Shown piece by piece: positions 1 to 64,000 of a stretch of 64,000 nt of DNA. Within the stretch, counting starts at the first letter, position 1; each line of letters begins with the position of its first letter. Source of the DNA: Porphyra umbilicalis (Eukaryota > Rhodophyta > Bangiophyceae > Bangiales > Bangiaceae); contig KV918855.1 of the NCBI GenBank assembly GCA_002049455.2, forward strand, positions 1 to 64,000, read 5' to 3'. The notes under the pieces were generated by a model that saw nothing but the letters and a program-made list of their open reading frames with translations, made no database searches and had not been told where the DNA came from. Both the position numbers and the translations under genes were made by a program.

Positions 1-840
1 ACGGGCGTCGTTGCCGCCGCGCAGCGACTGGGTGCCGCCGGCTGGGCGGATCCCTCGTCAAGCGGGCGGCGGCGACGGACGGCATCCGACAGGCGGGGGA
101 CCGCCGCCTGGAGGCGTGAACGGCGGCGGGCCGCGAGACCAAGGTCAACTCCTGCCGCAAGACGTGAGCGCGCCGCCGGCTCGCGGCTGTCTGCCGCTCG
201 CCGGCGGCAGGTGCGCGCCGCCGCCAGACGGTGTGCCGCCTCAAGGCGGCGGCCAATCGCGTGGGGGCGAGGCACGGGCGGCGTTGCCGCCGCCGGCTAA
301 TCGTGTTTTGCCACAAGCCGGCGGCGACCCCACACCTTCCGGGGCCTCCCGGCGCGAAGGCGGTGGCTCGCAGGCGCCGCCGCCAGCCAACGGGCCGTCT
401 GAAGCCGGCGGGGAGTCGGCACCGCCGGCTGCAGATCAACCGCAAGACGGCGACGCGCAGCCCTCACCCGCCGAATGCCGGCCGCCGGCAGCCGCCATGC
501 ACCCCCCGCCCGTCCCGACGTTGAGTCCAGGGGCTCCGGGGGGGGCGTCGGCGGACACGCCGGCGGCGGGCCACGACACGCCGGCGGGCCACGACAAGTC
601 AGCGGGCCACGACCAGCCGGCGGGCCAGGACCAGCCGGCGGACCAGGACCAGCCGGCGGGCCAGGACAAGCCGGCGGGCCAGGACAAGCCGGCGGGCCAG
701 GACAAGCCGGCGGGCCAGGAGAAGCCGGCGGGCCAGGACAAGCCGGCGGCAGCGACGGGCACGCCGCCGCCGGTGCACAAGTAGTGGACGTTGACGCCGT
801 CGGCTGTGGCGTTGCTGCGCCGACGTACGCACCCCCACCG
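1..840. other. GC-rich leader region before the Myb-like ORF
   Basis: Very GC-rich DNA dense in CCGCCGGCG-type triplets. Several frames on both strands are open because the triplets lack stop codons, so none is supported as a gene. One plus frame, continuous with the Myb-like ORF, is open from 475 and could be an N-terminal extension rich in Gly and Pro. The left end of the first Harbinger element was not found here and may lie outside the window. Confidence 0.5.
555..749. repeat. 18-bp tandem repeat (minisatellite)
   Basis: About ten copies of an 18-bp unit, GCCGGCGGGCCAGGACAA with variants. Because 18 is a multiple of three, every frame stays open. In the frame leading into the Myb-like ORF it reads as a repeated Gly-Gly-Pro-Gly-Gln-Ala. 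In another frame it reads as Pro-Ala-Gly-Gln-Asp-Lys. Which frame, if any, is translated cannot be decided. Confidence 0.8.
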
Positions 841-2154
841 ATGGGGACTGGGCTGGGGTGGACGGATGCGGAACGTGTGGCGCTGTGTAAGGCGTACTTA
901 AGCACGTCCCTGGACCCCGTCAAGGGGGCGGACCAGAGTGGGCCGACATTTTGGGCCTCGGTCGTGGCGGCATGGAAGGGGCTGCTGGCGGGGCGCCCTG
1001 GCGTCCGCCGGCGCACTGAGCGCGGCGTGGGGGGGGTGCAGAAGCAGTGGGACAAGATCCGCAAGGGCGTGAACGAGTTTGGCTCCCACTACATGGCGGT
1101 CAAGCGCATGGAGCTGACGGGCAACCCAAGTGACGAGGACATGATCAGCGCTGCGATGGCGCGCTTCTGTGGCGCCAATGTGTACGAGGCGATACGCAAG
1201 GACCGCACGGCGGACAAGGCCAAGGGCAAGGCGACCAAGCGCAAGGCCAAGCAAGTGCACTACCCGTGGGTCCCGTGCTGGCGGGTGCTGCGGCACGTCG
1301 ACAAGTTCAGCGTGGCCGCCGGGGCCGCCGCAGCCGACGGCGGCGCCGCCGGTGCCGGATCAGCCGGCGGCTCTCCCGGCGGCCGCTCGACAAGCGACCC
1401 TGACGAGGACGGAGAGGACGCGGGTGCTGGTGGCTACCAGTCGCGCCCGCGTGGTGTGAAGGCCGCCAAGCGTGACAAGGCGGCGGGCATCCAGGAGTCG
1501 CGTATGTTCAAGGCGAGCACCGACGCGCTGTCCGCGCTGGCGCAAGCAACGGCGGAGCGCACGACCGTGGCTTTTTTTAACTCGGCCGAGATGCGCGACA
1601 CGCCGGAAGCTGTCGCGTTTCGACGCGCGCATGCTCGCAAGCTGATGGCGGCGGCCGGCTTGGCGCTGTCCCCGCCGGAAACTTTGTCGGAGGCGTCTCC
1701 GCCGCCGGCGTCTACAGGAGATGCGCCGGCGGCAGGGGAGTCTACACCCTCCACACCCGCGCTGACATCATCGTCGACGCCGCGTATGCCGCCGGCGCAG
1801 GAGCCGCCGGCTGGCACGGCGGTGGTGCCGGCATCTACGCCGGCGGCGAGCGCCCCTGGGGGTGCGCCGCCGGCGTCTGCGGTCAAGACGACGACTGCGA
1901 CTGTGTCCTCACCGGCGGCCTCGGCCGCCGGCTCTGGTGCAGCAAGCCGTGGCCGGCGGTCGCTGTCGACAATGCAGGCCAAGGCAGCGGCGGCTCTTGC
2001 CGCTGGGTCCAAGACACTCGACGATGAGAACGATGGCATTTTTGTGGTGCCTGTTTTTCCTGTGCGCGACGATGGCGCGGATTGTTCGGAGGACCGGCAA
2101 GACGCTGAGGGGGACGACTCGAGTGATGACGATAGCAACGCGGAGTACCAGTAG
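841..2154 (+). CDS. Myb/trihelix-like DNA-binding protein, ORF1 of a PIF/Harbinger element
   Basis: Predicted protein of 437 residues from the ATG at 841; the frame is open back to 475 through the 18-bp repeat, so the true start is uncertain. Residues about 5-125 look like the Myb/SANT or NAM-associated trihelix-like domain of plant-type PIF/Harbinger ORF1 proteins: W7, then a CKAYLSTSLDPVKGADQ stretch, W38, W45 and W70, with basic residues after each helix. A Lys/Arg-rich linker (about 119-138) and a YPWVPCWRVL motif follow. The rest is Ala/Pro/Ser-rich, ending in an acidic tail. In the family such proteins bind the element's ends and help the transposase enter the nucleus or find its target. 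The transposase gene lies 417 bp downstream on the opposite strand, tail to tail, supporting this role. Assignment to the family is by motif recognition only. Confidence 0.65.
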   Translation: MGTGLGWTDAERVALCKAYLSTSLDPVKGADQSGPTFWASVVAAWKGLLAGRPGVRRRTERGVGGVQKQWDKIRKGVNEFGSHYMAVKRMELTGNPSDEDMISAAMARFCGANVYEAIRKDRTADKAKGKATKRKAKQVHYPWVPCWRVLRHVDKFSVAAGAAAADGGAAGAGSAGGSPGGRSTSDPDEDGEDAGAGGYQSRPRGVKAAKRDKAAGIQESRMFKASTDALSALAQATAERTTVAFFNSAEMRDTPEAVAFRRAHARKLMAAAGLALSPPETLSEASPPPASTGDAPAAGESTPSTPALTSSSTPRMPPAQEPPAGTAVVPASTPAASAPGGAPPASAVKTTTATVSSPAASAAGSGAASRGRRSLSTMQAKAAAALAAGSKTLDDENDGIFVVPVFPVRDDGADCSEDRQDAEGDDSSDDDSNAEYQ

Positions 2155-2183
2155 TGTGTAAGAGTGCGTATTGGACAGCGACT

Positions 2184-2562
2184 TCAAAGGTTTTTTTTTC
2201 CCCGTTGGGCAGGGGTTTTTTTTCCTACTTACTTCGTCTTTGCGTCCGACAGAGAGTATCCCTCTCGCGTCGGTCCCGGGTAGCTCACCACTCCAGCAGC
2301 GGCAGAGATCTGCGCGATAGCCGCAGCGCTGCTCGCCGTCACGCCGACTTTGCGCCGATGCTGAGCTGCCGTGCTGTGCCTTTCGCACGCCGCCGCCGTC
2401 GGCGCGTCAGTAACAACTGTGCGTGCGTGGCGGCGGCGGCCTTTGCGCAGGTCTACAGTACCTCTCAAAAGGCAACCAAGGCAGGCTCCACGAAACACGC
2501 TCACGAAGACACACTGATGTAAGGAAAAAAAAACCGCGAGGCGGGAAAAAAAAACCTTTGTT
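2184..2562. terminator. Matching T9-hairpin-T9 blocks after both convergent Harbinger genes
   Basis: About 30 bp after the plus-strand stop lies CAAAGG, nine Ts, a short CCCC/GGGG hairpin, nine Ts and CCT (about 2185-2222). About 10 bp after the minus-strand transposase stop, read on the minus strand, lies the same arrangement: CAAAGG, nine Ts, a CCGC/GCGG hairpin, nine Ts, CC (about 2560-2522). The two form a long inverted repeat round a spacer of roughly 300 bp in which I see no gene. Position and symmetry suggest shared 3'-end or termination signals; that role is inference. Confidence 0.5.
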
Positions 2563-2571
2563 CGTCTCTAG

Positions 2572-4722
2572 TTAAAGGTACGGCTCCAAAAGCGTTGCTC
2601 TGTCCGCCCATACGTCCTCCGCCAGGTCATGCCTCAGCTTCAGGTGCTCCTCCTCGCTCCGCGTCTCTGCCCAAGCGCCTAACGCTTGCCCAAAAGTGCC
2701 TACAGGTAGCCAGGCTACGTGTGCAATGGCGGGCGCAATGGCGGGGGGGGGATCACCGCCCCCCACAACGCCGTCCCCACCGTCCTGCATTCCCTCAGCG
2801 CCACCGCCGGCCGCCTGACCGCCGCCGGCGGCAGCGGCCGCCGCCGCAACTCCCCCAGCCCCACCACCCGCAACCAAATCGCCGCCGGCGGATCCATCAC
2901 CGCCGGCGGCGGCCGCTCCTCCATTGCCGCCGCCGGCGTTGCCGGCGGCAGCGCCGTGCATACCTCCATGTCCCGCCGCCCCCCCGCCGCCGCCGGCCGC
3001 CTGACCGCCGGCGGCGGCGGCCGCCGCCGCAACGCCCCCAGCCCCCCCACCAGCAACCAGATCGCCGCCGGCGGATCCATCACCGCCGGCGGCGGCCGCT
3101 CCTCCATTGCCGCCGCCGGCGTCACCGGCGGCAGCACCGCGCACACCACCAAGTACCGCCGCCCCGCCGCCGCCGCCGGCCGCCTGACCGCCAGCGGCGG
3201 CGGCCGCCGCCGCAACTCCCCCAGCCCCCCCACCCGCAACCAAATCGCCGCCGGCGGATCCATCACCGCCGGCGGCGGCCGCTCCTCCATTGCCGCCGCC
3301 GGCATCACCGGCGGCAGCACCGCGCACACCACCAAGTACCGCCGCCCCCCCGCCGCCGCCGGCCGCCTGACCGCCGGCGGCGCCCGCCGCCGCAACTCCC
3401 CCAGCCCCCCCGCCCATAACCAGACCACCGCCGGTGGATCCGTCACCGCCGACGGCGGCCGCTCCTCCATTGCCGCCGCCGGCGTTGCCGGCGGCGCCGC
3501 CGTGCCCACCCGCAGGCCCCGCCGCCCCGCCGCCGCCGGCCGCCTGACCGCTGGCGGCCATACGGGTGCGGGACACATACACGTCGCGTCGCTTCTTGGT
3601 GACCATGTTGTGCAGGATGGCCACCGCCTTAGTGACGGTGACCATCTGCTCAACGGTGAAGTACTTTGCAGGGTGCAAAGCCACATGAAAACGTGCCGTA
3701 AGCACGGCATACAGTCGTTCGACATCTTTCCGCAGGGCTTCTTGAAGTCGGTTAAATGTAACCTCTACTTCTGTCGTGGGGTTAGGAAACGGAGAGACGA
3801 AAAACGCGAACCGAGGATAAATACCATCCACAAGATAATACAGGAGCGTGCGGGTCGTGCCGTTAGCAGTGTAAGAAAATGTACGGGGCGGCCATTCTCC
3901 GTTCGTAACGGATAAATAGAGGGGGGAAACATGCATAACGTTCAGGTCGTTGTGAGATCCAGGACACCCCACAAATAAATGCCAAATCCAGAGGTCCTCA
4001 TCACAAACGGTCTCCATCACCACGGAACGCTTCCCGTGGCGATTCTGGTACATGCCAGCGAACGCCTTGGGGCAGTTGCGCCACTCCCAGTGGCTGCAGT
4101 CAAGGGAGCCCATGCAACCGGGCATCCCGCGCTCAGCATTACGCGTCAGAATGCGCTGCAGTTCTTCAGGGGTGGGGGGACGCAAATATGAGGGTCCAAA
4201 CTCATTCACAATAAAGCGCATCAACTCTCGCACCGACATAGCAATAGTTGAAGCGGACAGTCGCACATATTCATCAGTCCTGTCCGGCGCCTCCCCATAC
4301 GCAATGACTCGAAAAGCCGCAACCACCTTTTGCAAGGGGTGAGCCTGGAGCCGGCCAGTCGCATTGATGCGCTGCGCAAAAAACGGTCGGTCCTTCACGG
4401 CATTGTATATACGAAGAAACACGCTGCGCGGCACGCGGAACCGACGCTCAAAGTCACCCTCGTTGTAGACAGGCGGCTCCCCATTGAGACCAAAATAATC
4501 TCTCAGAATAGCACGCAAACCTGAGCGGAAGTTACGCCGCTTATTCGGCCGGCGGCCCGGCACAGATCCAACATAACGCGGCCGCCGGTGCACCCGAGAC
4601 GCACGGGCACGCTTCCGCCAATGACGCAACGCGTGTAGGTGCGCCGCAACCGCCGAAGCAATTTGTAGGTCCTCCGTATCCTCCAGCATCGCGTCTGCGG
4701 ACAAATCAAAAGGGTCGTCCAT
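2572..4722 (-). CDS. PIF/Harbinger DDE transposase with a Gly/Ala repeat tail
   Basis: Predicted protein of 716 residues from the ATG at 4722; the frame is open to 5049, but the upstream part looks non-coding. The core matches the plant-type Harbinger transposase domain. D208 sits in GSLDCSHWEW, D259 in GCPGSHNDLNVMH and E335 in RKDVERLYAVLTARF, all three catalytic positions being present. YYLVDGIYPRFAFF and AILHNMV motifs are also typical. The enzyme would cut and paste the element using its terminal inverted repeats. From about residue 390 the sequence is an unusual 300-residue Gly/Ala tail encoded by a 183-bp tandem repeat. The Myb-like ORF1 faces it tail to tail. Nothing in the core is visibly broken, so the gene may still be functional, but the right-hand TIR was not located. 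Confidence 0.85.
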   Translation of the reverse strand: MDDPFDLSADAMLEDTEDLQIASAVAAHLHALRHWRKRARASRVHRRPRYVGSVPGRRPNKRRNFRSGLRAILRDYFGLNGEPPVYNEGDFERRFRVPRSVFLRIYNAVKDRPFFAQRINATGRLQAHPLQKVVAAFRVIAYGEAPDRTDEYVRLSASTIAMSVRELMRFIVNEFGPSYLRPPTPEELQRILTRNAERGMPGCMGSLDCSHWEWRNCPKAFAGMYQNRHGKRSVVMETVCDEDLWIWHLFVGCPGSHNDLNVMHVSPLYLSVTNGEWPPRTFSYTANGTTRTLLYYLVDGIYPRFAFFVSPFPNPTTEVEVTFNRLQEALRKDVERLYAVLTARFHVALHPAKYFTVEQMVTVTKAVAILHNMVTKKRRDVYVSRTRMAASGQAAGGGGAAGPAGGHGGAAGNAGGGNGGAAAVGGDGSTGGGLVMGGGAGGVAAAGAAGGQAAGGGGGAAVLGGVRGAAAGDAGGGNGGAAAAGGDGSAGGDLVAGGGAGGVAAAAAAAGGQAAGGGGGAAVLGGVRGAAAGDAGGGNGGAAAAGGDGSAGGDLVAGGGAGGVAAAAAAAGGQAAGGGGGAAGHGGMHGAAAGNAGGGNGGAAAAGGDGSAGGDLVAGGGAGGVAAAAAAAGGGQAAGGGAEGMQDGGDGVVGGGDPPPAIAPAIAHVAWLPVGTFGQALGAWAETRSEEEHLKLRHDLAEDVWADRATLLEPYL
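2826..3552. repeat. 183-bp minisatellite inside the transposase gene
   Basis: Four tandem units can be followed by a BamHI site (GGATCC) at 2890, 3073, 3256 and 3436, giving periods of 183, 183 and 180 bp. The unit is a multiple of three, so it adds 61 Gly/Ala-rich residues per copy to the C-terminus of the transposase. The middle units are almost identical, suggesting recent expansion. Confidence 0.9.
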
Positions 4723-5692
4723 CGCGCAAAGAAGACGGTCGCCACGACGGTGGCGGCGGACGGCCGTCGACGACGACGGCGCCGCGCTGACGGTGCCACC
4801 TGCACTCGGATCTCCCCAGCACCCCACAGTGAACACACCGCACAGACAGAGCAGATTTCCTTTCGCCCGCCCCCCCGGCAGACCGTTCCAATGCCCCCCG
4901 CTGGACCCCCGAAACGGTCGCATCCCGGGGTGGAGGCACGGTCGCCTGTGGTCGCGTGCTCGATGCGACGGTCCGTAGCAGTCGCGATACCGTTGCAAAC
5001 GGTGAGCGCTCGAACGCTCTCCCGCGACACAAAGTGCATGGTTTGTCACTGCAGTTTTCTAAAAAGCCGGATGCCACGACACAAGCACTTGGAACGGCGG
5101 CCAAAGCAGCGCCAGCCAATGAGAGAGCTGAACAAGATGGGGAGGAGAGCTCCGACTCCCCGAATCGTGCAGAGAATGGGGGACAAGGGCCTCACCCCCC
5201 ATTTTCTGCCCGCTGAATCTGTGTGTACTTATGTGATTCCGATCAACTAGATTCGCGTTTTCTCTCTTCGATTTCGGGTGCCCGTCGTTGCTGTGGAGCC
5301 GTCCCCAACCCCAAGAGCCTAAACTGAGCCACGTGGAGCATTCGGGAGACACGTTTCTGACACGTATACACATTCGGACTTGGGGAAGACGTTGTTGGGT
5401 GTGCTCTAAGGCGTGTTTAATCTGTGTTTTGGGCGTGTCGAGGCGAGATAAAGCCAGCCTTGGCTCAGCGGCGATTTGCCGCCAAGGAGGGTTGGCATTT
5501 GGGAGGGTGGAATGGGGGATGCGAATGGATAATATATCCTGTACTGTATTTCATGGAGACTTACTATCACCTGAGATTTCGCTACTTTGAAACGGGGCCA
5601 ATATCATTTTACTCGATACGCAGCCGTTGATTCCGTTGGGCTGGGCATTTGACAGGGATGGGCCATCGACGCTGCCGCGCCATGCATGCCGG
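4723..5692. other. Upstream region of the first Harbinger transposase
   Basis: No gene is supported here. The stretch 4723-5049 is an open extension of the transposase frame without a recognised domain. From about 5060 the DNA loses the GCC triplet pattern. The right end of the first Harbinger element should lie in this region, but no TIR partner could be identified without its left end. Confidence 0.4.
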
Positions 5693-5695
5693 TCA

Positions 5696-5714
5696 GGGTC
5701 GTTCCGCACCGGGC
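5696..5714 (+). repeat. Left TIR of the second Harbinger element
   Basis: Sequence GGGTCGTTCCGCACCGGGC, preceded by TCA. It is the exact reverse complement of 12573-12591. Confidence 0.9.
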
Positions 5715-6054
5715 TCTTTTGCCAGTATCGCGGTATGCGGTATACGGTATCGCTCAGCCATTGGCCACAGCTGGCCACGTTGACAACGTGTGGGCGGCCC
5801 GATACCGAGCCCGCGATCGAAGATGGGGGGTTGGTGAATCGCGGGACGCATAGAGAATAGGGCTTTGAGCCCCACTGATTTGGTGAAATTAATTGAAAGG
5901 GACTTGAGTGCTTTCTGTTGAGTGAATTCCATTCCGGGATCTCCGGAAGGTGCACACCGGCGGCGCTTCTCGAAAAAGAGAAGCGCTCCGACTGCCACCC
6001 GTAGATCCCTGGCCCCCGCGTGCGCTCACCACGAGCTGTTTGCGTCTCCTAAGT

Positions 6055-7332
6055 ATGTCTTCATCTGCCTCCCGCGAGGCAGCCGGCGTGCCAACAACGA
6101 TGGCGTCCCAGAACGCGTTGGCGGCTGCCGCTGTTGCGGCCTCGATTGACTCTCTTCCTCCTACTGGTTCGGCCGCGGCGGACCGGCCGCCGCAGCTCGC
6201 GGCTGTTCAGGATTCTGCGGCAGATGTCCACGCCGCGCTGCTGCGCGTCTACACTCGCGAGCAGCTCAAGGAGATTTGCAAGGCAGCCGATGTTCCTGTT
6301 TGCGGGGTGAAGCTGTCGCTTGCCAAGCGCTTAGTGAGCGACGTGACCGCTCAAAACCTTTGCAACATTATCCCCAACTTGCAGGCTTCCTCCAGCGGAT
6401 TGTTTCCGTCGTCACCAGTTTTTCTTTCGAACAACTGCTTGCATGTGCTGCCTACCCGCGCCAGCGTGGCAGGCAGCGCGGGTGGGGCACCCGCGCAGCC
6501 TCCGTTTGACCTCGACGAGTACGCCAGGATGGTCCACGTGCTCAGCGAGTCGAGCGTGCAAGACGCCTTGTCGGCACACAAAAATCACCGATCGCGCTCC
6601 GAGCTGGAAGCGCCCCCGCCCGACCCTTGGATCTCCCACGTCGGCAAGCTGTACAACGACAACGACTACGCGCCCGACGCTGTCACCAACGCGCCGCTGT
6701 CGATTTTGATGGCCGTTCCGACCGTGTTGCCGCGCGAGCGGCCGCCGGCCTTCCTCAAGGTCAAATGGGCCGACCTCCGCCGCATTTTTTGCGTGGCGTA
6801 CAAGTGGTACACCAAGTGCGGCAACAACCAGCCGGCCATTGGACAGCAGGTGCGTGAGTTTGAGGACTGCATTCCTGATGATGTGTCACCTCTGCTCCGT
6901 CAGGCCACAGAGTACGCCTGGTGCGTCTTTCAAATCAACCCCGACCTGCTCGGCAAGTGGCCTCGCAACCTGCCGGACGATGCCGCCTTCGAGGCCGGGG
7001 GTGGCGGGGGGTCGGGGATCGACAGGACGTCGCCGGCGCGGGGCCGCAAGCGTGCCGCCCCGGCGCACGAGCAGGTCCTCGACGGCATTGACAGGCGCCT
7101 CGAGGCCATTTTGGGCGACAACAAGAACGAGGCACAGCAAAATGCCGACCAGCTGGACACCCTCACCAAGGTGGCGAAGCAGATGGACGGACTGTCGCCC
7201 TCTTTGAAGAGCACCAAGCTTCTGCATCAAATTTGGAAGCAGCAGGCCACAACGCTCCTGAAGACGAGCGGGGCACCGGTAGATGAGACTGACGAAGACG
7301 TGCAAGAGTACTGGGGGGCTACCGAGACATAG
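6055..7332 (+). CDS. SAP-domain protein, putative accessory ORF of the second Harbinger element
   Basis: Predicted protein of 425 residues starting at the ATG at 6055, in a frame open from 5950. Residues about 62-97 (LLRVYTREQLKEICKAADV, then a Gly-x-Lys and KRLV) fit the two-helix SAP DNA-binding motif. The middle part (about 190-310) has many Trp, Tyr and Phe residues and looks globular but is not recognised. After a Gly-rich linker and a basic RGRKR stretch, residues about 335-405 form a probable helical or coiled-coil segment. The gene lies inside the element bounded by TIRs, upstream of the convergent transposase, where PIF/Harbinger elements usually carry a Myb-like ORF. I infer it replaces that partner. 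No Myb signature is visible. Confidence 0.6.
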   Translation: MSSSASREAAGVPTTMASQNALAAAAVAASIDSLPPTGSAAADRPPQLAAVQDSAADVHAALLRVYTREQLKEICKAADVPVCGVKLSLAKRLVSDVTAQNLCNIIPNLQASSSGLFPSSPVFLSNNCLHVLPTRASVAGSAGGAPAQPPFDLDEYARMVHVLSESSVQDALSAHKNHRSRSELEAPPPDPWISHVGKLYNDNDYAPDAVTNAPLSILMAVPTVLPRERPPAFLKVKWADLRRIFCVAYKWYTKCGNNQPAIGQQVREFEDCIPDDVSPLLRQATEYAWCVFQINPDLLGKWPRNLPDDAAFEAGGGGGSGIDRTSPARGRKRAAPAHEQVLDGIDRRLEAILGDNKNEAQQNADQLDTLTKVAKQMDGLSPSLKSTKLLHQIWKQQATTLLKTSGAPVDETDEDVQEYWGATET

Positions 7333-7484
7333 AGCCTCGCGCGAGGAGACTTCGTTGTTGTAGTAAACGGCTTGGCGCACGGGTAAATGCCACCGTGAGG
7401 ACATAAGAAAACCTCCCACTCACACCCACAAATGCTTGCCCCTACTGTCAAGCAGGACAAGAAGGCCGCTGCGAAACCAAGAAA
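7333..7484. other. Spacer between the SAP ORF and the palindrome
   Basis: Short non-coding spacer. A small perfect hairpin (CCTCGCGCGAGG) lies just after the SAP ORF stop; no T-tract follows it. Confidence 0.4.
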
Positions 7485-9072
7485 TGGACAAGGCGGCGCG
7501 CCACCATGCACTTGTCAGGGCACAAGGGCACAAAGCACCCATTTGTCACAAACAAAGCCATTGTTTCTTGCCTACCCACTAGCAGTATGCCTTCACCGGC
7601 TCTCTCGCCCACGCACTGTCAACGCCCCGACCACGTCTCGCCTAAAACCCGGCCACGCCCCACCGACAACCCACACAAGCGCCGTCAGAGCCCCGACCAC
7701 GCACCACCTACAACCCACGCACGCGCCGTCCGCGCCCCGACAACGCCCCACCCGCAACCCGACCACGTGCCGTCAGCGCCCCGACCACGCGCCACCCGCA
7801 ACCCGACAACGCCCCGCCCGCAGCCCGACCACGCCCCGCCCACATCCCGCCCGCGCCCCGCTAAAGACCCTGCCGACGCCTCGTAGACGCCCCGACGACG
7901 CCCCACGCACGTCCCGCCAGCGCCCCGCCAACCGCCCAAACAGACAAACCGAATGTGCAACCTGACTAGAGAGAGACACAGCAGCCACGGGAGCGAGTAA
8001 ACAGTGCTTTATTTCCCCTGTTCCTGTACCAGTACGCAAGACAGAGAGATAGGGGTGGTTGTAGCAACAAGACGAAGCGAGAATTGGTCGGGGAGAGGCG
8101 GGTAAGGTTGCAGGCATCACAAAGGAAGGTAGAGTGGACAAGAAAAGTCAACTGGGAAATGGGCACGGGCAGGGAGAACGGGAGGAGGGGCGCTCGGACT
8201 GGTCAGGTACGCGTTACTGAGCAAGCAGTCGGCCGTTCGTGCCAAAGTGCGTTCACAGGGCGGCTCACTGACATCAGACCATTCTGTTAGCTCGTGCCTG
8301 GTCGGACGACGTGCCCGTCACAGCTGAGCCCCGAGTCCGTTGCTGAGCATCGCAAACCGTCCGCGGAGGACCACTTACATAACAAAAACGACAGAGTGAA
8401 AGAAGGCCGGGGAGCACACTGGATGCGCTCTCTGAGACACGACAAGAATCACTGCCGTGCACGCAGACGGTGAAACCGGCCCCCGACGGAGTTGCGACCG
8501 TACCTACCCAGGGATGGAAAGGGCGAGTAGCTTCGGCGATGAATCCGAATCGTGGCACGACGGTGAGGGCCAGAGCCGATGCGCACGTGTGCGGTAGAGG
8601 CTGGACAGGCGGCGTGTGTGACGACTACGGAGAAGCAGCAGCGGCCCGTTGGGCGCCTCCAAGTCGGTCGGAGCCGGCTGGTGCGGTGCGCACCGCGGCC
8701 TCGGAAAACAGTGGCCCGGCTGGGCGGATTGGGCGGTGGGTGGGGGCACCGCAGCGAATGTGGCGCGGTCGAAGAAACAGTGGCCTGACTGGTCGGATTG
8801 CGGGGGGGGCTCACGCAGGCATTCTGGGCGGGGTGGCGGAAAATTGGGTGCTAGAGCAGCCACGGAAGCCGGCGGCAGCGCACGGCACGTGGTGACGATG
8901 CGTACCCGCGTGACGATGTGTGGCACAGGGCCATTTGGCCAAAAAGGGCAATATCCCATTCGCTCTCACGGCGAGCACTTTCAGTTCCAGCCTGCACCAC
9001 CCGTGGGAATCGATGCCGCGTGGCCTGGAGCGGCGCGATTGCAGCTGTCAGCTTCGATGTGATCGCGTTCCG
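7485..9072 (+). repeat. Left arm of the 3.3-kb palindrome
   Basis: This 1.59-kb arm is the near-exact reverse complement of 9214-10803. Mirror positions add to 18,287 over most of the arm, with one slip in a G run (eight Gs near 8810, nine Cs near 9480) and one near the outer end. Only a few base differences were seen. Peptides read from both arms are identical over long stretches. It holds a minisatellite at about 7615-7935 and no recognisable gene. Confidence 0.92.
7615..7935. repeat. CGCCCCGACCACG minisatellite, left arm
   Basis: Short degenerate tandem units built on CGCCCCGACCACGC and CACCCGCAACCCGAC. They translate to Pro/Arg/Thr-rich strings in every frame, which explains the open frames here. 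The mirror copy is at about 10352-10672. Confidence 0.8.
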
Positions 9073-9213
9073 ATGCTTGCGTGCACGTTTGCCATTCGGT
9101 ACTGTCATGCAGAGTTTTGAGGAATTCAATGAACAAAGCTTGTCCAATGGTGCCAGCCAGATCACCGCAACAGAGTGGCCTTTGGCATCAAACACGGCCA
9201 GAAAACAGACCCA
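9073..9213. other. 141-bp spacer at the centre of the palindrome
   Basis: Unique, less GC-rich DNA separating the two arms. No gene or motif recognised. In RNA form it would be the loop of a very long hairpin. Confidence 0.85.
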
Positions 9214-10803
9214 CGGAACGCGATCACATCGAAGCTGACAGCTGAAATCGCGCCGCTCCAGACCACGCGGCATCGATTCCCACGGGTGGTGCAGGCTGGA
9301 ACTGAAAGTGCTCGCCGTGAGAGCGAATGGGATATTGCCCTTTTTGGCCAAATGGCCCTGTGCCACACATCGTCACGCGGGTACGCATCGTCACCACGTG
9401 CCGTGCGCTGCCGCCGGCTTCCGTGGCTGCTCTAGCACCCAATTTTCCGCCACCCCGCCCAGAATGCCTGCGTGAGCCCCCCCCCGCAATCCGACCAGTC
9501 AGGCCACTGTTTCTTCGACCGCGCCACATTCGCTGCGGTGCCCCCACCCACCGCCCAATCCGCCCAGCCGGGCCACTGTTTTCCGAGGCCGCGGTGCGCA
9601 CCGCACCAGCCGGCTCCGACCGACTTGGAGGCGCCCAACGGGCCGCTGCTGCTTCTCCGTAGTCGTCACACACGCCGCCTGTCCAGCCTCTACCGCACAC
9701 GTGCGCATCGGCTCTGGCCCTCACCGTCGTGCCACGATTCGGATTCATCGCCGAAGCTACTCGCCCTTTCCATCCCTGGGTAGGTACGGTCGCAACTCCG
9801 TCGGGGGCCGGTTTCACCGTCTGCGTGCACGGCAGTGATTCTTGTCGTGTCTCAGAGAGCGCATCCAGTGTGCTCCCCGGCCTTCTTTCACTCTGTCGTT
9901 TTTGTTATGTAAGTGGTCCTCCGCGGACGGTTTGCGATGCTCAGCAACGGACTCGGGGCTCAGCTGTGACGGGCACGTCGTCCGACCAGGCACGAGCTAA
10001 CAGAATGGTCTGATGTCAGTGAGCCGCCCTGTGAACGCACTTTGGCACGAACGGCCGACTGCTTGCTCAGTAACGCGTACCTGACCAGTCCGAGCGCCCC
10101 TCCTCCCGTTCTCCCTGCCCGTGCCCATTTCCCAGTTGACTTTTCTTGTCCACTCTACCTTCCTTTGTGATGCCTGCAACCTTACCCGCCTCTCCCCGAC
10201 CAATTCTCGCTTCGTCTTGTTGCTACAACCACCCCTATCTCTCTGTCTTGCGTACTGGTACAGGAACAGGGGAAATAAAGCACTGTTTACTCGCTCCCGT
10301 GGCTGCTGTGTCTCTCTCTAGTCAGGTTGCACATTCGGTTTGTCTGTTTGGGCGGTTGGCGGGGCGCTGGCGGGACGTGCGTGGGGCGTCGTCGGGGCGT
10401 CTACGAGGCGTCGGCAGGGTCTTTAGCGGGGCGCGGGCGGGATGTGGGCGGGGCGTGGTCGGGCTGCGGGCGGGGCGTTGTCGGGTTGCGGGTGGCGCGT
10501 GGTCGGGGCGCTGACGGCACGTGGTCGGGTTGCGGGTGGGGCGTTGTCGGGGCGCGGACGGCGCGTGCGTGGGTTGTAGGTGGTGCGTGGTCGGGGCTCT
10601 GACGGCGCTTGTGTGGGTTGTCGGTGGGGCGTGGCCGGGTTTTAGGCGAGACGTGGTCGGGGCGTTGACAGTGCGTGGGCGAGAGAGCCGGTGAAGGCAT
10701 ACTGCTAGTGGGTAGGTAAGAAACAATGGCTTTGTTTGTGACAAACGGGTGCTTTGTGCCCTTGTGCCCTGACAAGTGCATGGTGACGCGCCGCTCTGTC
10801 CAT
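9214..10803 (-). repeat. Right arm of the 3.3-kb palindrome
   Basis: Reverse complement of 7485-9072. The outer boundary lies near GGCGCG...ATGGACA-type sequence shared with the left arm; beyond it the two flanks differ. The minisatellite reappears at about 10352-10672. Confidence 0.92.
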
Positions 10804-10999
10804 TTGTCAGTTTGTAAGTGGTATATCAGTGTCACTGGGCAGTATGAGCTGTGAATCACAGAGTGGCTGTGGGAAAGGAAGGCAGTTATCTCTGTGACCG
10901 CGGCAATAGGCATGCTTCTAGTTGTCCTTATATACGATGGAGTCTCCAATCCCCAGGCTCACAATGACTTGGTGTGTGGGGTGCTTATTGCAAAATTTA
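10804..10999. other. Region between the palindrome and the transposase stop
   Basis: No gene seen. It would hold the 3' end of the minus-strand transposase transcript; no clear polyadenylation signal was identified. Confidence 0.4.
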
Positions 11000-12187
11000 T
11001 CACTCAGGCCGTGACGTCGCACTCGTGCGGCGCACGGGGGGACGAACATGCCCGGCGCGGCAAAGGCGAGTGGTCCACTCCACACGCCTGAGACACTCCC
11101 TGCGCTCACGTTCATTGAAGTCTCCGTCGCAGGTCGCCTGCTCACCGGTGTCGACCAGGTCTGCTGGGGTACCGTGACCGGCAGGCACGTTGGTCGCGCT
11201 GGCACCGCCGTGGTCGATGGTAAAGTTGTGCAACTTCATGAGCGCCCCCACGAGGTTTCCGCAATCCGCCAAAGGCGCACGCAAAGCACGCCACAGCACT
11301 CCCCACCGTGCATTCAAAATGCCAAACGACCTCTCAATGGTCTGTCGTACCTGGCTAAGGAAAAAGTTAAAGGCATCCTTGGACAATGGCAGGCCTTGCC
11401 CCGCCAATGGGCACAGCAGGTAGTTTCGCACCGAGTAGGCGTCGTCACCGACGAGGAAGCGGTTGCCGTAGAGGATCTCATTGAGCTCCAGGCGCCGCGA
11501 CAGGGTGGTCAACGACCACGCAAAGCTGTCGTGCATCGAGCCGGGAGCCGCCTTGTTGACAAAAATGAAGCGACAGGCGCCGTCACAAACCGCCTGGACG
11601 TTGAGGCTGAAGAACCCTTTGCGCCCGTAGAAGTCGGCGGGCGCGTCGGTCTCCCGAGCCCGCGGACCGCGGATGCGGACCGCGAGGCCGTCGACTGCGC
11701 CGAGGACAAAGCACGCAAGCGGGTTACGCGGGCGTGCCTCAGAGAAGGACCTCGAAAGACGCTCTCGACCCTCCTCCGTCTCTAGGTCCGACGTAAAGTC
11801 GAGGTGCTCGTGGATGGCCGAGGTGACGCGTTTTGCAATGTCGTAAAAAGTTGATACTTGTATCTTGTGGGAGGCCGTAATATCGAGGTAGGATCCGCCT
11901 GCGAAAAAACGTAGAGCCATCGCCACCTGCGTCTCGGGGCATACTGCTCTGGCCGCTCCGCTGCCGCGCCCGTGTCGGCGCCGTGCTTGAATCTCGTTCC
12001 GCTCGAGACTCCCTCGCAGCACCAATAGTAGCTTCGTGAAAACAGGGTACGACATCCTGTACTTGCGGTGGAAAAGAGGGCCCAGCGCAGCCACTTCGTC
12101 TGCCCAAATGAGGCGCTCATACGCCAAATCGCGCTCGCGAGCCTGCACATGCAGGCCCAGCTTCGACCGCGCCAGCACAAGCGCCAA
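11000..12187 (-). CDS. PIF/Harbinger DDE transposase (HARBI1-like)
   Basis: Predicted protein of 395 residues. The DDE_Tnp_4 core is complete: D166 in GAVDGLAVRIRG, D220 in APGSMHDSFAW and E285 in VRQTIERSFGILNARWG. The FYGRKGFFSLNVQAV stretch and FLVGDDAYSVRNYLL are also characteristic of Harbinger nucleases. An N-terminal helical region (about 85-135) resembles the helix-turn-helix of the family. It catalyses excision and insertion of the enclosing element, whose TIRs lie at 5696 and 12573. The start at 12187 gives the full core; a further N-terminal piece could exist in another frame (open up to 12459), so an upstream frameshift or intron is possible. No stop or missing catalytic residue was seen. 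Confidence 0.88.
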   Translation of the reverse strand: MALVLARSKLGLHVQARERDLAYERLIWADEVAALGPLFHRKYRMSYPVFTKLLLVLRGSLERNEIQARRRHGRGSGAARAVCPETQVAMALRFFAGGSYLDITASHKIQVSTFYDIAKRVTSAIHEHLDFTSDLETEEGRERLSRSFSEARPRNPLACFVLGAVDGLAVRIRGPRARETDAPADFYGRKGFFSLNVQAVCDGACRFIFVNKAAPGSMHDSFAWSLTTLSRRLELNEILYGNRFLVGDDAYSVRNYLLCPLAGQGLPLSKDAFNFFLSQVRQTIERSFGILNARWGVLWRALRAPLADCGNLVGALMKLHNFTIDHGGASATNVPAGHGTPADLVDTGEQATCDGDFNERERRECLRRVEWTTRLCRAGHVRPPVRRTSATSRPE

Positions 12188-12572
12188 GACAACGCGTTGC
12201 TGTCTCCGACGGCGCCGCTCAATTCGCGTGGCCGAGTCGGGGCGGCCGCCCAGGTGGGGGGGGGGGGTGAAGACGACGCCATAGCTAGGACGTCGGTTGT
12301 GGGAGACCTGCTGTCTTCGTGGCTGCTGGGCAGGGGTGGCGGAAAAAGCAGGCCGGCCTCTGGGGCTGGCAAGTTGTGAGATTTGTTGAACAGTCTCTCA
12401 GGATTTAAACGTAACCGATCTACACAACTCCCTGACCAACTGTCCCCAATCCCAATCATTTGGTTCAGCTCAGTAATACCGGATCGTCTGTACGACCGGT
12501 AAACAACGGTATGTCTGGTTCTTGTTTTACCGGTACGCGGTATATTCCGCGTACCGGTCTACCGACGATACC

Positions 12573-12591
12573 GCCCGGTGCGGAACGACCC
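12573..12591 (-). repeat. Right TIR of the second Harbinger element
   Basis: Exact reverse complement of 5696-5714, followed by TCA, which completes the 3-bp target site duplication. Confidence 0.9.
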
Positions 12592-12594
12592 TCA

Positions 12595-13900
12595 TGCACG
12601 ACCGCCGCCGCTCGCCGCCCCACACATGCGAGAGCCACCACCACCGCCGCCGGGCGCTGCTGTCGTTGCTCGTCGTCCCTTCCAGGGGTGGGCGACCACC
12701 GCCGCTGATGGGGGCTGCCGCCTCCCTCCCGTTCCTGACCCAGGTGTCCTTGCCACACCATTCCGTGACTACGGTCGCCGCTGTGGCTGCGCCGACCGGT
12801 GGGGGTGGGCAGTCACAGTGGGGGGGGGGCAGCTCGGGTGGGAGGGGGGCAGCACCGGTCGGGGTGGGCAGTACCAGTGGGGGGGGGGGGGCAGCTCGGG
12901 TAGGAGGGGGGGTAGCACGGATGGAGGGGGCGTAGCACCAGTGAAGGGAAGGGCAGCACCAGTGGGAGGAATGGGTATCAGTTGTGGGGGTCGGAGCCCT
13001 GGTAGGGAGGGCCAGAACCTGTGACGAAGGGCAGCAGCGAAGAGGGGACGCAGTAGGAAAGGGGGAAGGCCGCAGGAATCGGGGGACGCAACGGGGATGG
13101 GGGAGCGCAGCAGCGATGTGGGGAGGCAGCGGCGGTGGAGGGAGGCAGCGGCGGTGGAGGGAGGCTGATGCACTGGGAGAAAGCAGCGGCAGTGGGGGGA
13201 GGCAGCGGCAGTGAAGGAAAACAGCAGTCGAGGGTAGAGATATAATCATACCACCTCGCAGTGTGAATGGCCACCCTCTGACAGTGTCTCAGATACCGTC
13301 GAGTCGGCAGATCGGCACAGACACTGCTCAGTACAGTGGATGACGTGTTTTCTCTGACACTGTTTAATCCAGTGGGATGCGCTCTGCGCTTCTCTTGCTG
13401 CCTACAGCAGTTCTGCATGTTTTCTTGCGAAAAAAACAGCACAGCACATCTCCTACAGTACCCTGTACCTATTTTGTGCAGCTTTGGTCGGGGTCCGTAT
13501 AGTCTGGTCATCGCCATGTTCCATGCTTCCATCCGGTGCAAGAGGGAGGAGCGAACGACATGTCCAGGCGGAACTTGACCAAAACACCATTTTTCTAAAT
13601 AGACTTGTACGCGGTGCTTTGAAGGGTCCTGGGAACGAAAAAGCGAGTCACTAAGCGTACAGACGCTTCCTTCCTACGATTTTCGCCCCTTCAACTTCAC
13701 AGGGACCCGATATGCCGATGACTCCCCACGGTGCCCTGCCTATCTGCTGGCCAACTTTCTGTGTGCGTTGGCTTTGCTACATCATGTACTCTTAACGGAC
13801 CCTAAAAACCCACACCAGCACGGTTGTAGAATGCCCACTGAGCGTAGTGTGCCTCCATACAAGTCAGAACCCCAGTTTCGTGCCTACTAGTCGCCCATAG
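12595..13900. repeat. G-rich low-complexity stretch, no gene
   Basis: From about 12800 to 13215 the plus strand is made of runs of 5 to 12 Gs spaced by GCAGC, CAGTACCAG or GGAGGCAGC-type units, with a period near 23-25 bp in part. The many G runs could form quadruplexes. ORFs crossing it on either strand are composition artefacts. The remainder to 13900 shows no recognisable gene. Confidence 0.6.
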
Positions 13901-13979
13901 AGGTAGCACGCAGCCAGACAGCTCTGTGTTATACCTGGAAGTCGCTATTTGTCCCCCAGACACGCATCCAATAGACCCC

Positions 13980-14925
13980 ACCGCCGACGACCGCCGCCGC
14001 CGGCCACCCCCGCCGCCAGCCACCCCCTCCACTGACCACCCCCACCGCCGGCCACCAGCGGCCTCCCTCACCGACCGCCCGCCCACCCCAGCAATGGCCG
14101 TCCCCAGGCACCGAGGCCGTTCAGCCCCCTGGACGACCGCCCACCCTGACGCCAATCGCTGTGCCCGATCTCCCTCCCCTCCGGCCGCTCCTCCCGCCAG
14201 CAGCGGCCGCCGGTCGCCACCGTCGCCAACCACCCCCCAAAAGAGGTGCCGCCTCCGGCCGCCGCCGGCCGCCCGCGAGGGCAGCGAGGGGGCGGGGAGC
14301 GGTGGGAAGGCGGGGAGCGGCGGGGCGGCGGGAAGCGGCGGGGCGGCGACCAGCGGCGGGGCGGCGGCCAGCGGCGGGGGGAGGGGAGCAGCCGGGCGGC
14401 GGGCAGCCGAGAGGCGGCAGGCAGCCGTGGGGCGGCGGGCAGCCGTGGGGCGGCCGGCTGCGGGCAGCCGCGGAACAGCGAGCAGCGGCGGGGCGGCGAG
14501 CAGCGGCAGGTGGGCGGGGAGCGGCGGAGCGGCGGGCAGCCGCGGAGTGGCGGGCAGCGGCGGGGCGGCGGGCAGCGGCGGGGGGGAGGGGAGCGGCGGC
14601 GCGGCCGGCGGCGGGCAGCGGCGGGGCAGCAGCCAGGGGCGGGGCGGCGGGCAGCGGCGGAGCGGCGGGCAGCGGCGGGGCAGCAGCCAGCGGCGGGGCG
14701 GCCGGCGGCAGCCAGCGGCGGAACGGCGGGCAGCCGCGGGGCGGCGGGCAGCCGCGGGGCGGCGAGCAGCCGCGGGGCGGCGGGCAGCCGCGGGGCGGCG
14801 GGCAGCCGCCGGGCGGCGGGCAGCCGCGGGGCGGCGGGCAGCCGCGGGGCGGCGGGCAGCCGCGGGGCGGCGGGCAGCCGCGGGGCGGCGGGCAGCCGCG
14901 GAAGAACGGGGCCAGAAGGGCGAAA
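13980..14925. repeat. CCGCC-rich DNA and 18-bp minisatellite
   Basis: The part from about 14280 to 14910 consists of an 18-bp unit, CGGGGCGGCGGGCAGCCG, with variants; the copies from about 14720 to 14905 are nearly exact (about ten). All frames on both strands stay open for several hundred codons, reading as Gly-Arg-Arg-Ala-Ala-Ala or Pro-Pro-Arg-Gly-Cys-Pro strings. No domain is visible, so I treat this as non-coding. Confidence 0.75.
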
Positions 14926-15278
14926 TCTTCTCGCCCACGAACACGCACATGAACGGAGCTGTCGCTATGAGAACGTCGAAAGGAAAACAGCAAAGCGTCT
15001 ATATGGGCGCTCATCTCACCGGCAGTACAGGGAGTTAAAGTCCTCATGGTGGACGGATAGCAGTCCATCACGCTGCGCCGCTTCTGTCAGCACTCTGTCT
15101 GTAAGGGCTGCGGAACGCGCACCTGCACGCATGCACGGGGGGGGGGGGTTGGCTTTTGAGCCTTGGCTTTTGAATCTCAGCAGCCAAGGCTGGTATCACC
15201 TCACTTGGCGTGTCCCAACGACACGCCCAACCTCAAAATGGCGTGTTTTGTGCCGGGGAATATTTAGATGATGTGTCC
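14926..15278. other. Spacer with no recognised feature
   Basis: No gene seen. It contains a ten-G run near 15138 and short GGCGTGT motifs that recur in the next intergenic region. Confidence 0.4.
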
Positions 15279-15602
15279 GTCAATTCCCGGGGAATATGTG
15301 GGTGAGATCAGTCGGCCAGTAGTTGACACGGTGCGGGTGGTTCATGAAAGATCGAGAGGGTTGCAGCACATGATCCCAGCTAGGATCTTTGAGCTGATTT
15401 TCTCGCAGCGGCACTGTCCGTCCATTCGCGCCTGTGCGTGAGACAGGCGGGCGCGAATGGACGGACGTGCCGCTGCGAGAAAATCAGCTCAAATTTCCCA
15501 GCTGGGATCATCTGCTGCAACCCTCTCGATCTTTCATGAACCACCCGCACCGTGTGAACTACTGGCCGACTGATCTCACCCACATATTCCCCGGGAATTG
15601 AC
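15279..15602. mobile_element. Foldback MITE-like palindrome (324 bp)
   Basis: GTCAATTCCCGGGGAATATG at the left end is mirrored by its complement at the right end, and the whole 324 bp folds into one hairpin with a stem of about 155 bp and a loop of only a few bases near 15440. Arms differ at a handful of positions plus small indels. No ORF or clear target site duplication was found. It is a non-autonomous foldback element or a source of hairpin RNA. Confidence 0.85.
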
Positions 15603-16202
15603 TGGTCATACCTCTCCCGCGCAGGGGGCTACCATACGATTCGCGGGGTGTTACTTTGTGGGCGTGTTGGCGTGTTGAAGTGTTTTAGGCGTATTTTAGC
15701 GTGTTTTAGCGTGTCACGCCGACACGCCAAGCGTTTTGGGGCGTGTTGCACAACCGTACAACACGCCCCTATTTCGGGGGCGTCAGGGGCGCGCGCCGGA
15801 TAAGACGCCTTACTGACGCCCCATTAGGCAGCCAAAACGCCCTCACGACGCCCCAAGTAGCACCCTACACATTCGCAACATGCGTAAAGTGGCACCCATG
15901 ATTTGCTTTCTTATGTAATTCTTGTGTCAAGACTGGGTGCCTGTCCCCAACAAAGGTGCACAACCGCCACCTGCTGCGTCATGTAGACCCCCCCAAGAAC
16001 GTTTTCTTCGCGACGCCTTGCTGACGCCCTTTTGAGTTAGGGCGTTAGAGCAAGCCCAGCGGTTCGCACCAATACCGTAATATGGTGATTCATCCGAAAT
16101 CGTGGCGTGCTGTGAGTGGCTGCTACATACAGGGAGACGGTTGCTCGTCCTTATTTAATCCTAGCCACAAAATCGACAGTATAGACCTGCGGCCCGATTT
16201 GC
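15603..16202. other. Intergenic DNA with GGCGTGT motifs and a hairpin
   Basis: The motif GGCGTGT or its complement recurs between 15650 and 15770. A perfect 11-bp stem (GGGGCGTGTTG at 15738-15748 with its complement at 15759-15769) encloses a 10-base loop. No gene seen. Confidence 0.5.
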
Positions 16203-16908
16203 TCACGCAGCCACATCGATTCTGGAGGTCGGCGTGACGCGAAATTGGGATCGTCCCCCAGTGATCATCAGATCAAGTGGAGGAACTCCCCGGGGTCTTC
16301 CGGTGGACCGTCGTGGCCTAATCTCAAACGTAGAATAGGATAGGGCGAGATCTATGACGCAAGACCGTCCTGGAAACAGTCCCGACGGTGGCGTTCGGAC
16401 TTTACTCTGGATCATCCTTGAGATCAAACGAGGATCACTGGAGGACTGTTCCGCAGATGGTCTGCCGGATCAAATGGAAAACCAATCGGCGCCTTGGTCG
16501 CTGGGGGGGCTAGAAATGGCTGGCCAATGAGCGCACGGCAGCCGTCCGCCGGTGGTCCACCTTGAAGGACGAGTCCCTCGTACCTTTCCTACTGTCAGAA
16601 AGGGGGATCGGTGCAGAGTGTCCGAGCCGGGAATCAGCCGAGCAGCTCCAACTCGTGCCGATCAGCAGATCAGAGCCTCCCTCGCCATAGGTACACCGAG
16701 GTGAGCCTCCGTCGATGCTTGAGGTGCCACACCGCAGTCGCATCATGCCGGCGTCATGTGCCTTGGGTCCTTGATCTCGCTGTGTATCCCCGTCAAACAG
16801 GTCCTCGGCTGTGTCCCTCTTGGTGCTCCTACGGGCGTGCGTATGTGGTGTTAACGTGCAGTGTCGGATACTGTGCTACGCACGCACGGGCCCCCTTTCC
16901 TGGTCGCC

Positions 16909-19347
16909 ATGAAGCGTCGCAGGCGCGGTCCACGAGGTTCTGCGTTTTTCAATCTCACTGATGCCAACCTGATTCATTTGCAAGCACATCCCACGAACTC
17001 GGATTCTGCAGAGCATGATGTCGGCCGTGAAGGCGACGGTGGGGGCTCGGCAGGCAGACCGCAACCTGTCCCTGGCAGAGCGATACCACGAGTGTCCCAT
17101 ATAGAGGAGTACGACGACGTCGCCCTGTCATCAGAATCTGAGTCAGACGCTTACCCATCAGACGACACAGAATTTTCGAGTGCATCTGAGCACCCTGATG
17201 AGGGGTTTGCAACACGTCGCGAGTTCTTATGTTTTGGGTTCCTCTATGGGCGAGTGCGCGTGACGCTCAGACAGTATGACATGATGCGAGAGGCCGAGAA
17301 CTCCTTTATGCCGCAGGAGGATTGGCCCTCGAGGTAGCGCTTACGGCAGTTGCGCAAGCACATGCTGAAGTCTGTCATACCACTGCGAAGAGAAACGACC
17401 ACACGTCAGCTTCCCGTTGGCAAAGGAAGAGCCTTGCCAAAACTGCCTGACGCAATCATGTCGTACATTCCTTTCTCTGAGCACGAAAAGCGGGACTTTG
17501 GAGATCCCAAGACGGCTGCTCTTTTCCACAGTAAAGGGGAATCGTGCATGGGCACAGCTGAGCGGCCTGCAGAGTTTTATCAGACTGTAGTGGCCAGGAA
17601 TCCCGCGAGGTATAACGTGAAGAACGTCCTGTTCCGAGACCGGTACAGGTACGACATTGGATGTATCGCCCAGGTATCTCTTGATGCAGCTTCGACGTGC
17701 AAGGCCAGTCTGATGAGCACAGCCATTGCTTATGACGGCAGCTTTACCACATCCGCGTCCACGTATGCTCCCCAGAGCGCACTTCGACTTGGGGACTCCC
17801 TCGCGCAGTTTTCTGCTTTTCCTGATTTTGTACCGCCCGCGAGCTGGGCACAATGCTTCACCGAAGAACGCAGGTCTACTTTGCGGTTCACGCGGTCCGG
17901 TGACGTACTGGTTCTTGTCGTGAAAGCATCAGCCATGATGGAACAAGACTCGTGGTCCGCCATAACGTCACTGCGGCCACTGGAGCTCTCGCAGGCGGCA
18001 GAGCCCCCTGAGTGTGCTCTCCCGGAAAAAGACCCCTACACGCTGTACGTTTTATTGTACGGTGATGAATTCAACGTATACAAGCGTCGACGGGGAAGCC
18101 TGGAGGGCTACTATGGAGCATACACATCTCTCAGCATCAAGGATCGTGCGTTTTCTGTTCGTCCACTGTTTTACTTGCCACCAGGAGCCAACCCGGACGC
18201 ACTTCTCAAGCGCGTCTTGGAAGACGTACTCCTCGCTAGCAAGGAAGGTGTTCACGTGTATGATGCCTTCAAAGAGCGGAACGTGGTAGTTCGTGTGTAC
18301 CTGTGTCTTGGTCTCTTTGATTTCCCTATGGCTGCAAAGTTTTCCAACTCGGTCGGTGCCCCAGGCATAGAGCACTGTACTAGCTGCGACATTGTCCAAT
18401 TGAAGACCACTACAGCTCGGAAAGAGCGAGCCATGAGCAGCACGACCTCTTTTGACGTTAAGTACTCTCGTTACTCTCGAACGCAAAAGCGGACTGCGCT
18501 TATCATGTCGGCCGTGAAGAGCTCCCCACAGCTGTCTGCGGAATCCGTGAAGGATGCACTGCTTCTTAATGGCATATCCGATAAGTCCGGCAGCCTGATC
18601 ATGCGTCTTGAAGAGGCACAGGGTCCCGGGAGTTTCGACATACACGAGCATGTGGTTGTCGCTCCCTCACACCTACTCTACTACAACATCGGGTCAAACC
18701 TTTTAATGGAAGCCTACGATGCCTTATCAGTAGAGCAACGGGACTCATTCACAAAGCAGATGCGTCGCCGTGCGAAGTATGTCCCGACGCACACAATCTT
18801 GTCGTCGTTCGAACCCGAAAAGATGGGTGGCACAACCCTCTCAATGTCAGACTATGCAGTGCTGCTCACGGTGGGCCCGACTGTGCTGCAGTCCTTGGTC
18901 CATCCTACAGCCACATCGCCACACGCAGTTGCCGCTCTCAGTGCTCTTCATGCCCTCCGACGGTTCTCTACCGCACTTTTCTACCTCCCAACAGCTGCCT
19001 CGGATGGCGAGGAGGCCGCGCGAACGAGGCCCACTGTCGCTGAGCTTCAAGTCTTGGGCGTGAGTCTGATGATTGAACTGCGTCGGCTGGTGCCATTCAA
19101 TGGGTCGTGGGAGCGACCATCTGTGCACCGTTTACTAGAGCTCTTGTATCGCACTCTCCCGCTGGTGCAGCTCGGGCCGGCCATATGTGAGCTCATTTTT
19201 GAGAGGTTTCACCAGCTGGCAAAGCGTGAGGTGAGCCAGAGCAACAGCTGGAACCCCGCTGAGTATGCCATACAGAGGTGGAGAGACACAGAACAGTACT
19301 CCCGAGTGCTATCTTTGCCAGGCGAATCTGGAATACTCCTATGCTAG
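16909..19347 (+). pseudogene. CACTA-like (CMC/Plavaka-type) transposase with an in-frame stop
   Basis: One plus frame runs from the ATG at 16909 to 19347, interrupted only by a TAG at 17335-17337. The first part (143 codons) is basic then acidic. The second part (from 17350) contains LYGDEFNVYKRRRGSLEGYY, then PLFYLPPG, GVHVYDAF and a CLGLFDFPMAAKFSN block followed by a Cys-Thr-Ser-Cys pair. This order resembles the Transposase_21-like core of CACTA/CMC elements, with acidic candidates D239 and D324 counted from 17350. The stop lies inside a conserved-looking Leu-Arg-x-Leu-Arg stretch, so a nonsense mutation is more likely than a gene end. The sequence around it offers no intron of reasonable length. 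Family assignment is by motif order and is uncertain within CMC. Confidence 0.55.
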
Positions 19348-19370
19348 GCCCTTCAACGGGGTTACGCCGT

Positions 19371-20812
19371 GCACCGCCATCGTCGCGTCGAACATGAGGT
19401 AACATACCAACGGCAGCGCCACCGAGAACCTGTGCATCGGCGGCAGCGCCAGTGAGTCCTCGTGCATGCACATCACCACCGCCGTCGGCGGCGGCGGGAC
19501 GACGCCCGTCTTGCTCAAGCACCCGACCACCGTCGCCGCCGCTGCCGTCTCGGCCATGTCCTTCACCACGAGTGTCGTGTCGATCTCAAGTCACCATACC
19601 AACGGCAGCACCACCACGAGCGCGTGCGTGAACGGCAGCACGAGCGGGTCCTTGTGATTGCACTTCACCACCGCCACCATTGTCGCGTCCGTCTTGTGCA
19701 ACAACACCAACGAGAGCACCACCACGAGCGCGGGCGTCAACGGCTGCACCAACGAGTCCCCGTGCCTCCACTCCATCACCGGCACCATGTTCGGGTCCCT
19801 CTTGAGCGACAACACCAACCGCAGCACTACCACGAGCGCGTGCATCAACGGCTGCATGATCAAGTCCGGGTACCTCCACTGCGCAACCGCCATTCTTGTC
19901 GTGTACACCTTGGGCAACCACACCTTCGGGAGCACTAGACGAGCACGTGCATCAACGCTTGCACAGCCACGTCTCCGTGCATCCTCTGCATCACCTCCAC
20001 GATTGCCACGACCATCTTGAGCAACCACACCAACTGGAGCACCAGCACGAGCACGTGCATGAAAGGCTGCACCACCAAGTCTCTGTACCTCCACTGCAGC
20101 ACCACCACCATCGTTGCGTGCATCTTGAGCAACCACATCATCGGCACCACGAGCACGAGCGTGTGCATCAACGCTTGCACCACCAATTCCGCTTACAGCG
20201 GATGAACCATTGCCACAATCGTCGCGTCCATCTTGAGCAACCACATCATCGGCAGCACGACCACGACCGCGTGCACCAATGTGTGCATCACCAAGTCCGC
20301 GTACCGCCACTTTACCACCACCACCATCGTCGGGTCCATCTTGAGCAACCACATCATCGGCACCACCAGCACCTGCACGTGCATCAACGAGTGCATCTCC
20401 AAGCCCGCGTACCGCCGCTGCACCACCAGCACCATCGTCGCGCCCAGCTTGAGCAAACACAACATCGGCACCACGACCACTAGCGCGTGCATCAATGCGT
20501 GCACCTCCAGGTCCGCGTACCGCCGCTGTACCACCACCACCATTGTCGCGCCCATCTCGAGCAGCCACACCAACGGGAGCACCAGCACGAGCGCGTGCAT
20601 CAACGCCTGCACCGACGAGTTCCTGTGCCTCACCTGCATTACCGCCGCCATTGTCGCGTCCATCTTGAGCAACCACACAACCGGCAGCGCCAGAACAAGC
20701 GCGGGAATCAACGCCTGCACCACCCAGCGGTGCCTCCACTTCCCTGTGGCGCCTGTATCCACCATTTTAGCGTCGATCGTAATAGTGCACACTAACCACA
20801 GCGCCTCCAAGA
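19371..20812. repeat. 105-bp (35-codon) tandem repeat, about 13 units
   Basis: The array begins 24 bp after the transposase stop. Units share a core like ACCATCGTCGCGTCCATC followed by TTGAGCAACCACA and GCGTGCATCAACGCCTGCACC. As 105 is divisible by three, several frames remain open. One minus frame gives Gly/Asp/Ala-rich units (VDARARAGAPVGVVAQDGRD). Another gives hydrophobic units (ALMHALVLVLPLVWLLKMDA) that could mimic membrane helices but is broken by stops. The first lies in the same frame as the minus-strand gene upstream. Confidence 0.85.
19591..20739 (-). CDS. Repeat-encoded ORF, possible C-terminal part of the minus-strand element gene
   Basis: A 382-codon minus-strand frame made mostly of 35-residue Gly/Asp/Ala-rich repeats. 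It shares its frame with the ORFs at 20767-21246, 21313-21897 and 21940-23124, so all four may be pieces of one gene interrupted by stops or introns. No domain recognised. Repeat DNA opens frames by itself, so translation is not proven. Confidence 0.3.
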   Translation of the reverse strand: MEAPLGGAGVDSRACSGAAGCVVAQDGRDNGGGNAGEAQELVGAGVDARARAGAPVGVAARDGRDNGGGGTAAVRGPGGARIDARASGRGADVVFAQAGRDDGAGGAAAVRGLGDALVDARAGAGGADDVVAQDGPDDGGGGKVAVRGLGDAHIGARGRGRAADDVVAQDGRDDCGNGSSAVSGIGGASVDAHARARGADDVVAQDARNDGGGAAVEVQRLGGAAFHARARAGAPVGVVAQDGRGNRGGDAEDARRRGCASVDARARLVLPKVWLPKVYTTRMAVAQWRYPDLIMQPLMHALVVVLRLVLSLKRDPNMVPVMEWRHGDSLVQPLTPALVVVLSLVLLHKTDATMVAVVKCNHKDPLVLPFTHALVVVLPLVW

Positions 20813-21246
20813 GCGTGTGTAGCAGCAGTACCGCCACCAGGCCCCCGTGCGTCGTCGATGCCCCCACGAGGGACGTTTCTCGAACGCCCCTGATGGGAAC
20901 CTCCGAGCACGAGATGCGCATCAGTCCGACACCCGTTTTCGACGCCGTCAGCTGGGCCTCGTCCGTTGCGATTGTCGATCCCACCACCGCCATCCCCGAC
21001 ACTGTCACCATCTTGACTGCGTCTTATTCCTCCACTGCTGTCGCCCTTGCGACTGCCGTTATGCGCACTGTTGTCAACGGAACCGTCTTCGTCATCCGTC
21101 AAGTCTTTAAGCGCCTCTTCGCCGTCGGCGGCCTCGTCCTCAGAGAGATCGTAGCCGTTCATCAGCTCCTCGCCGGGCTCCTGCTCAAGAAAAATCTCTC
21201 CACCGGGTCGGTGGGCGTCCACGATGCGTCGAACAAGGCCACGCAA
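20767..21246 (-). CDS. Acidic Asp/Glu/Gly-rich segment, unknown function
   Basis: A 159-codon minus ORF. Its N-terminal third is strongly acidic (GYDLSEDEAADGEEALKDL, then TDDEDGS), followed by a Gly/Ser/Asn-rich part. It lies between the Ulp1-like segment and the repeat-encoded ORF in the same frame. No family recognised. Confidence 0.35.
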   Translation of the reverse strand: MRGLVRRIVDAHRPGGEIFLEQEPGEELMNGYDLSEDEAADGEEALKDLTDDEDGSVDNSAHNGSRKGDSSGGIRRSQDGDSVGDGGGGIDNRNGRGPADGVENGCRTDAHLVLGGSHQGRSRNVPRGGIDDARGPGGGTAATHALGGAVVSVHYYDRR

Positions 21247-21312
21247 GCGCCGAGGGGCATGGGCCTTTTGTCATTGGGGCCCATTGTCACGACGTAGCAG
21301 GTCTGCTGCTGC

Positions 21313-21897
21313 TTATAGTTTGGCCGAATGCAGCAAAGACACGTGAGCCAGGAGGTGGTCCGCCGTGTCAGCAACCTCTCCTCCGGGAATCGCCACACGG
21401 CGCACTGGCAAACGCATCCACAGGCACCCGTTGACACGCATCCGCATTCCGAGTGAGTCCCTGGTACGTCGGTGGGTTTGACAAATCGCAGCACTCAACG
21501 ACCGGAAGAGGCCGTCCACAATGTCAAAGTCGACTTGCGTGCCGCCCCTGGTCTCGCAGGTGTTGATCAGCACAACTGCGGCGCCATGAACGGGAGCTGC
21601 ATCACGACCGATCAAGGTCTGCACGACGGCAGAAACGACCAAATGGAGTTTGCGCACGACCAAGCCCGACCATCCCCGACCGCTGTACACTGGCATGATG
21701 ACCGTGCCCCCCCCGAGCACAAGGCGGTCAAGTAACACTTTGGCCGCCCTATTGACGATCAGGCAGTCATCAGTCACGGCGTCCTTCACGTCCTCTGCGT
21801 CGAGCACGGACAGAACGCGAAGGCCACCGTGCACTCCACCGCTGTCAGCCCAGTATAAAAGCCACAGCAGCATGCCATCCATCATGCGCTTGGACAT
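21313..21897 (-). CDS. Globular segment, possibly a degenerate Ulp1 (C48)-like domain
   Basis: A 194-codon minus ORF in frame with the Arg/Gly-rich ORF upstream; only a TAG at 21940-21942 and a few codons separate them. Reading back to that stop, the order 'Ser-Lys-Ala-Asp-Ile-Gly-Ser-Leu', MMDGMLLWLLYW, GTVIMPVYSGRGWSGLVV and GGTQVDFDIVDG recalls the layout of Ulp1 peptidases (WLND-type start, hydrophobic strand plus W, then a Q before the catalytic Cys). However, the expected catalytic His and Cys are not seen, so an inactive or unrelated fold is equally possible. Some CACTA-type elements carry Ulp1 genes. Low-confidence assignment. Confidence 0.35.
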   Translation of the reverse strand: MSKRMMDGMLLWLLYWADSGGVHGGLRVLSVLDAEDVKDAVTDDCLIVNRAAKVLLDRLVLGGGTVIMPVYSGRGWSGLVVRKLHLVVSAVVQTLIGRDAAPVHGAAVVLINTCETRGGTQVDFDIVDGLFRSLSAAICQTHRRTRDSLGMRMRVNGCLWMRLPVRRVAIPGGEVADTADHLLAHVSLLHSAKL

Positions 21898-21939
21898 GTC
21901 CTCGCCCTCTGCCAGCGACCCGATATCCGCTTTTGACAG

Positions 21940-23124
21940 CTAGAGCCGCCTTTCGGCGCGCGCCGGAAAGAAAAACAGCGGCACGACAGGCTGCACTGCT
22001 CCCGGCAGAGCGTTCAGGCCATCGCTTGCTCCAGACGCCATTGGCAAAGACGGCGCACCACGCGGCGTTGGCGGCGCAAAATTTGTTACAGTTGCGACCG
22101 ACTGCGGGTCCCCATCGTGGCTGGTCGTGCGGCGGAGGCGCTTCGCAGGAGGCGGCAGTGGCCGCCCGGGCGGCCGCCGGCGCGTGTTCGACGCAGCCGG
22201 TGCATTGTCGGGGGGTGCACGAGGCAAGGCTCTAGCGTTGAGGATCGGAGCAGGAGGCAGGGCGGCAGATGGGGCGGGCGACGGGGCTGGGCGGGAAGCA
22301 AGAGGGAGGGAGCGCCTCACCCCCCCAAAGCACTGGCCCTCGCATGCGTGAGACGCCAGAGCCTGCCTCACAAGGTAGCTTGCGGCCGTAGTGTCGGCAG
22401 GACTCGGCGGACCACCACCGTCGTTCTGCAATATCCTTACAGCTGAAGCCATTAGCGAATCAATGGCCTCCACGTCGCCATAGCCCCCACGGCACTGGCT
22501 CAGGATCTGCATCCGTTCGAGGCTCGGAAGATAGTCAGGTCCCGCGAGTTCCAAGGCCGAGAGAAGCATCCGCAGCTGCGAGGCTGTAAGCCCGCCCACT
22601 CGACCAGTCACAACTCGCCGCCCATCGTTGATGATGGCGATCACTTCCGATGCAGACTGGGCCCGGTCGCCACCGGGTGCCGGCCCATACGACCGCGTGG
22701 GCCGGACAGCCGGCTGGCGATTGCGTGGCGTGGGCGTCGCGCCGCACGCGCCCACCCGACCGCTGCCCCTCAGGCCTGGTGAGGGCTGATGTCCCCCGAC
22801 AGCGGCTGAGGCACAGTCAGCAGCCGATTCGAGCCGCGATCCGCCACCATCCCCGCGTCGAACCGCGTTTGAGCGTTCGCCGAGTCGATTGGGGCCCGCG
22901 TCGCCCTTGCCGCGGCCTCTCTCGCGACCGCCGCCGCGGCCTCGAACACGGCCACGACCTGCCACGGGCGCAATTTCGCGACCGGTGCCGAGGGGAGCCA
23001 ATGGGGCCGGTGCCGCAGTGTGCTCGGCCCGTCGCGCCACCGCAACCGCACCTCGTTCGACCGCACGCGCCGCATTGACAGCCCGGGCGGCTTGCTCAGC
23101 CACCTGAGCAGCTTCAGCAGGCAT
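21940..23124 (-). CDS. Arg/Gly-rich basic protein, unknown function
   Basis: Minus ORF from the ATG at 23124 (394 residues); the frame is open a little further upstream. The N-terminal third is Ala/Arg-rich with an RGG-type cluster (GRVRGRGGGRERGRGKG) as in RNA- or DNA-binding tails. A middle part (about 155-265) has a more balanced composition (VTGRVGGLTASQLRMLLSAL, then ELAGPDYLPSLERMQ) and may be folded. The C-terminal part is Pro-rich with a basic RRRPPGRPLPPPAKRLRR segment that could be a nuclear localisation signal. It faces the CACTA-like transposase and is probably the element's second gene. Family unknown. Confidence 0.45.
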   Translation of the reverse strand: MPAEAAQVAEQAARAVNAARAVERGAVAVARRAEHTAAPAPLAPLGTGREIAPVAGRGRVRGRGGGRERGRGKGDAGPNRLGERSNAVRRGDGGGSRLESAADCASAAVGGHQPSPGLRGSGRVGACGATPTPRNRQPAVRPTRSYGPAPGGDRAQSASEVIAIINDGRRVVTGRVGGLTASQLRMLLSALELAGPDYLPSLERMQILSQCRGGYGDVEAIDSLMASAVRILQNDGGGPPSPADTTAASYLVRQALASHACEGQCFGGVRRSLPLASRPAPSPAPSAALPPAPILNARALPRAPPDNAPAASNTRRRPPGRPLPPPAKRLRRTTSHDGDPQSVATVTNFAPPTPRGAPSLPMASGASDGLNALPGAVQPVVPLFFFPARAERRL

Positions 23125-23229
23125 GGCCCCCGCCCATTTCCGGGCGCGCGCCACTTGACGACGCTGGTTGCGACTCAATTCGCCCGGGATAGGCCCAAGG
23201 GGCTCTGAGGCATCGTGCTCATCAATAGT

Positions 23230-23745
23230 CAGCTGTCACGAGGACAGAGACAAACCGAAATTCTCAAAGAAGACCGCCCACCCGGCGTGGCGGCCACTCG
23301 TAAATCCCAGCGGTTGGCCCCAGATGGAGGGACACAGTCCGCGGTACCACAACAGCGCGATCGCCCGCGTGGGCAATCGGCACCAGTTCCGCACGCACCC
23401 ACCGGCGGGGTGGCGAGCGAAGTTCGAACAGTCAAGCCGGCCCGCCTCGCGTGCCGGCGACGTGCACAGCCAGCGGTTGGTCCCAGAAAAGGGACACAGC
23501 CCGCGGCACCACCCAGTCCCACTCGCCCTAATGGGCGATTGGTAACGGTCCCACAAGCACCCACCGGCGGGGTGACGAGTGAGAAAACACAGTGAAGACC
23601 GCCCACCCGGCGTAGCGGCCACTCCAAAATACCAGCGGGTGGCCCCAACAAGGGGGACACAGCCCGCGGCTTCACGGACACCCGATCACCCGTAGGGGCG
23701 GTCGGTCGCGGTCTGGCCCGCACCCTCCGGCGGGGTAGCGGGCCT
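23230..23745. repeat. Three tandem units of about 170-190 bp
   Basis: Units begin near 23271 (GACCGCCCACCCGGCGTGGC), near 23440 and near 23595. Each holds CAGCGG(T/G)TGG, GGGACACAGCCCGCGG, a hairpin-like CACTCGCCC...GGGCGATTG block and CACCCACCGGCGGGGTGGCG. Three copies beside a transposase-bearing region resemble subterminal repeats bound by transposases, which is inference. Confidence 0.75.
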
Positions 23746-24095
23746 CCCTCCTCAAGGGTGCGCCCAAAAAAAAACAAAGGGGGGGAAGGGGGGAGCGGGG
23801 GGCGCAACCACGAACGGGGATGGAGTAGGGGGAAAGAAAAACAAGCGAGGAGGGGATGGAGAAATGAGTCGTGGAGGAGAAGGAGTGGTGGTGCAGACAC
23901 GGTGACGGCACGAGTGCGACGGCGCTGGTCGGTGGCGGAGACTGGGCGTGGCGGTCCCTGGATACAGTGCATGCCGCGACTGTGTTCGCCAGAGGGTACT
24001 GTGCGTGCCGCGACCGGGCGTGGCAGTCCGTGAAGAGCGTGCCACGACCTGGCGTGGCCGGGTCAGCCGCGCGTGTGCCTGAGACGCCGTTCTCG
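23746..24095. other. Purine-rich spacer
   Basis: Contains an A9 run near 23766 and GGGGAAGGGGGGAG-type DNA, then repeated GCGTGGC motifs. No gene seen. Confidence 0.4.
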
Positions 24096-24099
24096 CCCC

Positions 24100-24297
24100 G
24101 TCTCACACCGGATACATGCGATACCCCGATCTAGACACGGCGTGGAGGGTGCGGCGTTCGATTTGAGATCACCCGTCGGCCGCGGCCGGGTGAACCCGTC
24201 CCGCACCGGATTCGTGCGGAACCCCGACCTGGGCGCGGCGCGGAGGGCGCGGCGTCCGATCTGAGATCACCCGTCGGCCGCGGCCCGGTGAATTGGA
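24100..24297 (+). repeat. 98-bp direct duplication
   Basis: Two adjacent copies of a unit containing ACCCCGA(T/C)CT, GGAGGG(T/C)GCGGCGT and GAGATCACCCGTCGGCCGCG, starting near 24100 and 24198 and differing at several bases. It may mark the right end of the CACTA-like element; no matching inverted copy was found on the left. Confidence 0.75.
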
Positions 24298-25366
24298 AGC
24301 TGCGCAATCTCCAACAGAACTGTAAGTCAATCCACAAACAATTCCGCGCGTAAAATCAAGTACTGGTCATCGTCGACAACAGAAATGTACGACCTTAACG
24401 CATGCAGCACGTACGGGATCCTCGGCCTCGCCCGACCGGCCCGCTCGACTAGAGCATATGGGCTCCTTGCACCAACGTGTGCTTCTAATCTTCGTGATAA
24501 ATACTACACGCAAAGGGAAATACGTACATTTATGGTCATGGCGAACCGCATCTCCCGCCGCAGATCAGAAGCCTGCGTCGCCCTCGCGCTGTGACCGGCT
24601 TTTACAGGATACCTGTGCCTGCTTAGGAGATCACCTGCGGATACATGTGCCTGCTCAGGAGATCACCTGCGGTGCAGCTCCGCCCAGCGCCGCCTGCATC
24701 CAACCGGTCCGCTGTGTGCGCTGTGTGCGTACGTCCTCTCTTAAACAGATCTCAAACGTGTTGTCGTGGCACTCTCTTTCCTGCTCCTCAGAGTACTGCT
24801 CGTTGACTGGGGCCCTGTTACGGTTGCACAGAGACCTACTTTCACTGAGACTCTGTTGCGCTTGGGAAAAGACACACGTTGACTGATGTACTATCGGGGT
24901 TGCGGAGCCCACACCTAGACTGAGACGCCAGGACGCTTTTGCGAGGACAGACGTTGAACGAGACGGCGTCTTGCGCGTCGAAGTGATGCCGAGTAGCGGG
25001 GCTGATGAAGCTCCTGATGCTCCGCCGCCATCCCCAGTTGTCAGTGGTGCCCTATTCGCTAGTGTCTGGACTGCACATGGAGTACGCTGACCACTAGACT
25101 CGATAGTTTTTGGCCCATGGTATGAGAGAGAGGTGCTCCGCGATCTGTTACTATCGTACCACGAATCGCGCCGTGTCTAACCTGTACACATCGTCGTCGT
25201 ACTCGTGCCTTGCTAACGACGTGTTGCATATTTTGCTGTGACAGGATGACCTGAGTGTTCTTTTTTCGCGATACGCACAGGCCATGTTAAGGAAAATTTC
25301 CAATGGGACTGTGAGCCCCGTAACGAATGGAAGCACCGCCGACTCGCCCGAACACAATTGCCTCTC
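24298..25366. other. No supported gene
   Basis: Mixed-composition DNA with only short frames. A 23-bp-scale direct repeat (ACCTGTGCCTGCTTAGGAGATCACC and a close copy, about 24610-24668) is the only structure noticed. Confidence 0.4.
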
Positions 25367-25999
25367 ATGGCTGGCCCCCCTGGACAACTGGAAGGCCCCA
25401 ATAGAGACTGTACTCGCCCTCTCCGAGCAGTTATGACCAAAGCGGTTGAGAAGTATGCGAACCAGATTGACTACACCACAAGTGGCTGGTCGGGCCATCG
25501 ACGTGCTGTGAAAGTGGCTCTGAAGAAGGTTCTTTGTACTCGCTGCAACAGGCGTCGCACCTCTGCTCGGCTGCTCGCGTATCGCACCTTGGCAGTTTAC
25601 ATAGACGATGACGTACAGGAGGCGTCCATGGAACGCGTGGTGCTTGCTGCAGCCGTTTCGGGTGCCTCTGCCGCCGGCGCGCAAGCTGAGAATCCAGGCG
25701 TTGGTTACGGACTGAGACTGAAGGACGGCCACAACGAGTTGGTCCGCGCGCTTGACATGAACGGAGCGGCGGCGGCCATCATTGCTGAGCTTCTGTTTCT
25801 GGACGCCAGCGAAGTGTGGACCTCTGTGCGAGCAGCCGGAGCCGCCTGTCTGAAAAGCTACGTTGACATGGCAGAGTACCCCAATTTTTTGCGACCAGAG
25901 AGTCACGAGGCTCGCAAGGGTGTTGTGCGGTGCATGCGGGATGAGTTGAAGGACCTCAAGGCTAGAGGTGTTGATCTCTCAGACGAGGAACCGGACTAA
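25367..25999 (+). CDS. Unknown protein, 210 residues
   Basis: Plus ORF from the ATG at 25367. Composition is balanced and protein-like: a basic N-terminal part with an ALKKVLCTRCNRRRTSARLL stretch (a Cys-x2-Cys pair in a basic context), then Ala-rich helical segments and an acidic end (DLSDEEPD). No family recognised. The reverse strand is also open over part of it. It may be an exon of a longer gene, as the upstream frame lacks an obvious leader. Confidence 0.4.
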   Translation: MAGPPGQLEGPNRDCTRPLRAVMTKAVEKYANQIDYTTSGWSGHRRAVKVALKKVLCTRCNRRRTSARLLAYRTLAVYIDDDVQEASMERVVLAAAVSGASAAGAQAENPGVGYGLRLKDGHNELVRALDMNGAAAAIIAELLFLDASEVWTSVRAAGAACLKSYVDMAEYPNFLRPESHEARKGVVRCMRDELKDLKARGVDLSDEEPD

Positions 26000-26330
26000 C
26001 TCACTCCTATCGGTCTGCTTGAAGCGAGTTTCATATGATCCACCACACTGACACGGACGACTGCTCCATGCCGACGAAGGCGAACACGATCTGTGACCTG
26101 TTGTGGCTGACGATTTCTTGGCCTCTGTGGTATCCAGAGTCGTCTGTTTCTCCCATTTTCTTGACCTCTATGTCTTTTTGTCCATGCATGACCCTTTTTT
26201 CCTCGTTTCTGTCGTTTTTCCATCAAATTTTCCGGCATAATCTGCCTTGTTTTTCCTGACATAATCTTCCTTGCTTTTTCTAACGAATGGTCGTAGAGAA
26301 GACATGAGCGTCATGATCATGGCACATCTG
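26000..26330. other. Spacer with no recognised feature
   Basis: Pyrimidine-rich, lower GC than its surroundings. No gene seen. Confidence 0.4.
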
Positions 26331-26690
26331 ATGAACAAAAAGAACAACTGTCGCCAGGATCGATCCGAGAGCTGTCCTGCCGATATTCCAGGCGGCAGAT
26401 CTCCAGATAAAGCAGGAAGCAGTCTGATGAATAAAAATAATAACTGTCGACAGGACAGTTCCAAAGGCTGTCCTGGTGACATGCCAGGCGGCAGATCTCC
26501 AGAAAAAGCAGGAAGCGATTGGATGAATATAAATACTGACTGTCAACAGGACCGTTCCGAAGGCTGTCCTGCTGACATGCCAGGCGGTAGATCTCCGGCT
26601 AGAGTATCAGGCGATCGGATGAAGAAAAATACTAACTGTCGACAGGATCGTTCCAAAGGCTGTCCTGCTGCTTTATCTGCAGGACATATT
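26331..26690 (+). repeat. 96-bp (32-codon) tandem repeat with internal stem-loops
   Basis: Units start at the ATGs at 26331, 26427, 26523 and 26619 (last one partial). Each contains GACAGGA(C/T)...TTCC(A/G)AAGG CTGTCCTG, an inverted pair that can form a short stem-loop, and GGCGG(C/T)AGATCTCC. One plus frame is open through all units, reading as repeated NCRQDRS(E/K)GCPADMPGGRSP, so a small Cys-containing repeat protein is possible but unproven. Confidence 0.85.
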
Positions 26691-27294
26691 CTCAGCTATC
26701 CCTGTGCTTTGTCTGTCATGTCGGGCACCGACGTAGTTCTGAACTTATCCTGGGTATGCGCTTATCGCGTGCCGACACTGTTATCTCTCGTCGAGGCTGT
26801 TGCCTGGCTCTGAAGACAGTCTGGAACCCGTCCGCGTACTCACTCTACGGGTACAGGATGGAGATCGGATCTTGTTCGAACGCTAGACCAGTCGGTCCAA
26901 CGCGCGCACGGATTTGTTTGTCGTTTGGTCCAGTGGCCATGCCACGAGATACGCTGCGGAACAGTCCTGGAAACAATCCGGAAAACAGTTCCTGGTCTGA
27001 TCTCAGGACCATCTGCCATCCAAGACAAGTCTGATTGTCAGATCGGACCAGGTAAGTTCCAAATACGATCTGCAGGACGACTCGAGCGGATTGGGAAGAT
27101 AATCTTCGCGATTGCTCGACACATTTTCAGGAATCTTCTGCCGGATAGTTGGCAGAGTTGGATGCGGTCGAATCGAAATAACTCCTCCTTATTTATAATG
27201 AAAGAAAAGATCTCACTTTTTCTCGGGAATTTCATACCGCCACACAGTGCATAATATGGTGCCCGCGATTATCGTTGTGCTCAGAAATGGGAGG
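26691..27294. other. No supported gene
   Basis: Contains scattered GGACAGTTCC, TCCTGGAAACA and GATC-rich motifs. Similar TCCTGGAAACAGTCC motifs occur at about 16368-16385, left of the CACTA-like transposase, so these may be related subterminal sequences. Confidence 0.35.
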
Positions 27295-27372
27295 TGATTT
27301 TTATTTAATTTAAATCATGCTGATTTTAATGATTTAAATCATTTACTCGGAGGGTCTCATGATTTAAATCAC
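27295..27372. repeat. AT-rich TGATTTAAATCA palindrome cluster, left
   Basis: Several full or partial copies of the self-complementary TGATTTAAATCA (for example at about 27337-27350 and 27359-27371) in very AT-rich DNA, ending abruptly at a GC-rich block. A matching cluster lies at 28665-28790. Confidence 0.8.
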
Positions 27373-28580
27373 ATGGGCTTTTTCCTGCTTACACTGATGC
27401 GACCTGACACTGCGGGTGTGCACCGACGAGCGAGCATGGTCATCGTTGAACTCTCACCGACCGCCAGCGTGACGGTGACAGAGCGGGGTGGGGCGCGCAA
27501 CGCCGCGACGGCGGGGATGGGAGTCATGAGCGCCGCGCACGCCGCGTCAACGACGGCGACCGAGCGGAGCGTAGTGGGCGCCGCCGTGACCAGGTGCGGA
27601 TCCGCGGCGGGGGGCCCCGCGGGAGGCAGGATAGCGACGAGCGGGGCGGGGAGGGGAAGGAGGGGGGGGAGGGGGGGGGAGGGGAGGGTCCCCGCCCTCA
27701 CCCCCGCGGCCGACGATCGGCGGAGGGCCCGCGGGGCGACGCAAGTCAAGCAGCGGGCGCGGGAAAACACGCCCGCCTTGGCCGTCGACGCGTTGTCGGG
27801 GGTGAGGAGGGACCACACCATCGCGGTGGTGGCGAGCGCGGCGGAGCGGGTGCCTGCCGAAGCGCCGCCCGCCGCCGCCGCGGCCACGGCGGCCGCCGCC
27901 GGCGTACCCCGGACCACGTCCAACCCGGACCGCCCTCCGCCGTCGGCGGGGAGTGGCGCGTCGACGGCGGCTTTGGCGGCTTCACTGCCACGGGTGGCGA
28001 CGCGAAGGGCTGCCGCCACCGCTGCCGGCGCAGCGAGCACCGGCGGCGACGGCGGCGGCTGCGGCGGCGGGCGCGATGCCGAGCCGTCGACGGGCGGCGG
28101 CAGGGGCAGGGCGACGAGCACGGCTGTGAGTGCCAGCGCCCCACCCGGGCGACCATTTCGACCGGAACCCACGGGTTGGCGGCGGCATGCGCGTCATGGC
28201 AGACGCAACAGAGGTGAGGGTAGCGAGGCGGTCGCCGGCGTCGAGCACCGCCGTCGACGCGCCGTCCGCCACGGCGGCCGCGAGAGCGGAGAGCAACACG
28301 GCCATGGTGCCGCCGTCGACGGCAGCAGCCTCGGAAACTCCCGCGCGCTCCCTCGTCATCGTGGTGCCGAGGGCGACCCACACCGCCATCACGGGCGGCC
28401 ACGACAGGTTCGCCGCGGTGGCGGCGGCGGCGGCGGTGGCGGCGGTCACCTCCGCCACGGCGGTAACCGCCGGGTAGGGCAACGGCGGACCCCCCCCCCG
28501 CACCCCGTCGCCGTCTTCATCCCCTGCCGCTCGCTCCCCCCCCCGACTTGTCGACGGCCGCCCAGTCAGTGACGCCCACC
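27373..28580. other. GC-rich block between AT-rich palindrome clusters
   Basis: A 1.2-kb block dense in GCCGCCG/CGGCGGC triplets. Long frames are open on both strands (for example 27373-28572 plus and 28172-27369 minus) without recognisable domains, so no gene is called. The sharp change in composition at both sides and the shared flanking palindromes suggest a discrete unit. Confidence 0.5.
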
Positions 28581-28664
28581 GCACACGACACGAAGGAAAA
28601 CCCCAGCGTTAGTGGTCCTTATCAGGCCTTATCACGTGGTATATGTACTTATATTCATGCATAA

Positions 28665-28790
28665 CGAGCCTAAATTATTTAAATCATGCCCGATGATTTA
28701 AATCAATAAAAATCACGTCATACGAATAAAAATCAAGGGTTGATTTAAATCACCTTTACCCGGCGCCACAAATCATTTAAATCACACCTC
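28665..28790. repeat. AT-rich TGATTTAAATCA palindrome cluster, right
   Basis: At least four copies or variants of GATTTAAATCA, plus AATAAAAATCA words, mirror the left cluster around the GC-rich block. The motif is its own complement, so direct and inverted orientation cannot be told apart. Confidence 0.8.
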
Positions 28791-29537
28791 CGGTTGTGCT
28801 CCACCGGTGCGCGCACCATATCGCGGAATGCTGTGCTGACGTTTTCGTATCAGTGTGCACTTTCCCTCCAATTGTGGCCTGCTTGTACACAATACGGGAG
28901 GCCTTGATGGCGTCCTACCGCACTTTGCTGGCCCGAGCAGGCCGCCCCCCCCAGCCACGCGGGTCGAGGATGCCCCCGGACTCCGGCTTGGAGTCCGCTG
29001 CAGGCGGCGCACACGCCGCGAAACGGCCGTGATTGCGCCGCTGTAGCGCGGCCTTCAGTTGACCGCTCCCAATTGCCGCATCTGAGAGACTGCAGGGGAC
29101 CGTCTTAGCGAGGGCCAGCAACTCAGGTGGTGACTACGTCAAGCCACTCCTCGGACCGAACACCTTTCTCACAGTTGGTTCCATTACGGACGATGACGGG
29201 GGCGCCGCAGATTGACGGGGCAGCGCGGTGGCAATCAGTGGGGCTGTGGCGGGGTCGTCTGCATCCTTCTGGGAGGGCACGGTGTCCACGAGGTGATTAG
29301 TTGAAAAGCACAAAATCCAATCATGCCGCTGCCAGGCCCCGCCCTGTCGGCCTGTGAAGGCCTGCTGGACTGTCAAAGTGGCAGCCAAAGATGATGTGGC
29401 AGGGAGGAATTTGGACACTTGGCAAGCGGAGAGCGCTTACGGCCGGATTGCGAGCGTCGTGGCTCGCAATCATGCACAATATTTGGTCACATTCTGATTG
29501 TTTAACTCTTACCGAACGGGGGTTTCCCCCATACGCT
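28791..29537. other. No supported gene
   Basis: Only short frames without recognisable domains. Confidence 0.4.
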
Positions 29538-29620
29538 GCACCAAACGTTGGGATGGTGCAGATCTGACACCATACCACCGGATTATGGTGTCGGGTCAGC
29601 ACCATCCCAACACTTGGTGC
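29538..29620. repeat. Small imperfect palindrome (83 bp)
   Basis: GCACCAAACGTTGGGATGG and a following TGACACCATA are mirrored after a short loop by TATGGTGTC and CACCATCCCAACACTTGGTGC. The word TTTGGTGC or its complement recurs up to 29700. It could be a small foldback element or hairpin RNA source. Confidence 0.75.
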
Positions 29621-29713
29621 GGATCATGCACTTTAAATCTGACCGCTGGGCACCCTTCCGCACCATTATTTGGTGTTGCACCATAGTTTGGTGCAGGATC
29701 CGCACCGCTGGGC

Positions 29714-30541
29714 TTGCTCTTAGGGGTGCACGACGCCCAAATGACGCCCTGGTGGCGCCATTCACGACGTGTCCGTTCTCGTGCCTCCCTGCGAGCTGCT
29801 GCTGTTCCGGTCCTGGACGCGGCCGAGCGGCTGGGCCAGGCGGACCTGGAGACGCCGGCAGAAGGGCTGGCCGGTCCACGGCAGCTAGCACCTCCGTCAC
29901 CCGCTCTGCAGGTGCAGTCGACCGAGGTGGCTCGTCGGGCCGCGTTGTCTGCGACTGCCGCCCAGGCCACGGCCACTGCAGCGGCTGGGCTTGCTGGTCG
30001 AGTGGCTGCATCGAGGAGCCGTACCGCATCCCGGCGCCAGACTCGCGGCATCGGCACGCTCGAGGCGGACCTCCACGCTGGTGTGAACGCGTGAACGGGC
30101 GTCGGGTCCCGGAGGGCAACCAATGCTTACCTTCCGGCGATACTGCTGCAGCTGCTGCAGAGCGAGGCGACGGACAGGGACACGCTGGCGGCGTTATGTG
30201 CGGAAAGGACCATACCGGCGGGTGAAGACGACTCTTTACAGTCCCTCAAGACGAGCCTGTTGCGCTTTAGTGCGGCTTGCAGTATTGTAAATGGGGCGCG
30301 GATGCTGGCAGCCATGGTGCACGTGCGCGGAGAGGCGCAGAATAGGTGACAGGGGTTGGCAGACTTCCAGGCCGTTGTTGCCCATCCCGTTAGAGTGGGG
30401 GTGGATGGCGCCGACGGCCCCTCGGCGGCTGAAGCTCGTCGCCTACAAGGTCATCCTCTATCGCTTCTCGGAGACGCTCCGGCTCTCTTTGCTCCTCTCT
30501 CTCCCGCTGCCACCGTGGTGCAGACACCTGGGCCGGCGGCC
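29714..30541 (+). pseudogene. Upstream reading frame of the unknown ORF, with two TGA stops
   Basis: The frame of the ORF at 30542-31777 continues upstream to 29714 and has protein-like composition (Ala/Thr/Arg-rich, then helical stretches), interrupted by TGA at 30092-30094 and at 30350-30352. Both could derive from CGA by C-to-T change. Alternatively these are separate exons. Function unknown. Confidence 0.3.
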
Positions 30542-31777
30542 ATGAGCGGCAGTGGCGCGCCCCCACCTCGCACCCAACAGCGCACCGCCACCCCCTCGTG
30601 TCCCCCAGCCCCTGTGAAAGATGCTGGGCGGACCGCGTCTCCGTCGCCCAGCCCTCGAGGAAACGCCGCCTCATCACATTTTGTCGTGCCTCCTACCGAC
30701 GGCACCGCCGTGCCGCGCTCGGACGCACCTCGGCGAAGGTTCCCGGTGCACGCAAGTAACCTCGTACAGTCCATGCTTGAGGAGGAGGCGGAGCGCTTCG
30801 ACACGATGGCCTTCGCCGCGGGCCTTGCCGACGTCAAGGATCTTTTTCAGACGGTGTACGCCCGGGTCGACTCGCATGCCAACTCACAAGCGGCCGCCAA
30901 CTCACGGACGGACACCGCGCTCGGCTCCGTGCTGAAGGGCCAGGCAGACGTCGTCGCCGCTTCTCTCTCTGCGGCAGTGCCAAAGTCTTCGTTGCGCCGG
31001 CCTGCAGGCGTGCACGTGGGTCGTCAGACCAAGAGAGCCAAGGGCATTGGCGCAGTGCTGAATCCGGCGATGAAAGCTGCGGTGGGAGGGGCCGTCGTCT
31101 CTGCACCGGCCTCTGACACAGAGAGGCTGGTCAGCGGCCTCAAGTACTCACTCGTGGACGACTGGGGCATGCCGGTCGAGATGGTGTCACAGCGCTTCAT
31201 CACAGAGCCCCTCTTCCTGCAGCTAGCAAACCTGGTGAGGATGTGTTACGTATCCGTCGATCACCCTGGCATTGTTGGCTCGTTTGCCTGTGCGCAGCTC
31301 TACGAGATAGGTCTGGAGCGGTCCACCAACGTTCTGAGCCAGGGCGGGGCGGCAGCGGCGGCCAACGCAGTCAAGACGGATAGAATGAGGGGCATCATCA
31401 AGAACAATGCCAAAGAGTACATAGTCATGATGGGCTGGCTCCACGGCGTCATCCCCGAGGTCTTCAGGCCTCCACATGAGGCTTCGTACGCGGAAGAGCA
31501 GTACTTCTCCTTCGACGAGAGCAATCACTGCCCTTTGCTCCTGGCAGCGATCAACAGTGATTCGGACGACCTGGGCTGGGCGACCGACCGCACCGTACGC
31601 CGACCAACGGCCGCCCGCATCAACAAGCTGCACAGCCTTGTGCAGTCAAAGGGCAAGCAGGGCGGGGGTGGCGCGCATACAACCGCGGCTGGCATTCTGG
31701 ACTCGTCCCCATTCAAGGAGCTCTTTGCAATGGGGCTGAAGATTGTAGAAGCAAAGTATGGGTTTGTGGAGCAATAA
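30542..31777 (+). CDS. Unknown protein, 411 residues
   Basis: Start chosen at the ATG at 30542. The N-terminal 75 residues are Pro/Ser/Thr-rich and probably disordered. Residues about 75-190 look helical and Ala-rich. Residues about 190-375 are globular in composition, with SLVDDWGMPVEMVSQRFI, VRMCYVSVDHPGIVGSFACA, AKEYIVMMGWLHGVIPEVF and AINSDSDDLGWATDRTVRRP, and the C-terminus ends in KIVEAKYGFVEQ. No known domain is recognised. It lies upstream of another unknown ORF (33126-34400) on the same strand, so the two could belong to one element. Codon pattern and length argue for a real gene. Confidence 0.5.
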   Translation: MSGSGAPPPRTQQRTATPSCPPAPVKDAGRTASPSPSPRGNAASSHFVVPPTDGTAVPRSDAPRRRFPVHASNLVQSMLEEEAERFDTMAFAAGLADVKDLFQTVYARVDSHANSQAAANSRTDTALGSVLKGQADVVAASLSAAVPKSSLRRPAGVHVGRQTKRAKGIGAVLNPAMKAAVGGAVVSAPASDTERLVSGLKYSLVDDWGMPVEMVSQRFITEPLFLQLANLVRMCYVSVDHPGIVGSFACAQLYEIGLERSTNVLSQGGAAAAANAVKTDRMRGIIKNNAKEYIVMMGWLHGVIPEVFRPPHEASYAEEQYFSFDESNHCPLLLAAINSDSDDLGWATDRTVRRPTAARINKLHSLVQSKGKQGGGGAHTTAAGILDSSPFKELFAMGLKIVEAKYGFVEQ

Positions 31778-33125
31778 ATGGGCCGCGTGGTTTTACGTTG
31801 GCACAATCTCTGAAGACGTCGCCACTCTGCCGTTTGCCTTTCGTCGACTATGCCTTCTTACTTGACATACGGCTGTCGGCACGGCGGTGGTGAGCTGGTG
31901 GGTCAGCCTGTGCGCGTGCCGGTCGGAGTCGTCCATGGACTTTTGCCGCGGGACGACGGCAAGGTCGCAATGATGCTTTCCTCGAGCACCTCCGCACGCG
32001 TGCTGCTGAAATTTTTCTCATTTTGCATGCAATCCATGTTTGCGTCGCTCTCCTTCGTGCTCAAGAGAGACTCGTCGTCACCTCTATGCACGATCCGCAA
32101 TTGTCAATGGAGACATCACGTCATCTGTTTCCACCGCTCCCCTCCCTCAAACAGCTGTTGCTGGCCCCGTCATCCAAGCCACGCAGCACCCCCAGCTCCG
32201 TTCTCCTCAAGGCCTGACCCTACGAGTCGACCTCAGTGACCTGGAACCAGATGACCAGTCAATAACTATATCAACTTGTTGGACCCCGCTGAAACCGGAC
32301 TGGAACTTCGTAAGATTTTGAACCGGAAAGCGAAGTGTCTGACGCGGCCATCTCGTGTCAGCGCGTTAGTCTGGACTCTTCGCAGTGAGATATTATTGCT
32401 GGTGTCTGTGTCTGGCCGTCTGGGTGGCTGATCTTGCGTCTATCCCCGTTGGGATGCGCCGCCCACTCGCTTGGGATCCAGTGGCTTGCGTTCACCGCCA
32501 CACAGCCTTCTCCTGCAATGTGCTTCTTCTGTGCCTCACCGCCCGTCGCTGTAGGTTGCTTCTCTTCGCATGGCGCCATCAGAAGTCTCTTCCTGTTCCC
32601 ACCCCGGCTTCCCCTCACCTTCTGGACCCCCTCCATTCATATCTTTCTTTGCCGCGCGCCTGTGGCCGCCTTTTCGGAGGCACCTGCCGCAGCCGTCGGC
32701 AGACACGGGACCAACTGACCAGCCATTAGGGTGCAAGGTGGGTGCGTTGTCGTCTGGTTGGGGTACATCGGTACATCGGTAAGCAGTGGGAGAAGTGTGA
32801 ACTGCAGGAGCGGTCCAGAGTGGTGTGGTGTCGTGTGGCAAAGGCCACTGCTTGGCCGGTGGATCCAGTGATTTCCATGGAACTGATGGAGTACCGTTAG
32901 TATTGGCACACGGTGTACCCTGCATGCTTCTGAGTTCCTGTTTCGTACAGGCTTACCCCTTTCATCATGTAGGATGCCATCTAACAACTTGGTTTAAGCG
33001 TGGAAGCTCAGTCATTGGCGGGGCACAAGGCCTCTACCCCAGTCGTCCCGCTGCCGGTGGAGCCACATCCGGCGGGTGCACACGACAGCAGTGCAGAGCG
33101 CATCCCTGATGCTGTCCAGCAGCTG
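31778..33125. other. Region between the two unknown ORFs
   Basis: Short frames only. A direct duplication GGTACATCGGTACATCGGTA is present near 32762. No gene or terminator recognised. Confidence 0.4.
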
Positions 33126-34400
33126 ATGATTAATGGCTTCTTCGACGAGGAGGAGGGCAGAGATCTCCGGGCAGAGCAGGCGCGAGTCGCTGCGGCCGTT
33201 GGTTTTGCACCCACGCCTGTTGCGGGCGCGCCCACGGTCATCTTTGGAGTGGAGACGAGTGGCGTTGCGGGCACCTCCATGTCTCCGTGCGAGGATGGGG
33301 CTCCGGCGTTGTCGCATGCTACTGGCGTGGTCGGCGACGTGCACGATCCGGCAACTGGAGCAATGGGACCGCGGCAGCTGCTGCAAAGCAACCCGTCAGG
33401 TGCGGCCGCCAGCCAGCCCGCGACTGGCGTCAACCAAGAGACGGCGCCGAGGGCGGACTCCAATCGTCACGGTCGTGGCCGTGACGACAGCAGTGGTTGC
33501 CACGGTGGCCACCGCACTAGAAGGGCGACGGCCGTCGAGCCGGCCTTCGAGGTTTCTACCCTTATGCCGTACACGCAGTACGCCCAGAGCACTGAGGCGT
33601 TTGTCTCTCTCTGGATGCTGTCGGTCGTCGCGCGCTGGCCGCAGGCGGTGGCGTCAACCAAGCGGCGGCGTCCCAACGCGGATGGCGCCGATTGCTCTGG
33701 CGACGCCGAGAACTCGACGGAAGGCACCAACGCCACGGCTAAGACGTGGATGACCAGGATCCGCACAGCGTGTGCTTTTGAAAACTTCCTCGGACGCACT
33801 GTCTGTATCCACCTTGGCGAAGCTCAGCCAGCGGACGCGGAGAATGAGCGGGGTGTACGCAAGTTCTTCACCTGCATGACCCCGTTCACGAAGCTTACGA
33901 TAATCTGTTTCCTGAAGTGCCGCCGCGCGGGCTATTCCATTGCCGGCAGCGACCAGCACCCCTCCGCCACCACCCTCAAAAACTACATATGTGGGCTGGT
34001 GTACAGGTTGTCCTCGTACAACCCGAGCGACTGCAGACCGTTGGAAATTTCATCAGCACCCATGGCACGGGATGCAGAGGCCAGGTTTGTGGCAGCGCAG
34101 TGCTTGAGGATCTGCAAATGTCAGACACTGGAAGGAAGACGGTGTACACTCGAGGAAGATGTGCAGAAAAAGAGGGCAGAGAGTCGGGGTAAGAGACAAG
34201 TGGAGGGATCTGGAGCTGTATGGGACTCAAAAAGTACTAGGGAGGAGGGTACATCGAGCAGTTCAACCCTTCTGTCGCGGAGTGGACGTGCAGAAACGAC
34301 GCGACTAGGTGATGGTTGTCTGCATTCCACAGGGGTACATCGGACCTGCCATCGACGAACTTTGACTGAAGACCAACTCGAGACACTGTTATCCTCCTAA
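33126..34400 (+). CDS. Unknown protein, 424 residues, recombinase-like segment possible
   Basis: Start chosen at the ATG at 33126; the frame is open from 33000. The first 170 residues are Gly/Ala/Thr-rich. The middle (about 175-335) is globular, with TLMPYTQYAQSTEAFVSLWM, IRTACAFENFLG, FTKLTIICFLKCRRAGYSI and SATTLKNYICGLVYRLSSYN. The last two recall the helical core-binding domain of tyrosine recombinases such as Cryptons, but no catalytic Arg-His-Arg-Tyr set follows. The C-terminus is Lys/Arg/Glu-rich then Ser-rich. Function unknown; the recombinase idea is weak. Confidence 0.45.
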   Translation: MINGFFDEEEGRDLRAEQARVAAAVGFAPTPVAGAPTVIFGVETSGVAGTSMSPCEDGAPALSHATGVVGDVHDPATGAMGPRQLLQSNPSGAAASQPATGVNQETAPRADSNRHGRGRDDSSGCHGGHRTRRATAVEPAFEVSTLMPYTQYAQSTEAFVSLWMLSVVARWPQAVASTKRRRPNADGADCSGDAENSTEGTNATAKTWMTRIRTACAFENFLGRTVCIHLGEAQPADAENERGVRKFFTCMTPFTKLTIICFLKCRRAGYSIAGSDQHPSATTLKNYICGLVYRLSSYNPSDCRPLEISSAPMARDAEARFVAAQCLRICKCQTLEGRRCTLEEDVQKKRAESRGKRQVEGSGAVWDSKSTREEGTSSSSTLLSRSGRAETTRLGDGCLHSTGVHRTCHRRTLTEDQLETLLSS

Positions 34401-35878
34401 ACTTCCCAGAAAGCATCCCACCCCGGCCTACACACATGACGTTAGGACCGCCACTGCCATGAAGACGTCAGCCGGTGCCACGCATCCTCGTTTACCCCCC
34501 CCCCCTTCCACTGCCCTGCTTGCCGACCGCGCGACGTTAATTTCGGCAATCCTCTTTACCCAGTCCCTTCACCATAACCCCATCAGAAAAGTTCTCGCTC
34601 TCTTCCACTCTGTCCGACGGCACGCTCGGCTTCGGGCGGTACGTGGAACAGCTGGCGGGGGCTGAGCACCTTGGGTGGACGCAGTAACCTATTGGCGGAC
34701 CGCTCTGGGTTATCGGAGCCGCGACCATTTGATGAGTGTCTTCCACGCCTTAAACGTGGCCGATAACAAACGGCAGCCGCGGCTGGCACTGGAGTCGAAC
34801 ACGTAGGCGACGAGCAAGGGGCGGTTGAAAAGACGGCACGCCGCAACATCCAAGATATCGTGGTACGACTTGGCGCGGTGCAGGAGAGCTTAGACCAAGC
34901 GGCCGGGACTGTCGCTGGACTGGGCGCGTTGCAAGATGTTATTGCTCACGACCCGTTTCTCTTTGGGCAGGAATCAGACGCCTTTTCTTGTTGTCGTTCC
35001 GGGTGGCACTGCACACAGGTCCGTATGCGCTGTGGGCGTCGAATGGGGACGCAGTTATCGTCAAGATTGACTGCACCCCGGCTGCATTTGACCTGATGAT
35101 GAACCTGGTCCACCTTGTTAGTGTGACGCAGACGAGTGTACGCGGACTTCAGGGTTACATGTTTTCATCTGCGGAGCTTTTCGAAGGTGAACGCGGCGCA
35201 TTCCGTGACCCCTGGGCAAGTTGCAGACGCTACGGTGCGTCGCTCCACTTGACGCAACCGGTCTGTGGCCACACGCGTGGGCATCGTAGGCTTGGAGGAA
35301 AAGGCGGGGCCTGTGTTCTTTGTCTTCGGACGGCAACCTGGGATGGGCGAGGCGTCCATTGCAGTGCGTGATTCCGTGAAGCTTCACTGCTTCCCTGCAC
35401 ACAGGACTTGGATGCAGAGCCAGAAAGGCGCCGTGAGCACGACGGCGTCAAGGGTCGCGGACGCCACTGGCAGGCTGAACGTAATTGTGTGCGTCATCGT
35501 GGTTCCAGGGACACGAGAAGACGTTGCTTACCTGCTCGGCTGCCATCAACGGAACTCACTTTCCGATTGAATGCTCGTTTTTTTTCGCGGCGGCTGGACC
35601 ACGCTGCCGCACAAGCGGCGGCGGCGACACCTCTTCCCATCCGCAGGTAGCTCGCCACGAAAGCGGAGTAAAAAAATGACGAGCAGGCACGCCCGTATCC
35701 GAGATGAACCGGGCTACCCTGCCTGTCGGCGGCGCCAGGAGCGGCGGTCATTGCAAAATATGCCTTTTACGCAGTAGAGAGCACACTGAGGACGTTCAAG
35801 GTGATGTGACGGTTGCGTGGGTGGAGTGGCTGGCCGCGGTTGTCGTGTGCAGCGTCCGCGGGCCCGGCGATCTCGGAG
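34401..35878. other. No supported gene
   Basis: Short frames only. Some pieces, for example about 34860-35370 on the plus strand, read as fairly protein-like in alternating frames, as expected from a decayed or intron-split gene, but nothing can be assigned. Confidence 0.35.
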
Positions 35879-35935
35879 CACCGCCGCCGCCACCGCCGCC
35901 GCCGCCGCCGCCGCTGCCGCCGCGTGTCCGGCCGC
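35879..35935. repeat. (CCG)n microsatellite
   Basis: About 17 consecutive CCG/GCC triplets with few interruptions. Confidence 0.9.
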
Positions 35936-37540
35936 TTCGTTGGCACTGCCCGGCGGGGTCATTGCCGCTGGACGGCTGTTTTCACCCTTCCGCATCTACC
36001 GGGATTGTTGTCATTGCCTTCGCCCGTTCTTGCGAATGGAGGCGGGTCTCGGTGGCAGACTCTGCCAAATTATGGCAGTTGCTCTGCACGCAGCAGCGCT
36101 AAAAGCTAGGAGCCGAAGCCTTAGTGCAGCTGTTTCGTACAATATCGCTGCTACTGGCCGACCCACTGAAGCGCCGCCCCAGCCGGCAGCCGTAACGCAC
36201 AACGCACGCTGTTTCCTCAAGCCACAGCTGCGATTTTCGGGTGCCACTGAATAAGCAGCCGCCGCCCTGCTCCCGCTATGGAGATGTCCAACTACGAGTG
36301 GGTGTTGACCGGTCCGCGTGGGCTGCCGGGGTGACCTTCAGGCCGCCTTTTGGAACCAGGTGGTGCATCCTCCGGCCTCTGTTGTCATGTCGCTGACTTG
36401 GGAGCACAGGTGGACGAGAAATCTGGCCAGAGAAGGGTGGCGTCGGAGCGAAGGGGTGGAACAGCCAATGGGTTACACGCAAGGCGGAGGTGGGCCAGGT
36501 GGGCGTCTGCGCATGACGCAGAGTGGCGGGCACGGCAGTACGGGTGGCTGAAAAAATCTCAAGCGTGTGAAAAATGTCCTTCTGAAGAGGGATGCATGAT
36601 AGCAGCGTTCTCATCAACCAACAAAGGACAGATGGAACCCCCGAGACGTCGTGTAGGATGCTGTGTACACGGGAGATCGTGATTGACATTACATATTCCT
36701 TGGGACCACATGGTTTCTCGTGTCAGCCCAGCATTGTCTAATGCAGAGTATCGCGTGTTTGCTTCCTTGATCGTCGGCAGCTGCGCCCACCGCATCTCGG
36801 CCGCATCTCACCCCACTTCGGCTGCACTTCGCTGACCATCGCATTTTCGGAAGCTTCGCACGAGAGGCCTGCAAATGTCGTCATATGTGAGTCCAGATGC
36901 AAGGATTCTTTGCAAAGCACTGTCATCCGTTTAACCGGCTGCGGCGGGGGGATGTATCATGTGATTCATTCATTTCCTACTTCATTCAAGCCCGAATGGC
37001 TTGCTCATTCTCGTTCAGCCATCCGCCGGTCATCCCGTCACGGATGGAGCTTGCCGCCACTTGCCGTCACTTGCATGAAGTTGTCGCCACTTGACTTCAG
37101 CTGCCTTCCAGGCAGGCCACTTGACAACCTGACATCAGCGGCCTGCTGTGTTTGGCAACCGTGTCGGGTGGTCAGACACACTGCCGCAGACACCGGGCAC
37201 ATCGCCCTGACGCTGTCGTGTCCGGAGGCACAGCCGTCGCTGCTTCCGAACTGCGGTTCTGGGGCCCCGGGCGAGTCGGGGCTCTGCAACGGGCCAAGAC
37301 GAATTGATCAGGTTGCATTTATAGTGCACCTGCACTGCATCTCCGTTCATGTCAACCGAAGAAAAGGTGCGTGCCCTTCACGTATTTTCTGGCCAACTCA
37401 CCCGCCACAGGCGCGAGCGTCATGTCCCCAACGCGTGACCGAAAAAAATGGGCCCATCACAGGCAACCGAGACTGAAACAGGACGAGAAAAGATCGCAGA
37501 GGAGGCGTCAGCTCGTGGGTCCATGAAAAGCATCAGGTGG
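35936..37540. other. No supported gene
   Basis: No recognised coding sequence or repeat. Short direct words such as CACTTGCCGTCACTTG near 37060 are the only structure seen. Confidence 0.35.
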
Positions 37541-39031
37541 CGCCTCCCCCCCCACACACACCCCCACCCCCCCCCTTGCCCCCGACGTACGCCAACACCC
37601 GTGCCGCTGCCGCCACCGCCGTGGCCACCCGTCCCAGGTGAGCGGGGGCGCCGAGGGCGGACTCTCCCCGCCCTCCCCCACCACCTACGCCCAAACCCGT
37701 GGCAGGCCGTGGCTTAACGCTGCCAACCCCCTCCCCCCCAAACACACACCGACACCTGCGCGCGGCCTCCTACCACCCTCCCCCCCATCCACGCCCAGAC
37801 GCCCGGGCTGCGCTGCCACCCCAGTGGTATTACACCCCCCCCGCCACCCCCCCTCTTCAAACCGGGGTCGCCGTCGCCGCCGCCACCGCCTTTTTCGCCG
37901 CCTTCGGGGCCTTCGTCGTCACCGCCGCGACCAACCTTGCCACCGACATCGGCGCCGTCGGCGCCGTCGCTGCTGCCACCGCCGTTTACGCCGCCTTACG
38001 GGGCGTTGCCGTTGCCGCAGCAACTGCCAATGCCGCCGCCGTTTGGGGCGTTGCCGTTGCCGCCGCCACCGCTTTTACCGCCGCCGTCAGAAGCGTCACC
38101 GTTGCCGCCGCGATTGATCTTGCCGCCGTCATTGGCGCCGTCAACGGCGTCGCTGCCGCCACTGGCGTTGCCGCCGCCGTGAAAAGCGTTTCCGTTGCCG
38201 CCGCCTCTACCATTGCCGCCGCCGTTTGGGACGGTGCCAATGCCGCCGCCACTGCCCTTGCCGCCGGCGTCGGCGCCGTCGGCGCCGTCGCTGCCGCCAC
38301 CGTTGCAGCCATTGCCGAGGCCGCTCCCGCCGTCGCCGTCGTTGTTGCCGCCGTCGGCGCCTTTGCCGCCTTTGCCGCCGTCACCAACCTCGCCGCCGCC
38401 CCCGCCGCCGGCGCCGGCGCCGTCGCCGTCGCCGCCGTCGCCACCACCGTCGCTTCTGTCGCCGCCGCCGTCGCCGCCGTCGCCGCCGCCGTCACCGCTG
38501 TTGTCCCGCCGCTTCGCGGCGGCTCCACAACCACCGCGTGCCCGCCGCCGGGTGGCGTGGGCGAGCGTCGGGTGGCGGCGGCAGCGGACGCGGCGATGGC
38601 GGCGGCGGCGGCGTTGGCGGCGAAGGCGTCGGGCGCGCCGACGACCCCGCCGCCGTCGGCGGGGGGGACGTCCGCAACGCCGACGGCGGCCGGGACAGCG
38701 GCAGCGAGAACAGCGGTGAGGAGGAGGCGGCGGCACGAGGGCAGGGCCGGCCACTTGTGGTGACGGCGCCGCGCGGGGCCGCCGCCACCACCGCCGTCGC
38801 AGCCCCGGCCGCCGCTGTGGCAGAGGGCGGGTGAGTGGCACGGAGGAGGGAGAGGGCGTTGCCGGTGCCGGTGGTGGCCGCCGCCGCAAAGGCGGCCCTC
38901 GACCGCCGTCGCGTCACGGACGGCGCGGCGCGGCGCGTGTCCGCCCCGCCGCCGCCGCCGCCGCTGCCGGCCGCTCCGGCGCGCGGGGCGTCACGGCGAG
39001 CCGCGTGCGCGGCGGCGGGGCGGGGCGGTGC

Positions 39032-39066
<35 letters not shown>

Positions 39067-39130
39067 CGCCTTCCCCCATTTCCTCGCCGTGCTCGAGGGG
39101 GAGATCCCGCGAGCTCCCTCAAGACCTACA
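37541..39130. repeat. GCC/GCG triplet-rich block
   Basis: About 1.6 kb of imperfect GCCGCCGTCGCC-type triplets. All six frames are open for long distances, giving Ala/Val-rich strings on the plus strand and Gly/Asp/Asn-rich strings on the minus strand (GGGNGNAP-like units near 38000). A Gly-rich minus-strand protein is conceivable, but frame openness carries no weight here. A (GGC)n run occupies about 39028-39066. Confidence 0.7.
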
Positions 39131-39640
39131 GACTGAACGCGATCTCCAGTTCGCAACGGAGTTGACAGAACCATTTAGGAAATATCATCGAGCACTGATG
39201 TACAAATGACGAACGATTTCCATTCAAGAACAAGAGATCGGAATTCAGAATGAAAAAGTGCCGCCGATGATGTAAAGAAATACTCCAGTAGTCCAATTAT
39301 GGGATTCTACGGCCAATCACAATGCTCATAGAGAACATTCACTCGAACAAGTACATACTGATAAGCGACTTGATCAAGGATGCTTAAGAATTGAAAAATT
39401 CTCAAGAAAGTTTTTGAGCACATGACTATGCTTGAGATCAGGTCTTTAAATGCTCTTCGGTAGTTCTTCGTGGCGTGCTCGTACTTGAGCGCTGCAGCGG
39501 CGGCCGTCTAGACTTTGGCGACGGCAACGGACGCGGTTGCAAACAGTTCGTCAGGCACGGCGACACTTGCGGGTGAGACGACACACGTGTGGCCCCAACA
39601 GTCGCGACAGTCCACCCCACTGTCCGCCATCCCCCCGCCC
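39131..39640. other. AT-richer spacer
   Basis: The composition falls sharply from the triplet block. No gene seen. Confidence 0.4.
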
Positions 39641-40217
39641 GACTGTCCGCCATATCTTTGCCCCACTTTCCGCCCCGCCCCACCCCGCCGCGCCTCCCCG
39701 CCCCCGCATTACCCCCCTCCTAATCCGCCGCTGCCCCACAGGCGCCGCCGCTCTGGCCGGCCCCCTCCCCTCCCATCGCCTGTTTTTCTCCCTCCGCCAC
39801 CCTCCGGTTTTGGCGGCGCGCTACCCTCCAACCCCCCTCCCCCCCGACCCCCCAACCCACCATTGACGGCGGCGGCGGCACCGTCGGTGGCGCCTCCCCT
39901 CCCCCTCCCGCCGCTCCCCTTGTCTTGAGGGGGCGGCTTGACGTGGCCGCCGCCGACGCGGACCTGGTGCCGCACGTCGCCACCGTGCGCGTGGGCGACA
40001 TTGCGGACGAAAATGACCTGGGGGGGTGAGCGGGTGGGGGGAAGGGGCGGGGCGGGGGCGGCGCCGCGGTTGGTGCGCCCTGCAGACGCGGACCTCCACG
40101 TACACACGTACGTGCTGGAGGGGGGTTCCAGCTGGAGGGGGGTTTCACCGCCACCGGCGGGGGGGGCGGTGCCGCCAACGGCGACGCGGGCCCCGACGGC
40201 GTTGCCCTTGACGGCGC
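39641..40217. repeat. C-rich low-complexity stretch
   Basis: CCCC-rich plus strand (39641-39930), then G-rich with GGAGGGGGGTTCCAGCTGGA duplicated near 40120. Open frames here are composition artefacts. Confidence 0.5.
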
Positions 40218-40582
40218 CGAAATCAGAGCCTGAATCACAGCCGAACGTTTAATAGAGATGCTCTCAGACGGCCTCGAAGGCTTCTTTTCTGAGGCTAGCG
40301 CACAGCCCAAGTCATGCGGGAGTGTCTTGGCCGTGAGACCTTTGTTAGTATCGACATGTTTTCGTTGACACTGTACTGCATTGGATGACATTGGATGACG
40401 TCTCACTTGTCAGACCTCGGCCACGAGTGGAAGCTCTTCGGGTCCTCGCCACACCAAAGTCCTGAATCACTGCCAAGCGTGTGTGGTGGAAATTCCCTCA
40501 GACGGCCTCAAAGGCCCTTTTCCTGAGGCTCGCGCACAGGCTAAGTCATTCACGAGTGTCTTGGCCGTGAGAGCTGTTCAAC
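40218..40582 (+). repeat. Two direct repeats of about 120 bp, 235 bp apart
   Basis: About 40218-40341 and 40451-40582 share CTCAGACGGCCTC, GAGGCT(A)GCGCACAG and GAGTGTCTTGGCCGTGAGA in the same order with substitutions between them. They could be relics of a duplicated regulatory segment or of short terminal direct repeats. No ORF is associated. Confidence 0.7.
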
Positions 40583-42782
40583 CCAGAATCGTGGTCGCAT
40601 TAGAGACGCCCGTCATTGCTGTGGGTCTCTCTGGTGGCGTCGAGAAGGCACACCTGCGTGATTTGCGATTGTTACACCACAGGTCGAACGAATCATCTGA
40701 CTTCAGACCTGCACGGACTCGGTTTACTTCTTGTAGCCCCCCAGCACGTAGTCAAAAAACATTCCTTGTGTTTGTTTACAGGCAAGGTGACTCTCACTTG
40801 GGCCACTGGACGCACAGGGGTGGATTGAGGACCCACCCTAACGCTTGAGATGCAGTTGAAATGATGTCCTGATCAGATCAGAGAACTCCAGCCGACACAG
40901 TTGTTGCGGATGGCCGTATGCTTGCACGCATTTGCCTGACTTTGGTATCATTATGGACAACGCTAAGGTCAGGTTGGCGGTCAAGGCCTCACGCTCTCAG
41001 TCTTGGAATCGACCGGTCGCGGCCAAGGACATTGCAGCAGAGAAATGACATATATGGACTAGAAAATGACGACAAGATGCAACCATGTATTTCTTGGAGC
41101 ACGTCGAGAGCCGTCCCGATGTCGTGTACAGCACTCGAGATGCAGTGCGATGCAGTAATTGACATCCAGATGCAGGTGGGCGCGGCTGCCGACGATCGAG
41201 CCGAGCCCTGCTCAATCGAGCGGACGCGTTTACGCTCCAGAGCTCAGTAAAAGCGGTTTGTACTGCTCGTTTCTGGAACAGAACCGGTGTTGGACTCGCG
41301 AAGGACGCTCTGTTCTTCTTTCATGGTGCAGAACAGAGAGGGAGCTGGCTTGTGGCGTCACTCTATCGGCCTTTTCCCATCCTATGTCGTGTGCACAAGA
41401 GAGGCATGCGTCGCTCTTCAGGGTGGTTTACGATTGCACAACCATCTCTCTGAACAGTCTGCTGCTGGGTGCCTCAGCGCCTTTCATAGACGACAATGTG
41501 CGCCGTTTCGCCCTCCAACTGATTCTTCTTGCGTTTTCTGCCCCTGAAAGACCACAGCGGCGAGCAAGTGCAACCACTGCAACAGCTCCCCGTTCCCTTG
41601 AAGGGAGAAAGGAGCAGAATGTGTTGGCTGCAGAACATTTCATCTAGCAAGCCAGCCCGGAAAACCGTTCCTGGGCGCCGATTGGAACACCAGAGTACGC
41701 ATTACCCGTGGTGCCTCTTCGGAGCAATCGTTCTGAAGGTCATAGGCCGTTTTAAACAGGTACGCGTAGGGAAATACTGAATGAATAGCGGAGCACGCAG
41801 TTGTTTTCTGGAGCCGAACTGTCGGCCATGCGTGCATGCGGTTGACCTGCAAAAGCCACGAGGTGGGCTCAGCTTTTAATACCGCATCGCGGCTCGCACA
41901 ACTGAAAATCTGCGCATTCTCGCCGCATTCGACATCAGAACAGTCCGCGTCAACCGCGCGGTGCTCTACGGGCGCCTCAGTCGTCACGACCTGCAGAGCC
42001 GAAGGCTCGCAGCATCGAAGACAGCAGAGCCAGCGAAGACTGACCGCAACTGTGTTGCGGTGTCAGCCGCTGTCAGAGCTCTCATAGCAGTGACAGATTT
42101 GCTGGGAGGGGGAAGGGGGATGAATTCACCAGCCATTTCATCCTTCCGTTCATCATGAGGCGTCGAAGCAGTGTCCCAAGAGCTTAGTCATACTTTGGAA
42201 TTCGCAGCACTGAGCCTTTCCATATTCGTGGAAATTGAAGTTCGGTTTCGAATCGTGCAGTTCGTCATGTTGTGTTCCACGTATGAAAAGTCCCCCTGAC
42301 AACGTTGCCGGTCATTAATTCATACGTCGGACAAAGAGAGATGGCAAACAGCACTGATGCTGTCCGGCTCAAACAAGCCGCCTTCATCGCACACAATAGT
42401 ACTCGATGGCCGGCTGATTTCCACATGACAGCACCAGCTTCATGCTCGATTGCTGTGTCGAAGAAACAGCGACTGTCAGTCACCGGCAAGCGTCCTGAGC
42501 GGGGGCTCAGACCACTAGGGTTACGCGACGACAGTTCTCGGCTGACTTTGACAGAGCTTACAGAGCGGCACGCCTGAGCTCCAACCATTGACAGTTTGGC
42601 ATAAGCGGTCACTTGAGGGCTGACCGCCATGGTCTTTTCGGGGTGACTGCCATAGTTCTCGCATTGTTCGTGGAGGGACGTATGAGCCTTGATGGTTGAG
42701 CTCTGGGCGTGAACCTCGACGCTACCTGATGGTCCGTGCAACAATGGCTGTATGATAGGTGACTTGCAAAAAATACGCACTT
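40583..42782. other. No supported gene
   Basis: Unique DNA of moderate GC with only short frames in both strands. No family recognised. Confidence 0.35.
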
Positions 42783-43311
42783 ATGCGGCAAAGAACAATT
42801 GTACGAATCTTGTTGCTTGCAGCCCTTCCATCAATGCAGACGACGTTGGCCGTCACCCATTCTGGTGACGACTTGCGCCGCGAAACAGGCGTGATGGCTT
42901 GCGATGAACGCCTTCTGTCGCCCTCGCGTACCCTCAACGATATGGCTCACGCCCGGTTTACGTGCGAGAGCGCTCTGCCCGATGTTGCCACCATTGACGC
43001 CGAGCTTGCCCGCAAAGTGAATCGCGCCCTCCCTCTTCCTCGTTTTCGGGCTTCCTCGGCGTTCGACACTTGCCGTGGACGGCACGGAGGTCCTCTTTCT
43101 CGATACGTTTCCTCTCGCTGTTCATCTGGCGCCCCTGGTTGATGTCTCTTCGCGACGCCTCTTTTCTTGCATTGGTGTCGCCCTATCCTCGAACTTTTCC
43201 GAGTGCCGCACACCTACTTTGACTATGCAGTGCTCTGGCTGCGTACATTCGACTCCTCCCGTGTCACGGCCGGCCGGTCTCGACCTCCTGGGATGCGGCG
43301 TGCGCAAATAG
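42783..43311 (+). pseudogene. Possible secreted-protein relic with a frameshift
   Basis: An ATG at 42783 opens a 119-codon frame whose N-terminus looks like a signal peptide (basic MRQRTIVR followed by ILLLAALPSM and a polar region). Near 43040-43080 the protein-like composition passes to another plus frame, which ends at 43311 with several Cys residues (FSCIGV, MQCSGCVH). This suggests one coding sequence with a frameshift or a small intron. No family recognised; low confidence. Confidence 0.25.
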
Positions 43312-46300
43312 GAGGCAGCGGTGGATGTTTTCGTCGGCATGATGCGCGCGGTGCCGCGAGGCGGGGGAGTGTCGCATGATTGAGTAGCAACAACGGCCTT
43401 GGGAGTGTTTGCTTGGAGCAATACCCAACTGGGCAGAGGCTCGCACGTGTCGTCAAGCAGCACAGGAGAAGGTGCACGTATGGACGAGGGCATGATCTTC
43501 CTTTCTCTTCTAGTAGCCCGAGGGTGCTCGACGAGCGCGGCTGCTGGTGACGAGAGGCACGGCAACGCCTCATCCGACAAATTCGCGGACGTCGTTCCGC
43601 AGGTAACAACAGCTTTGGATGCTGCACCTGTTCTATCAGGCTTGCTTTTCCCCGCTCTTCTGCAGAAATAATTATGTTCTCAATGGCGGCGCAGATTAAA
43701 CGAGGCACATCCATTTGTCAGTCCTCGATTCACGCCGCACTGTGGCGGGAGCTGATGACTTCGACAACAGTCGAGCCCATGCGCCTTAGCAGGATTCATT
43801 GCGCTTTCTGACAGAGCGATTGCGCCGGGCGGAGCGGTGCCTCGTAGACATGTATGCCATCACCCTATCTCGAAATCCAGGTGCTCATGACAAGGGGTCA
43901 TCTTTGTGGCGCTACCAGGAGCTTTCCGCGGAAAAGTGGAATCTCGCAGTCCTCTCTGGGGTGCCCGTCGCAGAGTTTTCATCAGCGCACGTCGATGCCT
44001 TTCCCGGTCTGATGAGTGGGCGTCTTTCAGAGAGTGGGCCATTCTGTCGCAAGCCCACGGCGAGAGAAGTGGCGTTCAGGTCTTCGCAGTGTCGCGTGCA
44101 GGCCCTGTTGATAGATGTCTCAACACCCGCGACGACAGATTGCCGCAGCAGACCCGTCGGCCATCAGTGCGCTCGACACCGCTAGAGGTGCGCTTGTCCG
44201 GAAATCATACGACAGACTTGCTACAGGTTGTGCCTAGCATTGTGCATGATCTATTTCTCCCTCTTTAGAAGCCGTCTTAGACCTGACTTGTGACGCCGCG
44301 GCCGGTTTACCAGGGTCGTAGGAGTAATTCCATCTGTGAGTACCACCGGCGCACTCGATGCATTATGTGGCACGATGAGAAAGCGATTATGGAAGAATAG
44401 ATCCAGAAATGGCCGCAGCGCAACCCTGCGAACTAAAGCTTCTTTGTGGTGTACACTGCAGCGTGGGCTGCGTCATTGAACACTGATGTGGAGGCCACGT
44501 GCCGAGAATGTATTTGCAGAAGAGATCATGACAGTCCAAAGAAAACCAGCGAAAACTTGGCTCTTGATTTCGTCGGTTCACGAGTTGCATGCTCGGATAT
44601 CAGACATTACAAGACAGTGCGAATTGAAAAGCGCTGTTTTCTCGCAGCCACGCTCTAACGTGTGCGTGCGGCATGCCACGTCGCTTAAGCAGCCACAGTC
44701 TGTGACCTGCCGCTGGCCTGGCGCCAACGCCACCTCCGTGCTCTTTGCTGCTCATGTCAACGACAGTTTGCAGCCTTGGCTGTTGCTGACTCACATCTGG
44801 TCGCATGGAGACATGGACAAAAAGTTGTTTGGTTGCAAGGTCAATGCCACTCGCTGAATCTTTGTCGAGTCATGTTCACATGCCGCTGGCGTGCAGATTT
44901 CTGTCCCATTTTCTTTATCGGAGCGTGCTTTGCAAGTGACGATCTCACGGCGGAGCGTCGTGCTTTAGTTTTCGAAAGTGTTCAGCGTGGCAAACTTCAT
45001 CACCCTGCTCGGCACTATTGCAAACTTTATCGGTCCCGAGTGCTTTACTTCATGCTTTACCGCTCGCGAATCCTTATCTGCGGCGCACTCGTTGCAGCTC
45101 GCGGTACCTAATGCCCCCGGCAGCGGTGAGATTAGTGGCGGTGCTCACCTCTCTGTACTACCAACGCCGTTTTCATTGCCACATCCCATGGCCTTCCCCT
45201 CTGCTGGTCGAAAGGGGCAGGTAGGAAACCTTTGGCAACATCCCCGGCAGCTAGGCGTTGCCAACGGTGCGCACTCAAGAGGTGCGTCCTTCACGACAAC
45301 AGATCATCAGCGCACGCCGGCAAGTCAATCTCGCGGGAGGCAGGTGAGAGGTGCGATGACGGCTGCCGCTGTCCCACAAGCGGCGAGCGAGTCCGCGGCC
45401 TCCGTCGCATTGCAGTTTTGCAGGAGCAGAAGCGTCTTTTTGAAAAGGGCTTCAGGAACTGAAAAGCCCGAAGTACTCAAAGAGGACGTTCCACAAAATT
45501 GAGTATTACACCGCAGCCTGAGCGTGTGATCCACTATGGGCCTGGCGCCTTCTTTGATGGGAGTTGCGACGAAGCACGCTTGAGCCGGCTTGCGCCCTGC
45601 TTCTTCGGCCTTACTGGTGGGTAGTACAATTGCATCCATGAAGGTAAGCCTGTTGCCCCCACGTGCTCAGGCGCGATTTTCGTCTGCCCGCTTCTTCGTC
45701 CTCCATGATATCATCATGTTAAATGTCGAGTTACTAGACGGCTTCGAATGCATCTGTTAAATGCTTTGACACCAGCCCAACGCACCTATGCGAGGGTTGG
45801 TTGTGCTCTTTCGGGTGCTGTTGAACAGCTCCCTCCTGAGTCCGGCCAAGGCATGTTCTCGGACACCCCAGTACTTTGTGTGCGGTCTGGTCTGCAGTGC
45901 TTGCGAACCACGTTGCGTCTCCTCGAGTCACTTTTAGGCAAGGAGCCGACTCTCGCTTCTTAGACCTTCAGAACCGGATGCAACAGGCAAAGCTATGACA
46001 AGACGACGTTCCAATACTGTAAGTAACGGTCCGTCATTCAACTCCTGCCCACGTCGTGACACTCTTTTCCACGAACGAGCTGGCGCGCGAGCACAATACT
46101 GAGCTACCTGACCAGCTCAAGACTCCCGTGGTCGATTATCACGCTGTTGAAGAGTACAAGCAGCTCGGCGAGGGGCAGGCCGTCCCGCTGGTGGCAACTA
46201 TGACGGCGGCAAAAAAATTGTGGTAACCCTACGTGTCGGAGCAGTCGTGAAGCTGCCTTCCAGCCAGTTTTTTCAGTTGTAGAAGCTGTACGCAGGCTCC

Positions 46301-46624
46301 TGCGGTGTCGTCGTTGGCTTGATAATTGCATACGAAGCGACTCTTTTTCGCAAGGAGCGTCTGCCTGTCCTCCAGTTCGCGCGGAGAGGCGCAAGTGGCT
46401 GAACGCGCGTCAACGTTCTTCACCAAAAGATTCAACCCGGTTCTCCCAAATAAAAATGGCGTGATGGCAGATGCAGTACGGCGTCAAGTCCCTCTGCCGA
46501 TCGGCTTGGGACTTGTCAATTCACGAGGCTCAAAACCTGCCTCTAGACCGCGTCGCGTCGTCATTGTGCTTGGTCTTCACCTTCGCTATGGTGCACGTCG
46601 CGCTCTCGCGCGATGGGCACCTCT
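43312..46624. other. No supported gene
   Basis: More than 3 kb with only short frames. Some (44978-45502 plus, 45748-45963 plus) are mildly protein-like but have no recognisable domain or neighbour support. Confidence 0.35.
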
Positions 46625-46914
46625 AGTGTCCATTCTACTGACCGCCTCATTTGAGCCTCTCATGCTCATTTGAGCCTATTTTTGATGCCTCTCTGTGCCC
46701 ATGTTCCGGCCTCTGCTGCTCTTTCTATGAATAGATCCGGACTCAGCGCAGTCCCCTTACCTCTGGGCCATCTCGGCGTCTGTGTACGATGAAAACTCGG
46801 AAGGGGTGCGACAGACACGCCAAAAAGGCCGCGCTTCCAGGCCATATGAGAGGGAGCCTCATTTGAGCCTCATCTGAGGCTCATTTGAGCCTCGGGAGCA
46901 GTAGAATGGACACT
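46625..46914. mobile_element. 290-bp MITE-like element with TIRs
   Basis: AGTGTCCATTCTACTG at 46625-46640 is exactly mirrored by its complement at 46899-46914. Just inside, CTCATTTGAGCC words occur twice on the left and at least twice on the right. It has no ORF, so it would depend on a transposase elsewhere. A target site duplication was not clear. Confidence 0.8.
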
Positions 46915-47599
46915 CGGATATTGCTTCGTTGTCATTCGAAGCTTCACCAGTGCGTATTTGTCCAAAAGCGCTAGCGTTTCAGGACTCGTTGCGTCCGCTG
47001 ATCTTGTAAAAGATGTGGATCGATCAAATCGCGTCCGTTCAGTGTCCTATCCATTGGCTTCTGCATCCTGCATACGGACGAGTACAGTTGCGTGGAGTCG
47101 TGGGCAGTAATGTACGGTACGCGCGTGTTGTTCTGCATGTACTTCTCATGTGCACGTCGGTTCTTACAGATATAGATATTTTACGGCCTGCGCGGACCGA
47201 CACCTCAACAGCACTCGTTGGAAGCCTTACGAACAGAAGTGCTTGTTGCAGTGAAGCAGCTGATGCATGAGCGGATGACGCCTGAACCCTGCATGTCGAG
47301 CGTTTCCTTATTCCCCAGCGAATACGCAACGACCAGCCGTGCCCCCTGGCAAGGCTTTGGCGCATCCACCGTCCATGAATACGTGACGGATTCATTTCTG
47401 AAACTGCCGATTGTAGGAACCTGTCGGAAGCGGGCGGAAACGACCGTTAGTTTTCGCTCTGCAGAAGGCTTCGCAAGAGGGTTCCGCTGGTGACGTGTCC
47501 CAGTTTTTACATAAGCAAGTCTGCTGTCGGCCATAATCTGGCTGTTGATTCTCTTTATGTATTTGATCACCTGTTAAGGCAGCGCTCTATCGCCCGTGC
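46915..47599. other. No supported gene
   Basis: Short frames only. Confidence 0.35.
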
Positions 47600-48006
47600 A
47601 TGCTTTTGCATCTGGCAATGTTCTGCACGATCCTCGTCGTCGTTGTCCTCCTCTGTGACCACCTTTACTACAGTCGTGATCGCCCCCTTTCTTTCTGGAG
47701 CCCCTGCGAAGGGGCTCCCCGTGCCGGCGCATCGATCGTTGACGATCAGAAGAGGAGCTCCTCGGTCATGGACGCCCCTGTCGTGCGACAAACCGTCGCA
47801 CCGGTTGATCTTGACCGAAAAAACAACGAAGAAGACGACGGGAAGGAGCATCGCTCGGACGTCCATCAAGTCACTGCGAGCAGAGTGTGGGTGGAAACCG
47901 CTGCGCACGCAATCAAGAGCATTCCGGATGGAGACGAGCGCAGCGAGGTGAATCGGGAATGGAGGAGCTCTCAGATGAAGGAGGTCGTTTCGGCGCTTCC
48001 CGTTCG
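47600..48006 (+). CDS. Possible membrane-anchored protein, cut by the LTR element
   Basis: An ATG at 47600 opens a frame of 135 codons up to the LTR edge; the frame continues 79 codons into the LTR and stops at 48244. Residues about 6-20 (AMFCTILVVVVLLC) would form a single membrane helix or signal anchor, followed by charged, polar sequence (DRKNNEEDDGKEHRSD). No family recognised. If it is a gene, the Ty3/gypsy insertion removed its 3' part and gave it an LTR-derived tail. Confidence 0.3.
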
Positions 48007-48774
48007 TGTGGGGGAAACCCCCTCTCCTCTGATGACGCGGTTTCTCCGGTATCAGCCGGGGGAGGGGCCGCGAGCACACACGCAATGCCCCTCGAGGGAG
48101 CGGTGTGCGGCGCCCCTTCAGGGCGCATGCCAGGTGGAATTTGGCACCGCCCCCGAGGCTTACCTCCCCCTCCCCCAGAGGCCAAGTGCGGCAGGGCCTG
48201 ACGCGGATGAGGGGCCACTTGACCCCTCGATTCGGGCCCCCTGAAGGGGCCTGGAAGCTTGTGGAAGCTTCTTTGAAAGGGAAAGGGCCCTGAGCCATGA
48301 TTAAATCTCGTCCACTGTCGAAATCCCACAAGAACTTCTATCAGAGACTTGAGAATCCGGGGATAAGTCCCTAGTGATTAATTGGGCAATTTTAGTCCGA
48401 GCTGGCTTAAATCCAGGAACGATATCTCTCCTTCAGTGGAAGAGGATCCCTTGATCCGTGGCAGGGGCCACCAAGACCTCACATCAGGGACCGTGGCCCG
48501 CCGGGCCCCGGCCCCCCTACGACCGTCTCTTCCTGGGTCGGGATTGTGCACGTCCTACGTCTTGTTTCTGAGGGTTTATAAGTGTATGCTTTGGGGGCAT
48601 CGTGCGTACTCGAATAAATCAGCGTCGCGTTTGCGTCAGTTCCGGCGTTCTGGTGCGCTCCGCGCCCTGTGATCCAGGGGTTTGTGTTCCCTCTCCTTTG
48701 TGTCGCTCCGCATCCTGTGCTGGAATTTCTGACGGGGCGGTGCCCCATCGGCTTTTCGGGCAGAAACCAGTACA
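48007..48774 (+). repeat. 5' LTR
   Basis: Starts TGTGG and ends ACA just before the PBS. It holds a TATA-like box (TTTATAAG, 48575-48582) and a polyadenylation signal AATAAA (48613-48618), marking an R region between them. The start is placed by alignment with the 3' LTR and the flanking pentamer. Confidence 0.88.
48575..48582 (+). promoter_or_regulatory. TATA-like box in the 5' LTR
   Basis: TTTATAAG, about 31 bases before the AATAAA signal. The matching position in the 3' LTR (58176-58183) reads TTTATGAG, a mutated form. Confidence 0.55.
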
Positions 48775-48776
48775 TT

Positions 48777-48794
48777 TGGTGGATCAGCGGGGGA
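48777..48794 (+). promoter_or_regulatory. Primer binding site
   Basis: TGGTGGATCAGCGGGGGA begins two bases after the LTR end and starts with TGG, the complement of a tRNA CCA end. The second family copy on the minus strand has TGATGAATCAGCTGGGGA at the same place. The priming tRNA was not identified. Confidence 0.65.
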
Positions 48795-48951
48795 TACGGG
48801 GTTTGGCTCTTTCTGATCAGTCTGGTCGACCCTGTGTCAGTTCTTACGGTGGTCTTTCTCCTGTGCTTTGTCATACCCTTGGGTGTGACTGTTCTGTTCC
48901 GATTATCTTTGAGGATTGATTGTTTCCGCAGGAGGACGGTGTCTTCCCGCC

Positions 48952-51048
48952 ATGAACACCACTGAAGTGACGGAGACCGGTGCCCCGGAAGCCGGCAACC
49001 CGTCACGGGGCTACCGTGACAGAGCCCGCAAGGGCTCGGGGTCTCAAACCCCCGGAGGGATCCCTCCTCGGCGGGAGCGTCACGCCGGCAGCGCCACGCC
49101 AGAGCGTGGCGCGCCGAGCGACGGTGGTGGAGACGGAAGGGTATGACCGTCTCTTCCCCCCCATGGTGCGAGGGGCACAGGCGGAGGAGTATTCCCGTTT
49201 CTCCCGCCCCAAGGAGCCGGAGGTGTAGACGGAGGGATATTACTGTCTCTTCCCCCCGAAGGTGCGGAAGGCGTAGATGGAGGTGATTTCCCACCTTCTC
49301 CCCTCCAAAATGTGAAGGGTGGAGCCGGAGGGGCATTCCCGCCTCCCTTTTCTCTACCCCCGGGTAGGCGGGACCAAGCGGTCCACCGTGTTCCATGGGG
49401 ACCAAATGACGGGCGGGCGAGAGCCGCCGGCCCACCCCGAACACCTCCTCGTGGAGGTGGTGACCGGGCCCCAACGGGGGTCCAAAACGCGGCTGCCATA
49501 TCGGCAGCCCTACAGGATTCGTTGGACGCTTTGTCAAGCCCCTTACACGATCGGCTGTCTCTTATAGAGACAGCCCTCGGGACCACTAGACGGTCCTGGC
49601 GCCAGCGTCGGCGCATGAGTTCCTCCTCCTCGGACGGAGAGTACTGCGGGGGAGATGGGGGCCGCCATGAGCTGCGTCGATCGATCACTCGTGCCCTAGG
49701 GCACGAGCTGGGCGGGGTAATCCACCGTCGGATTCCCCCCAAGATCGTCCCCGCGGACGATCGCTATGCAGCAGTCTTAGATTGCGCAGCTTATGCGTTG
49801 ACGAATACCGACATCCGGTACGACCGGACCATGGCGCACGGCCTAGGCCGTCTGCGCAAGGGTGTATCGGCCACTTTTAGCCGTGACGCAGAGTGGGATG
49901 GGATGCCCGCCTTAGTCGTCTTCGAATTCTTCAGCCGCTTCGTAAAAGCGGGTGATGACAACGATGTCTCGGAGGGCCGGGCTCTGTATCTCCTTCCCGA
50001 GTTCAGTAAGGGTACCCTCAAGCGGGAGTTGTATACGATCATGCCGTCCCTCCAAGGAGGGCGGAGTGCAGAGGTCAGCTCCTACGTGGAATTGATCAAC
50101 TGGCTCCTCCGCAAATACGCGGATGAGCAGTCGCTAAGCGACCAAGATGCCCTGTTCCATTGGGCCGCCCAAGGGGCGGATAAAACAGAGAATGATCACT
50201 ACGTACACCTTCCGGGTTTACGTCGCCTTTGTATTTTTATTCACTTGGAAGGACAAATGGATAGTCGCTATATGCACGGGCTTGGTTGGGAGACTTGCGC
50301 CGATGTGCGCGAACATAATACCGATAACATGCCAATGGACCTGCTGGTACAATACGCCCAGCGGAAGGGGGACTTCTGTCGTAGACGCCTCCAGGAACAA
50401 AAGGATGAAGAGGACCGACGGGCCGAGGCCCGTCGGGTACGTCGCGCTGCCCGGCCAGCGCCGCGGAAATGCGCAACCGCGGCAGTAACAGCCCCACCTC
50501 AGGTGGGAAAAGTTCCTTTGGGTCCTTCCCGATGGGGCCCGCCTGAGGTGGGGGAGGCGGATCCCTCCCGAAGGGACCCCCCGAAAGTTGGTGAAGCAGG
50601 TCCATCCCGATAGGGCCCCCCTCAGGTGAATGAGGTCCCTCACGGCCAGACCCAATGGGCTTCCGCTAAGGTGGGGGAAGGGCCTCGAGGGTCTTCCCCG
50701 CGAACCTCCACCAAAGTGAGGGAAGCGCCACCTGGTCCTCCCCGGGGAGAAGCGGGTCGTCCCGGGCGACCCGGGACGAATAACTGTCTCGCATTTAACA
50801 TGCGGGGGCATTTCTTCAGTGAGTGTCCCCGCCTTGACGCGATGACAAAGGCTCTGTTGACCAAAGACTTTATGGAGCGGTGCCAGCAGCGCCGCAAGAC
50901 GGCGGTGGAGATCCGTAAAGGACAACCGGTCGCGGCGGTGAGGGAACATTATGGTCCCTCGTGGTCGTCTTCGGATGACTCAACCTCCCCAGGGACGGAT
51001 GCGGCCGAGCAGGACGAGGAGGACAACTCCCCCTCGGGAAACGAGTAG
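48952..51048 (+). pseudogene. gag: gag with two in-frame stops
   Basis: One frame runs from the ATG at 48952 to the TAG at 51046 (about 698 codons), broken by TGA at 49144-49146 and TAG at 50611-50613. The second family copy conserves the same frame. After a short head come 15-residue Gly/Val/Phe/Pro repeats (GGVFPFLPPQGAG-like, 49150-49340). The capsid-like core spans about 49480-50400 (ALGTTRRSWRQRRRMSSSSS, then VPADDRYAAVLDCAAYALTN and FSRFVKAGDDNDV). About 14-residue repeats with GPPEVGEAD-like words follow, then a zinc-knuckle-like CLAFNMRGHFFSEC in which the second Cys is Phe. The tail is acidic. Gag would form the particle and bind RNA. Confidence 0.82.
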
Positions 51049-51077
51049 CGGGTGGGTTTGTCCCACCCGCCCGGGAG

Positions 51078-51920
51078 GTGAGTGGGGTCGACCGGAGATG
51101 CAAGTCATCTCGGGGGGCCGGGAGGAATCGGCCTAGTCGAGTAGGGCGGGCCTCCCAAGGGGGACCCCCAAAGGGCACCCCTTGCGCTTTCATGCCCTCG
51201 TTTAGTTACCAACTAGCCGTTCGGGTATTCCTGTCGGCAGGATTTGATCTCACTACCCGGGTTATATTGGATTCGGGCAGGGGCCCAACACTTATAGACC
51301 GGCGGCTATTGCCGGTCGACACCCCGCTACAACCGCTGGGTGATCTCGCGAAGATGTTCCATGACGTCAATGGGGGCTGGCTCCCCATTGTTGGAGCTGT
51401 CTGTCGTGGTGTGACCCTTGGGGGTTAGACCTCCTATATCTCCTTTGGAGTTGTGAACAATATGAGTGTCCCAGCTATTCTGGGCGCCTCCTTTATCGAT
51501 GTCGCGACGAAAAATATTGCGACAAAGGAGCAACATGTGGAACTCCTCCATGGCACTAAGGTGCCGATGAAAAGAAGAAAAGCCCCTAGGGGATGTCCCG
51601 ATCCCTCTATCTCGGCGGTCTGTGCTTGCCCCGAGGGGCTAACGGCTCATCTGAAGCCAACCCGGAAGACCTGAGTCAAACCCCGGACAATAGCCCATGT
51701 CCACGTAAGGAGTACGTACACGGGGCATGGCCTCGTAAAAGGGCGACCGCCGTTGTACCACAAGCATGGTCTACAGGTCCCCCAAGGCTCTGCCATAATA
51801 ATGGCAAACGAGCCCATAACCATCCAGGTGAAGTTCCTGGGCGTTACGCCGTTGCGGCTAACAACCGATATGACAATCGGGTACATCGACGCCCATGAGG
51901 GGCCGACGTACGAGGTCTGA
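51078..51920 (+). pseudogene. Aspartic protease region with stops
   Basis: The frame differs from gag. VILDSGRGPTLIDRRLL carries the Asp-Ser-Gly active site, and after a TAG at 51426-51428 the same frame continues with VPAILGASFID, the second conserved protease motif (ILG). A further TGA lies at 51672-51674. The last part (ANEPITIQVKFLGV, to TGA 51918) links to the RT region. The enzyme would cut the Gag-Pol polyprotein; it cannot be made intact from this copy. Confidence 0.75.
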
Positions 51921-53500
51921 AGAGCGACCTCAAGGAGCTCGCTACGACCCCGAAGGGGGCACAGAATTCACGTCTGCCGAAGGTGGATGCTTCGTCGGTG
52001 CCGGCAGAGTGGTCGGGGCACGTAAAGGCCCTCCTCCAAAAGCATTCCTCTCCTTGGGAGGGAAAGCTCGGCTTAATCCGAAGTGTGGAACACCGCATCG
52101 GACCGAAGCCTGGGGCTGTCCTTGTGAAACAGCACCCATACAAGGCCGGGGCAATGGTCCGGGAGAGAGTGAAAGGGGAAATCGAGCGTGTGCGCTCGAT
52201 CGACGACATTGAGCCCGCGAGCGAGGAATGGTCTAGCCCCGTGGTGCTGGTACCGAAGCCTGATGGTTCGGAACGCTTCTGTATCGATTAAATAAAGCTC
52301 AATTTGATGACTATCAAGGATGCGTACCCCATCCCACGGATGGATGAGTGCATTGACTCCTTAGGGAATACCAGGGTGTTCTCCACCCTGGATCGTAATT
52401 CGGAATTCTGGCAAATACCAGTAGCCGAGGAGGACAAACACCTCACAGCTTTTCCGTGCCACTCGGGCGCGTGGCAGTGCGTGCGCCTTCCCTTTGTGTT
52501 GTGCAACGCTTCTGCGACTTACCGACGCGCCATGGATATGATCCTGGCCGGTGTGAAGTGGCAGATATGTTTGGTATATCTGGATGATGTGATTGTTTTC
52601 TCGGGTTCCCCCGAGGAACACTTACAGCACCTTGAGGAGGTTTTGACCCTGCTCAGAAACGCAGGGGTCACCCTTAAGGCGTCTAAGTGCCACTTCTTCC
52701 CGGAGGAAGTGGAATACCTTGGTCATGTGATCCGACCAGGACGGGTACATGTCCTGGAGAAGAACGTCCGGGCGCTTCGGGGTCTCCGTTATCCGGAAAC
52801 CCAGACACACATGAAGAGCTTTCTGGGTATTTGCGGTGTGTACCGCCGCTTTGTAGCAGACTTCGCTAAGATAGCGAAGCCACTAACGGCGCTTACAAGC
52901 ACAAAGCTTCCTTAGAAGCTTCCTCCACCCTCAGGGAAGGAGACGGAAGCCTTTGAGATACTCCGAGGACGTCTTTTAGACGCCCCTATCGTATCTCTGC
53001 CCAAGAGGCCCGTGCATTATATCGTCGACGTCGACGCCAGCTATGAACAGCTGGGTTGTTGCCTCCAGCAACAACAGTCCGAAGGGGAATACCACCCCAT
53101 AGGCTACCATAGCCGTGCGCTTCTCCCTACGGAGAAGAACTATTTCGCCACGGAAATCGAGGCGCTAGGCGTCGTCTGGGTCGTGACCTATTTACGGTCC
53201 TACCTAGAAGGTGCGGAATTTATGGTGCGGTGTGACCACCGCGCCCTGAAATCGGTTCTCACTAGTACGAGTCCAAATGCTCAGATTAACCGATGGCGAC
53301 TCCGACTATCGGAGTACAATGATGAGTTACGGCATAAGCCACGTAAGGATCACAAGGTGGCAGACGCGCTATCGCGTCTCCCCACCGAGGGTTTGGACAC
53401 CTCGCCCCTGGACGAGGATATCCCCGTCCTGGCGGTCGAGACCCGGGCCAATGACGCCTTACAAGAAGCGTCACCGGAGGAGGCCCCTATGGGGCCATGA
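51899..53500 (+). pseudogene. pol: Reverse transcriptase and RNase H region with stops
   Basis: In a third frame. RT motifs in order: WSSPVVLVPKPDGSERFCID, then a TAA (52289-52291), FSTLDRNSEFWQIPVAEEDK with the first catalytic Asp, LPFVLCNASATYRRAMD, and YLDDVIVFS (YLDD at 52577-52588) with the other two Asp. A TAG lies at 52913-52915 between RT and RNase H. RNase H shows YIVDVDASYEQLG, FATEIEALGVVW, VRCDHRALK and VADALSRLP, so its acidic residues are kept. The frame ends at TGA 53498, overlapping the ATG of the integrase frame. Catalytic residues are intact despite the two stops. Confidence 0.88.
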
Positions 53501-55017
53501 CGGCCCAAGGGATCATCCTGGGCCAGGCTGAGGACGCCTTTTGCCAGGCCAGGCTTCAAGAGCTCGATGCTCTTTCGCCTCCCGACCCCGCGTTGAGTCG
53601 TCAAGCGTTCTTCTTCCGAGAGAAGAACGGGCTACTCTGCCGTCGCTAGAAGTACCGACGGGAAACCCAAGTGGTTATCCCCGAGGCGCTAAAGAAGCGC
53701 CTCCTGATTCACCAACACCATTCGGTGCTATCCGGGCATCCCGGCTCGAGACGGATGTATGACACCCTTCGTAGGTACGTGTACTGGCCTACGATGGTCG
53801 TCCACGTATACAAGCACGTGGAGCAATGCCCCACGTGCGCCAAGAACCGTCTCTCAGAGAGAAAACATACGATGGTGATGAAGCTTTTCACCGCCGACGA
53901 GCCCTTCTCGGGGCTCGCCAAGAACCATCAAGGCCCACTGCCCACCTCTAAAGGGGGGCACAAGCACGTCCTGGTCTTCTGTGACCGGTTAACTATGGTG
54001 ACAAGAGCCATCCCTATGAGGGAGGCCACGGCACTGACCGTGGCATCGGCCTTTTTAGATACATGGGTAGCCGCATATGGCATCCCCGACGCGGTCCTTA
54101 CGGACAACGGACCGCAGTTTGCCTCGGTATACTACCAGGGCATCCTGGGTTTACTCGGTATAGCTTCGAACTACACCTCGCCTTATCACCTGCAGACGAA
54201 CGGGCAGGTGGATGGATACAACCGCACCCTTGCTCGACAGCTCCATTTCTATGTGGCGGAGCACCAAGCCGAGTGGGACAGCCATCTGTCCCTTTTGACA
54301 ACCGCGTACAATGCGCAGGTCCATTCTAGCACTGGGGAAATCACCTCTGCTTTCGTAGGCCCGAGGCGGCTCCAACTCATTGGGATTGAGAGAATGCGTC
54401 GGCTGAGACGAGCCGAGGAACGGCCCGTCGACGCCAGCTCGGAGGCGGAACAGTATGTTGAAGACCTGAAGGCCCTCACTCCCAAGGTCCGGGAGCATCA
54501 GGGGAAAGCCCAGGCAGCGTACAAGCGCGCCTTCGATGCGCGCGCTCGAGAAAAGAATAACCAGCTAACAGCTGGGGACTGGGTCTATCTGAATGCCCAC
54601 TCCCGCTCGCCAAACAAGCTTAAGTGCAAGACCCAAGGGCCTTCCATGGTATTACAGACCGATGAATACCGATTCCTGATAAAGAGCACCAGGGGCATCA
54701 GGACGGTGAGCAGTGACCATGTCACTGGAGCTCCCACGTCCCCGGCGCGGGATGCCAAGTGGACCCATGCCCTTAGGGCACAAGCCCTCTTTGAGGAGGG
54801 GACCCACCTTAAGGATGGTCCCGAATACGTGTTCGAAAATTGTATCAAACATGGTTGGAATGATGACGGGCAATTGAAGCTCTTAGTCAAATGGTTTGGG
54901 CTTCCCGAAGGGGAAGCCACGTGGCAATTTGCCTCTTCTCTTCCGAGAGAAGCCCTCCGGAAATACTGTCTCCGGAAGAACATTAAATTCCCCGCCTTGC
55001 CACGGCAAGGGGTATAA
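53497..55017 (+). pseudogene. pol: Integrase with C-terminal chromodomain
   Basis: The frame starts at the ATG at 53497, which overlaps the preceding TGA as ATGA, and is broken by TAG at 53647-53649. The HHCC zinc finger (HQHHSVLSGHPGSRRMY, then EQCPTCAKNR) is present. In the core the first Asp lies in VFCDRLTMVTRAI and the second in VLTDNGPQF (54103). At D-x35-E spacing the expected Glu is Asp (codon GAT at 54211-54213, QTNGQVDGYNRTL), so catalysis is probably impaired. At about 54826-54990, VFENCIKHGWND, then LKLLVKWFGLPEGEATWQ, is a chromodomain-like module, which in chromoviruses steers insertion to marked chromatin. Confidence 0.88.
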
Positions 55018-55234
55018 TTCTCTGACCAAGTCAAGAAAAGGGTGCAAGACCTGCAAGTCGCCCGGGCTGTCATGGAGACCAAAGTCACAAAGAAGAGGGG
55101 CTAAGCCCCTTTTTTCCCTACGGGGCCCTCTCCCACTCTCCCTCACAGTGCGGCACCTACCCTTAAAGAAGGCGGTGAAGGGTAACACAATCAATGACCG
55201 AGTGAAAGGGGTGCCAAGCATCCCCGGTGACAAG

Positions 55235-57237
55235 TCACCAACCCTCGGAGCGAGAACCAAAGTCAGGGTTATAGCCCTGACAGGGATCCTCATCGCGCGA
55301 GTCATACCCCGGCCCAGAGAAGGTCGGAGGTGTCGCCGAGGGACCGGTCGTCGTCCCATAAGGGACCGGAATAGCAACACCAGAGCCCGCCCCATAATGG
55401 GACGGGGTAGCCGAGCCCGAGCCCGCTTCATAAGGGGACGGGGCAACCGAACCCGAGCCCGCCCCATAATGCGGCGGAACAGAAGAGCCAAACCTCACCC
55501 CGTAGTGGCGTGGGGAGGGGGACGGCGGACGCTGGGGCGTTGCCGGCGAAATACCACCCCCGGCCGGAACCGGGGGCGACGCCAAGTTGCGGATAGACCT
55601 TCTCGCCAAAACGGTGTTGGTCTCCGCCACGGCAGCGCCATACTCCTCCGCCAAGAGGCGGCGGACCGACTCTACTGTACTCCGAGTGTACAGCACGTCC
55701 GCTTCTCGGTCACCTTAAGGGCGAGACACAATAACGGCCATCTCGTTGCGAAGCCGCACCAAGGTGCGGCTTAGGGTCATCATCAGGGTGGGATCCACCC
55801 CGTTGGTGAGGATCAGGGGGAGCTCCCTTAGGAAGCGGGCCAAGCCATCCCACACCTCGCGCCGCACAGGCCGAGGGGTCATCAGTTGGGCGGCCCCGTC
55901 CCAAGAGAATAAGGGAAGGGAAGCCAACGGCGGACCTGAAAGCCCCCCGAAAAGGGGGACCGACCCATCTCAGAGGTGCGCACGACCTGACCAACCATAA
56001 CGCCCACCCCAACGAGGGTTATAGGGACGACAGACCGACCCCCGAAGGGGCGGAGCCGGATGCGGCACACCCGCGGAGCTCGCGGGAGGCGACGGCGGCA
56101 GTGCCACCGGGGGGGCCACAAGGGCCGCCGGACCGTAACGGTTCGGCCCGGACGAGGCCAGGTCCATATTAAGGGGACGAAGACGCAGCTCAAGAGTGAT
56201 ATCGCTCCTATAAGGGAGAGTGGAGCCACCAAGGTCATCCATGAGGACCAAGACCCCGTCGTCGTCCAGCCCCTTGGCGCACCGGAAGGCCCCTCGAAGG
56301 CTCCAATCATAAAGGAGCCACAACTCCTTCCCCGGCTCCTCCACCAGTCGGAGGAGCTCTATCCCGGTCTTCAAAAGAAGCCGAGCGGACGAGTCGACCG
56401 AGCGCAGTCGCTCCGCCGTGAGCTCAATGAAGCCGTACGTAGGACCAGCGGAAGACGCCACAAGTGGCCGTGGTGGCGGATGCTGCCGACGAAGACGTCG
56501 GCCACCTCGACGGCCCACAGGGTCGCCAACATTATTCGGTAGGGTCCCCCGAGGACCTCTCCAATCAGCTTGCTGCCACGCAGCTCCCTCATCTGGGGCA
56601 TCCGCGCGTCCATGCTGCGCGGTACCTCAACTGACGCCCACGGCAGGGGGGCGATCGGGTACAGGGCCCTACGCCGGGTCACCGGCACTTCTCGTACCTG
56701 CCACTGCTCATGGAGCCCCGCGACGCCCAGGGTGTTGCGTACTGTCCACTCCCCCGGTGCGCCGGGTACAAAGTACCCGCGGTCCTCCTCCCCCATCTTG
56801 GGGAGTGTGCCAGGATAGTAGTCCCAAGAGAAGTAGGGCTTGTCGCCTACCTCCGGGGGGAGGTCTCGCTCCGACAAATGACAAAGCATCCGGCACACCC
56901 GCCAGTCCTTCTGATGGCGAAGAAACGGAAAGTCCGTTGCCGTCCCCTCGAAGACGGCGTACGACGGGCCGTAGCTGACCCAGATGGTCGTCCATAGACT
57001 GACCATGCGGCGGCCCCCAAGGAACGCATACCGCTGTTCCACCAGGGATCCTCCGAGGTCCCTGGGGATCCGGCGAAAAGAGTCGTCAACGACGGCGGGA
57101 GTCGGCAAAGAAGCCGACAGGAGGGAGGCCAAGGTGCCATCAATCTCCTTCTCCTCCCCAAGGACGCCACCTGAAACGCCGCCGCGACTGTCGACCGCCA
57201 TGGCGGTCGTACCGTGGGCCGCATCGGCCGACGCCAT
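55235..57237 (-). pseudogene. Antisense ORF block between integrase and 3' LTR
   Basis: On the minus strand a 288-codon frame runs from the ATG at 57237 (open from 57492) to 56371, with protein-like composition rich in Trp and Tyr (DWRVCRMLCHLSERDLPPEV, GDKPYFSWDYYPGTLPKMG). Near 56480 the sense passes to a second frame (GFIELTAERLRSVDSSARLL), which continues with stops at about 55970 and 55715 and ends at 55235. The last part is a tandem repeat of about 13 residues (HYGAGSGSVAPSPYEAGSGS). So one antisense gene of roughly 650-670 codons seems to have decayed at a pace like gag-pol. No domain recognised. Antisense extra ORFs are known from some plant gypsy elements, but this one matches none I can name. 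Confidence 0.5.
55300..55480. repeat. About 39-42-bp tandem repeats in the antisense ORF
   Basis: Units of CCGAGCCCGAGCCCGC plus (C/T)CATAA(T/G)GGGACGGG alternate four to five times. On the minus strand they encode the Tyr-Gly-Ala-Gly-Ser-Gly-Ser repeats. Confidence 0.75.
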
Positions 57238-57594
57238 CGGACTTCGCGAGACAGGGCACCAAGGAAGTTTGAAAAGCCCCACCCACGGGCGGGGCACGAG
57301 GTCGGCGAAGAGGGAGGAATAATCCCGGACACGCGCCCTCGGCGCTCTTCCACGTCGTGACGAAGAGATTGCCCACGGGATACCCGAGTCGTTAGGTCCT
57401 CCCAACAAAGCGGACCGTCTTGTGCGCCCAGGTGCGAGGGGCTCACCGGGCGCCGCGAAAGTCCGGGGGAAGGCCCGCCAGGGAATTTCCAAAGAGGGCC
57501 TCTCGAAAATCAGGGCGAAACGAGTCGCCGGGGGCTCCCCCGGGCCAGTGTGGGGCCGTTAGACAGTGCCCAGGTCCAGCGGGACGCAGGCACT

Positions 57595-57607
57595 GAGATG
57601 GGGGATA
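57595..57607 (+). promoter_or_regulatory. Polypurine tract
   Basis: GAGATGGGGGATA immediately upstream of the 3' LTR, nearly all purines, at the place where plus-strand DNA synthesis is primed in LTR elements. Confidence 0.7.
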
Positions 57608-58375
57608 AGTGGGGTAAACCCGCTCTCCTCTGATGACGCGATCACCCCGCAATGAGCCGGGGGAGGGGCCGCGAGCACACACGCAATGCCCCTAGAGGTA
57701 GCGGTGTGCGGCGCCCGTTCGGGGCGCTTGCCAGATGGGGCTTGCGGCCGCCCCCGAGGTGTATCTTCCCCTCCCCCAGAGGCCGAGTGGGGCAGGGCCT
57801 GACGCGGATGAGGGGTCATGCGGCCCCTCGATCTGGGCCCCCTAGAGGGGTTTGGAAGCTTGTGGAATCTCCTGTGACCGAGAAAAATCCAGCGGCCAAG
57901 ATTAAATCTCGGCCACTGTCGATATCCCACGAGGACTTCGATCGGAGACTTGATAATCCGGGGATAAGTCCCTAGTGATGTATTGGGCAATTTCAGTGCG
58001 AGCTGGCTTAAATCCAGGGACCATATGTCTCTTCCAGTGGAAGGGGGTCCCTTGATCCGTGGCAGGGGCCACCGGGACCCCGCATCAGGGACCTTGGCCT
58101 GCCGGGCCCCAGCTTTCCTACGACCGTCTCTTCCTGGGTCGGGATTGTGCGCGTCCTGCGTGTTCTTTCTTATGGTTTATGAGTGTATGATTTGGGGGCA
58201 TTGTGCGTACTCGAATAAATCAGCGTCGCGTCTGCGTCCGTATCGGCGTTCTGATGCGCTCCGCGCCCTGTGATCCAGGCGCTTGTGTTCTTTCTTCTTT
58301 GTGTCGCTCCGCATCCTGTGCTGGGTTTTCAGACGGAGCCGTGCCCCGTCGGTTTTGCGGGCAGAAAGCACTTCA
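57608..58375 (+). repeat. 3' LTR
   Basis: Aligns end to end with the 5' LTR at equal length. It starts AGTGG (mutated from TGTGG), ends TTCA and holds AATAAA at 58214-58219. By eye roughly 10-13% of bases differ from the 5' LTR. Confidence 0.88.
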
Positions 58376-58380
58376 TTTCG

Positions 58381-60150
58381 CTGTAAAGAGCCCCATGCTG
58401 CCGCCGAAGCCGGCCGGGAAGGTGGCACAAAGTCGTAGTGGTCGCACTCGCACCGTGCTCACAACGGCCTCGCCGATGTCTGAGGACGTGCCGTCATCTA
58501 TTTGGCGGCGAATGTGGCGCGAATCCATGATGTTGACGCTGAAGCTGGCATTTTAGAGCTGCAGAAGTGCATGACGACGGCAACACCTCACTTCATTTGG
58601 GCATTTTTCCACAGCCGGCGCCTGGGGCGCGCTGTGGCGGATAGGAGCTGCCCAGTCAAAACGTCGACGGTCCGCAACGACATGAAGCCGTGCGGGTTCC
58701 TTTTTTGGGCACATCACACTGCCCGCGCCAGAGGGCGCTGCGCTGATCTTCTCCGACTACCGCGCGCACTGGAAGCCGTTTTGGTGCAAAGCTGGGCGCG
58801 GAGACGTAGTTCAAGCAGTCTGTTAAGGCTGACACGACCACGCGCGGGGGAAACCTCATGAAGCATACGGTCATCAACGACTTCAAGCGGAGGGAGCAAA
58901 GAAGCTCTCGGGCAGCCGGGTAGATGCGTGAGGCCAACGCTACCTTCACGGTGGCCATCATGCGCAGCCTCTGTCACAACAACATCACAAAGCACCTGGA
59001 TATTGGCGAGCTTGACGACATCTCCGAGGCCTACATCTTCGACGTCAAGCCCAACTTCCTGGCATTTTCGGGTTGAGAGTTTAGCTCCATGACGCTGGGA
59101 CGGCCCTAAGTGACATTGAGATTGATGCAGAGGGACATCAAATGAGCCATCGATCTTACAGCCCGAAAGATTTTGTTCGATGACGAGTAACCTCCCATTC
59201 CTGGTTCTCTTCCTGAGCTGGCTTCTTTCATTTCTGCCTAGGGCACAACACTCACCTCACATCGACGTGAGCTACAGAATCTGCAAGAGTTGCGACGCTC
59301 CTGACTACGTCATAACTGTTCGGATATTCAGCTTCTACGAGGATTGACAGGTGATGATGAGGCTGAGGTTGACGACGAAACGTGCATTCGTTTTTCTTCT
59401 GAATAGTTCAACCAGCCGGAGCTTGACAGAGGTCTCCTCGCAATTTACGAGCAAAACCTTGTTTGTAACGGGCTCGCGGGAAACCTCCGAGCCTGACTCG
59501 TGTTTCTCGATTTGTCGAAAGATACCAGCGGAAAAACGACGACCAGTTCTCCCCCAATCGCTGACTCAGCCCTGACAAGACGGCTGGCGATCGATTTTCT
59601 TGTCGTTGCCCTCTACCTGACCTAGCGAGCCATCCTCAATGGATCCTGTGGTATTCGCCTCGGTGGCACGCAGGTCAAGGGATTGAGGCAGGTACGGCTG
59701 ACCTTATCATGCGTCTTGGCGGGTGGACACGTCGCTCCTATAACTTACTGTTTTGCTTCACCATTGCAAGTGCTGGCGGCACGCTCTTCACCACGCTGCG
59801 GTCGTATGTACCAGACGACCTCACTCAAGCAACTAACGCCGCCATCGACACCAAACGTGACTGAGTGACGCTCTAAGTGCACCAGATCGTCGATTTGCTC
59901 GAATCAGCGGAGAACATTGAGGTGGTTCACTCGCGTGTGGAGTCGAATGGCGTGGAGATCCTGCGCAAGTCACTTTTGGACATCGCGGGACTGATGCGCT
60001 GGGTCCGATCTTGATAGAACGTTTGTGGCACTCATCTGCAGAAGAAAACTTTTGCCTTTTTCAATGAGTGAGGCTGACTAGCACATGTATTTCGCCAATT
60101 CCAGCCGCACACTGTTCGAATGCAGTGAGGATCGGGATTGGGGGATCACG
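58381..60150 (+). pseudogene. Decayed coding relic, unknown family
   Basis: Plus-strand frames show protein-like stretches separated by many stops, for example NATFTVAIMRSLCHNN and DIGELDDISEAYIFDVKPNF (about 58930-59075), DDEAEVDDETCIRF (about 59355) and QIVDLLESAENIEVVHSRVE (about 59880-59940). The acidic, helical pattern is coherent in one direction, as in an old pseudogene or an intron-rich gene. No family could be named. Immediately follows the 3' LTR. Confidence 0.3.
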
Positions 60151-60559
60151 GTGAAGTGGTTGAGTGGCTTGAACTTGTGTGTGTGTGTGCAAACGTGCTT
60201 TGTCGGTTGTCCTAACGTTCGCCCGCCTCTCCTAACCGAGAGCACCTCTCAAATAGTCCCCACCGGCCCAAGTGCTCCCCGCTCTCGCGCCCACACCGAC
60301 GCCCACGCCCTCGAACCAAATCGAATCACTCACCAAAACAACAGCCATAAGTGCAAAGCGAAGATCAAATCCAAACGTGCCAAAATGAACGCCCCAAGAT
60401 GACTCAACGCGAATGTGTGCAACTTGACCACGTCTTGCAAATGTACCATCTGGGGTACCATAGGGGTCACCGACCATCATTCATCCGCGAACCGCCAGTG
60501 GAGTCGATGACGAGCGTCACAGTCCAACACTCCTCCTTGCTTGTTGCCGCGGCGGTTTT
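60151..60559. other. Spacer with no recognised feature
   Basis: GTGTGTGTGT run near 60177-60190. No gene seen. Confidence 0.4.
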
Positions 60560-61391
60560 TGTTTTCAGCAAAACCCCATGGTATGGACATGCGTGTCGTG
60601 CTTGGTCTTTCCAAGCTCCTTCGTCATCATGTCCGCAACCGTGTCGTCCAATCCACCATTCTCCCTTTCACCTTGTCCTTCGTGATGGTATGGCGCACGA
60701 AGTGGTAGCGTATGTCGATGTGCTTGGTGCGCTTGTGCCCTACGTGGTTCTTGGAGAAGTCAATGCACCCGCTGTTGTCGACCTTGATGTTGATCGGCGC
60801 GCCCGAGATCGCTGTCTGCAGCCTCTGAGATGCCAAGCTTTGCAGGAGCTTGTACAGCCGAACATCATCCTTGCTGGCCTGACACAGAGCAATATAATTG
60901 GCCTTCATCGTCGACAGCGCCACCGTCTTCTGCAACTTAGAACCCCAGCTGACGGCTGCTCCGCCAAAGATGAAGGGGAAGCTCGTCGAAGAACGTCGCC
61001 TCTCGTGGTCACCCGCCCAGTTGGAATCACTTAAGCCTTGAAGAACTCAGGAAGAGTTCTTGACGAAGACCAGCCTCTTGTCCATCGAACCTTTGACATA
61101 CCGTAAAAGGCGCTTGATCGCCGCCCAATGCTCCTTGCCGTAGTACAAGACAGACTGACTCAGCTTCCTGATGGCGAAGGCGATGTCAGGACGCGTCCCG
61201 GCCGTCAGGTACATAAGACTGCCGACGGCTTTGCGGTTAGGCAGCGCATCGTCGCTCTCGTAGCCCTTAACCAGCTGCAGGCCTTCCTCCAGCGGCGTTC
61301 CGATCCTGGTGCACACGGCCATCCCGAACGTGTCCAGCACTTGCGCAGCGTATTTGACCTGCGACGTCGTTTCGCGATTGCTCGTCCGCAT
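60560..61391 (-). pseudogene. pol: Ty1/copia pol fragment (RT end and RNase H)
   Basis: Minus strand. 61391-61047 reads as the end of a copia RT domain (QVLDTFGMAVCTRIGTPLEE, VGSLMYLTAGTRPDIAFAI, EHWAAIKRLLRYVKGSMDK). After a TGA at 61047 the same frame enters RNase H (LQGLSDSNWAGD, KTVALSTMKANYIALCQASK, DNSGCIDFSKN, HKRTKHIDIRYHFVRH). A frameshift near 60640 leads to the usual copia end (VADMMTKELGKTKHDTH). No LTR, protease or integrase of this element was found, so it is a truncated insertion. It joins the gypsy gag copy directly at about 61388. Confidence 0.88.
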
Positions 61392-61651
61392 ATTTGCGGA
61401 GAAGCCAATTTATCAGTTCCAATTAGGAGCTGACCGTACCGCTCCGCGCTCCTAGGAGGGACGGCATGATCGTATACAACTCTTGCTTGGGATGAACCTT
61501 AGTGAACTCGGACATCATTGTCGCCACCCGCTTTTACGAAGCGGCTGCGGAATTTGAAGACGCCTAAGGCGGGCGTCGCATCCCACTGTGCGTCACGACC
61601 AAAGGTGGCCGATATGTCCTTAAGCAGACGGCAAAGGCCGTTCGTCATCGT
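61388..61651 (-). pseudogene. gag: gag fragment, second part
   Basis: Matches the capsid-like region of the first copy: DISATFGRDAQWDATPALGV, FKFRSRFVKAGGDNDV, then DNA matching up to the 'Tyr-Ala-Asp-Glu-Gln' codons at about 61388, where copia sequence begins. Part of the segment is deleted or frame-shifted near 61450-61500. Confidence 0.85.
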
Positions 61652-62797
61652 CACGGCCGGCAGAATCCCAATCCGCCCCCATCCAGAGCCTATCCGTATC
61701 CAAAACTCTGATGGATGGGCGTTTTTGTCGTCTATGAGCGCCCCCCGATTCCCCATCCAGAGATTTACCGGGATGGGCTTCCTCGACCGAGGCCAGTCAA
61801 AAGTCACCGCACTCTTGTGCAGCACAGCCGTTTCTTTCCGGCCCTGGTCACGTCCGCGGAAAACTCACGCCATTGCATCAGGCCAGCATCATTTCTACTC
61901 TTCTGCCGGACCATTGCAAACTGTAGTCCCCGTACTGCTCCCATCTGGTCCGTCTGCTCAGCGGCGTCCGCGGCATGAGGTCGACCCTTGCTTTTCTGCG
62001 ATACAACTCCTATATTTCTCAGTACTTGACATTCAAATCTTATAGATTGTGCCCACCCCGTCGACGTCACGACCAGACCAGCGGTCGTCGTGTTCACGCG
62101 GGCAGACAGCGACAGAAGATGACCTTGCCTCCAAAATTGCGATAAGTCGGTGACATCGCGAAACGCCGTGCTCCACTTTGCGCTCCGCTATTCTCTTTGA
62201 GAGTGCAAAACATGAGTCTCTTGCACAGCGTGTTGTACGACTGCCTGGAACGCCCGACTCCCGCAAGGACGCCCGCTCGAGCAACGCGGCACTGGACTCA
62301 CGAACGCTGTAGCTCTGCTTCCGCCGCGATTTCACCTCGTCGGATTCGGAGGCAGTCGTGAGGACGGCCCGCTCCAACCGAGGCCTGTGCAATTGGTATG
62401 CTTTGGAACAGAATACCTATACTTTCAGAAGAGCAATTTGATTGGCCCAAACTGCTGCGCGGTGTGGCCAAACCACGTGCGACTGGTAGCCAATGACACG
62501 GCCTTTTGGTTTCACACCAGGTTTCCGATAACGAAACGGCCGAGCCTGCAGAGGATCACACTGTGTCTTTCGAAACGGCCACCTCGACACGAAGGACTCC
62601 CGGGTAGAACTGCGGACCACTCCGTCCGCGCAAAACGGCCATCCGAAGCCCATCCAAAGCCCAGCGATATCCGATCCAAAATCTGTTGGATGGGCTTGGA
62701 TGAGCAGGAGGAGACCATCCGTCAACAACCAAAGAGTGACGATGCAGCATCGAAGGTCCATCTAAACACCGTTTGAATGGGGATTCTGCCGGCCGTG
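61652..62797. mobile_element. 1,146-bp element with 18-bp TIRs inserted in gag
   Basis: CACGGCCGGCAGAATCCC at 61652-61669 is mirrored exactly at 62780-62797. The flanks are two halves of one gag sequence, which shows it is an insertion. GGATGGGC/GCCCATCC words recur just inside both ends. No transposase is visible, so it is non-autonomous or of an unknown type. A CAT triplet near both ends might be a 3-bp target duplication, but the exact edges are uncertain. Confidence 0.8.
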
Positions 62798-63770
62798 CAT
62801 AAAGTCCGGTTGTACCGGATGTCGGTATTTGCCAAAGCGTATGTTGAGCAATCTACAACTCCTGCATAGCGATCATCCGCTGGGACGTGCTTAGGGGTAA
62901 TCCGATGATTTGTTGTCCCTTCCAGCTCGCGCCCTAGGGCACGGGTCATCGAGCGACAGGGCACATGGTTGCTCCCATCTTCTGCGGAGCACTCTTCGTC
63001 GGAGAAGGAGGAGCTCATCCGCCGACACCGGGGCCGGGACCGTCTTGTGGTCCCGATAGCTGTCTCTTTGAGATACAGTTGATCGTGTGAGGGGCTCATC
63101 ACAGCTTTTAACGACTTCCGAAGGTCGGCAGACAAGGCCCCTGCGTCCAGAGTCCCCGGGAGGGCCCGATCATTACCTCCCAGATGAGGCGCTCCGCGTA
63201 GACCAGCGGGTCTCGCCGGCCTGACCCGTCCATCACATGAAGCCAACGGCAGAGGGGGAGTCGGTTGGTTCCGCTCGCCGAGCGGCCGAGGAGGTGGAAG
63301 GTGAAATACAATTTCGGCTCCGTCCTCCACACCTGGAGGGGAAGAAGACGGGAATGCTCTTTCGTAAACGCCTCCTTCACCATTGGGGGGGATAGACGGG
63401 AATGCCCTTCCGTCCGAACCCCCCTGACGTTGAGGGGGGAGAGATAGTATTGCCCGCTCATCCGAACCCCCCTGAACTTAGGGGGGGGAAGAAGGGAATG
63501 CCCTTTCATCCAACCCCCCCTGACCTTGAGGGGAAAGAGACAAGAATCCCCTTCCGCCTATACCCGCATCCCCCAACCCGCCGCGCTCTGACGCGGTCGA
63601 GCCGGCTCTATGCTCCGTCCATAGAGGGATTCCTCTGGGGTGTCACGCGCCTGAACTATCGCTGGCTCCGTCACGATCACCCCGCGAGGAGTTTTAGGCG
63701 GCCTCGGCGCCGAACCCCGCCACCCCTGGCACATCCATGATAAAATTATTCTATCCTCCTTCCGGAAAAT
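62798..63770 (-). pseudogene. gag: gag fragment, first part, with leader repeats
   Basis: The reading frame begins near 63737 with the same head as the first copy (SSRGDRDGAS against PSRGYRDRARK) and contains in-frame stops. The 15-residue repeat region follows (about 63560-63340), then KSLKAVMSPSHDQLYLKETA, IGTTRRSRPRCRRMSSSFSD and VPADDRYAGVVDCSTYALAN. It is cut at about 62798 by the TIR element. Confidence 0.85.
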
Positions 63771-63912
63771 CATTCTTCACCGAAAACCACAGCAGCTGAA
63801 TTACACCCAAGTGTGAAACAAAGACACGGCGAAAAACAACCGTCACAATGAACACAGGGTAGGCCCGACTGATCAGAAAGGACCGAACCCTGTCCCCAGC
63901 TGATTCATCAAA
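63771..63912 (-). other. Leader of the second gypsy copy, with PBS-like site
   Basis: Minus-strand TGATGAATCAGCTGGGGA begins about two bases after the LTR end (near 63910). The leader matches that of the first copy, including a hydrophobic reading frame. Confidence 0.7.
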
Positions 63913-64000
63913 TGTAGTGGTTTCTGCCCGCAAAGCCGACAAAGCATGACCCCGTCAGAATACCCGGCACAGGATGCGGAGAGACACAAAGGAGAAAAAA
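63913..64000 (-). repeat. LTR end of the second gypsy copy, cut by the window edge
   Basis: On the minus strand, CCTTTGTGTCTCTCCGCATC leads to CTGTGCCGGG, GGGCAGAAACCACTACA and then the leader, matching the last 88 bases of the 5' LTR at 48774 with substitutions. The rest of the LTR lies beyond the window. Confidence 0.88.

Follow-up and report, generated by a model that had tools for sequence, protein, structure and literature searches.

The question raised by this locus of Porphyra umbilicalis is whether a large palindrome that lies between two convergent genes is a component of a transposon or a passenger in it. Within the window (the whole 64-kb stretch of DNA that was analysed), positions 5696–12591 form a complete DNA transposon, with terminal inverted repeats (TIRs) and target-site duplications (TSDs) at its ends, and with a partner open reading frame (ORF) and a DDE transposase ORF that converge on a palindrome of 3.34 kb (Table 1). 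The palindrome as a whole spans 7474–10813, with arms of 1.6 kb each; close-spaced inverted repeats of at least 150 bp in the rest of the window were limited to two, of 325 and 192 bp. The first-pass annotation of this DNA had reported perfect 19-bp TIRs with TCA duplications and, within them, a 3.3-kb palindrome. Both descriptions hold, down to the coordinates, the same ends being found on other copies and the empty sites agreeing with them.

Table 1. Positions in the window of the features of the element and of its flanks.
Feature	Position	Strand	Remarks
Left target-site duplication TCA	5693..5695		Single TCA at empty sites
Left TIR, 19 bp, GGGTCGTTCCGCACCGGGC	5696..5714	+	Perfect match to right TIR
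Partner ORF, 425 aa	6055..7332	+	SAP-like stretch (residues 66-94), conserved central domain, C-terminal part
Left palindrome arm	7474..9072	+	Starts 141 bp past partner stop codon; contains GC-rich minisatellite
Palindrome loop, 141 nt	9073..9213		Orientation in C45 inverted relative to C95 (window copy)
Right palindrome arm	9214..10813	-	Ends 186 bp from transposase stop codon
DDE transposase ORF	11000..12187	-	PF13359, E 3e-25; open frame reaches upstream to 465 codons
Right TIR, 19 bp	12573..12591	-	Perfect over 19 bp relative to left TIR
Right target-site duplication TCA	12592..12594		Identical to left TCA
Deletion end points in short derivatives	6252..12093		Common to 14 copies elsewhere in the genome, within 8 bp

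The 83.8-Mb genome (665 contigs) was searched for further copies, and the resulting counts are lower bounds. As regards the host, the genome also gave 10 matches to light-harvesting domains; for one of these, the 60 PDB matches listed, of 645, were mostly named as antenna proteins of red-lineage algae. Elements of the same family, family A, were found in at least 24 places: seven long copies (C95, C2, C45:263k, C185, C356, C90, and C398), 14 short derivatives, and three fragments (C96, C131, and C552). Since further copies are bounded by the same ends, the layout is not a product of chance. The short derivatives have one internal deletion in common (Table 1), and the palindrome was found in none of the 14; the fullest of them, such as C45:240k, C369, and C89, retained 558 bp of the left end and 500 bp of the right, and the remaining ones were further truncated or interrupted. 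Both ends were located in 12 copies, of which C213 was left out because of its altered ends, leaving 11 for the analysis of TSDs and empty sites. Identical 3-bp duplications of the form TNA flanked 10 of these 11 copies, the mismatch being C16; TCA was seen five times, TGA three times, and TAA and TTA once each, so that TAA or TTA accounted for two of the 10. Six short copies had matching duplications of their own, which, by the usual MITE logic, suggests that the transposition proteins act in trans, and that transposition does not require the palindrome in cis.

Empty sites were sought with joined-flank queries for the same 11 insertions, 40 of 951 candidates being scored. They were detected for three insertions, with a best identity of 100% for the window copy and of 99% and 98% for the other two, and no spanning match for the other eight appeared among the 40 candidates scored. 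The window copy was inserted into a repeated sequence, and its empty site was observed in at least 16 places (five at 100%, the others at 98–99%); that of C45:240k was observed in at least 22 places (97–99%) and that of C105 in at least four (95–98%). Because the empty sites bridge exactly these boundaries, the ends of the element are correctly placed, and the equality of its flanks with empty copies (100% over 80 bp per side) suggests that the window insertion is recent. The 5696–12591 element has thus been mobile as one unit, generating 3-bp TNA duplications, in agreement with the first-pass annotation. Second copies exist, the empty sites pointed to no other boundaries, and relatives have the same partner; the proposal that the SAP-like ORF, the palindrome, and the transposase move together is supported.

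PIF/Harbinger elements have a DDE_Tnp_4-type transposase and short TIRs. The DDE ORF matched the DDE_Tnp_4 profile above the cut-off (Table 1), and each of the catalytic residues D166, D248, and E285 was conserved in at least 90% of 21 sequences. The transposase, described at first as intact, is so in its catalytic part, but its N-terminus is ambiguous, as the upstream ATG is in or out of frame depending on a homopolymer tract upstream, the length of which varies. On sequence grounds, namely its transposase, TIR, and duplication length, the element belongs with PIF/Harbinger. A midpoint-rooted transposase tree of 26 rows (22 of 30 loci and four later loci) placed subfamilies A, B, C, and D in one clade with a support of 100/99. 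A and D were sisters with a support of 89/96, which falls short of the threshold that the tree tool sets for firm support, and the branching order among A+D, B, and C was not resolved by this 26-row tree. The transposases of the subfamilies with a palindrome were 51–55% identical. Related termini (GGGTC..TC..CAC) were present in subfamilies B, C, and D, and TGA flanked both ends of C42. The dN/dS ratio between recent copies ranged from ~0.3 to 2.5; purifying selection was not clear between these copies and appears mainly as protein similarity retained between subfamilies.

The partner had been annotated as a SAP-type ORF that replaces the Myb-like partner usual in PIF/Harbinger elements. In the window partner, the Pfam SAP-type matches (E 0.042 and 0.1) were below the cut-off, and the SAP scores in subfamilies A, B, and C were 11.6–17.7 bits, as compared with Pfam cut-offs of 23.9 (SAP) and 26.3 (SAP_new25). 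At the equivalent position, SAP-type matches were also obtained in C215 (E 0.0051), in C42 (E 0.0027 and 0.0086), and, in another frame, in C14 (E 0.065 and 0.23), and no SAP domain was called in the more distant partner relatives C310, C93, and C379. The SAP assignment gains weight from the recurrence of the same weak match at an equivalent place in diverged relatives, but its score remains below the Pfam cut-off. No Myb/SANT match at E ≤ 10 was found in nine partner rows from eight loci, the HMMER filters dropping most matches above ~0.1, and the partner did not match the neighbouring Myb-like ORF at 475–2154. The replacement of a Myb partner is consistent with this negative result, but a very divergent Myb-like fold may be present in the central domain of the partner; a structure prediction from six sequences had a mean pLDDT of 31.9 and was set aside. 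Protein databases returned three proteins with the partner as query and five with a profile, none of them with a name, and the comparison of the partner profile with solved structures gave nothing convincing (two histone matches, best E 0.095).

In C95, C2, and C45, the reading frame of the partner was open and had no gaps. Outside family A, partner relatives were found at 20 loci of the genome, 18 of which had a convergent transposase match within 10 kb, and 16 within 5 kb, among the 105 of 233 transposase candidates that were scored; among these scored candidates, no match lay near the partner in C31 and C66. The frequency of this association outside family A argues that the partner–transposase pair is an old unit. 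Weak sequence matches, together with analogy, suggest the SAP identity of the partner and its proposed role.

Palindromes were also observed in related subfamilies. In subfamily B, the aligned arms of C215, C42, and C7 were 1450–1462 nt long, were 99.0–99.7% alike, and lay between convergent genes; the palindrome was partial in C31, and in C298 the arms had a transposase on both sides. In subfamily C, C6 had a 2.7-kb palindrome, C14 had matching arm pieces ~6 kb apart, and C66 retained one arm together with a small part of the second. No palindrome was found in two elements of subfamily D, one of which (C4) kept both genes around a gap of ~770 bp; in the other (C45:218k), the transposase was found and the partner was not, and the gap sequences of the two were 84% identical. 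Among the distant convergent pairs, five of 12 were inspected, and no inverted repeat of at least 25 bp was detected in C310, C379, C17, and C93, nor between the genes in C30. The absence of the palindrome from subfamily D and from the distant pairs inspected indicates that it is dispensable for survival of the lineage.

Comparison of the arm profiles between A, B, and C gave no match at E ≤ 10, with a program that gave 5e-75 and 1.7e-21 for the gene controls, these being comparisons of A with B only. Plain nucleotide comparison between subfamilies matched the transposase DNA but not the arms, and translated comparison of the arms gave weak matches (best E 0.003). What is new here is that large palindromes lie between the same two genes in three subfamilies, with arms that have no detectable common sequence. 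From these comparisons, the palindrome is a recurrent component whose form persists and whose sequence does not. Since palindromes with arms of unrelated sequence occupy the corresponding place between these two genes in other subfamilies, the palindrome is not mere cargo here; of the two possibilities offered by the first-pass annotation, a part of the mobile unit or cargo in it, the former is supported and the latter is not. We also considered, and rejected, the palindrome as an independently mobile insert: in a search that skips very common words and scores the best candidates, the sole match of arm DNA outside copies of these elements was a 50-bp stretch of contig C347, obtained with the C-arm query.

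The palindromes of A, B, and C could also have had independent origins, if inverted duplications arise readily in the space between convergent genes. This explanation, which does not exclude the other readings and which we regard as rather unlikely, is in line with the lack of homology between the arms of different subfamilies and with the absence of a palindrome in D, the sister of A in a grouping (89/96) below the mark for firm support. However, one gain and one loss (two steps) make a shorter history than three gains, and the five distant convergent pairs inspected were all without a palindrome.

Comparisons within and between elements indicated how the arms stay alike. Between C95 and C45, 29 sites had an element-specific base in both arms, as compared with seven and 10 arm-to-arm mismatches over the same columns, and the divergence between arms was 0.6% within an element and 2.3–2.5% between elements. 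Both arms of C45 contained a 72-bp segment that neither arm of C95 had. The pattern was the same, though less sharp, in subfamily B, with 20–31 both-arm sites versus 4–14 mismatches. In five elements, 43 of the 49 within-element mismatches were located at the arm edges (outer 100 or inner 50 bp), and the arms of C6 had zero mismatches between alignment columns 100 and 1100. The loops of C95 and C45 were 38% identical as they stand and 92% identical when flipped, and the loop of C215 was inverted relative to those of both C42 and C7. The concerted arms, the edge-confined mismatches, and the flipped loops point to arm-to-arm gene conversion with crossing over.

Some of these observations also bear on whether the palindrome could be an assembly or library artefact, in which a read is folded back on itself. 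Missed adapters are a known source of palindromes, but the two arms adjoin different genes, their boundaries are common to independent loci, the mismatches are confined to the arm edges, and the orientation of the loop varies between loci, all of which makes an artefact extremely improbable.

Large palindromes are generally unstable, and this instability was also visible within family A, in which five of the seven long copies had a damaged palindrome; the break was in the loop, or within 20 bp of it, in three of these five (C2, C356, and C185) and elsewhere in C90 and C398. Such losses weigh against the view that the palindrome is functionless, having arisen by one inverted duplication between the genes, with conversion alone keeping the arms alike as their sequence drifts. 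The strong signature of conversion and loop flipping, the lack of conservation of arm sequence between subfamilies, and the persistence of subfamily D without a palindrome all agree with that view, to which we assign a real but minor chance. However, since palindromes are often broken, their persistence in three subfamilies whose transposases are only about half identical would be hard to explain without selection.

It is also conceivable that each arm is a third, fast-evolving gene or a non-coding RNA gene, present in two divergent copies. Each A arm carries an outward AATAAA, some long open frames are present in the arms (e.g., 267 codons in B), and the C arm has a weak 3-periodicity (z 4.1), as might be expected of such a gene. 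Conversely, no codon periodicity was detected in the A and B arms (z 0.4 and −1.2, as compared with 10–31 for four genes), the variable sites in the A arm had no clear phase bias, single-base indels occurred in the arms among copies, and the translated matches between subfamily arms were weak, as reported above. An arm-encoded protein was thus not supported for A and B, although subfamily C, with its weakly periodic arm, may encode one; overall, we judge an arm-borne gene to be improbable.

Taken as a whole, the explanation that we favour, with slightly better than even confidence, is a PIF/Harbinger-type cut-and-paste transposon with a palindrome selected for folding; leaving aside a role of hairpin RNA, this explanation is highly probable. 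The transposition proteins would act in trans, and the partner, by analogy, would fill the DNA-binding and targeting role of the Myb-like ORF1 in Ping/Harbinger. The palindrome, for its part, would be selected for its ability to fold. The arms start near the two stop codons, at 58 and 101 bp in C215 and at wider distances in C6 (those of C95 are given in Table 1), so that the mRNAs of both genes, if extended, would have a 3′ sequence in common, and a hairpin of ~1.5 kb would form on read-through of either gene. Transcription of either gene may thus run through both arms and give a long hairpin RNA that would enter the host Dicer/Argonaute pathway, where it could be a sequence-free decoy or a self-limiting source of small RNAs directed at the 3′ ends of the two mRNAs, which would be identical. 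Argonaute is encoded in the genome (two Piwi-domain places), and a 647-codon open frame has two matches to RNase III. This hairpin-RNA role is the leading reading of the palindrome, held tentatively and with somewhat less than even confidence. A more speculative idea, which we think less likely, is that of a structure-only transposon component, a kilobase-scale hairpin kept symmetric by conversion and drifting in sequence, which would flood or steer host RNAi.

In the sections of PMC2836001 cited here, the PIF/Harbinger elements Ping, Pong, and Harbinger3_DR are described as having two genes, a 3-bp duplication, and mPing derivatives, and transposition of Harbinger as requiring two proteins, ORF1 having a Myb-like role. 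The present element resembles them in its DDE_Tnp_4 transposase, its two genes, its short TIRs and 3-bp duplications, and its small derivatives probably moved in trans, but differs in its SAP-like partner without a Myb/SANT match, its TNA duplication, and its central 3-kb palindrome. The PHISTA lineage of fungal, TET-bearing Harbinger elements, as presented in the corresponding sections of PMC12730594, likewise combines a Harbinger-type transposase with a further, third protein without a Myb/SANT domain; however, PHISTA has 2-bp TA duplications and a dioxygenase gene, and, according to the same sections, the shared TET/JBP stretch has no palindromic sequence at its ends. Galileo/Foldback elements are also DNA transposons with long inverted repeats (PMC3688188, in the part cited), but their long repeats are terminal, whereas here the TIRs are of 19 bp and the palindrome is a distinct, internal feature located between the genes. 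In sex-chromosome palindromes, gene conversion also conserves the arms (PMC7023750, in the part cited), but those palindromes are chromosomal and lie outside mobile elements. Among the papers listed in a search of titles and abstract openings in the open literature, none described a Harbinger element with a SAP domain or an internal palindrome.

The palindrome lineage offers a natural case in which selection, or conversion, acts on symmetry as such. With this lineage one can test whether transposons use long hairpins to counter small-RNA silencing or to work in tune with it, and its SAP-like partner would widen the range of partners used by Harbinger-type transposases.

A homopolymer tract lies a short way upstream of the transposase ORF of the main element and occupies the same place in other copies. 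Two tract lengths were found, each in eight of 16 copies, and the length places an upstream ATG in or out of frame with the ORF.

Each arm of the main element's palindrome contains a GC-rich minisatellite with an 11-bp step. Among the long family-A copies with damaged palindromes, C185 carries an insert of about 0.8 kb inside an arm, and the broken arm of C398 is adjoined by a stretch that we take to resemble a reverse transcriptase gene.

Positions of the features described
Feature	Sequence	Coordinates
Homopolymer tract	window	about 12255-12270
Minisatellites	window	7606-7932; 10355-10690
Insert in C185	L023	2769-3574
Stretch adjoining C398 arm	L029	1100-2370
Second Harbinger-type element	window	475-5049
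Self-complementary stretch	window	15279-15602
Inverted dispersed repeats	window	48692-50142; 61366-63995
Subfamily-B copy	C298 (L045/L047)	23438-27411

The window holds a second Harbinger-type element, in which one ORF matched Plant_tran transposase (E 3.3e-59) and another gave a NAM-associated match below the cut-off; the inverted-repeat comparison of the window found no palindrome in it. Elsewhere, a 325-bp self-complementary stretch (93%) is possibly a MITE, and two dispersed repeats in inverted orientation, 67-75% alike, are perhaps copies of one element.

In the subfamily-B locus C298, the palindrome (arms of 1593 nt, 99.6%) is flanked by transposase on either side, a layout that looks as if two elements had recombined via the palindrome.
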